Assembly (NCBI RefSeq): GCF_035083965.1
Contig: NC_089728.1
Span: forward strand, 17,671,955-17,735,954
Length of the DNA: 64,000 nt
Source of the DNA: Branchiostoma lanceolatum
Lineage: Eukaryota; Chordata; Leptocardii; Amphioxiformes; Branchiostomatidae
Direction: 5' to 3'
A model generated the notes under the pieces. That model was not told the origin of the DNA. It saw only the letters and a program-made list of their open reading frames with translations, and ran no database searches. The first letter of the stretch is position 1. Each line of letters starts with the position of its first letter. The position numbers and the translations under genes are program-made. Positions 1-64,000 of this stretch are shown one piece after another.

Positions 1-43
1 ATTTTGCGGATGGTGTCATGAGAATTGATGATTACGTGACGTT

Positions 44-290
44 GTGTGGCGTAATGGTTAGAACATCCGACTGTCAAACAAGGGGACCCGAGTTCAATCC
101 CGGGTTGCCCCCACACATGTCTAGACATGCGCCCCAACGTTGTGCCCAAATTTCCTCACTTCACTGTAAATGAGTACCTAGCTTCGGTTAGTGACGTCCC
201 TCGGATAGGATGTTAAATGGAGGTTCCGTGATTGAGGAGAACCACACCTCACGCACGTAAAAGAACCCACCACACCTTTTGAAAAAGAGT
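44..290 (+). mobile_element. tRNA-derived SINE
   Basis: The left end resembles a tRNA: an A-box-like GCGTAATGGTTAGAAC, a GTC-containing anticodon-like loop, and a B-box GAGTTCAATCCCGGG. The anticodon stem does not pair, so a functional tRNA is unlikely. A tRNA-unrelated body follows, ending near a GAAAAAGAGTAGGGGCATGCC segment that resembles the ends of other SINEs here (9.2 kb, 43.3 kb). Boundaries are approximate. Confidence 0.6.
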
Positions 291-671
291 AGGGGCATGC
301 CCCGGTGTGCGATGGTCCAAAACTTACAGTTTGTATACAGGCTACAAAATCTTCAGCAAGTTGAAGTTGGCCTCAAAATAAAAGAAGAAGAAGATCATTT
401 CAAGTACAAACATGTACTGTACATCAATCTGAGTTTGTTTCATTTAAGTTTCGCGTCACTGAAAATCCAAAGTTTGCAGTTGAAACAACCAGAGTTACAC
501 AATTCAAAACAAAACATATATAACTTTATTGCAAGTTCATGCCCGAAGGCTAATTGCAGACAAACAAGTACATGGGAATACATGGGAATCAAAACATATG
601 CTCTTGGTGCATTGGGTTCACCTCTCAAAGTGAATGTTTTGCGATTAACAGTAATTTTAAAGTGTATGCTT

Positions 672-1468
672 CAGGGCTCGAAGTTAACTATGTCCCTATG
701 TCCCGGGGCCACCAAAATTTGACCTGGGACAACTCAATAATCAATTTGGGACATATTTGGGACAATCAGGGCACCTGAGTGCCACTGTGCTCCTCCCTTG
801 TGAAACTGTATACTGGTCCCACCCACTGTTTTTGGTGTGGTACTAGTCTTCTCAAAATCAATCATCATTTATCACTCAGCATAGTGAAAGGAAAGCCTGT
901 CCCAGCTAGGCTGTGGCACATGTCTGCTCCCCTGACAGGGGGTCAGCAGAGGGATGGTCAAACCTCATTTACTTGATTAAGGTTTGCCCTGCAAGATTAG
1001 AAATCAAACATTTTCGGATTTATTCTACCTCCCCAAGAGCCACCGCATCAATGAAGTCTTTAAACTCTGCAGAATTATGCTTTTCTTTTATAACCTATTA
1101 AAATGCATTATTTCCGGTTGTTAACAATATTTCTGGTTGTTAACTTTGTTGAAACTTGTGTTTACTACTGAGTGTATATACCTTTGTATGTATTATATTT
1201 TTCAAATTTCATGCAATTTTCTATTTTACAATACACAATTTTGTATATAACTAAAAAAAAAATATTCTAACACAGATTGGCTTGGGCTCAGGTCCTGACT
1301 TGAGTATGGGTCCAAACCTGAACATGAACCTCTGGAACTGAATGCAGACCCGACTAAGTTCATATCTTTGGCCCTGGTTGGGACACTTCAGGACACTTTC
1401 GGGACAGTTGAAATCCACTTTTGGGACAATGTTGGGACAGTAGGGGAAAAAGTTAATTTCGAGGCCTG
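672..1468. mobile_element. non-autonomous DNA transposon, 5-bp TSD (copy 1)
   Basis: The termini are imperfect inverted repeats, CAGGGCTCGAAGTTAAC on the left and GTTAATTTCGAGGCCTG on the right. The element is flanked by a perfect 5-bp direct repeat TGCTT (667-671 and 1469-1473). Subterminal GGGACA motifs recur at both ends. Two other elements in the window (51212-51613, 51812-52299) have related CAGGG...CGAAAT termini and also 5-bp TSDs. No transposase ORF is present. The interior (about 1125-1345) resembles part of the hAT element at 10.8-10.9 kb, so it may be composite. It lies in the presumed intron 3 of the MDP1-like gene. Confidence 0.7.
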
Positions 1469-1667
1469 TGCTTATTGTTCAACATACTTATGTCTGCTAC
1501 ACACAAAACAATTCAGATACCTTGGAAATCAGTTAGTAAGTTAACTGAAAAGACCGCCCTAAAGATTGACAAAATAAATGATTTAAAAAAAGGATCTCTC
1601 TAGCAAAGTAGTAATCTAAAAATATGTTTGTTCTGTAATTGCAAGAGTGTTTTCTGAAGAATTTTAC

Positions 1668-3366
1668 CTTGAAGCTAAGGCCAGAGTGTATCCATTCCCC
1701 TTCAGCCAGTCCAGTATCCTGGGTACATCAGGGAAGGGTTGGATGGTCTTCCCTCTGCTGTCCCTTATTTCACCACTGCTGTAGGTACAAATAATAACTT
1801 TAGGGTACAATGTAACAGTGGGGTTCAAAAGCCAATAACTGACCAGTGTGACTGGTCCAGACCTTTTAGCTAGCGGTTATGGCTTGCGGCCTTTCGACTG
1901 GTGGGCCCGGGTTCCATCCCGGGGGCCAGGAGACTGTTCTACTCGCTTCTTTGTTTTACTGGTTCCCATGCCGACCCTGTGAGCCTGGCAAAATGTGTCA
2001 CACAGGGATATCAAACTCAGAGATTCGAGGACAAATCTTAAAAAGAAAAGGGGGAGTAGTGTAACAGTGGGGTTCAAGCGCCACTAACTGACCAGTCTAA
2101 CTGGTTCGGACCTTTTAGCCTAGCGGTTATGGCATGTGGCCTTTGGACTGACGGGCCCGGGTTCAATCCCCAGAAGCCAGGAGTCTGTTTCAACAGCATA
2201 CTCTATGTCCCCAGCCGAGTAGCACCAAAGACTTTAAAAATGGTACATACTTAGTACCGCTTTCTCTGCTTAGAACTCAGCATTTGGGAAAGAGTATGGC
2301 AGTAAACACACACCACTACCAGTGAAGTACTAGTACTGCTGTAGTGATTGCACAAAGTTGTGCGGCTCATAAGGGCTACTGAAACGGAGATGGGCGCCGC
2401 CCTATGCACCGTCTGGTGCAGAAATAACTACTTCTAAGTATTATTGTAAGAAAAATATTTCAGTAAGTGTCAACCTCTCTGTCAATCAATATAGACTAAA
2501 AGAGTACTCTCAAAGCAGAGGTTGGGCTAGCTGGTTTTTGACATGTTTTTAGACGTTTTTGCTGGCTTTCTATTTCATCCCGTTGTCTTTTCGTTATTGA
2601 TGGAGTAGGACTTAACTGCAGAAATGAAAGTGTCAATGTATGTGATCAGTAATAAAAAGTGCTAACAATAATAACAAAGATGTAAGAATAAATCTTTACC
2701 TGTCTTTCTTGAAGGGGGGTGAAACATCCATGTCAGTGTGGAAGGGCCATAATGTCCAGTCTGAAAACAAAAGATGTAAATATTGATAATGTAACAATTA
2801 TAAAGCATGATTTTCACATGTATGTGTGTATATGTATGTATGTATGTGTGTGTGCATGTATGTGTGTGTGTGTATGTGCGTGTGTTTGTATGTATGTATG
2901 TATGTGTGTGTATGTGCGCATGCGTATGTATAAGTGTGCGTATATGTGTGCGTGTGTGCGTATGTATGTGTGTGTGCGTATGTTTGTGTGTGTTTGTATG
3001 TGTGTTTGTATGTGTGTGTGTTTGTAGTGCGTATATGTATGTATAATTGTGTGTGTATAAGTGTGTGCGTATGTATGTGCACATGTGTGAGTGCGTATGT
3101 ACGTGTGTGTGTGTGTGCGCATGTACAAATGTATGTGTGTCACTGTGTGTGTGTGTATGTGTGTGTGTATGTGTGTGTGTGTGTGTGTGTGATGTGTGCC
3201 ATGACAATTGTCAACCTACATCCCTCACGAAATCTTTGCAACGAAGTCACTGACGACACTCGACAATGTCGCCGCGAGATTGTAAATTATAAACGTTACT
3301 TTTCTTACCAACGTCGAGAACCAGAAGTTCTGGTCTCGGGGTGGGAGGGTCCAAGTTGGAGGCCAT
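1668..3366 (-). CDS. MDP1-like HAD phosphatase, 5' half only (gene runs off the left edge)
   Basis: Three minus-strand coding exons join in frame: 3366-3309 (starts MASNLDPPTPRPELLVLDV), 2760-2700 (DWTLWPFHTDMDVSPPF...) and 1778-1668 (...PDVPRILDWLKGNGY..LALASR). They give 76 codons plus two bases, with GT-AG sites at every junction. The catalytic HAD motif I DVDWT and motif II ending SR match magnesium-dependent phosphatase 1, which removes phosphate from phosphotyrosine or fructosamine-6-phosphate-type substrates in the cytosol. Exons 2 and 3 have exactly the same lengths (61 and 111 nt) and phases as those of the complete paralogue at 19.3-21.9 kb. The exons carrying motifs III and IV would lie left of the window; I found nothing like them in bases 1-1667. 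Whether the gene is intact cannot be judged from here. Confidence 0.85.
1855..2400 (+). mobile_element. two tRNA-derived SINE copies in tandem
   Basis: Two similar copies start near 1865 and 2104 (AGCGGTTATGGC A-box, then GGGCCCGGGTTC B-box). They sit in intron 2 of the MDP1-like gene on the opposite strand. The second copy has a longer body (2230-2400, AAAATGGTACATACTT ... GGGCGCCGCCCTATGCACC) that is clearly related to the body of the SINE at 24.1-24.27 kb. Confidence 0.6.
2500..2600. repeat. single arm of the foldback found at 22.6 kb
   Basis: ACTCTCAAAGCAGAGGTTGG through about 2590 matches, with scattered changes, the left arm of the hairpin at 22615-22846 (GTTTTTGACATGTTTTTAGA and following). 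Only one arm is present. Confidence 0.5.
2816..3191. repeat. GT/GTAT-rich microsatellite
   Basis: About 375 bp of nearly pure (TG)n with TATG and CG interruptions lie in intron 1 of the MDP1-like gene. Open frames of Cys/Val or His/Thr on both strands here are artefacts of the dinucleotide composition. Confidence 0.95.
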
Positions 3367-3814
3367 GTCAGTAGTACTCCCCCGAGTGTTCTGGCTACGA
3401 TCTTGCGTCAGTTGATAGTCCGAGGTTTTCCTCCTTATTGGAGAGATAAAAGTTCTAAACGTTCGCAACAGAAACACGACGGAATCAGAAATCATTCAGA
3501 AGTTGGCCTTCACATACACATGTCAGGTCTCACATGCACCGGCTGATATTACAATGGCAGAGTCCATTATCTATAGGAAGGACAAAATTGTAGAACTATA
3601 ATTTACCTAATAATTACATGAAACGAATGAAATTTTATCAATGACGTAAATAATTTATATTTGTATAAACGATTTTATTGAACTATATTGGGTTATGAAT
3701 AATTCTATTTGCGTACATTAAAAATAATTTGAAGTTATAACCCCTGGTGGGTTGGCTAGGTCTGATTACGTCAGTTTTCTCGTCACGTGACCGATGACCT
3801 GGCTGGAAGGGAAG
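3367..3814. promoter_or_regulatory. bidirectional promoter region
   Basis: The MDP1-like start codon (3366, minus) and a candidate first exon on the plus strand (ATG 3815) point away from each other across 448 bp. An E-box GTCACGTGAC lies at about 3783-3791, and the plus-strand ATG is embedded in AAGATGGCG, a YY1-type initiator context. No TATA box is obvious near either start. Confidence 0.5.
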
Positions 3815-3880
3815 ATGGCGCAAATTTTGTGTTCGTCGCGATTCGTGTCAGCTGTGGGTGTTTTGGTGGCCGCAAAACCG
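3815..3880 (+). CDS. candidate first exon / uORF of unknown transcript
   Basis: ATG in good context opens 22 codons (MAQILCSSRFVSAVGVLVAA-KP) ending at a strong donor, CCG|GTACGT. The peptide looks like a mitochondrial leader (basic and hydrophobic, few acidic residues), but I cannot find a matching second coding exon. If spliced to the acceptor at 5127 (TTTATTCAG|GTTATG), the frame stops after three more codons. In that case it would be a 25-residue uORF in the 5' leader of the ADNP-like gene, whose ATG is at 5214. Both readings are inference. Confidence 0.35.
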
Positions 3881-5127
3881 GTACGTATCGACTAGAATAT
3901 TAACCAGTCACTTTCTTTAGCTACCGCAACTTAGAACACGTCTAGCTACTTCCTTGAAGTCGTAGCGTAGTCTTAAAAATCGGTCGTTTTATTCTCTGAA
4001 GCACCCTAGTGGATAAAAGGAGGGAATGATTGACGGAAAAGCAGACGACAAAGGGATAGTCCAAACCATGATCGCGTTAGTTTATTGGCTATATATTGAT
4101 TTAATTAGTTAAAACAAGGGTGGAGAAGTGTTCTTTGTGACGAAAATAACGCCTTTGTTCCCTCAAATTGATTCCTAAATTTAGCCAATATGGCGTCTCA
4201 GGAAGGGCTCCTGTTGGATATTAGGTAGTCGGTGATGACCAAATATGGGCATGGTAATTTGCATACACATTCGTGGCCTCGTGACGTAAATATTGATGAG
4301 AAGCTGTTTAGCATATGGCATTGGCAGCACAGATGGTATTTATACACCTTAATAACGTAATGTGTGTTGTTGACATTATCCAAGCCATGTGGGAAAGAAA
4401 TTAACATGCAATCCCAATTAATGTAATGGAAAACAGGGATTTATAAACTCTGTACCATCTTGAAATGGTTCGGAGGCAAATAAAAAAAGTCATGAAACTC
4501 AGTTTTATTGTTGTGAGTGCATAGGTAATTTGATACCAAGGTACTTAAAGTGCTTTCTCTTTGTTGATGAAAAATCAACAGGTGTTCATGCATTATGGAG
4601 ATATCGTAATTGATATTGAAGTGGTTCTACAACAAACTTTCACTAGAATTTCAGTAGAAATTAGACCTGAATTCATTAACTATTAAGATCCAAACTTTAC
4701 TTCTGATAGAGTTTTTGACATACCTCCAGATCCAAATCTACACTTTAACCTTCTCCCTGTTGCCTAACTCTAAACAATAGAAAATGGCGTGTCAAATGGC
4801 TACTTCAGTGTGCTAAAGGTTAAGTTGACCCAACAAGATTTAGGGTTTTCCAGTGGGCATGCAAACCTCTGATACTATTTGATCTGTATCTACATCTAAC
4901 TCATATCCTATTTGATGCTTAATATTCATATTCATATCATCTTGTACAGAAGTAGAAAAGTTCTGATATGATGCAAAAAATGTATACACTTGAAGTCTTT
5001 GAGATTCAGTTCAGTTCAGTTCAGGTCGTCCTCATATTCAGATTCAGATTCTTCATATTTTAAAAAAATGCCTTTTTTATATGTTTTATTGATAATGATT
5101 TCATGATACCATCTTACCTTTATTCAG
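3881..5127 (+). other. probable first intron of the ADNP-like gene; no coding signal
   Basis: No credible exon is seen. The stretch holds an 80-bp palindromic element (4747-4826, AACCTTCTCCCTG ... GCTAAAGGTT) with relatives at 6138-6217 and, inverted, at 28682-28757. A short (TTCAG)n run lies near 5010-5030. Confidence 0.4.
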
Positions 5128-5213
5128 GTTATGACATGAGTGCAACTTTGAACTTCAAGTTCTAGTCGAGATAGAGAGGAGCTGTATTCTAGATTCATAG
5201 GTGGATCACAAAG

Positions 5214-8200
5214 ATGGGTAACGCTGAAGACAAGGGGGAGACAGAGACCGGTACAATGAGTGTCTTGCAGTCTGACAGTCAGAAGGATGCTCCTGCTAAC
5301 CTTGACTCTGAAACTGTTTGCTCTAACGAGAGCAAAATAGAAGAATCAAGCACAAGTACTAAGACTGAAGAACTCTTTCCAAACACCTGTGAAGCCATGG
5401 AAACGGACGAACTTGAATCTTCGGATGGACCGCCCGAACTCCAGCCGTACGATTTATACGACGGGCCAGACTTTTCGGAAACATTCGACGCAGACGCTTT
5501 TGAAGGTATAGGGCTGAATTCTATCATAGACGACTTTGACAACGATGGTAGAGACACGCCCGAGCTCCATCTATACGATACAGCTACAGATGAAGACTTT
5601 GAGGATAGTAACTATAGCTTCAGTGCCAGTGGTGATGGTTTAATGTTTAATCAGGATGAGATAACGAACGAATTAACAAACGAAGGACAATCAGTCTTTA
5701 GCAGTATCAAGTCAGAAACCGAGGAACAAAGCACAGAATGTCCCATGCTTCTCGAGGATCAGAAACTAGACACTGACGAAAAGGAAGTGGCTTCCAAAGA
5801 AGAAGAAACAGAAGTTGCCACTGACAAAGAGAGGACAGGAGACAGTCTTATAGAAAAGGAAGACAATCAGGACAACAGCGTAGACAAGTCTTTAAGTAAA
5901 GATGAGGACAGTCTAAGTGAAAAGAACGAAGATCTGGAGGAACAAAAGCAGGAAAAAGAGAAGGAGGAAGAAAAGTCTAAGAGAGAAGTTGGGCTGGATA
6001 CTTTCAGCGCGATACTTGCCTCACGCGCCATCACACACAAAGTGCTTGCTGATATTGCTGCAGAATGGATTACGCATGAACTGAAAGAAGTGAGTACTTA
6101 AAAACCTATGATGATAAAGAATAGATAGATTTGTGTCTTTAACCTTCTCCCTGCTGCCTAACTCTGTAAACAATAGGGAATTGGGTGCCAAGCAGCTACT
6201 TCAGAGTGCTAAAGGTTAAAGAAAATGTAGTGCCTCAAAGTACTTTGTGTTTGTCAACATACAATGTATCATCTGTACTTGTGTTTCTACTCAATCTACT
6301 GTCATATAGAATAGACTGTTATACTTATGGTAATGTCCTTTTGTTTTCTTTTACTTATCATAAGGAATAGATAGATTTGTGTATCAAAAAAAGAAAGTGT
6401 AGTGCCTCAAAGTACCTTTTGTGTTTGCTGTATATGTACTTGTGTTTCTACTGTCCTAAAGAATAGACTGTTTTGGTAAATCCTTTTCTTTTACTTATTT
6501 CTAGTGTTAACAACAGAAGTTGTAGAGGTGACTCCTTTGAAGATATACATTGTGTTGTGATCTTGGTGTGATGAAAAAGTTTTGAATAATCAACGACAGG
6601 TGGTATAAAGTTTAAGTGCTGACATTGCATCTTTTTACCATCAGGTGGACCAGAAGTCCATGCCGGAGGTGTTCCAGGTGCCGACCAGCCAGTCCACCTG
6701 GCAGCTGTTGAGTGGAGAACGTATCTATACCAGGGAGCGACAGAAAAAGTAGGTGTACCACTACAGTACTTAGTATTATGTCAGGTTTTCTGAATCAAAG
6801 TTGAACTACAATTGCCAATACGAAAATTGGACTTAACCAAATTTTCGACTGATCAGCTCTAGTCTTTGTCAAGGAATGAGCAATCCACTACTTCTGTGAC
6901 GTCATATTATGCAGATAGACTCTGTGAGCATTGGATCATCAGTTGCAGAAAGCCTATGGCGCCCCTCGTCTCTGTTATGTTTCCGGTGCATGTGCCTGTG
7001 TCTGTCTGTGTGTGAACACAACTTGAGAATGCCTGGATGGATTGTCTTGATTTTTGGCATGTATTAAGACCTCGAAATTTTGGGCCCCCTAGTGGCTTGT
7101 TAAGGTACTGCAGCTGAACTAAGGGTTTTGATATCTTCGTTTTTCTTGCAACAGGATGATGTGCCGACGCAGCAAGCGGAGGCGGGTTGGTGTCAGCTAC
7201 AAAGAGTCTGATCCGTTGTATGTATCAAAACATGAAAAGACCAAGAGGGACAGGAGATTCACTGCCAACCCTTGGAAGAAGACAGTTCCAGCTGTGGATG
7301 ATGATGGAAAGGTACAGTTTACTGTGTATTCACTATTGCATTTGTATGTAGATGATAGAATAAACAATAAACAATAGAAGAAGAAGAACTGCGCAACAGA
7401 TGTAACAGTTACAATGTATGGCAACTTGTACAAACATAATCGAGTGTAGAAATGTTGTTAGAAGACCCAAAACAGTTTTTGCCTTTACTCTTTGTTGTGA
7501 GTTTATCTCTTAAGAATGTTCTTATGTGCAGTTATACATTAGTATATCATACATTGCAAAGCTTTGTCATTTTTTATGTTATATTTTTCTAGTTTTGGAA
7601 TCCAAACTCTAATGTATGTCGATGACGGTTAGACATCCAAGCATTTATATGTTCTTTCAAAAGTTCTTCTTTGACTTTGGAAATTATTTTAGCATTCTAC
7701 GACATAACATAATTTTACATTTGCTGAAATATTTTTTCAATTTACTGCATGTAATTTCTTATTTTGCAGCTGCTTTGGACGATTTACAGTATGGCCAAAA
7801 CTTTCCTTTTTTTTGCAAACAGGCGAAACAGTGATGCGCACACTGATATGTCATCCATATAATGAAATCAACATGGGCTTATGACATAGATTATGTATAA
7901 TAAATTTCTTTCTTTTCCCATCTCCCCACAGTTGAGCTGCCGGATGTGTAAGTTTGTGTGTGACACCTACACGGCCTTCCACCAACACCTGCTGGACCAC
8001 CACACCTGGAAGAAGTGCACAAACTGTAGCTTCCTCACACAGAGTCAGAAGAAAATGAACGCCCACATTAATGTGAGTCTATAGGAATAGTAGGATTGTG
8101 TTTCAACAGAACATTTTCCTCTCAGTGTTTACTGTTATGGCAGTCTGTAATTTGTCGGCTGTTTTAAATGTGTTAATTGTTTTTATGAAGAAGAAACATA

Positions 8201-11200
8201 CTTGCAATGGTAAAATCAGCATGTAAATGTTTCACAATTTGTTTTTGTTTTTTTACAGATAATGCACACACCCAGGGGCCAGTGGAAAGAAGTCAAGATG
8301 CGACAACTATGTCAGTTCTGCGGGTTAGACGCTGGTTCCACAGGGGCGTTACAGGAACACATCTTGTACTCCCACAAATGTTACATCTGTGGTTTCATCA
8401 CAAAGCAGAAAACAGACTTAGACAAACACATGGATGTAATGCACAAGAACTGTCCCAAACTTAAGCCACCCCATCCTAGAAACACTCCTGGAAGCACGCC
8501 AGGATCGGGCGTGCCTTCTGTCTTTGTGCAAGGCTCGTCCAATGGACAGGCTGGTCTCAACCCAGCACACACACAGATGGCTGGGAAGGCGTACCCGTTA
8601 ACCAACGACATGTTACAGAGACAGTCATTGGTTCAGGTTCCCCACAGACCAAATATTATATCACAGCCGATGAGTTTCCCGCGGGCATCGGCGCCACAGC
8701 TGGCAGCTCCCCGAATGCAGCCGATCAACACCGTGTTGGGACAGCCCGTACCGGTCGGGATGCGACCGGGCGTCGTAACGGTTCCACAGCAGGTTACGGG
8801 AGCCACGACTCCGATGGTGGTGAGGCTACAGAACAACGCGAGCCACGCGGAGACGTACGTCCGCTGCACGTTCTGTTCGTACCTGTTCTCCACGCTCACC
8901 GCAGCACATGCACACATGGCCAACGTGCACTGGAGACAGATCTCAGCACTGGCACAAGCTGGACAAAAGGTGGGCTTCACTGTCGTCTCTTATTACCTAG
9001 TAGGCTGCATAGGGTAGCATGCATAGTCCAGTGGTTAGCGGCCCTGCCTCTGAAACTAGAAGCCGTGAGTTCGAATCCCGGTTGTGTTACTCACCCGACA
9101 TGCACGCTACCGGAAAGGGTCCCAGTTCTTAGGAGGGGACATTAAGCTGTGGTCCACCGCTCATTATGCTTGTTGAAAAGAGCTAGGGGAATTTCCCCGG
9201 TACAATGGACCTGTAAAGACTGTACATAGCATCTGTCTTCTCTGTCATGACCAGTGGAAGAATAGCTCTTCAGTGAGCTTAACTAAATCATTTATGTGCT
9301 GTTGTTAAAGATTGTAAGGTAATTTTTCAAAACAGAATTCTTGTTACTTAAATAAAGGTTTATGCCCTCCAGTACTGTTGTGTTCCATAATGGGTCTACA
9401 TGCATCTAATCCTATTTTTGCTTTTTGTTGTTGTTGTGCAGGTTATTCTCCCCAAAGTGATCCTGTACACAAATAACCCTCCACAACATAAGATGCTGCC
9501 TAGGCCTAAGCCACTGCCCAATCGAAACACAGTCAAGCATCTTCTACACAAAGACGAGCACACACACACCTCAGGTAACTGTTTTCTTCAGCTTCACCAC
9601 TTTGAACGACTGTTTCTTTGATAGTTAGAATTGATGACCCCAGGTATTAGTGCTGCGTACCGGTACGCAGTACCAGTACTGAATCGTAAAAATGGATTAG
9701 GTACATGTACAGGTCCAAAATACCGGATCATGAAGTACCGGTACTGTACCGATATGAATTTACACTAAGTATGTGCTTATTTTGTGACTGATCTCCTAAC
9801 CTCATGGCCTCATGCAACACCAAACGTGACCAACTAATATGCAACAGATCATTCAGGCAGGGAGTTTTGATAGCAAGGCCAAGGGATGTTGGCGTTAGGA
9901 GACCTTGTTACATGTATGTTCTTTGAATAAAGATACTGACAAGTTGTAAACAGTTTATTCATGTTCCCGTTATTATTGAAGAACTTCAGAAAAACATGTA
10001 TTAATTTTTCAAATTGTTTAGGTACAGGTACAGGTCTGGACCTGTACCTAAACTACCTAAACCTCTGTACCGGTACCTGAACCTGTACCTGATGTTACGT
10101 TTAGGTACGCAGCACTACTAGGTATAGATAGGGCCTAAGAAAAAAAAATTGTGTTTCCGGTCACCTGACCGATCCTAGCAAAATCCTGCTGACCCTAGCC
10201 TTTTTTTGGGGTCGACTGCGGCAAGAGACATAAAATTTCCGATCTGACATCTGAGTAATGAAATTGTTGTATTGGGACCTACTTCTTTTATTTCACACTC
10301 TGTTACGGGATTAAGGCTTTGAGCAGTGGATGTAAGAATGTGTAGTAAATATTGTACTTCTTTGTGCAGCTTGTCCTTGTACAATTTATGTCTGTAAAAT
10401 CACAATATGATGTTGAAAAGACCAGTGCTTGATGCATTTTTACATTGTTAAACTAGTATGTTTGTTGGATAACTTCGGCTAAAATCTGAAGTAGCTACCT
10501 ACCGACCCCAAGTTTTTTCAGCGCCATTATCTGAAATACAACATTTTTTTCCTAGGCCTAGGTAGTGCTGCATACCTAAACCCCGGACTTAAAACAGACT
10601 GCACCTAACGTTTAGGTTCAAGTCCAGAAAAACCTTAACGTGATTTGCAGTCCGGACTTGCAAAAAGATATCTCTCACTCATATTCTCCTTTTTGTTCTG
10701 AACCATCTTAAACCTTCTTTAGATCGTGAAATTTCATTTGGAAAAGACAAAAACACTGCTGTATTTGTGTTTACCACTGAAACTTTGTGTTTACTACTGA
10801 CTGTATATGATTTTGCATGTATAGTTTTCAAATTTCATGTAAGGTTTATGCCAATATGCTATTATATATGTAACCGAAAAAATATATTCTTAGCACACAT
10901 GTGCCATGGATTCAGGTCCGGACTAATAAGACAAGACCTGAACCTGAACCTCTGGACTTGAATCCGGACCTGAACCTGAAAATGAGTTATGCACCACTAG
11001 GCCTAGGTTATGTACCATATCTGGTAGCACTTGTTATGATACTGATTGTCTTCTTGCTTGCTACAATTTCTAGGTGATGCTGTGGCTTCTTCATCCATCC
11101 CAAGCCACCAAAACATGCAGACAGGAACAACTACAGTCATCAATCCAAGCGGGCACGTACCAGTGCCTGCATTGGGCAGCCCTGCAACACCTGTTCCCAA

Positions 11201-13061
11201 CATAGTAGTCAGGCACCCAGGTCCAGCTCCTCAGGCCATCCCTGGTGTAGTGAGGCCCCCGGTGGTTGGAGCAGTCAATGCCATCCCAGCAGTCAGGCAG
11301 GGATTTCAAACTGTACAGGCCAGCCCTTCACCAATGACAAGAGCCCCAGTAGTCAGGCAGCAACTTCAGCCTAACATGGCCACCACATTGCCAGGGGGCT
11401 TGACAAACATGGCACCTGGGACAACTGTGGTACCAGGGACACCTGTGGCACCTGGGACAGCTGTGGGTCCGCATCAGCAGCTGTTGGTGCTTAAAAAAGA
11501 AGGAGACAAGTTCATTTGGGTAACACAGTCAACACAGAATATTGTTAATCCAATCCCAAACCAGAACAAAGGTTTGATAAGTGTAGCGAACATCGCCACT
11601 GCAAACCAGACTTTAACATCACATAGTACTGCAAGCATTGTGACCAACCAAGCAGTAACTACATCAAATACACCTGTAAAGGAAGAAAGCCATGTGTCCA
11701 ACAGTTCCAACCAGGCAGCTGGGGACCCAAAGTTGTTGGGAAGTGTACCAAAACACACAGCAGTCACTACTGAAGTCACTCCCACTGTTGTGACACAAAC
11801 TGTAAAACCATCATCAGCAACAACAGCGCAAAATGTAGTAGCTACACCACCCAGTACAGTACAGACCGTTGGAATTGCGACGTCCGCAACGACCAACGCC
11901 AGTGTTCAAAACACAATGGCTACTTCAAATCAACAGAATCCTTCTCCTTTAAGTACGATAGCTGCGAATAGTACCACCCTGCCTGGCATTGTTTCCATCA
12001 ACGTCTCTCCGATGTCCGTCGTGCCAAGTCATCAAGTGGGAGTCACCCCAACGGGGCAGCTAGCACTGGTACAACAAAAGAACTCTCAACCAGCACCCAA
12101 GACTGTGTATTTTGTAAATAAGGCGCCACAAGTCGGTAACATGGCGGCTCCGCAACAGGTGGTCACGATACAGGCTCCGCAGGTCGTGCACAGAGTGGCG
12201 AGCCCTGCGTTGAACGTACGCGGAATCCAGCCCGGCAGCACTGTTGTTGGCGCCAGTAACAACCAGCCGACCACTAACATCTTAATAATGGCGGATGGAC
12301 AGAGGATAGTGATTCCGAACAACCAAAAAGTGATCGCGGTTCAAGGTCCGGGTACGTCACAGCCGAGGTCTTCCCACCAGACCATCAGCCTGGCTCCACC
12401 GGTGGAAGTCCGCAACTCACAGTTTGTGATGAGGAATACAAACTACTGGAGGGGGCCCGGTAACGGATTCAATAGCAAAATGCCAGCCAAGGGACAACTG
12501 CTTAACATCGGACCAGGGCAGACCTTAGTGGCAAACAGTGCAGGTGGAGTACTTGTGCCCACGCAGAATGTTAAAACAGACAATAGTCGTCCGGGCAGGC
12601 CTGTCGTTTTGTCTCTCGCCCCCAAGCCAGAGCCGAAATCTGACAATAAAGATTCAAGTGTTGTCAACAAAGGTGACAAATCAGAACACACTCCAGTTGT
12701 TAAGACCGAAACTGCATCGGTGGCGAAGGGTACACCTCAAGTCAGGGACAAAAATAAGAAAGCAAAACTGAAAAATACAACAGGAAAGCAGAAAAACAAC
12801 TTGTTGAAAAAGAAACAGAAAAAGGTGAAAACAGAACGGGCAGAAGAACCAGAGACCATGCTTCTGAGGAGTTTCCACAGTAACCCCTATCTGACTTCCA
12901 GGGAACTGCAGCAGCTGAAGTTTAAAACCTACCGCAGTGCGTCAGACATTCGCTACTGGTTCCACACCATGCAGAGGAAGTGTATGAAGAGTTTGGAGCA
13001 GCGAGAGCCCAGAGTTTTTCTGTGCCGCTGTGATGTCAAAAGGCAGAAAGTAGAAGACTAA
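5214..13061 (+). CDS. adnp-like: ADNP-like C2H2 zinc-finger/homeodomain protein, 1369 aa
   Basis: Seven coding exons join in frame: 5214-6089, 6645-6748, 7155-7311, 7932-8072, 8259-8969, 9442-9574 and 11074-13061, all GT-AG. Domain order: acidic Ser/Glu-rich N-terminus (1-260); basic stretch CRRSKRRR near 330; C2H2 fingers at about 382-402, 409-430, 444-465, 467-488 and 629-650; a long Thr/Val/Gln/Pro-rich low-complexity region; and a degenerate homeodomain at about 1303-1350 (SNPYLTSREL ... DIRYWFHTMQRKC). The spacing of the C-terminal block, including the basic tail after the homeodomain (PRVFLCRCDVKRQKVED), parallels the end of vertebrate ADNP. ADNP is a nuclear chromatin regulator that works with CHD4 and HP1 in the ChAHP complex. 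Orthology is inferred from architecture and recalled family features; ADNP2 or another ZF-class homeobox gene is the alternative. The start is the first ATG of a long open exon that begins after an acceptor at 5127. Confidence 0.7.
6138..6217. repeat. 80-bp palindromic MITE
   Basis: TTAACCTTCTCCCTGCTGCC at one end and TGCTAAAGGTTAA at the other form terminal inverted repeats. It is a close copy of 4747-4826. It lies in intron 1 of the ADNP-like coding region. Confidence 0.6.
7013..7110 (+). repeat. fragment of GGGCCCCCT dispersed repeat
   Basis: GCCTGGATGGATTG ... TTTTGGCATGTATTAAGA ... TTTTGGGCCCCCTAG matches the core of the repeat present in three copies at 33.4-34.35 kb and at 57.9-58.4 kb, with an inverted fragment at 41.98-42.13 kb. 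Confidence 0.6.
7620..7890. mobile_element. degenerate copy of the GGCCATGTTGATTT MITE
   Basis: GACTTTGGAAATTATTTTAG, TTTTGCAGCTGCTTTGGACG and TGTCATCCATATAATGAAAT match successive blocks of the elements at 22307-22925 and 57233-57630. The left terminal repeat is eroded. It ends about 40 bp before exon 4 of the ADNP-like gene. Confidence 0.6.
9010..9290 (+). mobile_element. tRNA-derived SINE
   Basis: The head has pol III boxes (TAGTCCAGTGGTTAGCGG; GAGTTCGAATCCCGG), followed by a body with TGCACGCTACCGGAAAGGGT and GAAAAGAGCTAGGGGAATTT. It closely matches the copy at 43083-43345. It lies in intron 5 of the ADNP-like gene. Confidence 0.75.
9648..10117. mobile_element. hAT-type MITE, near-perfect 8-bp TSD
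   Basis: Terminal repeats TAGTGCTGCGTAC / GTACGCAGCACTA are flanked by CCAGGTAT and CTAGGTAT (one mismatch). The subterminal regions are full of GGTACAGGT / ACCTGTACC motifs on both strands. A sibling lies at 10563-10999 in the same intron. Confidence 0.75.
10142..10260 (+). repeat. dispersed repeat fragment
   Basis: GTGTTTCCGGTCACCTGACC ... TTTTTTTGGGGTCGACTGCGG is related to 58676-58775 on the same strand and, inverted, to about 54800-54907. Confidence 0.5.
10563..10999. mobile_element. hAT-type MITE, perfect 8-bp TSD
   Basis: TAGTGCTGCAT ... ATGCACCACTA termini are flanked on both sides by GGCCTAGG. It carries the same ACCTGAACC subterminal motifs as 9648-10117. It lies 74 bp upstream of the large last exon of the ADNP-like gene. 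Confidence 0.8.
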
Positions 13062-15220
13062 GATATAAACAAAGGGTAAACTGTACAGAGATATTCCTCC
13101 TGTTCAAGTTATGTCACTGCACAAATTCAAAATATTGTTTTTCATGACATCTTCTTGTTGGACCACTGCTAATTTCCCTAAATTGCTCAATTTGATGTGT
13201 CGCAATTGAATTCTCTATTCAAAACTAGTACCAGTGGTGTTGCAAAATGTACATAGATGTTGTAGTTAAAATTCTTCTGTCCAAACAGGCTGTATGATGT
13301 GTTCATGAGAATGGAAGGGAATGTGAGATAACTGTCCAACTGGCTTTTTTTGGCGATGCCTCAGGGGCGAGCCTTATGTTTCTGGATGTGACACACCATT
13401 GTCACAGCGTTCCTTTACTTTTAGTAGTTTTTGCACAAGCGATGATAGCTATTTCTGTTTTCAATCAAGGATGGAAAACAGTTTTTTGCTTGGTTTCTAC
13501 TTCTTGGTTACTTGTAAACTAGCAGGCACCCTGTGGTGTTCAATTACATTATGTAGCAAGTGGCAGGACAGAGCTGGAGGGGCTGGTCACCATTTATATG
13601 AATGTATTTGAGTAAGAAGAAACACGGCAGTATATAGTTTGTTAGGCTAGACCATTGCATTTTCTTGCAAATGTTACCTTTCTAGTTACAATAGTAATGT
13701 ATTTATGCAGTGCAATGTACCTGCGCAAAATTTTGACGTATTTGTAGCTTATTCGGTAATTCCTTAATTCTTAATCTTATATCAAACAAGTCTCAAATCC
13801 AGGTGTTTCAAAAGAATTTTCACCAGTCCTGTATCTTATGGAATATTTGCACAATCTGATGAATGATTTTTTTCTTATTTTCTCAGATCCTTGTGACTGT
13901 AATAGACCATTCCTTTTGTAAATGTGCTTTAGTTTAATACATGTCGTTGAATGTGTGCCTTTTGTGGCAAGAATTGTAGTTCTAAACTGCAAAAGACAAT
14001 CTACATTGATGTAAAAAAGAGAAAGACGGTTTTGAACTAATATGTAATTGTCAGAGGATGTAAAATTGATATTCTGTATGTATGTTGCGTTTTTATGTTG
14101 CGTTTCTAAAACCACTGTTAATACTTAAGTTGTAATACACTACAATGACATATAGACAACACAAGTGCAACTTTGGTAGAAATTATTTATTGTCTTGTTA
14201 AGCAAACAGAAGCACACTAACCTTTTTTTTATATATATATATTTGTATACTCAGTAGTTTTTAGAGTATTCTAAGTTATATACTTCTCACCATTTTTTTT
14301 TACCGGAGATGAGAAAAAATGTTAACTCTCACAGAGCATAATTGACATTGTTAAAAGTGGAAATTGTAGACCTTACATTGTTTTCTCTATCCTTCTCTTT
14401 AGGTATTAAGCTCAAATCAGGTTGATCAATTAAAAACGAGGCTTATAAAAACATTTGTAAGAATGTCTTGTGCATTACCTGTGAACGTTATGGATATTCT
14501 TAATGATATTAACAATAGACTGCATTATGTAATACTGTTTTCGATGACTATTGTCACTTTTTTCTCATAAAATTCCTCAAAATAGGGACAATTCCATCTA
14601 TGCCTAGAGTGGCCATGTAATATGTACAGCAAGAAATTGTTATATATCCTGTGCTTTCTCCACAGTACAATAAAACAAGTAGCTATCTTTATGAATAGTC
14701 TGTTTGATATAAGACAGGCATTTACTAGGCAAATTATGGTACACAGATAAAGTGTTCTGTTAGGGAAAAATGATAGGTTTTATATTCCAACATATCCATA
14801 AAACACATTTGCACAATATGTCACAAACTTGATTTTAATTATTGTTTCGTTTTGCAAGATTACAAATGTTAGAATCAAGTACCTATACTGTTGTATTCTA
14901 AACTTAAAGTGAACAAGTTAAGGATTTATAATCCAGGCTTTCCTACCCACATAAACATTTGTGAGAAGTGGCTAAATCTTGATACTTAATGGCTAATCTA
15001 ATATTTTAAGAGAGGAGATTTAGAAAGGTTTACTACAAAGAGAAGTGAAACAGGTTGAGCACTGGTCATATTGCATTTCTAGTCATAACATATATAATTA
15101 CACTGATAAATGTTGTATCTAAGATTCTAACTTACAAATTTAGCAGAGCTTCAAAATGTACAGAGACCATTTTTCTCTCAGAAAATGAATGATCTAAGGA
15201 GTCTGGGACCAGCTTAGGCG
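13062..15220. other. converging 3' UTRs of the ADNP-like gene and BLOC1S4
   Basis: AT-rich DNA without a credible ORF. A canonical AATAAA lies at 14669-14674, after (TA)n at about 14230, and could end a 1.6-kb ADNP-like 3' UTR. BLOC1S4 ends from the other side at 15221. Confidence 0.5.
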
Positions 15221-17433
15221 TCACCTCTCCTCAGCGGATGTCTTAGGATCTTCCTTTGGCGGGAAGAAGTCGTCTGTCTTGAAGATCTCTGGGGGCACAA
15301 ACTTCTTCCTCTGTTCTGGTTTAGGCACTACAGACTTCTTCTGCAAATGAAAAAGAAAGATCGACTCTGTGATGGATAGAATTACAATATAGCAATTTTT
15401 CGAGTTTGGTTTATTTCTGGACTTGTTTGCACACCAGTTTAAGTAACCATTTTCAAATAAACAATGGAATCGACAGCATTTCCTGATGGTTCACAATGAG
15501 AAATGGTAAAAAATTGGTAGCCATCAGAAAATACAGTAATGAATATGCATCAAAAACATAATTCAATTGCCAAAAACATACAGTGGACGCCTATACAATA
15601 GCCTTCTGTGCAGCCGGCATTTAATTTTTGTGGGGAGGGCGCTGATTTGCAATGTTTCACATGGTCCAGGTTCTCAGGGCTTCACGTCTATTAGAGTTTG
15701 GTTATACAAGAAGTAAGTGAGCATATAGGAACATACAGGCAGTTAGAAAACAGCAAATAAGCCCCAAAGAAGCTGTAGAAATCACATGTACAATGTGTAT
15801 ATAATTTGAAACAAAGTGTCCTCTGTAAAGAAGGGCATCTAAATCTTTGTTTTCTTAGTGTAGGGCATCCAGAAGACGTCCTGACGCCCTGCTAGCTAAT
15901 AGCCTGGTAGGTGCAGATGTAGATGTAGACTTACTGGTGCAAAGATGGGCATCTTGATGTTGGTGAAGAGTGATTTGATGGAGTTGAGGGAGCTGTAGTC
16001 TCTCTCTGCCTGGTTAACAAGCTCCTCCATCATGTTAACATTCCTCCTCACCACATTCACAAAAGCCTGGAAGAATGGAACACTTAATCAATTCTACAAA
16101 ATGAATAATTAATAAGAGATTAAAATAATTCATGGCCCAAGCTAGGTTTTAAGCTTAATTACTTTTAACGTGGGTTATGCATGTTGTTTACATAAGTTGG
16201 CTTATATTGAATAATTTTAGCAGTTATGATACAAAACAAAAGATGTGCAACTTGGCTGAAGAATGATATGATTTGATTTAATTAAGTTTCCTAACCTCTA
16301 GTTGGTCGATCCTCTCGTATGTCTTCCTGATTTCCAGTGACCTCTCATATAACTCTGGGAGTGTTTTGTTTAGTGCAAGGTTGGATTCTGATCGAACCTG
16401 GCAAGAGAGTAACAAATTATCACATTTGTTAACAACACTGTAACAGTGAAATCATTCAAGACGATTTTGATACTGTAAATGCATTAAAGTTTGTGTGGTT
16501 TTTATTTCGCGGTAGGGAGAAAATGGAGTGCTCGCTATGGTTTTAAGTTCGCGTTTGAAATAATAGTAGTGCTACAGTCAAAGGTGGGTAAAAAGTTTTG
16601 CGGTGGTTTTAATTTCCCGCTGAGTTCACCGCAAAAAACATGAACATAAAACCACCGCAAACATTTCTGCATTTACAGTATTACATTCTTTTAAATTTAA
16701 CTTTTAAATCCAAACTACAATAGCTTACCAGTATGACTGCTTAACCATATGATAGTTAGCATCATGTTGAGTATAACTTATTAAAATTCAGTGACATATC
16801 TCTTTGATAAATTAGTTCAGTGCCTGTTGTACAAGTGTATGCTATCTTAGGATGTGTAAAACTGAAAGTCAAAACTCACCATGTCTACAACTCCACAGAA
16901 TTCATCTAGGTGAGTCAGCATGTCTTCTATACTGTCTTCTATCATCTTCCTCTGTAAGGAAAAACATAAAAGAGAGACACATGGGTTATGACTTATTCTA
17001 AAATTATTTTAAATTTCGTCTTTATTTTCGTTCGGCATTTGTCTTTGAGTTTGACATGCTGATATTCAATTTTTGTTGTTTTATATCTGGTAACGATATC
17101 AAAGGCTCAAAAGCAACAACAAATCTATAACAGTTTATCTAAACAGTTGTTGTCGTTGTGGTGGTTAAGCTGTAAGAAACCAACCTCCTTGGAGAAACGT
17201 ATACTAGTAGTTTCGTTTCACCGCCCCCTCCCCATTTACAACTGCGTGTCACCACGCTTATTGTGCCGTTTCAAAACGAATAAGTTTACTACAACGTTTC
17301 TTCACTTTCTCACCTCTTTGTCTGTGTTTACATCGAGATACTGCGAGTAGTCAGCGCACGTCTGCTCAAGCACAGGCAACATTTCTTCGTTTTTCTCCGG
17401 AGGACTTTGTTTCTGTGGACTTTCTTCCGCCAT
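15221..17433 (-). CDS. bloc1s4: BLOC1S4 (cappuccino), BLOC-1 subunit 4, 181 aa
   Basis: Five minus-strand exons join in frame: 17433-17314, 16951-16880, 16397-16296, 16066-15935 and 15340-15221 (TGA), all GT-AG. The protein is mostly helical and coiled-coil. It carries the family core LTHLDEF (about residues 52-58), YERIDQLEAFVNVV (spanning exons 3-4) and MEELVNQAERDY, then a C-terminal FKTDDFFPP like the FRTEDYFP of the human protein. BLOC-1 acts on endosomal tubules in cargo sorting to lysosome-related organelles. It is somewhat shorter than human (217 aa) because the N-terminus is short. The start is the only ATG upstream of the first donor and has GCC-rich context. It diverges from N6AMT1, 474 bp apart. 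Confidence 0.9.
15846..15900. repeat. copy of an element also at 48.12-48.18 kb
   Basis: TTTTCTTAGTGTAGGGCATC ... CTGCTAGCTAAT is the inverse of 48125-48180 (TAGCTAGCATGACGTCAGGG ... ACACTAAGAAAAC). It lies in BLOC1S4 intron 4. Confidence 0.6.
16471..16680. mobile_element. TACTGTAAATGC MITE (copy 1)
   Basis: TACTGTAAATGC ... GCATTTACAGTA termini, with GC-richer subterminal blocks of the type ACCACCGC / GCGGTGGTTTT. Other copies lie at 32499-32694, 38480-38693, 53082-53282 and, partial, 55916-56060. It lies in BLOC1S4 intron 2. Confidence 0.75.
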
Positions 17434-17907
17434 GATGGATACCTCTATCTGACATGCGCAATCACCTTTGACCTGTAGGAGCAGACGACTTGAAGAAAAG
17501 GTGACTTCCCAAGATTTGCCATGATTTCCAGTGTTTCTTCAGATTTCTTCGTATTTTATAGATACACAGGTTGTAGGTATGAATAATTTTATATCATCCT
17601 AACGTTACATGTATAATACAACCTTTGTCGTCTTCTTGAGCTATAAAAATGGAACTAAAGCCTTAGAACTAGTGTTACAATACCACTTATGGGTTGGTTA
17701 AAAATTGTCAAATTCTTGACCAGTTAGACTGGCTTTAATTACAGGTTTGCGTAGCAAAACCTTTGTTAGATCCGTTAGCATATATGGTGGCCGCCATCTT
17801 GAATCGTGACGTCACAGGGTCGCCATACTATTTTATTGGGAGGGGTGTTTTTTTGGGTCGCTAACATTCTCTCTTTTTTTATTTCGTGTTTTTTCTTTCC
17901 GATCCAG
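17434..17907. promoter_or_regulatory. divergent BLOC1S4 / N6AMT1 promoter with CRE and YY1-type sites
   Basis: A perfect palindromic CRE TGACGTCA lies at 17807-17814, next to GCCGCCATCTTG (17790-17801), a consensus YY1 site. Both are typical of TATA-less housekeeping promoters. A pyrimidine tract ending in CCAG (17907) immediately before the N6AMT1 ATG could be a 3' splice site, so a short 5'-leader intron is possible. Confidence 0.6.
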
Positions 17908-18573
17908 ATGACCATGGGTGAAACATTCCCCACTCCTGACTTGTCCCACTTGACGACGGAGGACTACGAACATGTCTACGAGCCAGCGGAAGACACCTTT
18001 CTCCTAATGGACGCTCTCGAGAAGGATGCTGACTTCTTACACTCCATCGCACCTTCCATCTGCTTGGAGGTGGGCTGTGGATCCGGAGCTGTGATCACCT
18101 TCCTGGGATCCATCCTAGGATCACGACCGCACTACCTCTGTACCGATCTCAACCCACGCGCCGCCGAATGCGCCGCCATGACAGGCAAACAGAACAACGT
18201 TTCCATCCAGCCGGTCTTGACCGATTTGGCATCAGCGTTGTTACCACGGTTGGAGAACAAAATAGACGTGATGATCTTTAACCCGCCGTACGTCGTGACC
18301 CCTACCGAGGAGGTGGGGTCACACGGGATCGAGGCGTCGTGGGCTGGAGGTGTCAAAGGTCGTGAGGTCATGGATCGCTTCTTCCCTCTCGTTCCGAAAC
18401 TGTTGTCAGAGAAGGGAGTGTTCTACTTGGTCACTATTGAGCAAAACAATGCAGAGGAGATTGGATGTAAAATGAGTGCCTTTGGATTTACTATGGACAA
18501 GATAATGAGTCGTAAAGCTGGTCCAGAGAAGCTAGCCATCCTCAGATTTTGTCCTCGCAAGAGAACAATGTAA
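17908..18573 (+). CDS. n6amt1: N6AMT1/HEMK2 protein methyltransferase, 221 aa, single exon
   Basis: Class-I SAM-dependent methyltransferase. Motif I LEVGCGSGAV (about 55-64) binds SAM; NPPYVV (about 129-134) is the HemK-type catalytic NPPY that positions a glutamine amide. The vertebrate enzyme with TRMT112 methylates the GGQ glutamine of eRF1 and also histone H4 lysine 12. Length agrees with the human protein (214 aa). Either ATG 17908 or ATG 17914 (ACCATGG, ideal Kozak) may be the start. The frame is open upstream to 17806, but that extension has no ATG and overlaps the CRE, so it is not used here. The whole coding region is uninterrupted, unlike the multi-exon human gene. Confidence 0.93.
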   Translation: MTMGETFPTPDLSHLTTEDYEHVYEPAEDTFLLMDALEKDADFLHSIAPSICLEVGCGSGAVITFLGSILGSRPHYLCTDLNPRAAECAAMTGKQNNVSIQPVLTDLASALLPRLENKIDVMIFNPPYVVTPTEEVGSHGIEASWAGGVKGREVMDRFFPLVPKLLSEKGVFYLVTIEQNNAEEIGCKMSAFGFTMDKIMSRKAGPEKLAILRFCPRKRTM

Positions 18574-19272
18574 AAGAAACGGAACCTGTCAGGAATATGG
18601 AGAATATAGATTCTGGAAATATTTTGATAAAAGGGTGAAATTAAAGTATTAATGGTAATGTTGCTGTTGCATCACAATTGGTCTGACTTTTTTTTTTCTT
18701 TTAAAAATTCCTTCTGTTTCCCGAATGTTAACGGAAATGTAGAGATCTTGCCAGTAACATGATTCTATATGCTACTATTCAATGCATATAACTTTTACAT
18801 ACTAGTTATTTACTACAGAGGAGTTACTAGTACTTGGTTGTTATCTGCAGTTTCAGATGAAACTGCTAGGCTCATTCTTCTATCTTTCAATTGTGCAGGA
18901 ATCTATTTAAACTTGCTGGATCTAGATCTCTTTGATTTCCCATAACTTGATAGCTTCTACCTTAAACCAAAGCCTTCCACATTAAATTAAATCTATTCAT
19001 AACAATATAGAACTCTATGACATTCAATAAAGGTACACCCCTGTGAGAAAAGTGCGCTCGTCCAATATGGCCGAAAAAAGTTTATTTCCTCATGCCGATG
19101 TTTTCCTAAGGATAGTAATGTTTTGTTCCGTACGTAGATGATATTGACAGCCCTCTATAGAGGACTAGCTGTGGTTGTGAGTGTGTGTATCAGCTCTGCA
19201 TCTGAATCATTCTGTCGCAAAGAAGACGTCCATAGCTGTCCAGGTGAACGGGAAAAGAACCGGGAAGTGCCG
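18574..19272. other. N6AMT1 3' UTR and MDP1 promoter
   Basis: ATTAAA at 18640-18645 is a plausible polyadenylation signal for N6AMT1. A CCAATATGG sequence near 19060 precedes the MDP1 first exon. No other gene is seen. Confidence 0.4.
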
Positions 19273-19469
19273 ATGAACAACTTCCGCCCTCCCACCCCGC
19301 GGCCTGAGCTGGTCGTGTTTGACGTAGGTATGTCAGCCTGTCAATCATTGATTGATTAATATTGATGATTTTGGTCATCATATATGTACCTATCTCTGTC
19401 TCTCTCTCTGTATATATCTATCTATATACAAATGTACGTATATACTAGTAACATATATACTTAGTAACG

Positions 19470-19509
<40 letters not shown>

Positions 19510-21861
19510 ATTTGTATATTGGGGGTTTAAAAACATCCTGTATTCGTGTGTGTTTGTAAGATTTCACAGCGTTTGTCGACAACGTTGTCACCTCACTTGG
19601 TGTTATAAGGACATCAAATAAGGTTTGATTGTTGGCAGCAAATTCTGTCGTTTTAAAAATGTACTTACATGTTACATAATATACATGTAACGTTATGTCG
19701 ATCTACATCCAACAGACTTTACCCTCTGGCCCTTTTGGGTAGACACACATGTAAGCCCGCCATTCAAGAAAACAAGGTGAGTTTTATTTTCTTCGAATTT
19801 AGTCATTATGAATTATAGATATTATCATATATTATGATATAGAAATATTTTGTCATATTCTAGCATTGATAAGAAACACATTATAATTCACGGATGTTCA
19901 CGGATTCCTTTGTGCATGCGCAGGTCAAAGGTGAAGGCCCCTGAGACATAAACAAATACAAAAACAAACTGGCCGATGACAGTCATATAGTCATACACCT
20001 AGATATGTATACAATTTATATTATAAAACTGTTTATAAGTCAGGGGCCTTCACCTTTGACCTGCACATGTGTAGTTGGATCTGTGAAAATACTTATTGTC
20101 CATTCAGCTTGAGTGATAATCATATCCTGAGTGAATTTTAGAAAAATTAGATGTATTTGAAATATGAAGTCCTAGATGTTCCAACCTTGTTCCCTGACTT
20201 CCTCCCCAGTGATGGCAGAGTGGTGGACAGGCACAACTATGTTATCCAGGGGTATGAAGATGTTCCCGAGATTCTGGAGTGGATGAGCAGACAAGGATAC
20301 ACCATGGCTGTGGCATCCAGGTAACACTATTATCATCAAATCATTGTATCCTAGTATTTGACCGTGAAGCACTGAATGGGCTGCAGTACTCATGGGCAGT
20401 ACAGCGACTCTTGAAAAATATTATTTTGAGAAACAGAAAAGCAAACAAAAATGATAACTTGCAATTGAATGTAATTTACAATTATTATTATTAAGCACTG
20501 TTTTCTTCTCAAAAGTATGTTTTCAAGAGTTGTGGTACCAGGTTTTGAATAGATTGCTGTGTTTACTATGACATCATGGGCTGCAATTAACTTGATTACC
20601 TGGCAACAGGAATCAAGAACTGGAGGAAGTATGATATGTAAGATTTGATGTTCAACAACATCAGAAGGGTGTATATTTTGAACTAACTTCTTTGTTCATT
20701 GAATAATTCTTAGGGTAGTTGCTTGTAATCAGGAACAGTTGTATTTTAGTGTCGATTGTGACACAAGCACGTATTAAAAGTTAAAGACTGGTGATGGTAC
20801 TTGGCGATAGCTATCAAGCTATCACCAAGGCTTGCCTTATATTCCTTTTCATTACTATCTTTGCTGAGAAGTGGAAAAAAAGTATTCCTGAAATTGAATA
20901 CCTGTCCAGTACTGCATGTATCCCTTATATGTCTGTTACAGAACTGATGCTGAACAGGACATGAGAAAAGCTCTGAAGCTGTTGGACTGGGACAAATATT
21001 TTACCTACAGGGAGATTTATCCTGGCTCTAAAACACGGCATTTTGAAAGGTAACCCTTTAATTTTTCTTCTGTATTTTTATTTGTACATCTATTTTGTCA
21101 TCTTTTATTATTTCACATTGTTTTGCCAACTCAAAATAATTGTTCATGTTATGATACTATGATACTCTCTTCCTTAAGTTCCATGAACAAAGTGGTGTAC
21201 CATACTCTAAGATGATTTTCTTTGATGATGAGGAAAGGAATATCTACGACCTAAACAGGATAGGTAGGTAACCTGAGTGTTTTAACAACGTTTATGCTTG
21301 TTCAACTCATATTGTTAAATGCTGACATTTTTTTTAAATTAAGAGTGATTAGAACAGTTTGACAAGGTAATTGATAATAGATAATTGATTGATTGATTGG
21401 TTGGTTGGTTGGTTGGTTGGTTGGTTGGTTGGTTGGTTGGTTAGTTAGTTGGTTGGTTGAGAAATATCCAACTACATCCTTAGTAGTAATAGTAGTAGTA
21501 GTAGATTGGTTTATTTCTCTTTAACAACAGCCAAGTTGTGGCCCTAGCGCCGAAATATCAGGCTTGTTTACATATACAAAGACACATTATAATGGAACAT
21601 ATTGCAATGTCACAAAGTATTACAAGGTGTACAATGCCTAGCATATATTATTACGTTAACAACTTAATACTTCCATGCCATTGTTAAAAACATTATAAGA
21701 TTACAGATTTTGTTTATACACTTAATGTATTAAAAAAATTGTATTTCATCTATTTCATTCTTATTGTTCCCCCAGGTGTGCTGTCCCTCTTAGTGGACAG
21801 AGGACTGACCCTTGAGGTTCTCCAGAATGGACTGGAGAAGTTTGCTCGGGAAAGGAAGTAG
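19273..21861 (+). CDS. mdp1: MDP1, magnesium-dependent phosphatase 1 (one junction irregular)
   Basis: Six exons: 19273-19327, 19716-19776, 20210-20320, 20942-21049, 21179-21263 and 21776-21861 (TAG); about 168 aa expected (human 176). All four HAD motifs are present: DVDFT (residues 17-21), AVASR, the lysine in GSKTRHFER, and FFDDEERN. The family dephosphorylates phosphotyrosine or fructosamine-phosphate in the cytosol with a catalytic Asp and Mg2+. The start at 19273 gives an N-terminus parallel to the paralogue at 3.37 kb (PPTPRPEL). The exon 4/5 junction does not fit GT-AG in frame: the codon AGG before TTC CAT GAA needs a base that is the G of the GTAACC donor (21050). The total is 506 nt instead of 507. 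Either the intron has non-canonical ends or one base is missing. Confidence 0.88.
19471..19507. repeat. (TA)n microsatellite
   Basis: About 18 TA repeats in MDP1 intron 1. Confidence 0.9.
20556..20690 (+). repeat. dispersed repeat with copy at 23.8 kb
   Basis: TGACATCATGGGCTGCAATT followed by AACTTGATTACCTGGC and GGAATCAAGAACTGGA recurs at about 23803-23900 with few changes. Confidence 0.6.
21391..21465. repeat. (GGTT)n microsatellite
   Basis: About 17 GGTT units with two AGTT variants in MDP1 intron 5. Confidence 0.9.
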
Positions 21862-22306
21862 TCAAAAACTTTCTTGAAGTCCTCACTATTTCATCTTTTG
21901 CACAAAAATACATTTCAGTGTGGTTTCCTTGAAAGAGCGTTGATTATTGTTGAAGAAATTATTTATCAGGTTTTACAAACATCTCTATCTCTCAAATGAG
22001 ATTCAGAAGAATAACAATTAGATAATGGTCATATAGATGTCTTCATGCTGTATTTTAAGGAGATAAATAGATATCACTTATTGTCACATGTTGTATTCAT
22101 AACCAACTAGTGACAGGTGTCAAATAAATGACTCAGTATGACTTCAAATATCAATGTTGAGACAATAAACATTTTTACGTAATTGAGTTTTAATGCACAT
22201 TTATATCATATACATGTATGTAAAGACAGTGGTAGGCATCCTTCCTTTTGACAGTAGTGTTATACTGTATAAGCAGAAGACAATATTGTCAATAAGAAAA
22301 TCATGA
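21862..22306 (+). other. MDP1 3' UTR
   Basis: AT-rich, no ORF. AATAAA lies at 22123-22128, with another AATAAA about 40 bases on. Confidence 0.5.
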
Positions 22307-22925
22307 GGCCATGTTGATTTGATTATATGGATGACATCCACTGGGAACCCCAAAACTGATGCGAGCATGCAAATAAAAAGTTGGGCCCTAAAAAGTTGAA
22401 TTCATTATGAATCTACGTGGTCAGGAAGGTTGAACAAAAATAAACACACACAGCATGGTATACCGAACAATAAGATTCTTCATTTTGTTCTTTCACATCT
22501 CATTTGACTTTGGCATTCTACGACATTACCGGTAGTATCCCTTTTCCGAAATTTACGGCATACATTTGCTCATTTTGCAGCTGCTTTGTATGATTTACAG
22601 TATTGTCAAAAACGTTACTCTCCAAGCAGAGGAGTGGGTCCGGCAGGTTTTTGACGTGTTTTTAGGCGTTTTTGTCGGGCTTTCTACTTTGTCATGGTTT
22701 CTTTCTATCTTTAACCCACATGTGGGTTAAAGATAGAAAGAAAGATAGAAAGATAGAAAGAAACCATGACAAAGTAGAAAGCCCGACAAAAACGCCTAAA
22801 AACACGTCAAAAACCTGCCGGACCCACTCCTCTGCTTGGAGAGTAAAAAACGTCTCTTTTGTGTGGAAATGGACGAAAATTGATGCGCGCGCGGATGTCA
22901 TCCATACAACCGAATCAAAATGGCC
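22307..22925. mobile_element. GGCCATGTTGATTT MITE carrying a nested foldback
   Basis: Terminal repeats are GGCCATGTTGATTTGATTAT and, at the right, a decayed complement (ATCCATACAACCGAATCAAA ATGGCC). It matches the clean 0.4-kb copy at 57233-57630 block by block, but is interrupted at 22615-22846 by an inserted hairpin element. Confidence 0.75.
22615..22846. mobile_element. near-perfect foldback (hairpin) element, 232 bp
   Basis: The left arm from TTACTCTCCAAGC is complemented by the right arm ending GCTTGGAGAGTAA. The arms run about 100 bp each and turn around ACCCACATGTGGGT (about 22713-22726). The right arm has about 20 bp of extra AGAAAGAT repeats. AAAACG flanks both ends as a likely TSD. 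The DNA/RNA would form a very stable stem. Confidence 0.85.
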
Positions 22926-23014
22926 TGACTTGAAATTAATCTAGCCAAGGAGGTTTGATATTCCTTGATCTAGCACAACGCTAAGTTTGTTTGAATGCCT
23001 TATTATAGGAAACG

Positions 23015-23273
23015 AAAAGGTTCGGTAGGAAAACCTACAGTAACCATACTATGCTGAATATTCCCCAAAGTCAAGTTCTTACCTGTATTACATCAATTCT
23101 CCCTAACTTGCAACTCCGGGTCGGATGTCCCAAGTGACGTCACGCAGCAGCTTACAGCGCAATTTTCAAACGGCTACGCGTGTCGTAAGTTAGGAAGAAT
23201 TGGTAATACAGGCAAGAACTTGACTTTGGGGTATATCAAGTATAGTACACTAGGTTTTCCATCCGAACTTTTT
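23015..23273. mobile_element. foldback MITE in the PRODH 3' flank
   Basis: AAAAGGTTCGGTAGGAAAAC on the left pairs with AGGTTTTCCATCCGAACTTT on the right. Further in, CAAGTTCTTACCTGTATTAC pairs with GTAATACAGGCAAGAACTTG. It ends 8 bp before the PRODH stop codon (complement of 23282-23284). It shares internal blocks with the foldbacks at 39.2 and 40.2 kb. Confidence 0.8.
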
Positions 23274-23281
23274 TGTTTCCA

Positions 23282-26200
23282 TTAATATTTCCACCATGAG
23301 AGAGGGTGTCGCGCCCTGCGTCCCATCTCGGCCCACAGAAGACGGTTCTCCTGCCGGAACCCCCTCAGTGCGGTCCTGTTCTCCAGGGCCCGCCGGTTCA
23401 GGTAGGCGATGGTCGTGTGGAGCGGCCCCACCGGCACGGACTTGTAGACCGCATAACCTGCTCGAGCTGTGTAGTGAGAGATTCTTCATTTTTAGCAAGT
23501 TATCCTCAATCGTTTTTTTTTTTACTTAGAACAGCTTATTAGGCCGTTCTACGTCGTTTCCAATGCAAATCCGGCGTTTTCCCGCAAAGAAATTTCGAGG
23601 TGGTAATTTCGCTCAAAACCTCTGTTTTAAGGCTTATTTCGCCGTTCTGAGGCCTAATACGGCCTTTGCGGGTAAAATTTCATCTTGGCTTTTTTAAAAC
23701 TTGCATTGGTGATTTCAGAAAAGACCAATTTTTAATGTGAATTATAGAGGACTTTATTTCATTACTTCTTTAAGTTCTGAACCAACTGCCGCATTTACTT
23801 TGACGTCATGAGCTGCAATTAACTTGATTACCTGGCGGCAGGAATCAAGAACTGGAAGTATGATTTGGAAAATTCGATGATATTAGATAGAAGTGTACAT
23901 ATTTGGTGCAAAAGTCTTTGTTCGTTTAAACAAATCTATACTATTAATATTTGGTACCAATATAAATAACACAAAGGGGTGTCCCTGTGGTGTAGTGGTC
24001 TGCGCTTCTGTCACTCACCACATCTGGCTCAAATTATGAGGAGCCAGAAGGCGTGAGTTCGCGCCCGGGTAGGACACGTCTGGATAAGGGGCGCATCAAG
24101 TCATGCCAAAGACTTTATAAAAATGGTACATACTTCTGAAACAGTATGGAAGTTAAACACACTCCACTGCCAGTGGACTAGCCCCCTGCTGCAGTGATTG
24201 TACCACAGTGTGGCCCAGGGCTACGAAACGAAGATGGGCTCCGCCCTATACACCTTATGTGGGAGGATTTTAATTGTAACTTAACCAATAACACTAAAAT
24301 ACACCATCATAAGGATTGTTCAATGTTCAATGAACATTGCTTACACATACACTTCAAAGATCATAGGGCTGCAAGATCAATGGATCATGAAGTGAAAGGA
24401 AAACCGATGGGGGAGAAATGCACAACTACTTTTAGACCAGAATTCACTCCAGAACTTACCTAGATGATAGGAGATCTGGTCAGCCATTCCATATTGCTGA
24501 CCAAAGCAGATACGCCGGTCATCTTTCTGGATTCCTAACTCCTGCATCCTGGTGAAATATGTACACATCAGAGATAGTACATTAGTCTGTGTTAACAAAA
24601 TCTCTCGCTGGCTGGGGTTAATGCCCCCTTGTAACCGTCGGGCCGGCCGCTAGGAGCGCGATTTAGTCAGGCTGAGAAAATGCCATAAAAATAAAAAAAC
24701 ACCATTATGACCAAATTGATAGTGACCTCTGCTACCAAACGATATGTTTTTAGTTCTTCATTTAGAAAATGTCAACGTCGCCCCCATCATACTCTTTTAG
24801 AAATATCGCATTGGTCCAGTGGCTAGGGTAGTGGACACGAAATCAAGAAGTCACAGGCTCTATTCCCGGCTTGACAGTATGTCCTTGGCAAAGGCACTTT
24901 ACACGACTTTCCTCACTCCATCTAGGTGTAAAAATGGGTACCTGACTTCGGTTGGGGAGGGAAAAGGCGGTATAGAAGGAGAGTAATGGGCTTAGCCTTA
25001 CAATACCGTGCCCTATATACACAGTGGATAACAACCCACTGCCCCTACTGCCTCAAAAAGCCTATGGGACTACCTTCACCTCTACTTTTTCAATAGAGTA
25101 GACTTCAGTTATCTATTAGTATTTCATTTATTGTGTTGTCACCATTCCATCCAACGTTCGTCAAATTTAAAGAAATGTACAAAATGTACAAACATATTTG
25201 GACAATACATCTCTAGCGTTGTTCTGCAATCTGTTTTGCCTACGTAACTGATGGCATACCTCCTGATGGCATGTTTGGCAGTCTCTTCGTTTTGAGTGGC
25301 GACGATGACGTTCACCTGCTCCCCATGGCTGTCGTGAACAAACTGCAGCGTTTTGTCCAGCACGCGATGGTACATGGAACTGGTGTCGTCGTACGTAGAA
25401 TGGATGGGATCTTCATATCCCTGAAAATAAAAGGATATTTCTTTCTCGCGCTGAAATTCTTGTGGCATGAGCTACTTGTACAGTTCAGTCATTTCTTACT
25501 CTGAGTCGTGATAAACACTGCTCTAACGTAGGGTTCCGCAAACCTCTGCCAATGTAATAGCTCCGCAAATCTCTGCCAATGTGATAGCTCCGCAAACCTT
25601 TGCCAATATAATAGCTCCGCAAACCTCTGCCAATGTAATGGCTCCGCAAACCTCTGACAATGTATAACTTATGGCTCCGCAAATCTCTGCCAATGTGATA
25701 GCTCCGCAAACCTTTGCCAATATAATAGCTCCGCAAACCTCTGCCAATGTAATGGCTCCGCAAACCTCTGACAATGTATAACTTATGGCTCCGCAAATCT
25801 CTGCCAATGTGATAGCTCCGCAAACCTTTGCCAATATGATAGCTCCGCAAACCTTTGCCAATGTGATAGCTCCGCAAACCTCTGCCAATGTAATAGCTCC
25901 GCAAACCTCTGCCAATATAATAGCTCCGCAAACCTCTGCCAATGTAAGAGCTACGCAAACCTCTGCCAATGTAAGAGCTACGCAAACCTCTGCCAATGTA
26001 AGAGCTACGCAAACCTCTGCCAATGTAGAAAAGTTTTTGTTTCAAAAGATAGACATTCCTGTAAATTGTACTAGAAAACTGCACTTTGAATGTTATTTGC
26101 TAAAATATTGCCTCCAAATATCAAAGCTAACAACGCTTTTCACAGAGGAACGTCTACCATAGTACCAGTAGATGGAAGAATCACAGGAGTTCTATCTTTT

Positions 26201-29200
26201 TTACTTGTAATAGGCCTGTTAACAAATCAACCAAAGCATATTTGCTGAGAGGCCCAGTGGTATTTTAACGACCGTAAAGCAGGTACTGTATCTCACTGGA
26301 CAGCGCCCAATTGCGCTAGCTAGGAAATTGCGCTAACGTGCGATACTTTTGCGCAAGAAGCCCAGATGACTAAAAAAAAACACGTCCGCGCCCGGAATGT
26401 CACATTCTCAGTTTCGTGACAACTTTTTGAAAATCGCATTGTTGCCACTGAATTAAAAAGCCATTTACAATGGATCAAAACGCATCAAATTGCATCATTT
26501 GCAGTGATAAAAGGATGTTTTCCTTTTTGCGTCATTTTTTTTCCATTTGCCCAACAAATTGTGCCACTTTGCAAACGCTTGGCGCACTTTGGCGCAGTCC
26601 AATGAGATACCCGCTTTGCACACGCACTCACCTGCTGCCTCGCCACGGCCCTCTCGTGGTCCATGTAAGCACCCCGCACGATCTTGATGCCAATGCAAAA
26701 GCCGAGCTGCTGGGCAAGCGCCATGTCCTCCAGTACACTGTTGTATGCGATCTGTAACACAAAAGTCACACAGTTTATTACTTCTGCATTGAAATTGCTA
26801 CAATTGATCCTTGTGCACGTGGTGCCTCATATGTAAAGAATGATTAATAATAATGAATCTCGCTCAGCAAAAGCGACGTTGTGAACATTTTCATACCGTA
26901 CATGTGCATGTGTTATACTTCTTCTTCTTGTCATCCAGACGGACTTTAAGAATCTATATCTATGATTAGCATATTTCTCTCTTTTTAAGACGTGTGTAAA
27001 CGTAAAAAGAGAGGCAAGTAAGTGATAAATCTATAGGTAAAACATAGCATAATTTTGTTACAATACTCAAGGTATCTTAATGCATATAGATGAGCATGAT
27101 TATGCAATAAATTTCATTGGTAAAATATAGCACGGAACTCTACCACTGTATTAGACGCAAAATCGTTTCTTCAAGAAAATCTTGAGTTTCCCTTTACTTT
27201 GAGGTAACACTGGTACGTGTTCCAGACGAGAGGGTGGGTGCGGTTGTACTTGTACATCAGGGCGAGCACCAGACGGGTGATGGCGGGTCGCATGGACACG
27301 TACTCCGCGTCAACCAACATGCGCACGGTACAGGACTCTGCTTGCTGCGCCAGGACAAATAAAGAGAAGTGACCAAAGTTAAGTTTATATGTACGAATGT
27401 GCAGCTTGTAGTACTCTTCAGGACAAACCTGGTGTGTTACGGTGGAAGATCATGAATATATGACATCATAAGGTCACGTGTTCTTATTGATAGGTCATTT
27501 GAGGTCATTCGAACGTGAGGAAGGCTGAAGTACGTTTCAAAAATTTTAATTTCAAAATTTCACGTGAGACACTTTACTGGCTATGTAATACAAACAAACA
27601 TATAACTGAAAATGCTGGCAGTCCCATTTGAAATTACAAGAATATCACCAGTGGGTACATTTCTTATTATCTTCGCCGAGTACTATAGTACTCGGAGAAG
27701 ATTATGTTTTCGGTTGAGCAAGCTGTTTGGTGGGTCTGTATGTATGTCAAGAGCATAACTCAAGAAGCCTTCGATGAATCTTTATGATTTTTGTATTATG
27801 TTGCTATCACTATCAGATGCTGATAAGAAAATATAAATTTTAGTTGGATGCAAGTCCAAGTGGAAGTACATTTTTCTCACACTTACCTTACAGACAGCAT
27901 GCAACCGCAAGAGGGCGTTCCTCAGATGTTCGTTGTCTTCGGCAGTCAGGAAGGACAAGTGGAAGTTCTAGGGGTAAAGCAACGGAAGGAAAATAAACCG
28001 TGATAATCAAACAAGATACTCTGCCATCACACGTCATCAGTCAGTCTTGAAACATGAAACATGAGTGATACTCAGTACAGTAAACTGGTCTATTATCATA
28101 CATAATACATATAGCACAGTAAATTGGTTTATTGCAATTCATCATACATACACAATGATATACACTTTCGTAGCCGCCGGGCCAGATTGCAGTGTACTAC
28201 TAGTATACACAACAAGGCTCGTAATCATAATTGCATTACAAAATACATAGTTCCTTGGACACATACGAAGTTTAGCTATTCTCTGTGACTGTGTGACGAA
28301 ATACGTCAAGTTGGATTGAGCGAGGTTACGTTGAGAAAACCTGGTCGCCTTTGTGTAGCTTCTAGACCACATAGTTAGAACCTTAAAGCACCCCAAATTT
28401 CTTAAAGACTAGACGGGAAGATGAAACAAATCACTCACCTTGTTGTCATCACACAGTCCTGTAGACAGGTGCTCAACGGACAACTCTGTTGAACTGGGGT
28501 CTTCTGACAGATGCCGACTTATCGTCACCTGTGGTAGCAATGTAATGACCAGGCCTTGTTGACAACGTCGGAAAAGAGGCCTAAGATACTAAGATTAAGA
28601 AAAACTTATTTTCAACTCGGCTAGATACATTTTTTGCAAGCGAAAAAACCGTTTGCATACGTTTAAGGCAAAAGGAATCCGCACACTGAAGTAGCCGTTT
28701 GGTACCCATGGCCAATTCCCCAAGTGGTTTCAAAGTTAGGCAGCAGGGAGAAGGTTAAACAGAATATTCACAGTTATGATGATCCACTCACTAGCAGCTG
28801 GGCGTGCATAAACGACGTGAGCCTCATCTGGAAGAGTCGCGCATGCGCACCGTGTTGAGCCAGGATATCTGTCGTACTTCTGATGGTGTCTACGTAGTAC
28901 TGCGTGCTGTTGTCATAGAAACGTTCCCTTATGACAGAATGAGAAATATGACATCAGTGTTGTAATAGAAACGTCCCTTAGGAAAGGAGGAAGAATATGA
29001 CATCACTTGACATCACGTGTTCATGAGGTCACGTGTTCTAAGTGGTGGGTCATTCGAGCATCACTGAAGGCTCCAGTCCTGCCGGCCGAAAAATCACGTG
29101 TTCACCACGTGATGTTCACGTGAACTTTAATGACGTGTAGCACATCAGACAGAATGCTGACGTCACTCGATTTTGAAAATAAAGGTCGACTGACCAATTC

Positions 29201-30877
29201 ACAAAAGAACAACGGCTGAAAGGTATTCTTACAATGAGTATTCGGTACTGGTAGAATAAAACAAGAGATCATGTGTACAAAGGACTATAAGAACTTACTC
29301 GATTTGTGCTCTGTCTCCAACGTTTTCTTCAATCGTCAAAAGGGGCATGGAATGTATCCCGGCATCCCTCAGCCTGTTGAATGTTGCCTCTATTTTGTCA
29401 GGCGTGTCTCCTCCGACGAACTGGCCGTAGAAGGTGGCTTTCATCAGGTAACCGAACAACGTCTGGCCAAGAATCCGGCGGCCGAGCTGCATCAGCTGAA
29501 GAAAACACCATTAAGTGAAACAACATAACTTAGCATAGATGATCAGTTGTTGGAACATTATCATTGCATTTAGATGGAAGAAGCAACTCTATCCGCCATT
29601 ATCTCTTTTTAAGACTGTTCGAGACGAGAGTAAAGAAAAATACTGTATCTACATCTGGACTTATCGACCTTAAAATTCAACCGTGACGGGGGATATCACC
29701 AACTACCAACAACCTTTGACCCGTTGCTTACGTTACACTTCCCGAAGTCACGTGTTCTGAGCAATAGGACCAGGCAACTGAACAACCATTAAAAGAATAT
29801 GGAAGAAGTCCTACTATTTACCAATATCTCCTTTCAAGCCTTTGAACCGGGGCGGGGGACGCTACAGACTACCAACTATGATAGCAATAGGATCAGCCCC
29901 ACCTTGAGGTTGTTGTCCACCACTACGTCATAGGTACACATCTGTAACTCTTTGAACCGGGCCGGGGGACGCTACAGACTATCAATAATGATAGCAATAG
30001 GATCAGCCCTACCTTGAGGCTGTTGTCCACCACTACGTCATAGGTGCACATCTGTAAGACCAGCACGGCCCTGGTGATCTCCCATGTAGTCTTCGTTACA
30101 AATGCCTTGGTCGAGTCAGCAAAATCCACCGTGTGGCTGGCTTCATGTTGGTTGTCATACCGGACTAGAAACGCAAGGGAAGCAAATTAATTCTTAGAAC
30201 TGTACTCTGTATTGAAAACTTTGGTAAATATATCTCCTGTACCTGTTAATCTTTCAGAACCATGGTCAGACTTTCGGGACATCATGACTGTGGAACCTTT
30301 ACCATGGTAGATGTCCTATGCAGTACGCAACCCTATCCCGTAATCATTAACGGATCATTAATTTCCAAGCAGATCTAGAGCTAGGACAGTATCCATTTTG
30401 CCAGACAGTATCCTTCCCCGTAGAGATATGCTTAGAGATCATGTAGCATAACGTCCGTAGCATGTCCAGAACAGAAGATAGGAGAAAGAAAATTCTACTG
30501 CAATACCAAGGGAAGTCGATAGGAGGCCCAGGATCGAACTTGTACAGCCAGTAGGTACCCATCTGAGTAACGAGACTGTTGTAGTGCATTTTAACGTGCG
30601 CTAAGTTTGAAAGTGCTTTTGAAAGCATCATCGATTGGGTGTAACAGCTGTTGTTGTTTTGTTAGTACTGTATAGTAGCAATGTTACCGTAACGCAAGTA
30701 ACGGAAAAATTCTTTGCCTTTATGTTTTTATAATCTACACTGACCTGACTTGACGCTTAAGTGTCGTCCTTGAGCTGCTAGAATCCTTGGTTGGTAGCTA
30801 AGTCGTCCTGTCTGTCCTATGACCGGCCTCCATCCTATCGCCCTCCGGGTAAACACCCTCCATCCAGGGACAGCCAT
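23282..30877 (-). CDS. prodh-like: proline dehydrogenase (PRODH/PRODH2 family), 493 aa
   Basis: Eleven minus-strand exons join in frame: 30877-30745, 30164-30013, 29495-29299, 28927-28792, 28528-28439, 27967-27887, 27344-27198, 26751-26632, 25420-25260, 24548-24460 and 23457-23282. The FAD enzyme of the mitochondrial inner membrane oxidises proline (or hydroxyproline, PRODH2) to the pyrroline carboxylate. The N-terminus (MAVPGWRVFTRRAIGWR...) is a typical matrix-targeting peptide. Core motifs are MLVDAEY (about 272-278), GIKIVRGAYMDHERA (about 333-347), GYEDPIHSTYDDT, CFGQQYGMADQIS, and the substrate-contact helix YLNRRALEN (about 454-462). Its length is near PRODH2; I cannot separate PRODH from PRODH2 by eye. 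The last acceptor is an NAGNAG (GAGCAG), so two isoforms that differ slightly before GYAVYK are possible. Confidence 0.9.
23976..24275 (+). mobile_element. tRNA-derived SINE
   Basis: GTGGTGTAGTGGTCTGCGC is the A-box region and GTGAGTTCGCGCCCGGG the B-box. An unusually long interval between them contains an inverted pair CTGGCTC/GAGCCAG. The body (24100-24265) matches the SINE body at 2230-2400. It lies in PRODH intron 10. Confidence 0.65.
24800..25065 (+). mobile_element. tRNA-derived SINE, second family
   Basis: TTGGTCCAGTGGCTAGGGTAG starts a head with a B-box-like CAGGCTCTATTCCCGGC. The body has CCTTGGCAAAGGCACTTTAC and a CCTGACTTCGGTTGGGG segment. A minus-strand relative lies at 36333-36490. 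Confidence 0.6.
25530..26035. repeat. 27-bp minisatellite, about 18 units
   Basis: The unit is close to GCTCCGCAAACCTCTGCCAA plus TGTAATA. Within it a block of about 120 bp is itself duplicated (25565-25670 and 25686-25790, including the ACTTATG variant junction). It lies in PRODH intron 8. Since 27 is divisible by three, long frames appear in several registers, but none has gene support. Confidence 0.95.
29841..30067 (-). repeat. 110-bp tandem duplication covering the 3' end and donor of PRODH exon 2
   Basis: TTTGAACCGGG recurs at 29841 and 29951, and the sequences are nearly identical over one 110-bp period. Each copy contains the minus-strand coding end QMCTYDVVVDNSLK (copy 2) or QMCTYDVVVDNNLK (copy 1) and a donor (GTAGGG or GTGGGG). 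In copy 1 the upstream sequence GAGTTACAG looks like an acceptor, so a 39-nt alternative exon is conceivable. Confidence 0.85.
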
Positions 30878-31402
30878 TCGCCAAGAAGTCTGGAAATGTT
30901 ATGAACACGTCGTTGGAACAAATCCATTCTCTTGCTACCATGGTAACAAAATCATAGAATTACTACAAAAGGCGTGGCTTAGATTTTGAGGTCAGCGAGG
31001 AGGACGCTAACTTTTGACTCTGGTAGTTGGCACTATGTAGGAAATATTAGATTACAAATGATCCTCTATCGTAATATTTTAAAAAGACAACATCTTTCTA
31101 CATGACACCATTTCAAGAAAAGACCGGATATTTTCACTTATAAGTTACATATTCAGTAACAGAAGCATCTGTTTATATTTACGGCAATATTTTTTTGTTA
31201 TCTGTTTATCGGTTTGGCTCTTCAGCTCGCACAACCAAGGCTATCTTCCCAACTAGCCTGTGGCTATTTGATACAAAGGATTAGCCCTGCTGACAAAGAC
31301 AACTAAAGACAGTACAAACGGAATTCTAGACAGAATAACAATCAATAATAAAAAAACTGAGTACGTCAAAGAAATACTGTAAATGTAAAGAGTCTAAAAT
31401 AG

Positions 31403-31406
<4 letters not shown>
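30878..31406. other. PRODH upstream region
   Basis: No coding signal. A possible 3' splice site (CATTTCCAG) lies 15 bases upstream of the ATG on the minus strand, so a non-coding leader exon may exist farther to the right. Confidence 0.35.

Positions 31407-31486
<80 letters not shown>
31407..31486. repeat. (CT)n microsatellite, about 80 bp
   Basis: Uninterrupted CT/GA repeat. Confidence 0.98.
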
Positions 31487-31490
<4 letters not shown>

Positions 31491-32498
31491 AGCTTAGTCT
31501 ATATTGGTGTTTACAGTGAGAGGACAGGGTAAGGGTCACATGTAAGGGTTGCCTATGTTTGCTACTGAGTTACTAATTGGTCTACAAAGAAACCTATACA
31601 AAATCCTTACAATCAAAAGAAATGACGTAGTCTTTAGGTTCATATTTCAAGTCAGACGGAAACCCCTTAGAAAACATGTACATGGCACAAACAACAAATT
31701 CTTTAAGGAACTGCGTCTCACCTTAATCGGTCTTGTCGCACAGAAACGTCACCTGTGTTTGTTGATATCGAACCGGCTGTGACCAGTTCACCAGTTGAAC
31801 AGGTTAAAGTTCGACCTAGAAATCGTTATTTACACCACGAAGCAGAAATAAGGTACAACTGTAGGTCATGAAGACACACAATATAAAGATCAGCGTTACG
31901 TTACCCTCAAGAAATGAACTGTTAGGTTTTACGCCAGGTGAAACATTAGTCCGGGAGGGACCTTATTTTGATCTACGTATGGCGGTTCGCCGCTTGGGGG
32001 CAAGGTTCAGTTCTCCGAACAAATAATAGTGCAGTAAAAGTTCAGAGTGCGCCGCGTCTTTTCCTGTTTACTTTGTGACAAACAAGGGGTCGAAAATAGT
32101 GACAAATTTAACCCTTGTTCTGCTTGATTTCTGGAGCCAAAATATACCCCCACTACTGAAGTGCCAAGACACCTTTGAAACAAAGGGTGCTAGTTTGATA
32201 TTGCTCATTTTTAGTTACTTCGCTTTACAACATACGCAACGGGTGCAACGTACGCATTCTAGAAATACCCTCAACCCGACAATTGTCAGGGCTAGCATAC
32301 AGAACAAGCACGTTCAAACCGACAAGTATCGATCTTTTTATTCTCTTTATGCTACACTGTTTGATTGTATGAATGACACGAGCATCGATTTTGGTCAGTT
32401 TTCAAAAAGAAAAAGTGAAGTTATGCCAGTTTGTTTTACCATCTTCTGAAACTGGACAACACAACGAAACTTCCCCCTGAAAGAACAAATATAGAAGG

Positions 32499-32694
32499 TA
32501 CTGTATGTAAATGCAGAAATGTTCGCGGTGGTTTTATGTTCGCGGTGAAAAACCACCACAAACATTTTTGTCCGTTACTGTATACGTAGCAGTATGTGAC
32601 TGTAGCACTGCCGCGAACTTAAAACCACCGCGAACACTCCATTTTCCCCTTAGCGCGAAATAAAAACCATGCAAACTTAAATGCATTTACAGTA
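32499..32694. mobile_element. TACTGTAAATGC MITE (copy 2)
   Basis: Ends are TACTGTATGTAAATGC and GCATTTACAGTA, with CGCGGTGGTTTTATG / AAAACCACCGCGAAC subterminal inverted blocks. Confidence 0.75.
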
Positions 32695-33339
32695 GTTTGC
32701 CACACCCTCCTCTGAAACAAAACAGCCTACCTAATCCTCAAGCAGATGTTAAGGTGAATTGCTGTTTTTTGCGATTACGAATTACGCAAAATTTTGGCCG
32801 CCGATGACGAATTACGTCAAATTCTTAGAGATGATTACAAATTACGTTAAATCGTTAGGCTTCCTAACCGACTTTAACACTTTGCGCAAGATTCAACTAT
32901 CTAGTTCTGCGTCATAACTATTGATTTTTTGTTGAATATAGATTTTTGTCAAATTTTTTTTTTATAACAAAAAAAAATTCGCCAAAAATCTATATTTCAA
33001 AATATTCGCGTAGCCACGCGTCATTATCATGTAACGTTGGGTAACATAAATTCGCGGGGTACTTAAATTCGGGATTTTTCGAAAACGGGGTATTTAGGGA
33101 TATGTGCTAGATGCAACATCAGTAATACCGCTAGAAATGCAAACTTGACAGACTAACGTATTCAGAACACTGTCTGAAAAGCTTCGATAACCATGCATTA
33201 GAAGTTGGCTACGTCAAAAACTCTCCGTCCGTTATTGTCACAGTCTGAGGGCTTCGTGGGAGAATTATACTGCATAGTTGTTCGCTGGTTTATAAGACAA
33301 ATGTCACATCCGCTTCCTGCTCAACACAATTATTTACAA

Positions 33340-34350
33340 TACAACTTATTATCTCCATGAAAAAAGGCTTTTTCATGGAGATACTGTTTTGCTTGCGTTT
33401 GGTGTTTGTGTGTATGTATGTATGTGTCACCGGACGCTTAAAGTCACCATAACTGTAGAACCTGTACATGGATTGTAATGATTTTTGGTATGTGGGTGGG
33501 TGTTAAGAGGAGAAAGGTCAAGGTCGATTTTGGGCCCCCTGGCATGTGTGACTGGAACTGCAATGGCGTATTTGTTAAAATCTTCAATGTAGAAGGACTG
33601 AGGAGTGGATCGACAGATTGTCATGTTCTTTGTTACACAGGTAGGTTAGACCAAGTTGTACACACTTAAGTGCAAACTATGCAAATGAGGCCGAATTTGC
33701 ATACGTAAGGAGGTAAATCGTTTGCATGGGTGTCGTCGGATGCTTAAAGTCAGCATAACTGTAGAACGTGTAGATGGATTGTAATGATATTTGGTATGTG
33801 GGTATGCGCTGGGAGGAGGATGGTCAAGGTCGATTTTGGGCCCCCTGGTTTGTGTCCCTGGAACTGCAATGGCCTATTTGTAAAAATGTTCTAAAGGGGT
33901 ATAACTGAAGAGAGGAACAACAGATTTTCATGTTATTTGGCACGCAGGTAGGTTGGACAGAGATGTACACACTGAAGTGCAAATCATGCGAAGTTAGTGT
34001 GTTTGCGTGTGTGTGCGCGTGTGTGTATGTTTGTGTCACCGTGTGTGTATGTATGTGTCACCGGACGCTTAAAATCAGCATAACTGGAGAACGTGTGGAT
34101 GGATTGAAATGACATTTGGTATGTGGGTAGGTGCTGGGAGGAAAAAGGTCAAGGTCGATTTGGGGCCCCCTGGTATGTGTCACTGGAACTGCAATGGCGT
34201 GTTTGTAAATATTTTGCAAGGAGAATAACTGAAGAAAGGAGCGACAGATTTTCATGTTATTTGATATGCAGGTAGGTTGGACAGAGATGTACAAACTGAA
34301 GTGCTAAGTATGCAAATTCATACTGAATTTGCATAAGTAATGAGGAATAT
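33340..34350 (+). repeat. three tandem-like copies of the GGGCCCCCT repeat
   Basis: Units of about 330 bp begin near 33400, 33720 and 34050 (CACCGGACGCTTAAA or variants), each with GATGGATTG, a GGTATGTGGGT segment, AAGGTCAAGGTCGATTT and GGGCCCCCTGG, ending in ATGCAAATT. The block opens with a short hairpin, ATCTCCATGAAAAAAGGC paired with its complement (33352-33385). A fourth copy lies at 57.88-58.4 kb. Confidence 0.8.
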
Positions 34351-35929
34351 CTACTCTATTGTGGGCTTTGAGGTCGCACCATCTGTTGGTCTCTTATCTA
34401 GGTCAGTAGCTATCTATAGCCACTTCTCCCCTTGCCCGGCCAGTTATGGTCATACCATTGAGCGATATAGAATGGGGGGAACTGGTTTAATAAAAAAAAC
34501 AAAGTTTCACGGAGATTTTGGGTCCTAAGACTCTTGTTAGAATCTCTTTTGCTAACCTACAACTGGACTCTAAGTGTGATTATTCATCAGAACGCCTCTT
34601 TGTTGCTACAACCAATTGGCTACGGCACTACGGTGAAATTTCCCGCCGCCATATTCGTTACCCAGAATCCTGCTATTCGGCAAACGACAAACGTTTGCGA
34701 GGAACACTTTTTTGTCTAAATGTTGTGTGTGATAGTGGACTGATGGCGATATTTTCCTCAAAGTTTGCTCTTAGCACAAGCAGAAACACATGGACATAGT
34801 AGTATTACCATTTCTACGGCATCCAGCTAACGCCCCGATGTATAATGTACAAATTTCCATGACGGTGGGGGTTGACTTTGAGTGACGTTCTACCGACTCA
34901 ACACACGGGTTGTTCCCGGAGGCCTGATGTGTGCGGTACGGCCGTTTTTTCGTGTATTTTTTTTTACTTGGACACGTCTATATTTATAGCACTCTCCTCA
35001 AGCCAAGGATGGAACGAATAGCTGCTGTATAAAATGTAATTAGTGGTAAGATATTCAAGACGAATCTTCTCTCCCGAATTAATGTTCACCCCTGTCCGAC
35101 AGCACCGTCATTGTGCGTGCGGCGGACGGTAGTTTCAAGTTGAAATATTATGGTGTCAGCACGATTAGAGACAAAATCTACCATATATATGATTAGTGCA
35201 AAGATAGTATATGATACTGACAGAATAATAGAAAAAAAGGATGGTTTATTGTTCTGCTAGATTGATTTCAGTCAACCATTATTGGAAAAATCCCGAATTT
35301 ATGTTACCCAACGTTACATTCCTGCAAAGTTATATTGATGAACATCGAAGCATAAGCCTTCTAATATGAAAAAAATGCAAACATTCCTGAGAGATCTAGA
35401 ATGTGTACAGTACAAATATTCTCACCTGTGAGGCACAAAATCGGACGACAATGTTAGAGATATCTTAATGATGATCCGCCACGGTATTACTTCTGCGTGA
35501 AATGAAGTCGAACCTGTCTGGTCGCTCTGGAGCTTATTGTGAGTCAAGGTTTCACCTCTGACATGGGAGTGGTAATTGTTGATTCGAAGCTTGCTGTTGA
35601 GTGAAGTAGACAGTGTAATGAGATTTTCGATATGGTGCAACTGATTGTTATTTTTGTGCATTGGGTAAACAAATACTAGAAATACTAGGAAAGATCACTC
35701 AAAAATTGTGTCTTAACAAAAGAGCGTAACGTTGCCGCAGGAGTTGCGTTTCAACATGTTTTTGGTTTAGTTTAAGTTTGCAGCCGAAGAAGTCATTTCT
35801 TTGGTTCGATAAGCAGGTTGTTCAACGGTAGGTCAAAGTGAAAAGCTACTTCTTCCCCGCAAACTTTACTTAAACCAAAGAAATGTTGATGTGCAACTCA
35901 TACGCACTTGAATATACGCACAAGTGTGA

Positions 35930-36215
35930 CAGGGCCCTCATAATTGAATTATTGTGTTTCAAATTTTTTACCTGATGATTATATTATATGACGTCAGTGT
36001 TCTAAAATTCAATCATCAGGTGAAAAATTTGAAACACTGACGTCATATAATTCAATTATCAGGCGAGAAGGCGTCAGCACGGCATAAGTTGCAAACTTTG
36101 GAAAATCCCAGAACTATGACGGACTTATGTGAAACAACTTGAAGTAAGAATTTGACTTTGGAATGTATTAAGCATAGCATAGAAGGATTTTCAATTTTTT
36201 GTGTAGCTTTCCTTT
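35930..36215. mobile_element. rearranged foldback MITE
   Basis: TTGTGTTTCAAATTTTTTAC and its complement (GTGAAAAATTTGAAACA) fold back around 36000. The right part (AAGGCGTCAGCACGGC ... ACTATGACGGACTTATG) matches the right halves of the elements at 39.2 and 40.2 kb. Confidence 0.6.
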
Positions 36216-36332
36216 AAGTCGTTACAAGAATCCGGGACATTTCAATAGTGGAAAGACAGACAAGGACGACGTGGCACTGCACTCAAGTTTTTCATAACTT
36301 ATTTCAACAATGCCACGTACACAGAAGAATAT

Positions 36333-36490
36333 ACCAATTTCTACATCTGGGTGGAGTGAGTTAAGTCGTGAAAAGTGTCTTTCCCAAGGGCACAACATCG
36401 GTAGCGTCTGGGGGATTCAAAACCGGGACCGCTTGGTTCTGGACCGAACACCCTGCCGTTACGCCAGATGAAAACGGTTCTGGGTTACTT
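36333..36490 (-). mobile_element. tRNA-derived SINE (minus)
   Basis: The complement carries a tRNA-like head ending in the B-box region (GGTCCCGGTTTTGAATCCCC) and a body with CCTTGGGAAAGACACTTTTC. It is related to the SINE at 24.8 kb. Confidence 0.55.
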
Positions 36491-38479
36491 AGACATGCAT
36501 CCCCTCTTCTCATAGTTTACATCTAGATCTCCATGGTGCGCAGAGCACGAATAATGTGGCTGGGCCCTGGGACATGTTGTAAGAATGCCAAGAGCACGCC
36601 TTCCGCGGATGGCATTAAACTGGGTACCACAGGGGAAAAGTAGTCTCTACCAGACTAACTACGCAGGCTATAGGTAGAATATATGCCAGGGTTTCACTTG
36701 CCTACTCGGACGAAATGTGATCTTCACCGTGGACTGACTCTACTGGCTAATTATTCCCTTTTCTGCCGAATTCTACGATCCATGCGCCCGTAGGAGGGCC
36801 TGGTGGAAGCTATAGCTATGGAAAAAGAAGGAGGGGACGGGTGGTAAACAAATCACATGGGAGAGAACTGTCATAAGAGACTTGGCGGAACTGGGCTTCA
36901 CTTGGGAAGGAGTGAGAAGGCAGGCTCTGGACAGAAGTGCGTGGAAAGCAGTGGTGGCCCGCATCGTCGACAGATGAAAGCAGCGGCAATGACAACATTA
37001 ATCCAAACATTAAACATATATGAAAAATCAAAGACACATTTCCCCCTTTCACTTTTTTATTCATAAAACCAACCTTCACAATAAGTGATTGACAGGTGAA
37101 ACTACCTATCAGGTACACGTCCAGGTAATTGTTTGTCAATCATCTTCAAGTCCAAAACTAGCACCTAAGGCCACACCAATTTTATTTGTTGATTCTCGTT
37201 TTCTTTTCAGAAAAAAAATTGGAGCGACTGCGAAAATTTTTTGTGTGTGCAAATACTCTTTGGTGAAGAAAAGGGTTTACATAACATAAAGAATAAGAGG
37301 ATTGTTAAAGTTTCAGCTTTGTATGGCTCATTTTATGCAATGAAGCCCTTTCTTAGTACTATAATTTCAGTAACAAAATTACCTTTTGCTATGTAATATA
37401 TGGATTGATATTGAGAAATAGTTTAAAAAAATGAAAAATCATAACTTATGATAAAATGCTGTTTAGGTATTTGCAGGCTTTTATAATCTATAATCAAATA
37501 TATTTGTCCAGTTGTAAAACTTAATAGCCACCAAAATAGATTATAGTAAAATCGTGAGTAAAAATTTATGAATAGGAATGGTGATCAAATCAAATTCTTA
37601 TTTTTAATGGGGAACACAGGAGATGCGTTTCTGAGAAGCAACCAAAAAAATTGGTGTGGCCTAAATACTACGATAAAAACAATCCTAGTATGTGCTATGC
37701 TACAGGTCTATACACAAGTTAGCAATATATTTATGACAACTAACTCATGTACTGATAATTATTGCTTTTGTTTAAAAGGCCATCAAATGTTTTCATGAGA
37801 ATCAGAATTGTACAAATTGTTTAAGTTGTACACATACTGTGTTTATTTGCTTGTTGCATTGTCTTTGCTTGATATCAGTTTGTACTTCGCATGCAAGTTC
37901 TCATATTCTAACTAATAGTTTTTTAACACGCCGCTTGAACTCTAACCTCCATTAACATTAATCCACCGGGTTACATAATTAATTCGCCACTTTGAAAAAC
38001 AGTGGGTTTGAGAGATCTCTAGTGCAGCACCCCCGGGTATGCACAGTTTAGATACTGTAATTCTTGTTTCTTTCACTGTAACTTTATGTTTACTATTTTC
38101 AAGGTTACCTCTGTACCGTGAACTTATCATCACCGTGAAAAACCTGTTGTAATCATTTATGATTCCTTCACACATCCGTTCTGTAACTCACTTGGCACCA
38201 CCGTGAAGTTAAAGTTCAGTGAAAATGTCAATTTTCCTTACACCGTGAAATTTTGCTACCGTGAAGATAAAGTGAATTACGGTATACATGAGTACATTAT
38301 ACTGGGGGACGTTGGGTTGGAGATCTGTTTGGACGTATCTTTTCAGGGTGGCGGAAATACGTACCCCGGTGGAATTATGTTAGTAGGCCAATACCCAATG
38401 TGCTCGAACCAATTGCACCAACACCACCGGACATGCTACTTTTGTCCTACTGTAGACATTCATTGGCCAACCTTTCAGT

Positions 38480-38693
38480 TACTGTAAATGCAGAAATGTT
38501 CGTGATGATTTTATGTTTGCAGGTTTTGCGGTGAACTCTTTACCATGAACTTAAAACCACCCTGAAAAGCCGTTCCATTGTGTGACTGTAGCGCTACTAT
38601 TGTTTCAAACGCGAATTCAATACCACCGCGAACACTTCATTTTCTCCCTACCGCGAAATTAAAAACCCAGCGAACATTTCTACATTTACAGTA
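38480..38693. mobile_element. TACTGTAAATGC MITE (copy 3)
   Basis: TACTGTAAATGCAGAAATGTT on the left (first 20 bases diagnostic) and ACATTTACAGTA on the right. A more diverged relative with CACCGTGAA blocks lies just upstream, about 38050-38290. Confidence 0.7.
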
Positions 38694-39184
38694 CACATGT
38701 ACTTCCCAAGGCCCTCCTTCTATTTGTTTCATGTTTGGGACAACTTTCTTGACATTAGATAGAGCAGTGGCAGGAAAGTTGTTCTAAGAAAGTAGGAAGA
38801 AAGAAGTAGTCCATTAAGAAAGGTAGCCGAGGAGATATAAAATATTTGCCAGGTAAAAAATTATTTAGCTTGCGTGCTTTCCACCAGTTGAAGCTTAACC
38901 CAGCTCTCTAGAGTTTCTAGTGATACTACAATTTAGCTAGGTAGTGCAATAATCTACAATGCTAGCTCTTTTGTGGATTATACAACAACACTAAAAAGTC
39001 TACATCAGTTGATGCACAACTTATAGTCTCTATCTTAAGGGTATAATTCACCTTGATATATTTTGTATCTCTTATATAATATTGTAATGGACAGCTTTTC
39101 TCCTTTTAGACTGTATTGCCGCATGAATTCTCAAGGAAAAGAGCCCAGACAGGACTACATGTACTACTGGACTTCAGTGCTTAA

Positions 39185-39760
39185 AGGGAGGCTAAACTTA
39201 AAATTGAAAAGTCTACTATACTTTACTAAATATAACCTTAAGTCAAGTCCTCACTTGTTTTACATAAGTCCGCCATAGTTCAGGGTTCCCCTGTCATTTG
39301 TAACTTGGGCTGTTCTGACGGCTACTTGCCTTAGATGATTGAATTAATCAATTGTAAGGTCACAATATGTGACGTCAGGTCTCAGCATTTCCCATTCAGG
39401 ATGAACAAGGATTTTGGATCTGGGTTTCATGAGGACGGATTTGGAGGAATTTGCCGAATTCAAAGCTCACTATCTCCTTGATTCCCTCGAATTCGTCGGA
39501 AAATTCCTCTAAATCCATCCTCAGGAAAGTCAGTTCAAAAAGCCCCATTCCCTTTGGTTTGGAAATGCTGAGACCTGACATCACATATTGTGACCTTATC
39601 CTTACAGTTGATTAATTCAATCATCAGGCGAGTAGCCGTCAGAACAGCCCAAGTTACAAATGACGGGAGAACCCTGAACTATCAATGACTTATGAGGACT
39701 TGACTTTGGGCTATATTTAGCAAAGTATAGTAGACTTTTTAATTCTAAGTTTAGCCTCCC
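39185..39760. mobile_element. long-TIR foldback MITE, about 575 bp
   Basis: GGGAGGCTAAACTTAAAATT on the left pairs with AATTCTAAGTTTAGCCTCCC on the right, and complementarity continues inward (TGACGGCTACTTGCC with GGCGAGTAGCCGTCA). The whole element is essentially one imperfect palindrome. Confidence 0.85.
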
Positions 39761-40200
39761 TATAACAATGTTGTTCAATGTCAGGTATCAACTGTGTATC
39801 AATCGATCTTAAAAGAGATCTTGCCGAGCAAGATGCTGATAGTATCTGTGCATGCCAAGTAGAATGGGAAAAAAAAAGAGTACTTTGACTAAAAGATCCT
39901 TAGCTTGAAATAAATACATGTATTTGTATTACTGTGCGTGTTTCTTACCAAGAGTTTGAAGAAATCGTAAACAAGCAAGAACTATTGTTAAACTAAACCA
40001 AACTCGCTAACAAAGCACCAAAGTTTTGGAACTCAATAAATATGGTCATGCTGCTATTTACAATCCAAAAATACACAAAAAGAAAGACTGTTTCCCAAAG
40101 ACATACACAAGGGCATGAAGTACCAGTGCATAGGGTTCCTTTACAGCAACATAATAAGTGACACCATAACTAACTAATACTGTTTTCTCATCCCATCTTG

Positions 40201-40625
40201 AAAGGAAGGCTAAACTTAAAATTGACAAGCCCACTACACTCTGCTAAATATATCCAAAAGTCCAGTTCTCACATGTTTTACAAAAGTCCATTGTAGTTCA
40301 GAGCTCTCTCGTCATTTGCAAATTGTGCCGTACTGACGGCTACTCGTCTGATGATTGAATTTATCAATTGTTAGGTCACAATAGGTGACGTCAGGTTCCG
40401 GCCCTTCCCAACCAGAATGAATTGGGTTTTTCGATCTGGCACCTATTGTGACCTTAAAATTGATTAATTCAAGCATCAGGCAAGTAGCCGTCAGCACGGG
40501 GCAAGTTACAAATTGAGGGAGAGCCCTGAACTATGACGGACTTATGTAAAACAAGTGAGGACTTGACTTAAGGGTACATTTACCAAATTACTGTAGAATT
40601 TTCAATTTTAAGTTTAGCCTCCCTT
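40201..40625. mobile_element. long-TIR foldback MITE, about 425 bp
   Basis: A second member of the 39.2-kb family: AAAGGAAGGCTAAACTTAAA ... AGTTTAGCCTCCCTTT, with the same internal TGACGGCTACTCG block and a shorter centre. It ends 153 bp from the CUEDC2 stop codon. Confidence 0.85.
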
Positions 40626-40778
40626 TAAACACTGCTGTTTGGCCATATATGGATTAGACTATATCTTCAGCTCCATTACACTAAAACAAGGACAGCATCC
40701 TAGCCTTCTTTCACCAAGTTTTGATAGATTGTTACAATAATAAGAACACCATCTTTTCGGTTCATGAAATAGCCTACA

Positions 40779-43700
40779 TCAGTGAAAGCGGTATTTCCTC
40801 GCGGGTTTTAGGTTGACGTATGTCTTCTTCATGTCCTCGGTCTCGGATGACTTGACCTCCGTGTAGCGCTCCCCCTTCTTGCTGACCACTTGGCTGTCTA
40901 AGTAGCGTACAAGCTTCTTGGGCTCCTGAGGAAAAATCAGAAGACAAGCCAAGTAGCAGTTACTCAAGCAACAGGATATGCTTTTGGAAACAGTCAGAAG
41001 TTTCAAGTAGCATCCACTACTTTTCGTCAGTGACTCTGAGCAAGATTTGTCGAACAGCAGGTTTTTAAACATGAACTATGAATTGAAATGCAAATAAAGT
41101 GAAGACAATTCTAGATAGTCTAATAGGAAAAAGAAAATAGACAAAGTCAAGATAAGGTTAAAGGCACCCAGAGCATCTCATGAGGCTTAAAAACTGGAAT
41201 TATTCTAGTTGCTGTAATCTTAATGAAATTGGCATTTAATGCCACTGTTTACCACATTTGCGTGCAGATTTCTTATCAAAAGTGCTCAAAAAAGGCACAA
41301 AAATAAGCTACATGGTGATCTTTTAGTTTCACGCGCCTAGTGTAAATAGACTGATACCATAGCCCCGACCACCACACCGTCAAAACGTAGAAATGCAAAC
41401 TTAAAACATAGAAATGCAAATATTTGACGGACATGCAGTCACTCTCTCATTGGTTGAACCGCTAATTGTGTTGGACAGTCAGGATCAGTCTATTAGGGCT
41501 TGGATTTTTTATCAGTTCTCACTACGCAACGACATCATATCTTTGATCCTTTCATGTCGATATGTAATCATGGTATAGTGTTATTGAAACTTACTATGTG
41601 TAGGAATGACTAGAAATTGAGTTTTTTTATTCAAGTTTTAAGCCTCATAAAATTCTCTTGTTTCCTTTAATGTAAAAGACACAATAGCTCCAGTTGTTTT
41701 AGTACAGGAGCTAAAGCTGGTTCGCGGGTAAGGCTGGGGCCCAAGTGCCAGACAGTTTGATCCGCAGCTCTCCTTTCCTGTTGAGGGTTGGATTGTACAT
41801 CCTCTCATATATTGCCTCCCTAACTCCACGTTCAAACCAGCGGGGTTCGCGGCCTAGGATATCGGTGGTTAAACGGGTTTTGAGATTAAAAGAGTGTCCT
41901 AGGCCTGGTTGTCTTTTCCTCAGTGCAACAACAGTGACAACTAGATATCGAACCCGGAAATTCCTCTGCAGTACCATAGCAAGCCACTAGGGGTCCCAAA
42001 ATCTAATCATTTAGAGGTGTCAAGACTACCTACCCACATACCAAGTATGAAGACCATCCAGGCATTCTCGAGTTATGCTGTTTCCAAAAGACTAACACAC
42101 ACACGAACGCTGTGCAAAACATAACCTTCTCGCCAAAGGTAACAACACAACCTTCAGACTGTTTCTTTATGTCATACAGAACCCTTATTTTATCAAACTG
42201 ACAAACCAATATTCTTAACTATGTGGCAGGTTTTTGGTTATGCAAAATCAGAGATGATCAAACAAACTAATAAAACCATTCTGCAAATAAAAAAAGATCT
42301 GGGTACTCACCGATTTGGGCGCTATTGGTCGATGTTCTCTTGTGTCATCATCAACATCTACATACGAATATCTAAGGAAAAAAATACCCCATCATTAGCA
42401 AATACAAACTTTATTGCAAATAAATGCCTGAGGGCTAACAACACATATAACAGTGATAAATATAATGGTATCAAGGGCTACATCTAATATTATGATACAT
42501 TCTAAAATGTACATTCTAGTAGACATCAAACAAGTTTCAACATAGAACACCACCACTGATGTAGAAGTTCTACAGACATAATTCAACTGCTCCAAATGGC
42601 TTCAATAAGAAAAAGAATAGGGTTAAAGAAGAAAAAAATAAAAATTTAATGTGAAAATTACAGAAGGAATCCATACAATATCTATTTATAGAATAGAGGG
42701 GCTGATTGCACAGGATTGAACCATGAGTAACTGTTGTCTCTCACTTTGCTATGATGTCCTTCTTAAGGTGTCCATCGTCTTTACTTCTGAGTGCCTGTCT
42801 CTTTTTCCCTGGTTGGTACGCCTGCAGAAAATCAGTTCATGTGAAACACAGTCAGAATTACCATCAAAATGCTCTGCGACAGAAAAGCAACAAATGACTA
42901 GTACTACATTAAAAGAAAGTATCTGTTAAACTAATATCAATATTGGCACACTTGTTGGCTTAAGATCACTTCCAACTGTCACTACCCTGCCACAGTACTG
43001 CAGACAAATTGTGACAGTTGGAAGCCAACTAAAGCTAACAAGACTGGATTCCAGACTTAAGTCCTCCCCACACCCCTCCTCCATAGCATACATAGTCCAG
43101 TAGTTAGCTGCCATGCCTCTAAAACTAGCAGCTGTGAGTTTGATTCTGGTTTTGTATCGCTCACCTGACATGCACGCTACCGGAAAGGGTCGCAGTCCTC
43201 AGAACAGGACATTAAGACATGGTCCACTGTTTATTGTGCTTGTCGAAAAGAGCTAGGGAAATTTCCCCGGTACAATGAATTTGTAAATACTGTCTTCTCT
43301 GTAGAAGAAGAATAGCTCTTCAGTGAGCTATTAAAACTGTGACAGGCACTTTTTCCATACCTGCATACACTCCCCGGACTGTTGTCTCTCCATGACCAGC
43401 TGAACCGCGTGCTCCATGTCACCGTTAGCGACCCTATAACCCCCCCCACCCCTCCTCCGTACCTGCATACACTCCCCGGACTGTTGTCTCTCCATCACCA
43501 GCTGTACCGCGTGCTCCATGTCACCGTTAGCGAACCTATCCCCACCCCCCACCCCTCCTCCGTACCTGCATACACTCCCCGGACTGTTGTCTCTCCATCA
43601 CCAGCTGTACCGCGTGCTCCATGTCACCGTTAGCGACCCTATCCCCTCCCCACCCCCCACCCCTCCTCCGTACCTGCATACACTCCCCGGACTGTTGTCT

Positions 43701-46700
43701 CTCCATGACCAGCTGAACCGCGTGCTCCATGTCACCGTTAGCGACCCTATCCCCCCCACCCCTCCTCCGTACCTGCATACACTCCCCGGACTGTTGTCTC
43801 TCCATCACCAGCTGAACCGCGTGCTCCATGTCACCATTAGCGACCCTATCCCCACCCCCACCCCTCCTCCGTACCTGCATACACTCCCCGGACTGTTGTC
43901 TCTCCATCACCAGCTGTACCACGTGCTCCATGTCACCGTTAGCGACCCTATCCCCACCCCCCCTCCTCCTCCGTACCTGCATACACTCCCCGGACTGTTG
44001 TCTCTCCATCACCAGCTGAACCGCGTGCTCCATGTCACCATTAGCGACCCTATCCCCACCCCCACCCCTCCTCCGTACCTGCATACACTCCCCGGACTGT
44101 TGTCTCTCCATCACCAGCTGAACCGCGTGCTCCATGTCACCGTTAGCGACCCTATCCCCACCCCCCCTCCTCCTCCGTACCTGCATACACTCCCCGGACT
44201 GTTGTCTCTCCATCACCAGCTGTACCACGTGCTCCATGTCACCGTTAGCGACCCTATCCCCACCCCCCCTCCTCCTCCGTACCTGCATACACTCCCCGGA
44301 CTGTTGTCTCTCCATCACCAGCTGAACCGCGTGCTCCATGTCACCATTAGCGACCCTATCCCCCCCCCCTCCCCTCCGTACCTGCATACACTCCCCGGAC
44401 TGTTGTCTCTCCATCACCATCTGTACGGCGTGCTCCATGTCACCATTAGCGACCCTATCCCCACCCCCCCCTCCTCCGTACCTGCATACACTCCCCGGAC
44501 TGTTGTCTCTCCATCACTAGCTGTACGGCGTGCTCCATGTCACCATTAGCGACCCTATCCCCCCCTCCCCCCTCCCCTCCTCCGTACCTGCATACACTCC
44601 CCGGACTGTTGTCTCTCCATCACCATCTGTACGGCGTGCTCCATGTCACCATTAGCGACCCTATCCCCCCCTCCCCCCTCCTCCGTACCTGCATACACTC
44701 CCCGGACTGTTGTCTCTCCATCACCAGCTGAACCGCATGCTCCATGTCACCGTTAGCGACCCTATCCCCCCACCCCTCCTCCGTACCTGCATACACTCCC
44801 CGGACTGTTGTCTCTCCATCACCAGCTGAACCGCGTGCTCCATGTCACCATTAGCGACCCTATCCCCACCCCCCCCTCCTCCTCCGTACCTGCATACACT
44901 CCCTGGACTGTTGTCTCTCCATCACCAGCTGAACCGCGTGCTCCATGTCACCGTTAGCGACCCTATCCCCACCCCCCCCTCCTCCGTACCTGCATACACT
45001 CCCCGGACTGTTGTCTCTCCATCACCAGCTGTACCGCGTGCTCCATGTCACCTTTAGCGACCCTATCCCCCCCCCCCTCCTCCGTACCTGCATACACTCC
45101 CCGGACTGTTGTCTCTCCATCACCAGCTGTACCGCGTGCTCCATGTCACCGTTAGCGACCCTATCCCCCCCCCCCTCCTCCGTACCTGCATACACTCCCC
45201 GGACTGTTGTCTCTCCATCACCAGCTGTACCGCGTGCTCCATGTCACCGTTAGCGACCCTATCCCCACCCCCCCTCCTCCGTACCTGCATACACTCCCCG
45301 GACTGTTGTCTCTCCATCACCAGCTGAACCGCATGCTCCATGTCACCGTTAGCGACCCTATCCCCACCCCCCCCTCCTCCGTACCTGCATACACTCCCCG
45401 GACTGTTGTCTCTCCATTACCATCTGTACGGCATGCTCCATGTCACCATTAGCGACCCTATCCCCACCCCCCCCTCCTCCGTACCTGCATACACTCCCCG
45501 GACTGTTGTCTCTCCATCACCAGCTGAACCGCGTGCTCCATGTCACCGTTAGCGACCCTATCCCCCCACCCCTCCTCCGTACCTGCATACACTCCCCGGA
45601 CTGTTGTCTTTCCATCACCAGCTGAACCGCGTGCTCCATGTCACCATTAGCGACCCTATCCCCCCCCCCCTCCCCTCCGTACCTGCATACACTCCCCGGA
45701 CTGTTGTCTCTCCATCACCAGCTGTACGGCGTGCTCCATGTCACCGTTAGCGACCCTATCCCCACCCCCCCTCCCCTCCGTACCTGCATACACTCCCCGG
45801 ACTGTTGTCTCTCCATCACCAGCTGAACCGCGTGCTCCATGTCACCGTTAGCGACCCTATCCCCCCACCCCTCCTCCGTACCTGCATACACTCCCCGGAC
45901 TGTTGTCTCTCCATCACCAGCTGAACCGCGTGCTCCATGTCACCGTTAGCGACCCTATCCCCCCACCCCTCCTCCGTACCTGCATACACTCCCCGGACTG
46001 TTGTCTTTCCATCACCAGCTGAACCGCGTGCTCCATGTCACCATTAGCGACCCTATCCCCCCCCCCCTCCCCTCCGTACCTGCATACACTCCCCGGACTG
46101 TTGTCTCTCCATCACCAGCTGTACGGCGTGCTCCATGTCGCCGTTAGCGACCCTATCCCCACCCCCCCCTCCCCTCCTCCGTACCTGCATACACTCGCCG
46201 GACTGTTGTCTCTCCATCACCAGCTGTACGGCGTGCTCCATGTCACCGTTAGCGACCCTATCCCCCCCCCCTCCCCTCCGTACCTGCATACACTCCCCGG
46301 ACTGTTGTCTCTCCATCACCAGCTGAACCGCGTACTCCATGTCACCGTTAGCGACCCTATCCCCACCCCCCTCCCCTCCGTACCTGCATACACTCCCCGG
46401 ACTGTTGTCTCTCCATCACCAGCTGTACGGCGTGCTCCATGTCACCGTTAGCGACCCTATCCCCACCCCTCCCCCCCTCCTCCGTACCTGCATACACTCC
46501 CCGGACTGTTGTCTCTCCATCACCAGCTGTACGGCGTGCTCCATGTCACCGTTAGCGACCCTATCCCCCCCCCCTCCCCTCCGTACCTGCATACACTCCC
46601 CGGACTGTTGTCTCTCCATCACCAGCTGAACCGCGTACTCCATGTCACCGTTAGCGACCCTATCCCCACCCCCCTCCCCTCCGTACCTGCATACACTCCC

Positions 46701-49700
46701 CGGACTGTTGTCTCTCCATCACTAGCTGTACGGCGTGCTCCATGTCACCGTTAGCGACCCTATCCCCCCCCCCTCCCTCCTCCGTACCTGCATACACTCC
46801 CCGGACTGTTGTCTCTCCATCACCAGCTGTACGGCGTGCTCCATGTCACCGTTAGCGACCCTATCCCCACCCCTCCCCCCCTCCTCCGTACCTGCATACA
46901 CTCCCCGGACTGTTGTCTCTCCATCACCAGCTGTACCGCGTGCTCCATGTCACCATTAGCGACCCTATCCCCACCCCCCCTCCTCCGTACCTGCATACAC
47001 TCCCCGGACTGTTGTCTCTCCATCACCAGCTGAACCGCGTACTCCATGTCACCGTTAGCGACCCTATCCCCCCCCCCTCCCCCGTACCTGCATACACTCC
47101 CCGGACTGTTGTCTCTCCATCACCAGCTGAACGGCATGCTCCATGTCACCGTTAGCGACCCTATCCCCACCCCCCCTCCTCCGTACCTGCATACACTCCC
47201 CGGACTGTTGTCTCTCCATCACCAGCTGAACCGCGTACTCCATGTCACCGTTAGCGACCCTATCCCCCCCCCCTCCCCCGTACCTGCATACACTCCCCGG
47301 ACTGTTGTCTCTCCATCACCAGCTGAACGGCGTGCTCCATGTCACCGTTAGCGACCCTATCCCCACCCCCCTCCCTCCTCCGTACCTGCATACACTCCCC
47401 GGACTGTTGTCTCTCCATCACCAGCTGAACCGCCTGCTCCATGTCACCATTAGCGACCCTATCCCCACCCCCCCCTCCCCTCCTCCGTACCTGCATACAC
47501 TCCCCGGACTGTTGTCTCTCCATCACCAGCTGTACGGCGTACTCCATGTCACCGTTAGCGACCCTATCCCCACCCCTCCTCCGTACCTGCATACACTCCC
47601 CGGACTGTTGTCTCTCCATCACCAGCTGTACGGCGTGCTCCATGTCACCGTTAGCGACCCTATCCCCACCCCTCCTCCTCCGTACCTGCATACACTCCCC
47701 GGACTGTTGTCTCTCCATCACCAGCTGTACGGCGTGCTCCATGTCACCGTTAGCGACCCTATCCCCACCCCCACCCCTCCTCCGTACCTGCATACACTCG
47801 CCGGACTGTTGTCTCTCCATCACCAGCTGAAACGCGTGCTCCATGTCACCGTTAGCGACCCTATCCCCACCCCCACCCCTCCTCCGTACCTGCATACACT
47901 CCCCGGACTGTTGTCTCTCCATCACCAGCTGTACCGCGTGCTCCATGTCACCGTTAGCGACCACCAGGCAGTGCTGCGCCTCCAGACTGGCACAGGAGGG
48001 GAACATCTCGCACAGGAGACGGACCTGACCCTCAAACTCCTCCCGTAAACTATCCCTCTCTTCCTCCTCTGTTTCCTCCGTCTCGTTCTGCGGATATGGT
48101 TCAGTAAATGAGTCAAAAGCAGGCTATTAGCTAGCATGACGTCAGGGTGTCTTCTGGATGCCCTACACTAAGAAAACAAAGTAATTAGCGCATCGGCTTT
48201 TCAGCGAATGCCCACAAACGCCCACTCTGGCAAAGTCCGCGCTGCACGAATCTAATTTTTTTTGCTCGGAATATGTTCAGGTTGTGCTCCCATTGATTAA
48301 TACTGAGTTTCAAGTCAATCCATCGATCCGAATTTAGATAAAGCGAACTTGAAGATTCTTACCTGGCTTTTTAGCGAATGCCCAGCAAAAAAGGCTTTTT
48401 AGCGAATGCCCAATATATCAGCCAAAATATCGGCCATCGTGACACGGGCGCCAAATCTAACACCATAAACATGTTCAACAAGTTGTCCCCTGAATGTATA
48501 CTCAGTTTCCGTGCTTTACACGCCTGTAAAGTCACTTTATTTTACGAAATACACGGCGCGGGAATCCACGGCCCCGGACGTAAAAATCCAATATGGCGGC
48601 TCATTTGCATATTTGGGACAGGTTACCAGCGGCCTCTATCCCGTATACGTGCCGTGGGTCGCGCCGTGTATTTCGTAAAATAAAGTGACTTTACAGGCGT
48701 GTACAGCTCGGAAACTGAGTATACATTCAGGGGACAACTTGTTGAACATGATTATGGTGTTAGATTTAGCGCCCGTGTCACGATGGCCGATATTTTGGCT
48801 GATATATTGGGCATTCGCTAAAAAGCCATTTTTTGCTGGGCATTCGCTAAAAAGCCAGGTAAGAATCTTCAAGTTCGCTTTATTTAACTTCGGATCGATG
48901 GATTGACTTGAAACTCAGGATTAATTAATGGGAGCACAACCTGAACATATTCCGAGCAAAAAAAATTAGATTCGTGCAGCGCGGACTTCGCCAGAGTGGG
49001 CGTTTGTGGGCATTCGCTAAAAAGCCTGTCCCAGTAATTAGATGCCTTCCTTTTACAGGCTACACACAGAGGACATGTGTCCCCCCCATGCACACACATT
49101 ACGACTGTTGTTTTTTCCTCATACCATGACACTGGGACAGCATAAAAATTGAAAAATTGATTGACATGCAAAGTCACCAGGGCAGGTAATCTTAATCCAT
49201 AGAGCCCATTGGGGAAGTCTGAGTTATTGATGATGATGTGAAAAATATTCAAAACAGAGATTGTAATGATTTTCAACAGGCAGAAAAATATGTTTCAAAC
49301 ATCTACCTGTTGTTGACTGGTTCTCTCCTTGTCTAGTCTTGTGTTTTCCTGTGCAGCCTCTGGTCTTTTTGTTGACAACTTTGTTTTCGGAGGCGTTGTT
49401 GAATCATCAGTACAGCTTCTAGATGGTGGTGGAGTATTTTCTGTGAAAAGATATTGTAATGTGATGTTATCACAAGGGGACATGCCAACATGATTTTAGA
49501 TTTTCTGATTGGCCAGGCTGTTCCAAAAGGTATTGGCACCCAACCAGGACGTTGGAACTGCAACTTTGCCCTTGAATTTTGCGGTCAAATAGCTACACAT
49601 CATAGGAAAAGGACGTCAGATTATGACAATAGAGCTACATATCTACCAAGTCAAATGGTTATTTTTTCAATAGTTTTTTTTAAATTTCATTTTGCTCAGG

Positions 49701-52700
49701 CATACCTGTTGACTACCATAAAGGAAGGTAATTCAAAATCAGTTTTATCCCCCGAAAATCGGATTTTGAAAGTCAATCTATGTATTCATTTCTATACATG
49801 ATTAGTTCAAACAACACCATCACAATGTATAGCGACGTCCATCATGCAAAAATATGACGTCGCTACCATAAAGATTTCAGCATTTATCTATTTACACTTT
49901 TTGGCCATAAAACTGCTTTACCTCCCTTTAAAAGCAGATATTTTTTAGGAAAGAATTTCCCAACTTCTTACCTTTTTCCCTTGCCTGTGTCAGCTTTCCA
50001 GCTAAGTTGAACATCCATTCACACACTTGGATGCTGTCGATCTGCCCGAACCCTGGTTGGTAGGCGTCCATCATCTCAACAAACTGGTCGACATCAAAGC
50101 TGTCTTCTGAGGAGTCTGGTGTCCCGAGGTCCTCTAGCACTCCAGTCATGTACTGCAGCACAATCTCGTCTACACAGCTGATCAAGAGGGAAAGGTTTGT
50201 TGAATGTGAGTAGAGCTGTGTACCTATTAAACAAATTTTAGGTACAGGTACAGGTACACAGGTTTAGGTACAGGTCCGGACCTGAACCTGTACCTAAACT
50301 ACTTGTTCGGAAAATGCTAGATTTTCAATAAGGGCAAAAGCATGTTTGAACTGGTAAAAACATAATATTTGATTGTGCTGGGTATTATTTTTATAAAAAC
50401 ACAGATGAAAATTTGACTCAAGCCTTGCAAATGTGTTTTCTGTGCTTTAGAGTGGCGTTAGAGCACTGCCACGGTAATTTCATAGTAATTTCATCTGTCA
50501 AAGTGGCCATCCCCTGAGTCAGGTCCAGTATACAGCAGGGTCAGGTATTTTGGAGCTGTACCTAATTGATTGTACAGTGTACCACACAGCTCTAACTGTG
50601 AGAAGAATGTATGATGTGTATCACTAGCCTTAGAACGTCCATATATGTATATGTTTGTATTGTGATGATTTCGCAATGAGGCCACACCAATTTATTTTCT
50701 TGGTTATTAACGGAATAAAAAAATGCTAGATTGGAAAAACAACATGAAAACAGAATGTTTTTACTTTGGTGCACATGTAGTATCAGGGAGGGAACAGGGT
50801 CAGGTGCAAGTTTTCACCCCTGAGCCTTCTGTTTTGAATATTTTTTTTTGGCTAAAATTAAAAATAAATTCCATTAACCAAGAAATTGAATTGGTGTGGC
50901 CTGAGAGGCCATTGTAAAAACTGTGACCTTACACACGCCATGAAAATTAAAGGTGCCCAAAGAAGTTTTAGGCATTGAAAGTCGGATTTTCAAAATCAAT
51001 TTGCTAGTGAATTATATCCATATTAAGTTTAAATGACACTATCCCATCGCATATCAACCATCATGGATCAAAGATGAGATGTCATCGTGTGGTGGGAACT
51101 CATTGAAAATCTGAGCGCTTGGACTTTGGAGGCAAGCTATTATTTCAAATCTTCCTAACGTGTGCGATTCTGAACGATGAGTCCCAAACACTTCCGGAGA
51201 ATTAATCACATCAGGGCTCGAAATTCGTTTCTTGAAATAGGTGCACTGGTGCACCCAACCAAAAAAATTAGGTGCACAGAAAAAAATTTGGGTGCACCAC
51301 ATAAAATAAAGTTGAATGGCAACAAAACATAAGTTTGACGCTACTTCCTCTCTTAGAACTTCAATCCACAATTCTATCCAGATGTCAAATTTCAACCAAG
51401 CAATACATCAAATAAAGTACAACAAAAGGTTATATTGTCTTTTCTGATGCTTACATTTCAAGAATATTCTGTATGCTAGTGTACAAGAGAACCTTCACCC
51501 TATAGAGTACAAAAATATCTAGGTGCACTGATGCACCCACAGTTAAAAATTGGGTGCACAGCTCCAATTCTGGGTGCACACAGGTGCACATGCACCCACT
51601 ATTTCGAGCCCTGCACATGGTCATGGTTCAATGTGCTCGGACATTGTCACGTCACACGGCCGAAAGATATTGAAAAAGTATGAAATAATGATGCAAATGT
51701 GCTAATGTGAGGAAGTAAATGTCAATTTACTACAGATTGCCTTATCCAGAATACTTCCAGTTTTATCCCCTGAAATCGCTAGCCAGGCGGGGAGCTTGGA
51801 TATCGATATAGCAGGGTGCGAAATACCAGGTTGCACGTTGCACAGTGCAACAAGATTTCGGTTGGTGCAAGTTAATTCCAAACCCAGGTAGCGCAGTGTG
51901 CAACCTTATATTTTGAGCCAAAGATTTCAATCGGAGCCCTGGAAGCTCACAAAAACACAGTGTCACTCTCATAAAATTCGGTAAATCTTCAATTGAAATA
52001 AAGAAATCAACAATTTTTCGTTTTAAACCATCCAAAACCCTTCATAGATCGTGGAATTTGAGCTGAAAAAGAAGAAGACACACTGCCCTCAGCTAAACAA
52101 GATGTTGTTAGGTCAATGGGAACACAATACTATCTAATATATATTTTGAAATGTTAGTAGTATTATATGCTACATACGAGCTTGATTTGAAGAAATCAGT
52201 GAATGTTGCTAGTGCAACCTGAAATTTGGATGTGCAACCTAGCATTTGCCCTTGGTTGCAACATGGGCAACCTGGCTCAAAAAAGTATTTCGCACCCTGT
52301 ATAGCGAACTAAAGCTACATGTAAGAAGGCTGGACTCTAGGCTATGAAATTGCTTAGGGCACCTTTAAAGGCAACCAAAGCAATATTAGGGCCAAAAAAT
52401 GGAAATAAAGATTATGCTGAAATCTTTATGGTGGTAACATTTACTAACATTGTTTAGCACATTTACGTAATAACTTTATACTTTTAGGGTTTTAAAACCG
52501 TGCAAAATCGTGCCGTGCGATGATCCCCTTAGGTTTGCGAGCCAACAAAAACTTCAGCCACGATTTTCAGTGAGTTCTTACATCACAACAATGTCATATT
52601 TTTGCATTATGGACGCTGCTATACATTGTGATAGTGTTGTTTGAACTAATCATGTATAGAAATGATTAAATAAATTGACTTTTAAAATCCGATTTTTCGG

Positions 52701-52826
52701 ACCCTAATATTGCTTGGTTCACCTTTAAGTTTAAACAATGTACAGTACTTACTCCAGACTGCCACCTCCGAGATGTGTCTGCATGAAGTTGGTAAGCTCC
52801 TGTTTGACTAGGTCCTGACCTGACAT
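40779..52826 (-). CDS. cuedc2: CUEDC2, CUE-domain protein 2, 298 aa
   Basis: Seven minus-strand exons join in frame: 52826-52753, 50177-49972, 49440-49307, 48087-47890, 42821-42745, 42371-42311 and 40925-40779 (TGA), all GT-AG. The N-terminal block [10 protein letters not shown] and VLEDLG, the CUE domain (about 156-200, with MFP at 166-168 and the HAVQLVMER helix), and the C-terminal [16 protein letters not shown] ... [11 protein letters not shown] match vertebrate CUEDC2 closely in order and length (human 287 aa). The CUE domain binds ubiquitin; the vertebrate protein acts in IKK dephosphorylation, steroid-receptor turnover and the spindle checkpoint. The intron after the CUE exon (47889-42822) is almost entirely a minisatellite built from that exon (separate entry). 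A 5'-UTR acceptor at about 52893 (TTTCTCCTAG) implies an upstream leader exon. Confidence 0.93.
41980..42130 (-). repeat. inverted fragment of the GGGCCCCCT repeat
   Basis: CTACCTACCCACATACCAAG ... CATCCAGGCATTCTCGAG is the complement of the 33.4-kb repeat core. It lies in CUEDC2 intron 6. Confidence 0.55.
43083..43345 (+). mobile_element. tRNA-derived SINE
   Basis: The same family as 9010-9290 (ATAGTCCAGTAGTTAGC; TGCACGCTACCGGAAAGGGT; AGAATAGCTCTTCAGTGAGC). It abuts the low-coordinate end of the CUEDC2 minisatellite. Confidence 0.75.
43361..47963 (-). repeat. CUE-exon minisatellite, about 46 units of about 100 bp
   Basis: Each sense (minus) unit holds, in order, the last 70 or so coding bases of CUEDC2 exon 4 (GTCGCTAACGGTGACATGGA ... 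GAGTGTATGCAG), a splice donor GTACGG, and a G-rich linker (AGGAGGGG(T)GGGG...GATAG). The highest-coordinate copy is continuous with the true 5' part of exon 4; the lowest copy ends in a different donor context, GTATGGAAAA, probably the original intron start. I count about 46 ATGCAG junctions, spaced 97-109 bp. Many spacings are multiples of three, so the sense frame stays open through several units (47260-48006 and 43536-44438). Linker G-run length changes break the frame elsewhere. No pyrimidine-rich acceptor precedes the units. Confidence 0.95.
48189..49032. mobile_element. Mutator-like foldback element with 9-bp TSD
   Basis: The 844-bp element is flanked by AGTAATTAG (48180-48188 and 49033-49041). 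Its arms are near-perfect inverted repeats of about 370 bp (left CTTTTCAGCGAATGCCCAC, right GTGGGCATTCGCTAAAAAGC), with internal GGCTTTTTAGCGAATGCCC repeats, around a GC-rich centre of about 110 bp. It has no ORF. It lies in CUEDC2 intron 3 and is inserted beside the 48125-48180 repeat. Confidence 0.88.
49690..49935. repeat. MITE-like repeat, inverted partner of 52.4-52.7 kb
   Basis: TATACATGATTAGTTCAAAC and TGACGTCGCTACCATAAAG-type blocks reappear in opposite orientation at about 52415-52725. It lies in CUEDC2 intron 2. Confidence 0.5.
50211..50594. mobile_element. hAT-type MITE (third copy)
   Basis: TAGAGCTGTGTACC ... GTACCACACAGCTCTA termini, with GGTACAGGT / ACCTGTACC interior like 9648-10117. 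The flanks AATGTGAG and ACTGTGAG are a decayed 8-bp TSD. It lies in CUEDC2 intron 1. Confidence 0.65.
51212..51613. mobile_element. CAGGG-ended transposon, 5-bp TSD (copy 2)
   Basis: CAGGGCTCGAAAT ... ATTTCGAGCCCTG inverted termini are flanked by CACAT on both sides. GGTGCAC / GTGCACC motifs are repeated subterminally. It has no ORF. Confidence 0.82.
51812..52299. mobile_element. CAGGG-ended transposon, 5-bp TSD (copy 3)
   Basis: CAGGGTGCGAAATAC ... GTATTTCGCACCCTG inverted termini are flanked by TATAG on both sides. Subterminal motifs are TTGCAC / GTGCAAC, a parallel but different set from copy 2. Confidence 0.85.
52361..52730. repeat. MITE-like repeat, partner of 49.7-49.9 kb
   Basis: CACCTTTAAAGGCAACCAAA at the left and GCTTGGTTCACCTTTAAG at the right are inverted ends. 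Interior blocks match 49690-49935. Confidence 0.55.
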
Positions 52827-53081
52827 CTTGTTTAAAGGTTCACAGCTCTGAACACACTGCAACGATTGTCTCCTCCACTCTAGGAGAAACTGTGAACTGA
52901 CCAGAGATAACATCGATGAAGGTTAGACATCCAGGTAATAAGATACTCCAAATGACAGTTACTCAAGCAACTGGATAAAATTTTGAAACAGTCAGACGTT
53001 TCAGACAGCATCCGCTGTCTTTTGTCAGTGACTAAAGGGAAGAACTGGAGAACCAGGTTTCATACCGAAACACTGAAATGA

Positions 53082-53282
53082 TAGTGTAAATGCAGAAATG
53101 TTCGCGTTTTTTGCGGCGACCGTTTCACCGCAAACTTAAAACCACCGCAAGCATTTTTGTCCAATACTAGTACTGTAGCTGTATTTTAATGTAGCGCTGT
53201 TGCGAACTTAAAGCCACCGCGAACACTCCATTTCCACTTAATGCCAAATCAAAGCCACATGAACCTAAATACATTTACAGTA
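53082..53282. mobile_element. TACTGTAAATGC MITE (copy 4)
   Basis: AGTGTAAATGCAGAAATGTT ... ACATTTACAGTA termini with AAAACCACCGC / GCCACCGCGAACAC blocks. A truncated fifth copy lies at 55916-56060. Confidence 0.7.
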
Positions 53283-53458
53283 TAAATAAAAGATATAATC
53301 AAATATTAGGTTAATCAGTAACGCAATAGGAACTGTAGGGATAAAATGGATCCTGAAAGACCTGAACGCTGTAGTGTAGGGAGTGTGGATGGATTTCCCA
53401 ATAGTTCTAGAGATGCTGCTGTGTGTGGGGACGCCTTTGAGCGACAACTACGTATACC

Positions 53459-53741
53459 CTGGAAGCCAGACTAGTACCGGGTCGCTAGCGATTTGCTTCG
53501 GCGGCCCAAGAACAGTCTGCCCGCCCGGTCTTAATCAACGCTCCAGGGAAATGCAGCCCGTGGGAGTGAACCGCGCCCCTTTTTTATTGGTAGGGCCGTC
53601 AACTCCCCGGCTAGAAATCCCCCGGTGCGCTAATTAGGGTTCTGCGGGCTGGGGTCTCTGTGCCGCCGAAGGAACTGACTTCAAGGTACCGGCTAAAGGG
53701 AACCAGCTAAAAGGCCCGATAAACAGTCTGGAACCCAGGGT
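53459..53741. mobile_element. GC-rich short inverted-repeat element
   Basis: CCTGGAAGCCAGACTAG on the left and CAGTCTGGAACCCAGG on the right are imperfect terminal repeats. The interior is GC-rich. The outer motif recalls the 85-bp element at 62731-62815. Confidence 0.5.
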
Positions 53742-53909
53742 AGGCGACAACAGACAGAGGCTAAGAACCTTTTCAAGACAACACAGACAGCAGAAACATG
53801 TCTTCACGCTCTACTTAATCTAAACGCCCGAAGGTGTACTACAAACAGACACTAATTATGTCGGCTTTTCAAACCTTGGCCATTACTGTAATTCTTGATT
53901 TGTTAACTA

Positions 53910-55274
53910 CAGTCAAACCTGCCTAGGCGACCACCTTTTCAACGCGACCACCTGGCCATGGCGACCGCCTTTTTCTCGGTCCCGAAAATTTTCCCCATAG
54001 GCACAAGCATTAAGCTGCCTGCCCATGGCGACCACCCGTCCAACGCGACCGCGACCGCCACGAATTGGGACCGCACAGAGCACAATCCCTGCCCATGGCG
54101 GCCGCCTAATTTTCAAGCGGGTGGTGACATCGGATCATTTTGCTGTCGGATTTCACGGAAATGTTTTCAAGACTTTAAAGGACAAAATAAGGACAAAAAT
54201 ATATGGAATAGCAGTTTTATAGCATCGATTCCTCCATGAAGTGTTTTAATAAAACGTTCCCCCTATAAACATTGTAAAGAGAAATGTTTGTGATGTTGTT
54301 GTGCCAATCGTAATCTCCTTGCGTAATCTTATAGTTTACCGCAAACTCAGTTCGGTTTAAACTCAATTTTCAAAACGAATACGTAGTGCATGGCGTCAAA
54401 AAGTGAGATTTCACAGAAATTACTATCTATTTCTTGTATTTTCAATAAAAAAAGTGTCTGTGTCTTACTAAATTCCGCCCAAAAAAGACTTCGCGGCAGG
54501 GCAAAACATCGGGCGAGAAATGTTGTCCTTGGTCCCGACGCCATCTTGGATTTGGGCATTTTGGCGCGGCCCGGATTCGGCGTACTGCTGACCTTTCTAA
54601 AACACGATGCTTTTGTGTATGAACATTAACAAATACTCTAGTCATTGATGAAAATTAATATCCTTATTTTCTTTTTATTTTCATGAATCTCACAAACCTT
54701 TATTGGACGCTGTGCGTTCTGCTGCACTGACTCATACCTTTCGATGCGGTCGCACAGAGCTAGGCGGCGTGGCGCGACGAAATCACTGTGACCGTTCCGT
54801 TTTCATCTTTAGTTGTCAGATCGAAAACTTTTTGACCCTTTTATCCAGCGGCCGGCGTCCTAAAAAAGGCTGGGGCCAGCAGGTGTTTTCTAGGGATTTG
54901 TCTTAGGCCTTAAAACTTCAATGATGTGCGTGTGTGTGTGTTCGCGAGAGATCGCTGCGAGATCATCAAGCGACCATTGTTTTAATTTGTAGTCAAAATT
55001 ATGACGAAAATTTGTACACGATGTAACGTTAGCGATATACAATTTACAACAATAACGGAAAACGTAATTTTTGTAGAATCTTTCTGTCAATGAGAATTGA
55101 ACCTGGTGGGGGTCTTGCTGTCTAAATTCACATAATTTTTCATCCATTTACGTACTGTATTTGAAAACCTCGCCCTGGAAACATGTGAGTGGAATCCTCT
55201 TCATGGTGACCACCTGTCCATCGCGACCGTTTTTGCTCGGTCCGCCGGGTGGTCGCCTTGGGCAGGTTTGACTG
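53910..55274. mobile_element. pogo/Tigger-like non-autonomous transposon, TA TSD
   Basis: CAGTCAAACCTGCCTAGGCG on the left and its complement ending GGCAGGTTTGACTG on the right are flanked by TA (53908-53909, 55275-55276). Subterminal GGCGACCACC-type motifs recur several times at both ends. The 1365-bp interior holds no transposase. The termini and TA target resemble Tc1/mariner-pogo elements; the assignment is inference. Confidence 0.75.
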
Positions 55275-56184
55275 TATAACTTAATTTTATTTGATTTAAC
55301 AGTCACTTAAGTCAACCACTAAAATTTCATCATCGTTAATATTTGATCACTAGTATTAGAGACCCTAATGTTTGTTCAAACCGTTAAAATTAAGCGCCGT
55401 GACCTCCATTTTCCCAAAACCGCTATATTTTCCTGCCGCTATATTAAAGTGATTTACAGTATCTCAACTGCGATTCTACCAATTCTTATGCCGACCAGTC
55501 TATCATCTAAAAAATGTTACACAACTTACAGTAGCATGTGCACATACCATACAGTACTCAGTAGATCTTTTGACACTACTTTGCAGTGGCGCTATATATG
55601 AGTAAAGTACATTGAAATGTCTAGCTCTGTTGAACCAATATAATACTCCCACATTACGAATTAAACCTTTTGTCCTATTTGATTATATTACTGAGTCATG
55701 ACTGTTATTACAGTGCTTATATGGTCGTTATTTTCTCTTGGGTCCCATTACTGAACAGCTGTGCCATTATTTACATAAAGTGAAAGTGATCTGGTCATAT
55801 TTCTGTTACACAAGAAGGAAACTCCAACTAAAGAGTCAAGACGAAGCTGTTTGAATGCTGTGTAACAAAAGCGACCTGTGGTAATAGTTGCTTCAAACAA
55901 TTTCCAAAAGGTTTTTAAAAAGTTTGCGTGGTTTTTATTTTACGGTTGGGAGAAAATGGAGTGTTCACGGATTTAATTCAAGTTTAAATTTGCATTTGAA
56001 GAGTTCACAGTGAAAACTGCAAACATAAAACCACCGCGAACATTTTAGCCTTTACTGTAGATTGCTGTAGGGAGAAAATGAATGAAATACACCTGTTATA
56101 GAAATCAATGCACATGAATCATGTATGATCCAGTAGTTTTAGGATAGAATTTCATTAATACGTTTATCATTTTTCATAGCGGGG

Positions 56185-56350
56185 AAAATCCTTATTGACA
56201 GGCTGCAGCCTAGGCCTGTCAGTAATGGGAAAAAATTGTTATTGACAGGCTAGCCTGTCAATAGCGGGAAAATTACCCTTATTGACAGGCTGCAGCCTGT
56301 CAATAGCGGGAAATAATCCTTATTGACAGGCTAGCCTGTCAATAGCCTCT
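56185..56350. repeat. tandem array of palindromes
   Basis: Four units of about 45 bp, each a palindrome such as TTGACAGGCTAGCCTGTCAA or a longer version with GCTGCAGC at the centre, are joined by AGCGGGAAA-A/T-CCTTA linkers. The two centre types alternate (GCTGCAGC-like, CTAG, GCTGCAGC, CTAG). Confidence 0.9.
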
Positions 56351-56779
56351 GTCTTTTACATAACCCCCTCCGACCAATTTTTTCCTGGTAGGACATTATG
56401 TAAATCGTATCGACCAGGACACAGCAAAATTATCTAACATCATTTATCATAATTCATTAAAACGACACCCTGCATTTTAAAATCATAAAAATGGGAACTA
56501 CAATTTGTGTTTTTAGACTCTTGTTTCTAAAGTACGATATTTTTAAGTAAATTCTTCCCCATCATTTTGCCTTTTGCACATATTTATCAAGATTCATTGT
56601 TGTGTAACACTGCCCAGAGCCGCTCTATATATTTTCAAACCACAACCTTGGCGTAAACATACGCCCTAACATCACAAAAATACACTTAAACGTCCAAATA
56701 TATCAACAGTGCAGTCCTAGCCATATCATGTTTAAGCCTGGTTGAACTAAAAAGAACGGAACCTACCTAAACCTGAGTG

Positions 56780-56950
56780 TTTTGGAGCGTTTCTAGCAAG
56801 ATTTTTGCATCAAACTCCCCGCCAGAATCTCAGCTGCACAACAAATAGTACAAACATACACTTCCGGGTTCACGAACTACTTCCTGGGTCACGGCGGGCA
56901 GGTCACGCCTGGTTTTCAAAATAGTGTTCAAAACATCCGTCGGTCGATCT
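56780..56950 (-). promoter_or_regulatory. candidate CUEDC2 promoter and leader exon
   Basis: On the minus strand two ETS-type sites (CCCGGAAGTG and CCCAGGAAGTAG, about 56845-56895) precede a G+C-richer segment. This ends in donor-like CACTCAG|GTTTAG or TTTAG|GTAGGT near 56775. Splicing to the acceptor at about 52893 would make the CUEDC2 5' UTR. This is inference from position only. Confidence 0.35.
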
Positions 56951-57232
56951 AAAGCGGGTCACTGGACTGCGGCTAACTGCGTCAAGTTATTGCGGAAACT
57001 TTGCCAATTTTTGCCAATTTTCCCTTGCGACGCACGTGTAAAATATTTTTATAGTAAGTGATCTAAAAACAAAATGACCGCCGCATTGCAGTACCATTAG
57101 CTACTTGAAAAAAAGCATTATGCTTCACCTCAATTGAGGATGACTGATTTACTTTACTTACAAACCTGTAACGTCACCATGATCCTCCGTAGCAGCCACT
57201 AGCTCGATCTTTTCGCTTACTACTACTGGTCA

Positions 57233-57630
57233 GGCCATGTTGATTTGATAATATGGATGACATCCTCTGGGAACCCCAAAACTGATGCGAGCGTGCGAAT
57301 AAAAAAAAAAAGTTTGGCCAACAAAAAAGTTGCCTTCATTATGAACATTTACGCGGTAAGTAAGGCTAAAGAAATGACTTGACACACAGAGTATGGTATA
57401 CCGAATAATAGAGTATTCATTTCAACTTCTTCTTTGACTTTGGAATTGAATTTGGCATTCTACTAAATTAGCATCGTTTTCCAACATGTTTTTAAAACAT
57501 CTACGGCATATATTTGATCATTTTGCAGCTGCTTTTTCCGATTTGCGATCTGGTTGAAAACTTTTTTTAGGAAACGGACGAAAATTGATGCGCGCGCAGA
57601 TGTCATCCATAAAATCAAATCAACATGGCC
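57233..57630. mobile_element. GGCCATGTTGATTT MITE, intact copy
   Basis: GGCCATGTTGATTTGATAAT ... ATCAAATCAACATGGCC inverted termini; internal GATGACATC and GATGTCATC also pair. Two other copies lie at 7.6-7.9 kb and 22.3-22.9 kb. Confidence 0.85.
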
Positions 57631-57874
57631 TTTGCAAGCGAAAATCTTGAGCCAGCGGTACTACGGTCCTTCGAATGATAGTACCCAGGTGAAACCTGTA
57701 GTACACACATTATGGGAATACTAGATGGGACCACTCTAATAATCTTATCTTATATCATAGCGATGTATGGGATTAATGGAAACACGCCATACTGATTGCA
57801 ATTCTATCGCTTTCTGCCAGGGAGCGTAACCACACGCAGAAAAGGTCGGACCGCTTTTTCGACCAGGTAGTTAT

Positions 57875-57933
57875 CTCCACATGAAAAATGGAGATATTGT
57901 TTTGGGTCAGTCTGTGTGTGTGTGTGTGTGTGT

Positions 57934-57965
<32 letters not shown>

Positions 57966-58400
57966 CTGTTTGTGTTTCTGGATTTTTATAGTCATCATAA
58001 CTCAAGAACCTCTGGATGGATCATGATGATATTTGACATGTGGGTATGTGGGTAGGTGTTTGGAAGAACGAGGTTAAGGTCTGGTTTAGGTCCCCTGGTA
58101 TTTGACCTTGGTTCTGCAGCAGAACTTCCCTTATTTGTATCGTTTGACCTGGACTTGTTAAGGTCTTGATTTTTTGGTGGCAGATAGCTTGTGATGTAAA
58201 GAAGAACTGTTGTAGGTTTTGGCCCTCAATAAGCTTGCTCTGGAACTTCGATGGCATTTTTGTGAAAATTGATCCAACGAGAATAGATGAACAAAGGAAC
58301 GACGGTTACCCATGATATTTAGTATGCAGGTAGCTTAGACAGAGATGTACATATTGAAGTACAAATTATGCAAATTCGAGTTTAATTCGCATAATTGATG
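57875..58400 (+). repeat. GGGCCCCCT-type repeat with (GT)n
   Basis: It opens with a TTATCTCCACATGAAAAATG hairpin and a (GT)n tract (57911-57968). TCTGGATGGATCATGATGAT, GTGGGTAGGTGTTTGG and a GTCCCCTGGT block then parallel the 33.4-kb copies. Confidence 0.7.
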
Positions 58401-59231
58401 AGGAAAATCTATATTTGCAGTGTTCGCCATTATAGGACTCAAATACATTTAAAATATATGGTTTATGAAAGGTTGAACATCAACACATAACAGTTAATTT
58501 ACGTAATTAATGCAAAAGTTAGAAAATTCTTCTGAGTGGTATATCATTGGACTGTCAACATTGTGATCTGTGTAAGTTAGTTAAAGGTGTACATGACCAA
58601 GCATAAATTATGCAAATGTTGGAGTCATTTGCATAATTAGACTATTTCATGGAGATTTGATAGAATAAAACTGTTGTGTTTCCAGTTACCAGACCGACCC
58701 TAGCAAAAACTTGCCAACCCCAGCCTTTTTTTTGTCGACCGCTGACAAGGGACATCATCAAAGTACCTAACCCAAAACAACGTGGTTTCCATGTCCACTT
58801 TACTTCCTTTGCTCTATCCACACTGAATTTGTATATGAATATTAAAACCAGTACAACACAATAACAATCTGCTATTTGGGCCAATCCTGATTATGCATAT
58901 ATCTAAAGCACATGCCTATCGGTAGTCTCATTAGAGGGGATTTCCAGCTGAAGAAAGGCTGGCCCAAATCGTACTGCTGCCGTGGAAGAACCTTTACGTG
59001 AGGGGACCCGAATTCCCAGGTCCCCATCCTCGTCTGATCAAGCGACGTCGCCTACTCGGACTGGAGAGAACTTCTGGACCAATGATGTCATGTTACAAAT
59101 GTGTACACGGTGATAGAAAAAGGCAAGAATGAACTCTTTCTGACTCTTCAACCTTTTCTTGACTATGTAGACGGTGTCTAAAATGTTGCTCTAGAATTCA
59201 GTGCTTGTGATAGCACCGGTACAGTTCTGAA

Positions 59232-61802
59232 ATGACACCCGCAAGACGCTACAGTTACTTTGTTATAGTTCTTGTTGTGACGTGGAGTGGAACTCGGCTT
59301 GAAGCAGCAAATCTTACGTGTTGTTCGAAATCTGGGAACCAATTTTGGCTCAGATATAGTCGGGCAGCCTGTTCTTTCCGACATATCCCCTCTCCGTTAC
59401 CATCAACTCTCAGACAGTTACATATATCGGGTCAGAACATCGCGAACATCAAAGTGGGGGATTTTCCCCGACTCCAGTCTTTGGAGAAGCTGGTCATATG
59501 GAAGAACTACGTTGTGACTCTACAGCCAGGGGCCTTCCAAACCTTGCCGGGGTTGTTTGAACTGAATCTCCGTGGAAACAATATCAGACGACTGGAGGCA
59601 GGAACTTTCAAAGGACTGGAGCAGCTACACATTCTGGACTTGAGTGAGAACGAGATATATCACATTGACCGTGCAGTTTTTGTTGGACTGACTGCACTGA
59701 GAACACTTCGTTTAAGCAAAAATTGCCTTTCGAGTATTCCACCACTGCCAAAGCCAGATAGATCCCCCGATCTAATGCTCGCCATATCAGACAATCCTAT
59801 CACATCGATCTTTGATGTCAGTGAGCTAAAGCACATCTCATGGTTGATGCTGACTCGCAACAAGATTAAGTGCGACTGCAGGCTGCGTCAAATCAAGAGA
59901 TGGATTCTTGCAAATGAACTCTCTGTTTGGATCTCCTGCATCGTAAAGGCTACTGGAAAGATCAAACATGTCAGATATATACAATGGGATGATCTGAGGT
60001 GTTCCTCACCTGACGTGTCTGTTATAGTAGACAATGGAACTGTCACGGGTAACGCTTCCCTCACCTGTCAAACAGACTGTCTGGATGGCCTGACGTTCTC
60101 CTGGATAACACCGAGTGGACACCACAGCTCATCTAGTTATGAGGACTCTAAGAACTACATCCGTGAGAACAACTCGTCTTGTAAAGGCTCTCCCGTCACT
60201 ACCTTGGAAACAAGGAGAATGTGCTTCTCTGTGTTAAGTGTCTCAACAGTTGGTAACGACACAGAAGGTATGTACACATGCCAAGTGAAGGCTGACCATG
60301 CAGACAATGCAAGCGTATCTGTGTTCCTCACGGTTGATGACATTGAGACATTTGCCAGAACACGCACTCCTGAGCTCCAGACGACAGCAATGAGTACCAC
60401 AGAACCAGCTGGGGACAAAGATGTTGAAGAGGGGACCACACATCGTCCTGGTCATGGACTCTCTACGTCACAGCTCATATTTGCTGTGCTGGGGTCTTTC
60501 TGTGGATTTTACGTCATCTTTGGGGTGGTGGCTGCTTGTGTGAGCAAGTGTAAAGAGGGCAGACAGAAGGGCAATGCGGGAGGACAAGGGGATGCTGCGA
60601 ACAGACACTACGAGAACGATGACCAGTTCTCAGACACAGATGGATCAAGTGAACATGACTACGAGAACGGTGACCAGTTCTCAGACACAGATGGATCAAG
60701 TGAACATGCCTACGAGAACGACGACCAGTTCTCAGGCACAGACGGGGCAAGAGGAGGACATGCCTACGAGAACGACGACCAGTTCTCAAACACAGACGGG
60801 GCAAGAGGAGGACATGCCTACGAGAACGACGACCAGTTCTCTGACACAGACGGGGCAAGAGGGGGACATGCCTACGAGAACGACGACCAGTTATCAGACA
60901 CAGACGTGGCAAGAGGAGGACATGCCTACGAGAACGACGACCAGTTATCAGACACAGACGTGGCAAGAGGAGGACATGCCTACGAGAACGACGACCAGTT
61001 ATCAGACACAGACGGGGCAAGAGGGGGACATGCCTACGAAAACGATGACCAGTTCTCAGACACAGACGGGGCAAAAGGGGGGCACTATGAAAACGACGAT
61101 CAGTTTTCCGATGATGATGTGAGTAAGCACTCACACAAGGCAATCCCTGGTGAGAAGACGATGTCCTCAACTGACAAAGCAAGAAGGGCCAGACGTCTTC
61201 ACAACAGGAGAGACTTGGTCAAAGCAAGAGAAATACCCAGCAACGACAGAGCCAAGGCTATCGCAAACACGGTAGCTGTCCATGCTGAGGCACAGTCAGG
61301 TGGACATTATGACAACGAAAGGTCTGGGAAATCCTTTGGACGGAGATGTAGCGGCAATGAGACCCAGACAACCGCAAACAACGCGGCATGTGGTGAGAAG
61401 GAACAGTCAGCCGGACACTATGACAACGATAGGAAAAACAAGGGCTTATTATTATTAGCTTCAAGTGCCACCCCAAGAGGCGATGACGACGGTGACTCGG
61501 ATCATGATTACATGTCGTTACCTCCGAATGGCCCAACAGAAGGAGACACTGGTGGTGTGCAGTGTGAGAGCACATCGGAAGTCCTCGACCCCGACTCCGC
61601 GTCAGATCACGACTACATGACGCTCCCGGGGACGGAAAATTCGGACGAACAACAAGGAGAAACACACTTGAAAGACGGACAAGTGTCAGGCTCAGCCACT
61701 ACTTCGTTCAACATAGAAGGCAACTCTGATCACATCTATGTGCCGATCCCTCAGTCGAGGAAATCAGACGAACAGCAAGAAGATTTGTATGGCACAGAAT
61801 GA
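59232..61802 (+). CDS. LRR-Ig type-I membrane receptor with tandem YEN tail, 856 aa, intronless
   Basis: Signal peptide 1-25; leucine-rich repeats about 70-210 (LEKLVIWKN, LFELNLRGNNI, LHILDLSENEI, LRTLRLSKNCL); LRRCT-type cysteine cap about 210-255 (KIKCDCRLRQIKRWI); Ig domain about 259-369 (LTCQT ... GMYTCQV); one TM helix about 415-437. The cytoplasmic tail starts with ten tandem 16-18-residue units, such as HAYENDDQFSDTDGARGG (about 457-632). Two HYDN motifs, DYMSLP, DYMTLP and IYVPIP follow. YEN/YDN fits the pYxN preference of Grb2-type SH2 domains; YMxL fits ITIM/ITAM-half or YxxPhi endocytic signals. The extracellular plan resembles LRRIG receptors (AMIGO/LINGO-like), which are expanded in lancelets. 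Ligand and function are unknown. AATAAA lies at 62646-62651. Confidence 0.88.
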   Translation: MTPARRYSYFVIVLVVTWSGTRLEAANLTCCSKSGNQFWLRYSRAACSFRHIPSPLPSTLRQLHISGQNIANIKVGDFPRLQSLEKLVIWKNYVVTLQPGAFQTLPGLFELNLRGNNIRRLEAGTFKGLEQLHILDLSENEIYHIDRAVFVGLTALRTLRLSKNCLSSIPPLPKPDRSPDLMLAISDNPITSIFDVSELKHISWLMLTRNKIKCDCRLRQIKRWILANELSVWISCIVKATGKIKHVRYIQWDDLRCSSPDVSVIVDNGTVTGNASLTCQTDCLDGLTFSWITPSGHHSSSSYEDSKNYIRENNSSCKGSPVTTLETRRMCFSVLSVSTVGNDTEGMYTCQVKADHADNASVSVFLTVDDIETFARTRTPELQTTAMSTTEPAGDKDVEEGTTHRPGHGLSTSQLIFAVLGSFCGFYVIFGVVAACVSKCKEGRQKGNAGGQGDAANRHYENDDQFSDTDGSSEHDYENGDQFSDTDGSSEHAYENDDQFSGTDGARGGHAYENDDQFSNTDGARGGHAYENDDQFSDTDGARGGHAYENDDQLSDTDVARGGHAYENDDQLSDTDVARGGHAYENDDQLSDTDGARGGHAYENDDQFSDTDGAKGGHYENDDQFSDDDVSKHSHKAIPGEKTMSSTDKARRARRLHNRRDLVKAREIPSNDRAKAIANTVAVHAEAQSGGHYDNERSGKSFGRRCSGNETQTTANNAACGEKEQSAGHYDNDRKNKGLLLLASSATPRGDDDGDSDHDYMSLPPNGPTEGDTGGVQCESTSEVLDPDSASDHDYMTLPGTENSDEQQGETHLKDGQVSGSATTSFNIEGNSDHIYVPIPQSRKSDEQQEDLYGTE

Positions 61803-62133
61803 CGGACAAGTGTCAGAGTCACACACTACTTCGTCCAACGCCGAAGACAACTCTGATCACACCTATGTGTCGTTCCCTCAGATGGTAAAATCTGACGAAC
61901 AGCAAAAAGATACGGAACAGAAAGACGGACAAGTGTTAGACTCAGTCACTGCTTCGTCCTACACAGAAGACAACTCTGATCACACCTACGTGTCATTCCC
62001 TCAGATGGTAAAATCTGACGAACAGCAAAAAGATACGGAACAGAAAGACGGACAAGTGTAAGACTCAGGCACTGCTTCGCCCAGCACAGAAGACAACTCT
62101 GATCACGCCTACTTGGACGGAAAATGCTATTGA
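61803..62133 (+). pseudogene. decayed continuation of the receptor tail
   Basis: Beyond the stop the sequence continues two to three more tail repeats (period about 135 bp), readable in a shifted frame (SDHTYVSFPQMVKSDEQQKD, twice). Compared with the next repeat, the segment before the stop carries a net 4-base insertion, which shifts frame and exposes TGA at 61800-61802. A second change (GTGTTA to GTGTAA, about 62057) stops the shifted frame as well. Allelic variation or an assembly error is possible. Confidence 0.75.
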
Positions 62134-64000
62134 GAAGCAGTGAGTTGCGGAAACACTATGAAACATTGGGTAGAATGCAAGGATGAAAACCACATGACAA
62201 CGAAGAAAAACAAAAGATGCCGTCTTCTCATATGACTGATACCTGACATGGACTCAAAATCTGTATTCGCAGGGACTCTCTAGGTGAGAACCCTTTGGTT
62301 GTAGATGTTGCGTTTGGTTGATTTGTGTCTCAGAGGGTAATTTTCCCGTAGTGACAATCTTGTTGATACATAGAAATGTACCCTACCAACATATTCTACA
62401 GCAGAGATTGTGACTTACCCGCACCAAATTTTCTCAAAGTTTTATCAGAACCTTTAATTTCTATCTGCCTTTCTCCCCCCCCCCCCGAATTCCTCCCTAC
62501 CACCCCCTCCTTCAATCCCTTCTTTACATCTTCTCTTCCTTATGTTTTGGATATCCAGTTAATAATCAGGGCAGACAAAAACACAAACAAACAAACAAAC
62601 AAACGATGCCTGGTGGCAAAATCAAGCATGCATGCTGCATGTTGTTAATAAACAGTGCAGTTTATTTCAGGACCTCCTGTGTAGGTAATGTGAATTATTC
62701 AAGACTTGTTTTGAACACCAAGAATGTTCTTAGCCTGGATGCCAGACCCCCAGACTCTGAAATCTCTAACGATAGAGATGTCAAAGTTTGGGGGTCTGGC
62801 ATCCAGGCTAAAATGTCCTGGGCTCTAGCTGTATCTTAATTGTGTTACTGTTAGGACCAAAAGGCTTCATTAGTGTATCTATTAGAGAAGACATGCACTA
62901 TGTTAGGTGGTTGATGTACATGTAACGGAAGGGTGGCTTTTGGAGGATTTCATCATTTGTGGTAGATTGGAGGTCTTAGACCTATGCTGTTCTCATGGAG
63001 AAGTAATCTCTAGATTGTGTTTGAATATTTTATTAAAAACACCAGATTGGAGCCGGACGTTTTGTTGATACGGCCTGTGATGTGGTCAAAGTGACTATGG
63101 ATTATTTCATATCTGCAGGACATTCATATTTTCCTGATGTTAAAAAACATTTTTTTTCTGTCAGTCAACAGGATAAGAGTGATACCAAAAGAAGAATGAG
63201 AAATGATCATCTAAGACAGCAGATTTAAAACGACATAGAGTTAAAGAAATGAAAATCGTATCTTCCTTCTGCAGAGCTTGAATATGATTGTAAAATTTCC
63301 TTGCAGATCTGAAAGTATTTTCAAAACGTAACCGTCACATGTCTAACGACTGTGGAAAAAACATAGAACCTACCATGCATGATCTCCATGACAACGTTCC
63401 ACTTAAGCAGACTAATTTGTCACAGCATCGGTTTTGGTTATGAATATTCATTCACACTAAATTTTAGTATGACTCAAACTACCCCCCCCCTCGCTCTTTC
63501 TAATATTCCATCCTTCACTCCCTCCCCCTGCCTTCCTCCGTTTTTCTTCCTTTTGAATATTCTTTCTTTCTTTCTTTCTTTTGTCCTTTCTTCGTTCTTT
63601 ATTCATTTTTTCTTTCTTTCTTTCCCTTTCTTTTTCCAAACCCATAATGTTTTATCATACAAACTACAAACTGTTTTCAACGCGAAAAAGTGGTTTCATC
63701 CACCGTCCAATAGATCTAGGTGGACGTTGTGTTTTCTTTAACACTGTTCTTCTCTAGGAAACTACCTGAATTAAACCTGTTAATTTGTTTTTGCCAAGAT
63801 ATGGTACAAACCTGGTAGTAACACCCTGCATAGGCGACGTCTTGTATATGTTATGTTGCATAAAGTGATGAATATTCCAACCGTTGACCAGGAGCCAAAC
63901 ATGATGATATTAAACAGATGATATGGATATGCTCTGTTTTATACGTCTTATAATATATATATGTTTGTACGAGCATTTTGTGATCTTTGAAGACCTCTAT
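62134..64000. other. receptor 3' UTR and downstream DNA
   Basis: No gene seen. It contains homopolymer C tracts (62477-62486, 63481-63489), a (TTTC)n-rich pyrimidine tract (about 63560-63640) and the short MITE listed below. Confidence 0.5.
62731..62815. mobile_element. 85-bp palindromic MITE
   Basis: TAGCCTGGATGCCAGACCCC pairs with GGGGTCTGGCATCCAGGCTA across a CTCTAACGATAGAG centre. Confidence 0.85.

Follow-up and report, generated by a model that had tools for sequence, protein, structure and literature searches.

The window, that is, the whole 64,000-nucleotide stretch of Branchiostoma lanceolatum DNA that was analysed, carries on its minus strand an intact partial model of the gene CUEDC2, which comprises exons 2-7 (50177-40779) and encodes 273 residues. 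The coding exon 2 lies at 49972..50177, exon 3 at 49307..49440, the 198-nt exon 4 at 47890..48087, exon 5 at 42745..42821, exon 6 at 42311..42371 and exon 7, including the stop codon, at 40779..40925, all on the minus strand. Exon 1 is outside the model and corresponds to 25 residues in the B. lanceolatum CUEDC2 protein (P0001, 298 aa, without repeats). The gene name given in a preliminary description of this DNA was correct. Over its 273 aa the model protein shares 97% identity with P0001; identity was 88% to the B. belcheri protein, 73% to the B. floridae prediction and 50% to the next among the matches listed. A literature search for Branchiostoma together with CUEDC2 found no paper in the collection searched, and scanning the window for tRNA genes and Rfam families gave no matches.

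The end of exon 4 is repeated in an array of 46 units (43361..47962, minus strand), each formed by the last 73 nt of the exon, a splice donor and, in every unit except unit 46, a G-rich linker. The true end of exon 4 counts as unit 1, and 45 more copies follow downstream, unit 46 ending at 43361. The preliminary description had claimed about 46 copies of the CUEDC2 exon end, each with its own donor, and 46 CAG|GTA(C/T)GG sites were indeed counted between 47889 and 43360 of the minus strand, 96-108 bp apart, with 21 of the 45 spacings divisible by 3. The length of the exonic part is constant across the 46 units, with no indel. TRF described the array as 45.8 copies with a period of ~102 bp and 93% matches (43354-47962). 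Its score was slightly higher for a period of 303 than for 102 (7697 vs 7679). A strong higher-order repeat was considered and rejected (exonic differences of 2.37 at an offset of three units vs 2.57 for all pairs), and no divergence gradient starting at unit 1 was seen along the array. The plus-strand ORFs that span the array were taken as by-products of the repeat.

The description had also placed the top copy against the true exon and the bottom copy against the presumed original intron, and the anatomy agrees with this, as unit 1 is the end of exon 4 and unit 46 adjoins single-copy intron. The donor hexamer is GTACGG at 45 of the 46 sites, and donor 46 alone reads GTATGG (43355..43360, minus strand), 539 nt from exon 5; intron 3 measures 1,219 nt. 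The predicted B. floridae protein continues beyond the exon-4 donor as V-W-G-R-G and then resumes in the next exon. Since this read-on requires GTNTGG followed by G-rich sequence, the bottom copy looks like the ancestral donor. Judged from that predicted protein, donor 46 is probably the ancestral site, and the same read-on supports a G-rich intron start that would be older than the array.

When each of the 46 donors was joined in turn to exon 5, a full-length ORF was obtained from donors 1-7 only (273 to 475 residues in the partial model) and from none of the other 39, the first in-frame stop in the array being at 47262. The frame thus stays open over the first several units, as had been stated, and donor 7 (47278..47283, minus strand) is the last with a full-length ORF, which limits a full-length protein to no more than six additional units. 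This leads to the possibility of leaky donor choice, in which donors 2-7 would sometimes be used and the resulting CUEDC2 isoforms would be longer by one to six units, each of ~34 residues. Such isoforms would fit with the open frame of donors 1-7, with the equal strength of the donors (according to an approximate matrix), with the bias of between-unit variation towards synonymous sites described below, and with a JGI gene model in which the PGBD5 boundary repeats are annotated as exon from predicted splice sites, according to the published account of that gene (PMC3902484). However, exon 4 would reach 300-804 nt through donors 2-7, and the six in-frame spacings at the beginning of the array are not unusual, as 5 of 45 circular shifts do equally well; the idea that selection keeps the frame open where the array starts was rejected accordingly. 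Amino-acid changes occur in 15 of the 46 units, and units 1-7 (3/7) are no better conserved than the later ones (12/39).

The database searches point in the same direction. A protein search with 306 matches yielded no repeat-bearing protein, none of the best 120 listed having more than one copy; in another search, in which 8000 candidates were scored, only the three single-copy Branchiostoma proteins matched; and a short query for repeat-bearing proteins returned 28 candidates, none at E <= 0.001, under length limits that excluded full-length Branchiostoma proteins and make this a weak test. The Branchiostoma CUEDC2 proteins seen in full, from three species, have one copy each. We thus regard leaky use of donors 2-7 as unlikely, and the protein-repeat idea as poorly supported.

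The length-variable ubiquitin-binding array suggested in the preliminary description is poorly supported as well. The repeated peptide consists of 24 residues and an arginine/glycine linker. In a nine-unit ORF its best stretch against the UBA_4 profile covers positions 25-41 of 43, and in a weak alignment to the CUE domain of Cue2 (1otr, E = 0.19) the repeated part falls in the C-terminal region, downstream of the MFP motif. A single unit therefore holds no more of the CUE fold than its last helix, lacks MFP and is not regarded as a CUE domain, whereas a tandem CUE-domain protein would repeat the whole fold with MFP. The summed UBA_4 score of that nine-unit ORF (37.9 bits vs a cut-off of 21.8) could be taken in favour of a binding array, as could the synonymous bias among units, although no single stretch passes the cut-off alone. 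The searches described above yielded no repeat-bearing protein, and the frame and conservation of the first seven units are unremarkable. With one helix repeated, no full ORF beyond donor 7 and amino-acid changes in a third of the units (15/46), selection of the repeats as a ubiquitin-binding array is extremely improbable.

Donor 1 (47884..47889, minus strand) is the predicted site in use, and the array most likely leaves the protein unchanged. This prediction draws on the single-copy Branchiostoma proteins, on the precedent of other amphioxus boundary repeats and on human data on donor choice. In the human work (PMC9225289), the upstream donor was favoured in exons with long flanking introns when donors were matched for strength, and it was used exclusively in five minigenes with identical strong donors; without matching, the downstream donor was preferred in ~60% of events, and in minigenes with larger exons a weakening of the donors led mostly to exon skipping. 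All splice-site scores given here come from approximate matrices. By these, the array donors are comparable to the other donors of the gene, and the last scores slightly above the others (8.58 vs 8.26).

Every unit ends in AG|GT, and thus repeated cutting of the array at its internal AGs is conceivable in principle. If each AG|GT were dual-specific or recursive, serving first as an acceptor and then as a regenerated donor as in human UBC, the array would be removed stepwise. Dual-specific sites are reported in UBC and as enriched in genes with tandem repeats (PMC10809524), and in CUEDC2 all unit boundaries are CAG|GT, each unit is a GT...AG interval, and the five top-scoring AGs listed for the array all stand at unit ends. 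Of the 777 AGs that the gene region contains, 85% score below the unit-end AGs on the approximate acceptor matrix. However, purine-rich sequence precedes them, and with the same matrix their scores average -0.67 and reach 0.59 at most, whereas the six modelled acceptors range from 3.99 to 12.32. The earlier claim that the copies bring no new acceptors thus needs qualification: formally each unit does create a GT...AG interval, with a low acceptor score (at best 0.59, compared to 3.99 for the weakest modelled acceptor, by the approximate matrix). UBC shares with CUEDC2 an AG|GT at each boundary of its tandem units, but its units are whole ubiquitin monomers and its sites have been shown to be used (PMC10809524), whereas the later CUEDC2 units are untranslatable and their acceptor side is poor. 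Whole coding monomers keeping frame are not what the array contains, as fewer than half of the spacings (21/45) are divisible by 3 and no full ORF remains after donor 7. Stepwise removal is quite improbable. Acceptor-like sites in the distal intron, with approximate scores of 11.82 at 42875 and 9.14 at 43300, exceed the modelled exon-5 acceptor (6.38), so either the gene model or the matrix may be incomplete.

A canonical G-quadruplex motif was present on the sense strand in 38 of the 45 donor-to-donor units and on the antisense strand in none, and the remaining 59.3 kb of the window had no such motif on either strand. The linker alone contains the motif in only 9 of 45 cases; the other motifs presumably extend beyond it to the GGG at the join of linker and exon. 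In yeast, minisatellites that form G-quadruplexes tend to be unstable when their loops measure up to 3 nt (PMC5491262). The minisatellites CEB1 and CEB25 are, like the CUEDC2 array, G-rich tandem repeats with short loops; their instability has been shown in yeast (PMC5491262), and splice sites are not known to be involved there, whereas the instability of the CUEDC2 array is something we infer. The G-quadruplex motifs are a plausible driver of the expansion. Five pairs of fully identical units, 8/10, 14/17, 20/24, 28/29 and 37/40, lie one to four units apart, which shows local copying within the array. Apart from these pairs the units are individually marked, with 24 exonic haplotypes and 9 linker classes (runs collapsed), and this speaks against the copy number being an assembly artefact. 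Long near-identical arrays do assemble poorly, and one amphioxus boundary repeat appears aberrantly assembled in a draft, as the globin paper notes (PMC3087553), but for the present array an artefact is very unlikely.

Taken together, we consider it likely, with a probability of about 0.83, that the array is an amphioxus 'mirage' that arose by boundary duplication, is prone to form G-quadruplexes and unstable in length, and in which exon definition keeps the CUEDC2 protein normal. Mirages are amphioxus minisatellites of exon/intron boundaries, described in Adh3, the globins BflGb6 and BflGb9, TnC and PGBD5, and they are reported to be length-unstable and judged harmless to splicing and mRNA (PMC3087553, PMC3902484). 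In such a history, an exon/intron boundary segment with an already G-rich intron side would have been duplicated in tandem, and the G-quadruplex-prone repeats would then let the array gain and lose units. Exon definition would pair the 198-nt exon 4, across its length, with the donor closest to it, at 47889, and the other 45 donors and the array would be excised as part of intron 4, leaving the CUEDC2 protein normal. The alternative already offered in the preliminary description, a large tolerated VNTR, thus holds. Exon-boundary minisatellites have been described before in amphioxus.

The likeness to mirages lies in the cephalochordate host and in a tandem unit that spans an exon/intron boundary (73 nt of exon 4 plus the donor). 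The number of units differs, being 46 in the one CUEDC2 haplotype analysed compared to 6 and 3 in BflGb6 and 2-7 in PGBD5, as far as these are given in the cited portions of PMC3087553 and PMC3902484. G-quadruplex motifs occur in most CUEDC2 units, the mirages being compared here through their published descriptions. The array thus looks like a new and very long case of a phenomenon already described in amphioxus. Under the Rogers model of intron gain (potato RdRp, ATP2A1), tandem duplication of AGGT creates formal GT...AG intervals; an AGGT-bearing gene segment has likewise been duplicated in CUEDC2, but its copies seem to lengthen an intron that was already there and not to create one. With 46 near-identical donors in succession, set apart mainly by where they lie, the locus offers a natural experiment on exon definition in a non-vertebrate chordate, and its G-quadruplex-prone units suggest what may expand amphioxus boundary repeats and why they are tolerated.

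The array could also help to examine whether a coding exon exchanges sequence with copies of itself in the intron. Across the 72 exonic nucleotides that were tallied, with classes entered by hand and unit 2 having two changes in one codon, there are 18 distinct variants, of which 10 are synonymous and 8 are not, and 12 fall at third positions. Variants shared by at least two units are mostly synonymous (8/11), and singletons are synonymous in 2 of 7 cases, as expected without selection; the difference between the two classes was not significant (Fisher P = 0.14). Against an expected synonymous fraction of 0.19-0.36 across the 16 mutation models tried, P values for the excess lay between 0.0006 and 0.074 when all variants were counted (the strongest correction applied gave 0.07) and between 0.0002 and 0.015 for the 11 shared ones, in a test that was chosen after the data had been seen and that covers only 18 variants. 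Amino-acid changes did not favour residues seen in homologues (4/8, judged by hand, vs an expected 0.41-0.47).

Translation of the present array explains the synonymous bias poorly, as the units after unit 7 are outside the full ORF and units 1-7 are not better conserved. We tentatively read the bias as exchange between the array and the true exon, the older variants having passed through the exon. Under the mirage reading, unequal exchange between alleles would occasionally move array units through the true exon position, and older array variants would thus carry a coding filter. A stronger form, in which the end of exon 4 would be a rolling member of the array and unequal exchange would swap it with array units both ways, is conceivable, although we rather doubt it. 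If it is true, a mostly untranslated minisatellite would keep a coding-like substitution pattern and serve as a reservoir of exon-end alleles.

A probable second exon-boundary duplication, with only two copies, lies in a PRODH-like gene in the same window (29840..30057, minus strand; 110-bp period x 2, with donors GTAGGG and GTGGGG). It covers 45 nt of exon (last exon base 30013), the predicted donor and 65 nt of intron, and 101 of 108 aligned bases are identical. In this gene Pro_dh was found in two exon ORFs, at 30.5 bits (cut-off 27) and at 26.3 bits, just below. The exon concerned gave no Pfam hit when joined to the next exon, and its assignment relies on strand, position and the phase of splicing, so its donor is a predicted one. 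A plus-strand self-comparison of the window, leaving out the array and the repeat-rich 2800-3250, gave 24 direct-repeat pairs within 700 bp, and among the genes modelled only the PRODH-like pair was placed on a donor.

A second mirage, that is, an amphioxus minisatellite spanning an exon/intron boundary, is probably present in the window in the PRODH-like gene, where a two-copy duplication with a period of 110 bp (29840-30057, minus strand) covers the inferred donor of an exon. A 49-bp tandem duplication of two copies (28908-29005, minus strand) in a PRODH-like intron ends at an apparent acceptor. A minisatellite of 18 copies of 27 bp (25535-26027), also intronic in the PRODH-like gene, lies close to an exon boundary without covering it.

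In CUEDC2, acceptor-like sites were observed in the distal part of intron 4 at 42875 and 43300 (minus strand), both scoring higher with an approximate matrix than the modelled exon-5 acceptor, and an exon outside the current gene model is possible. Antisense to the exon-4 array, an open frame of 369 aa, rich in proline and leucine (43440-44549, plus strand), is taken as a by-product of the array repeat. Intron 3 carries a nested, near-perfect inverted repeat (48195-49026) with arms of 206 nt at 96% and of 174 nt at 97%, and exon 4 lies 107 nt downstream of it. The repeat may be a foldback or MITE-like element, and the pre-mRNA could potentially fold into a long hairpin here.

Within and past the 3' part of an LRR-protein ORF on the plus strand there are two tandem repeats, one with a 54-bp unit in 8.8 copies (60608-61078, reading HAYENDDQFSDTDGARGG) and one with a 123-bp unit in 3.6 copies (61670-62111). 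A tyrosine motif recurs in these repeats, and a hydrophobic stretch, judged by eye, precedes them.

Two copies at 1811-1938 and 2060-2189, 85% similar over 130 bp, carry a GGTTC stretch resembling a tRNA B-box and look SINE-like; tRNA and Rfam scans of the window gave no match. At 33410-34351 a unit of about 306 bp is repeated three times in tandem, and the copies have diverged (80-83% in comparisons with one another).
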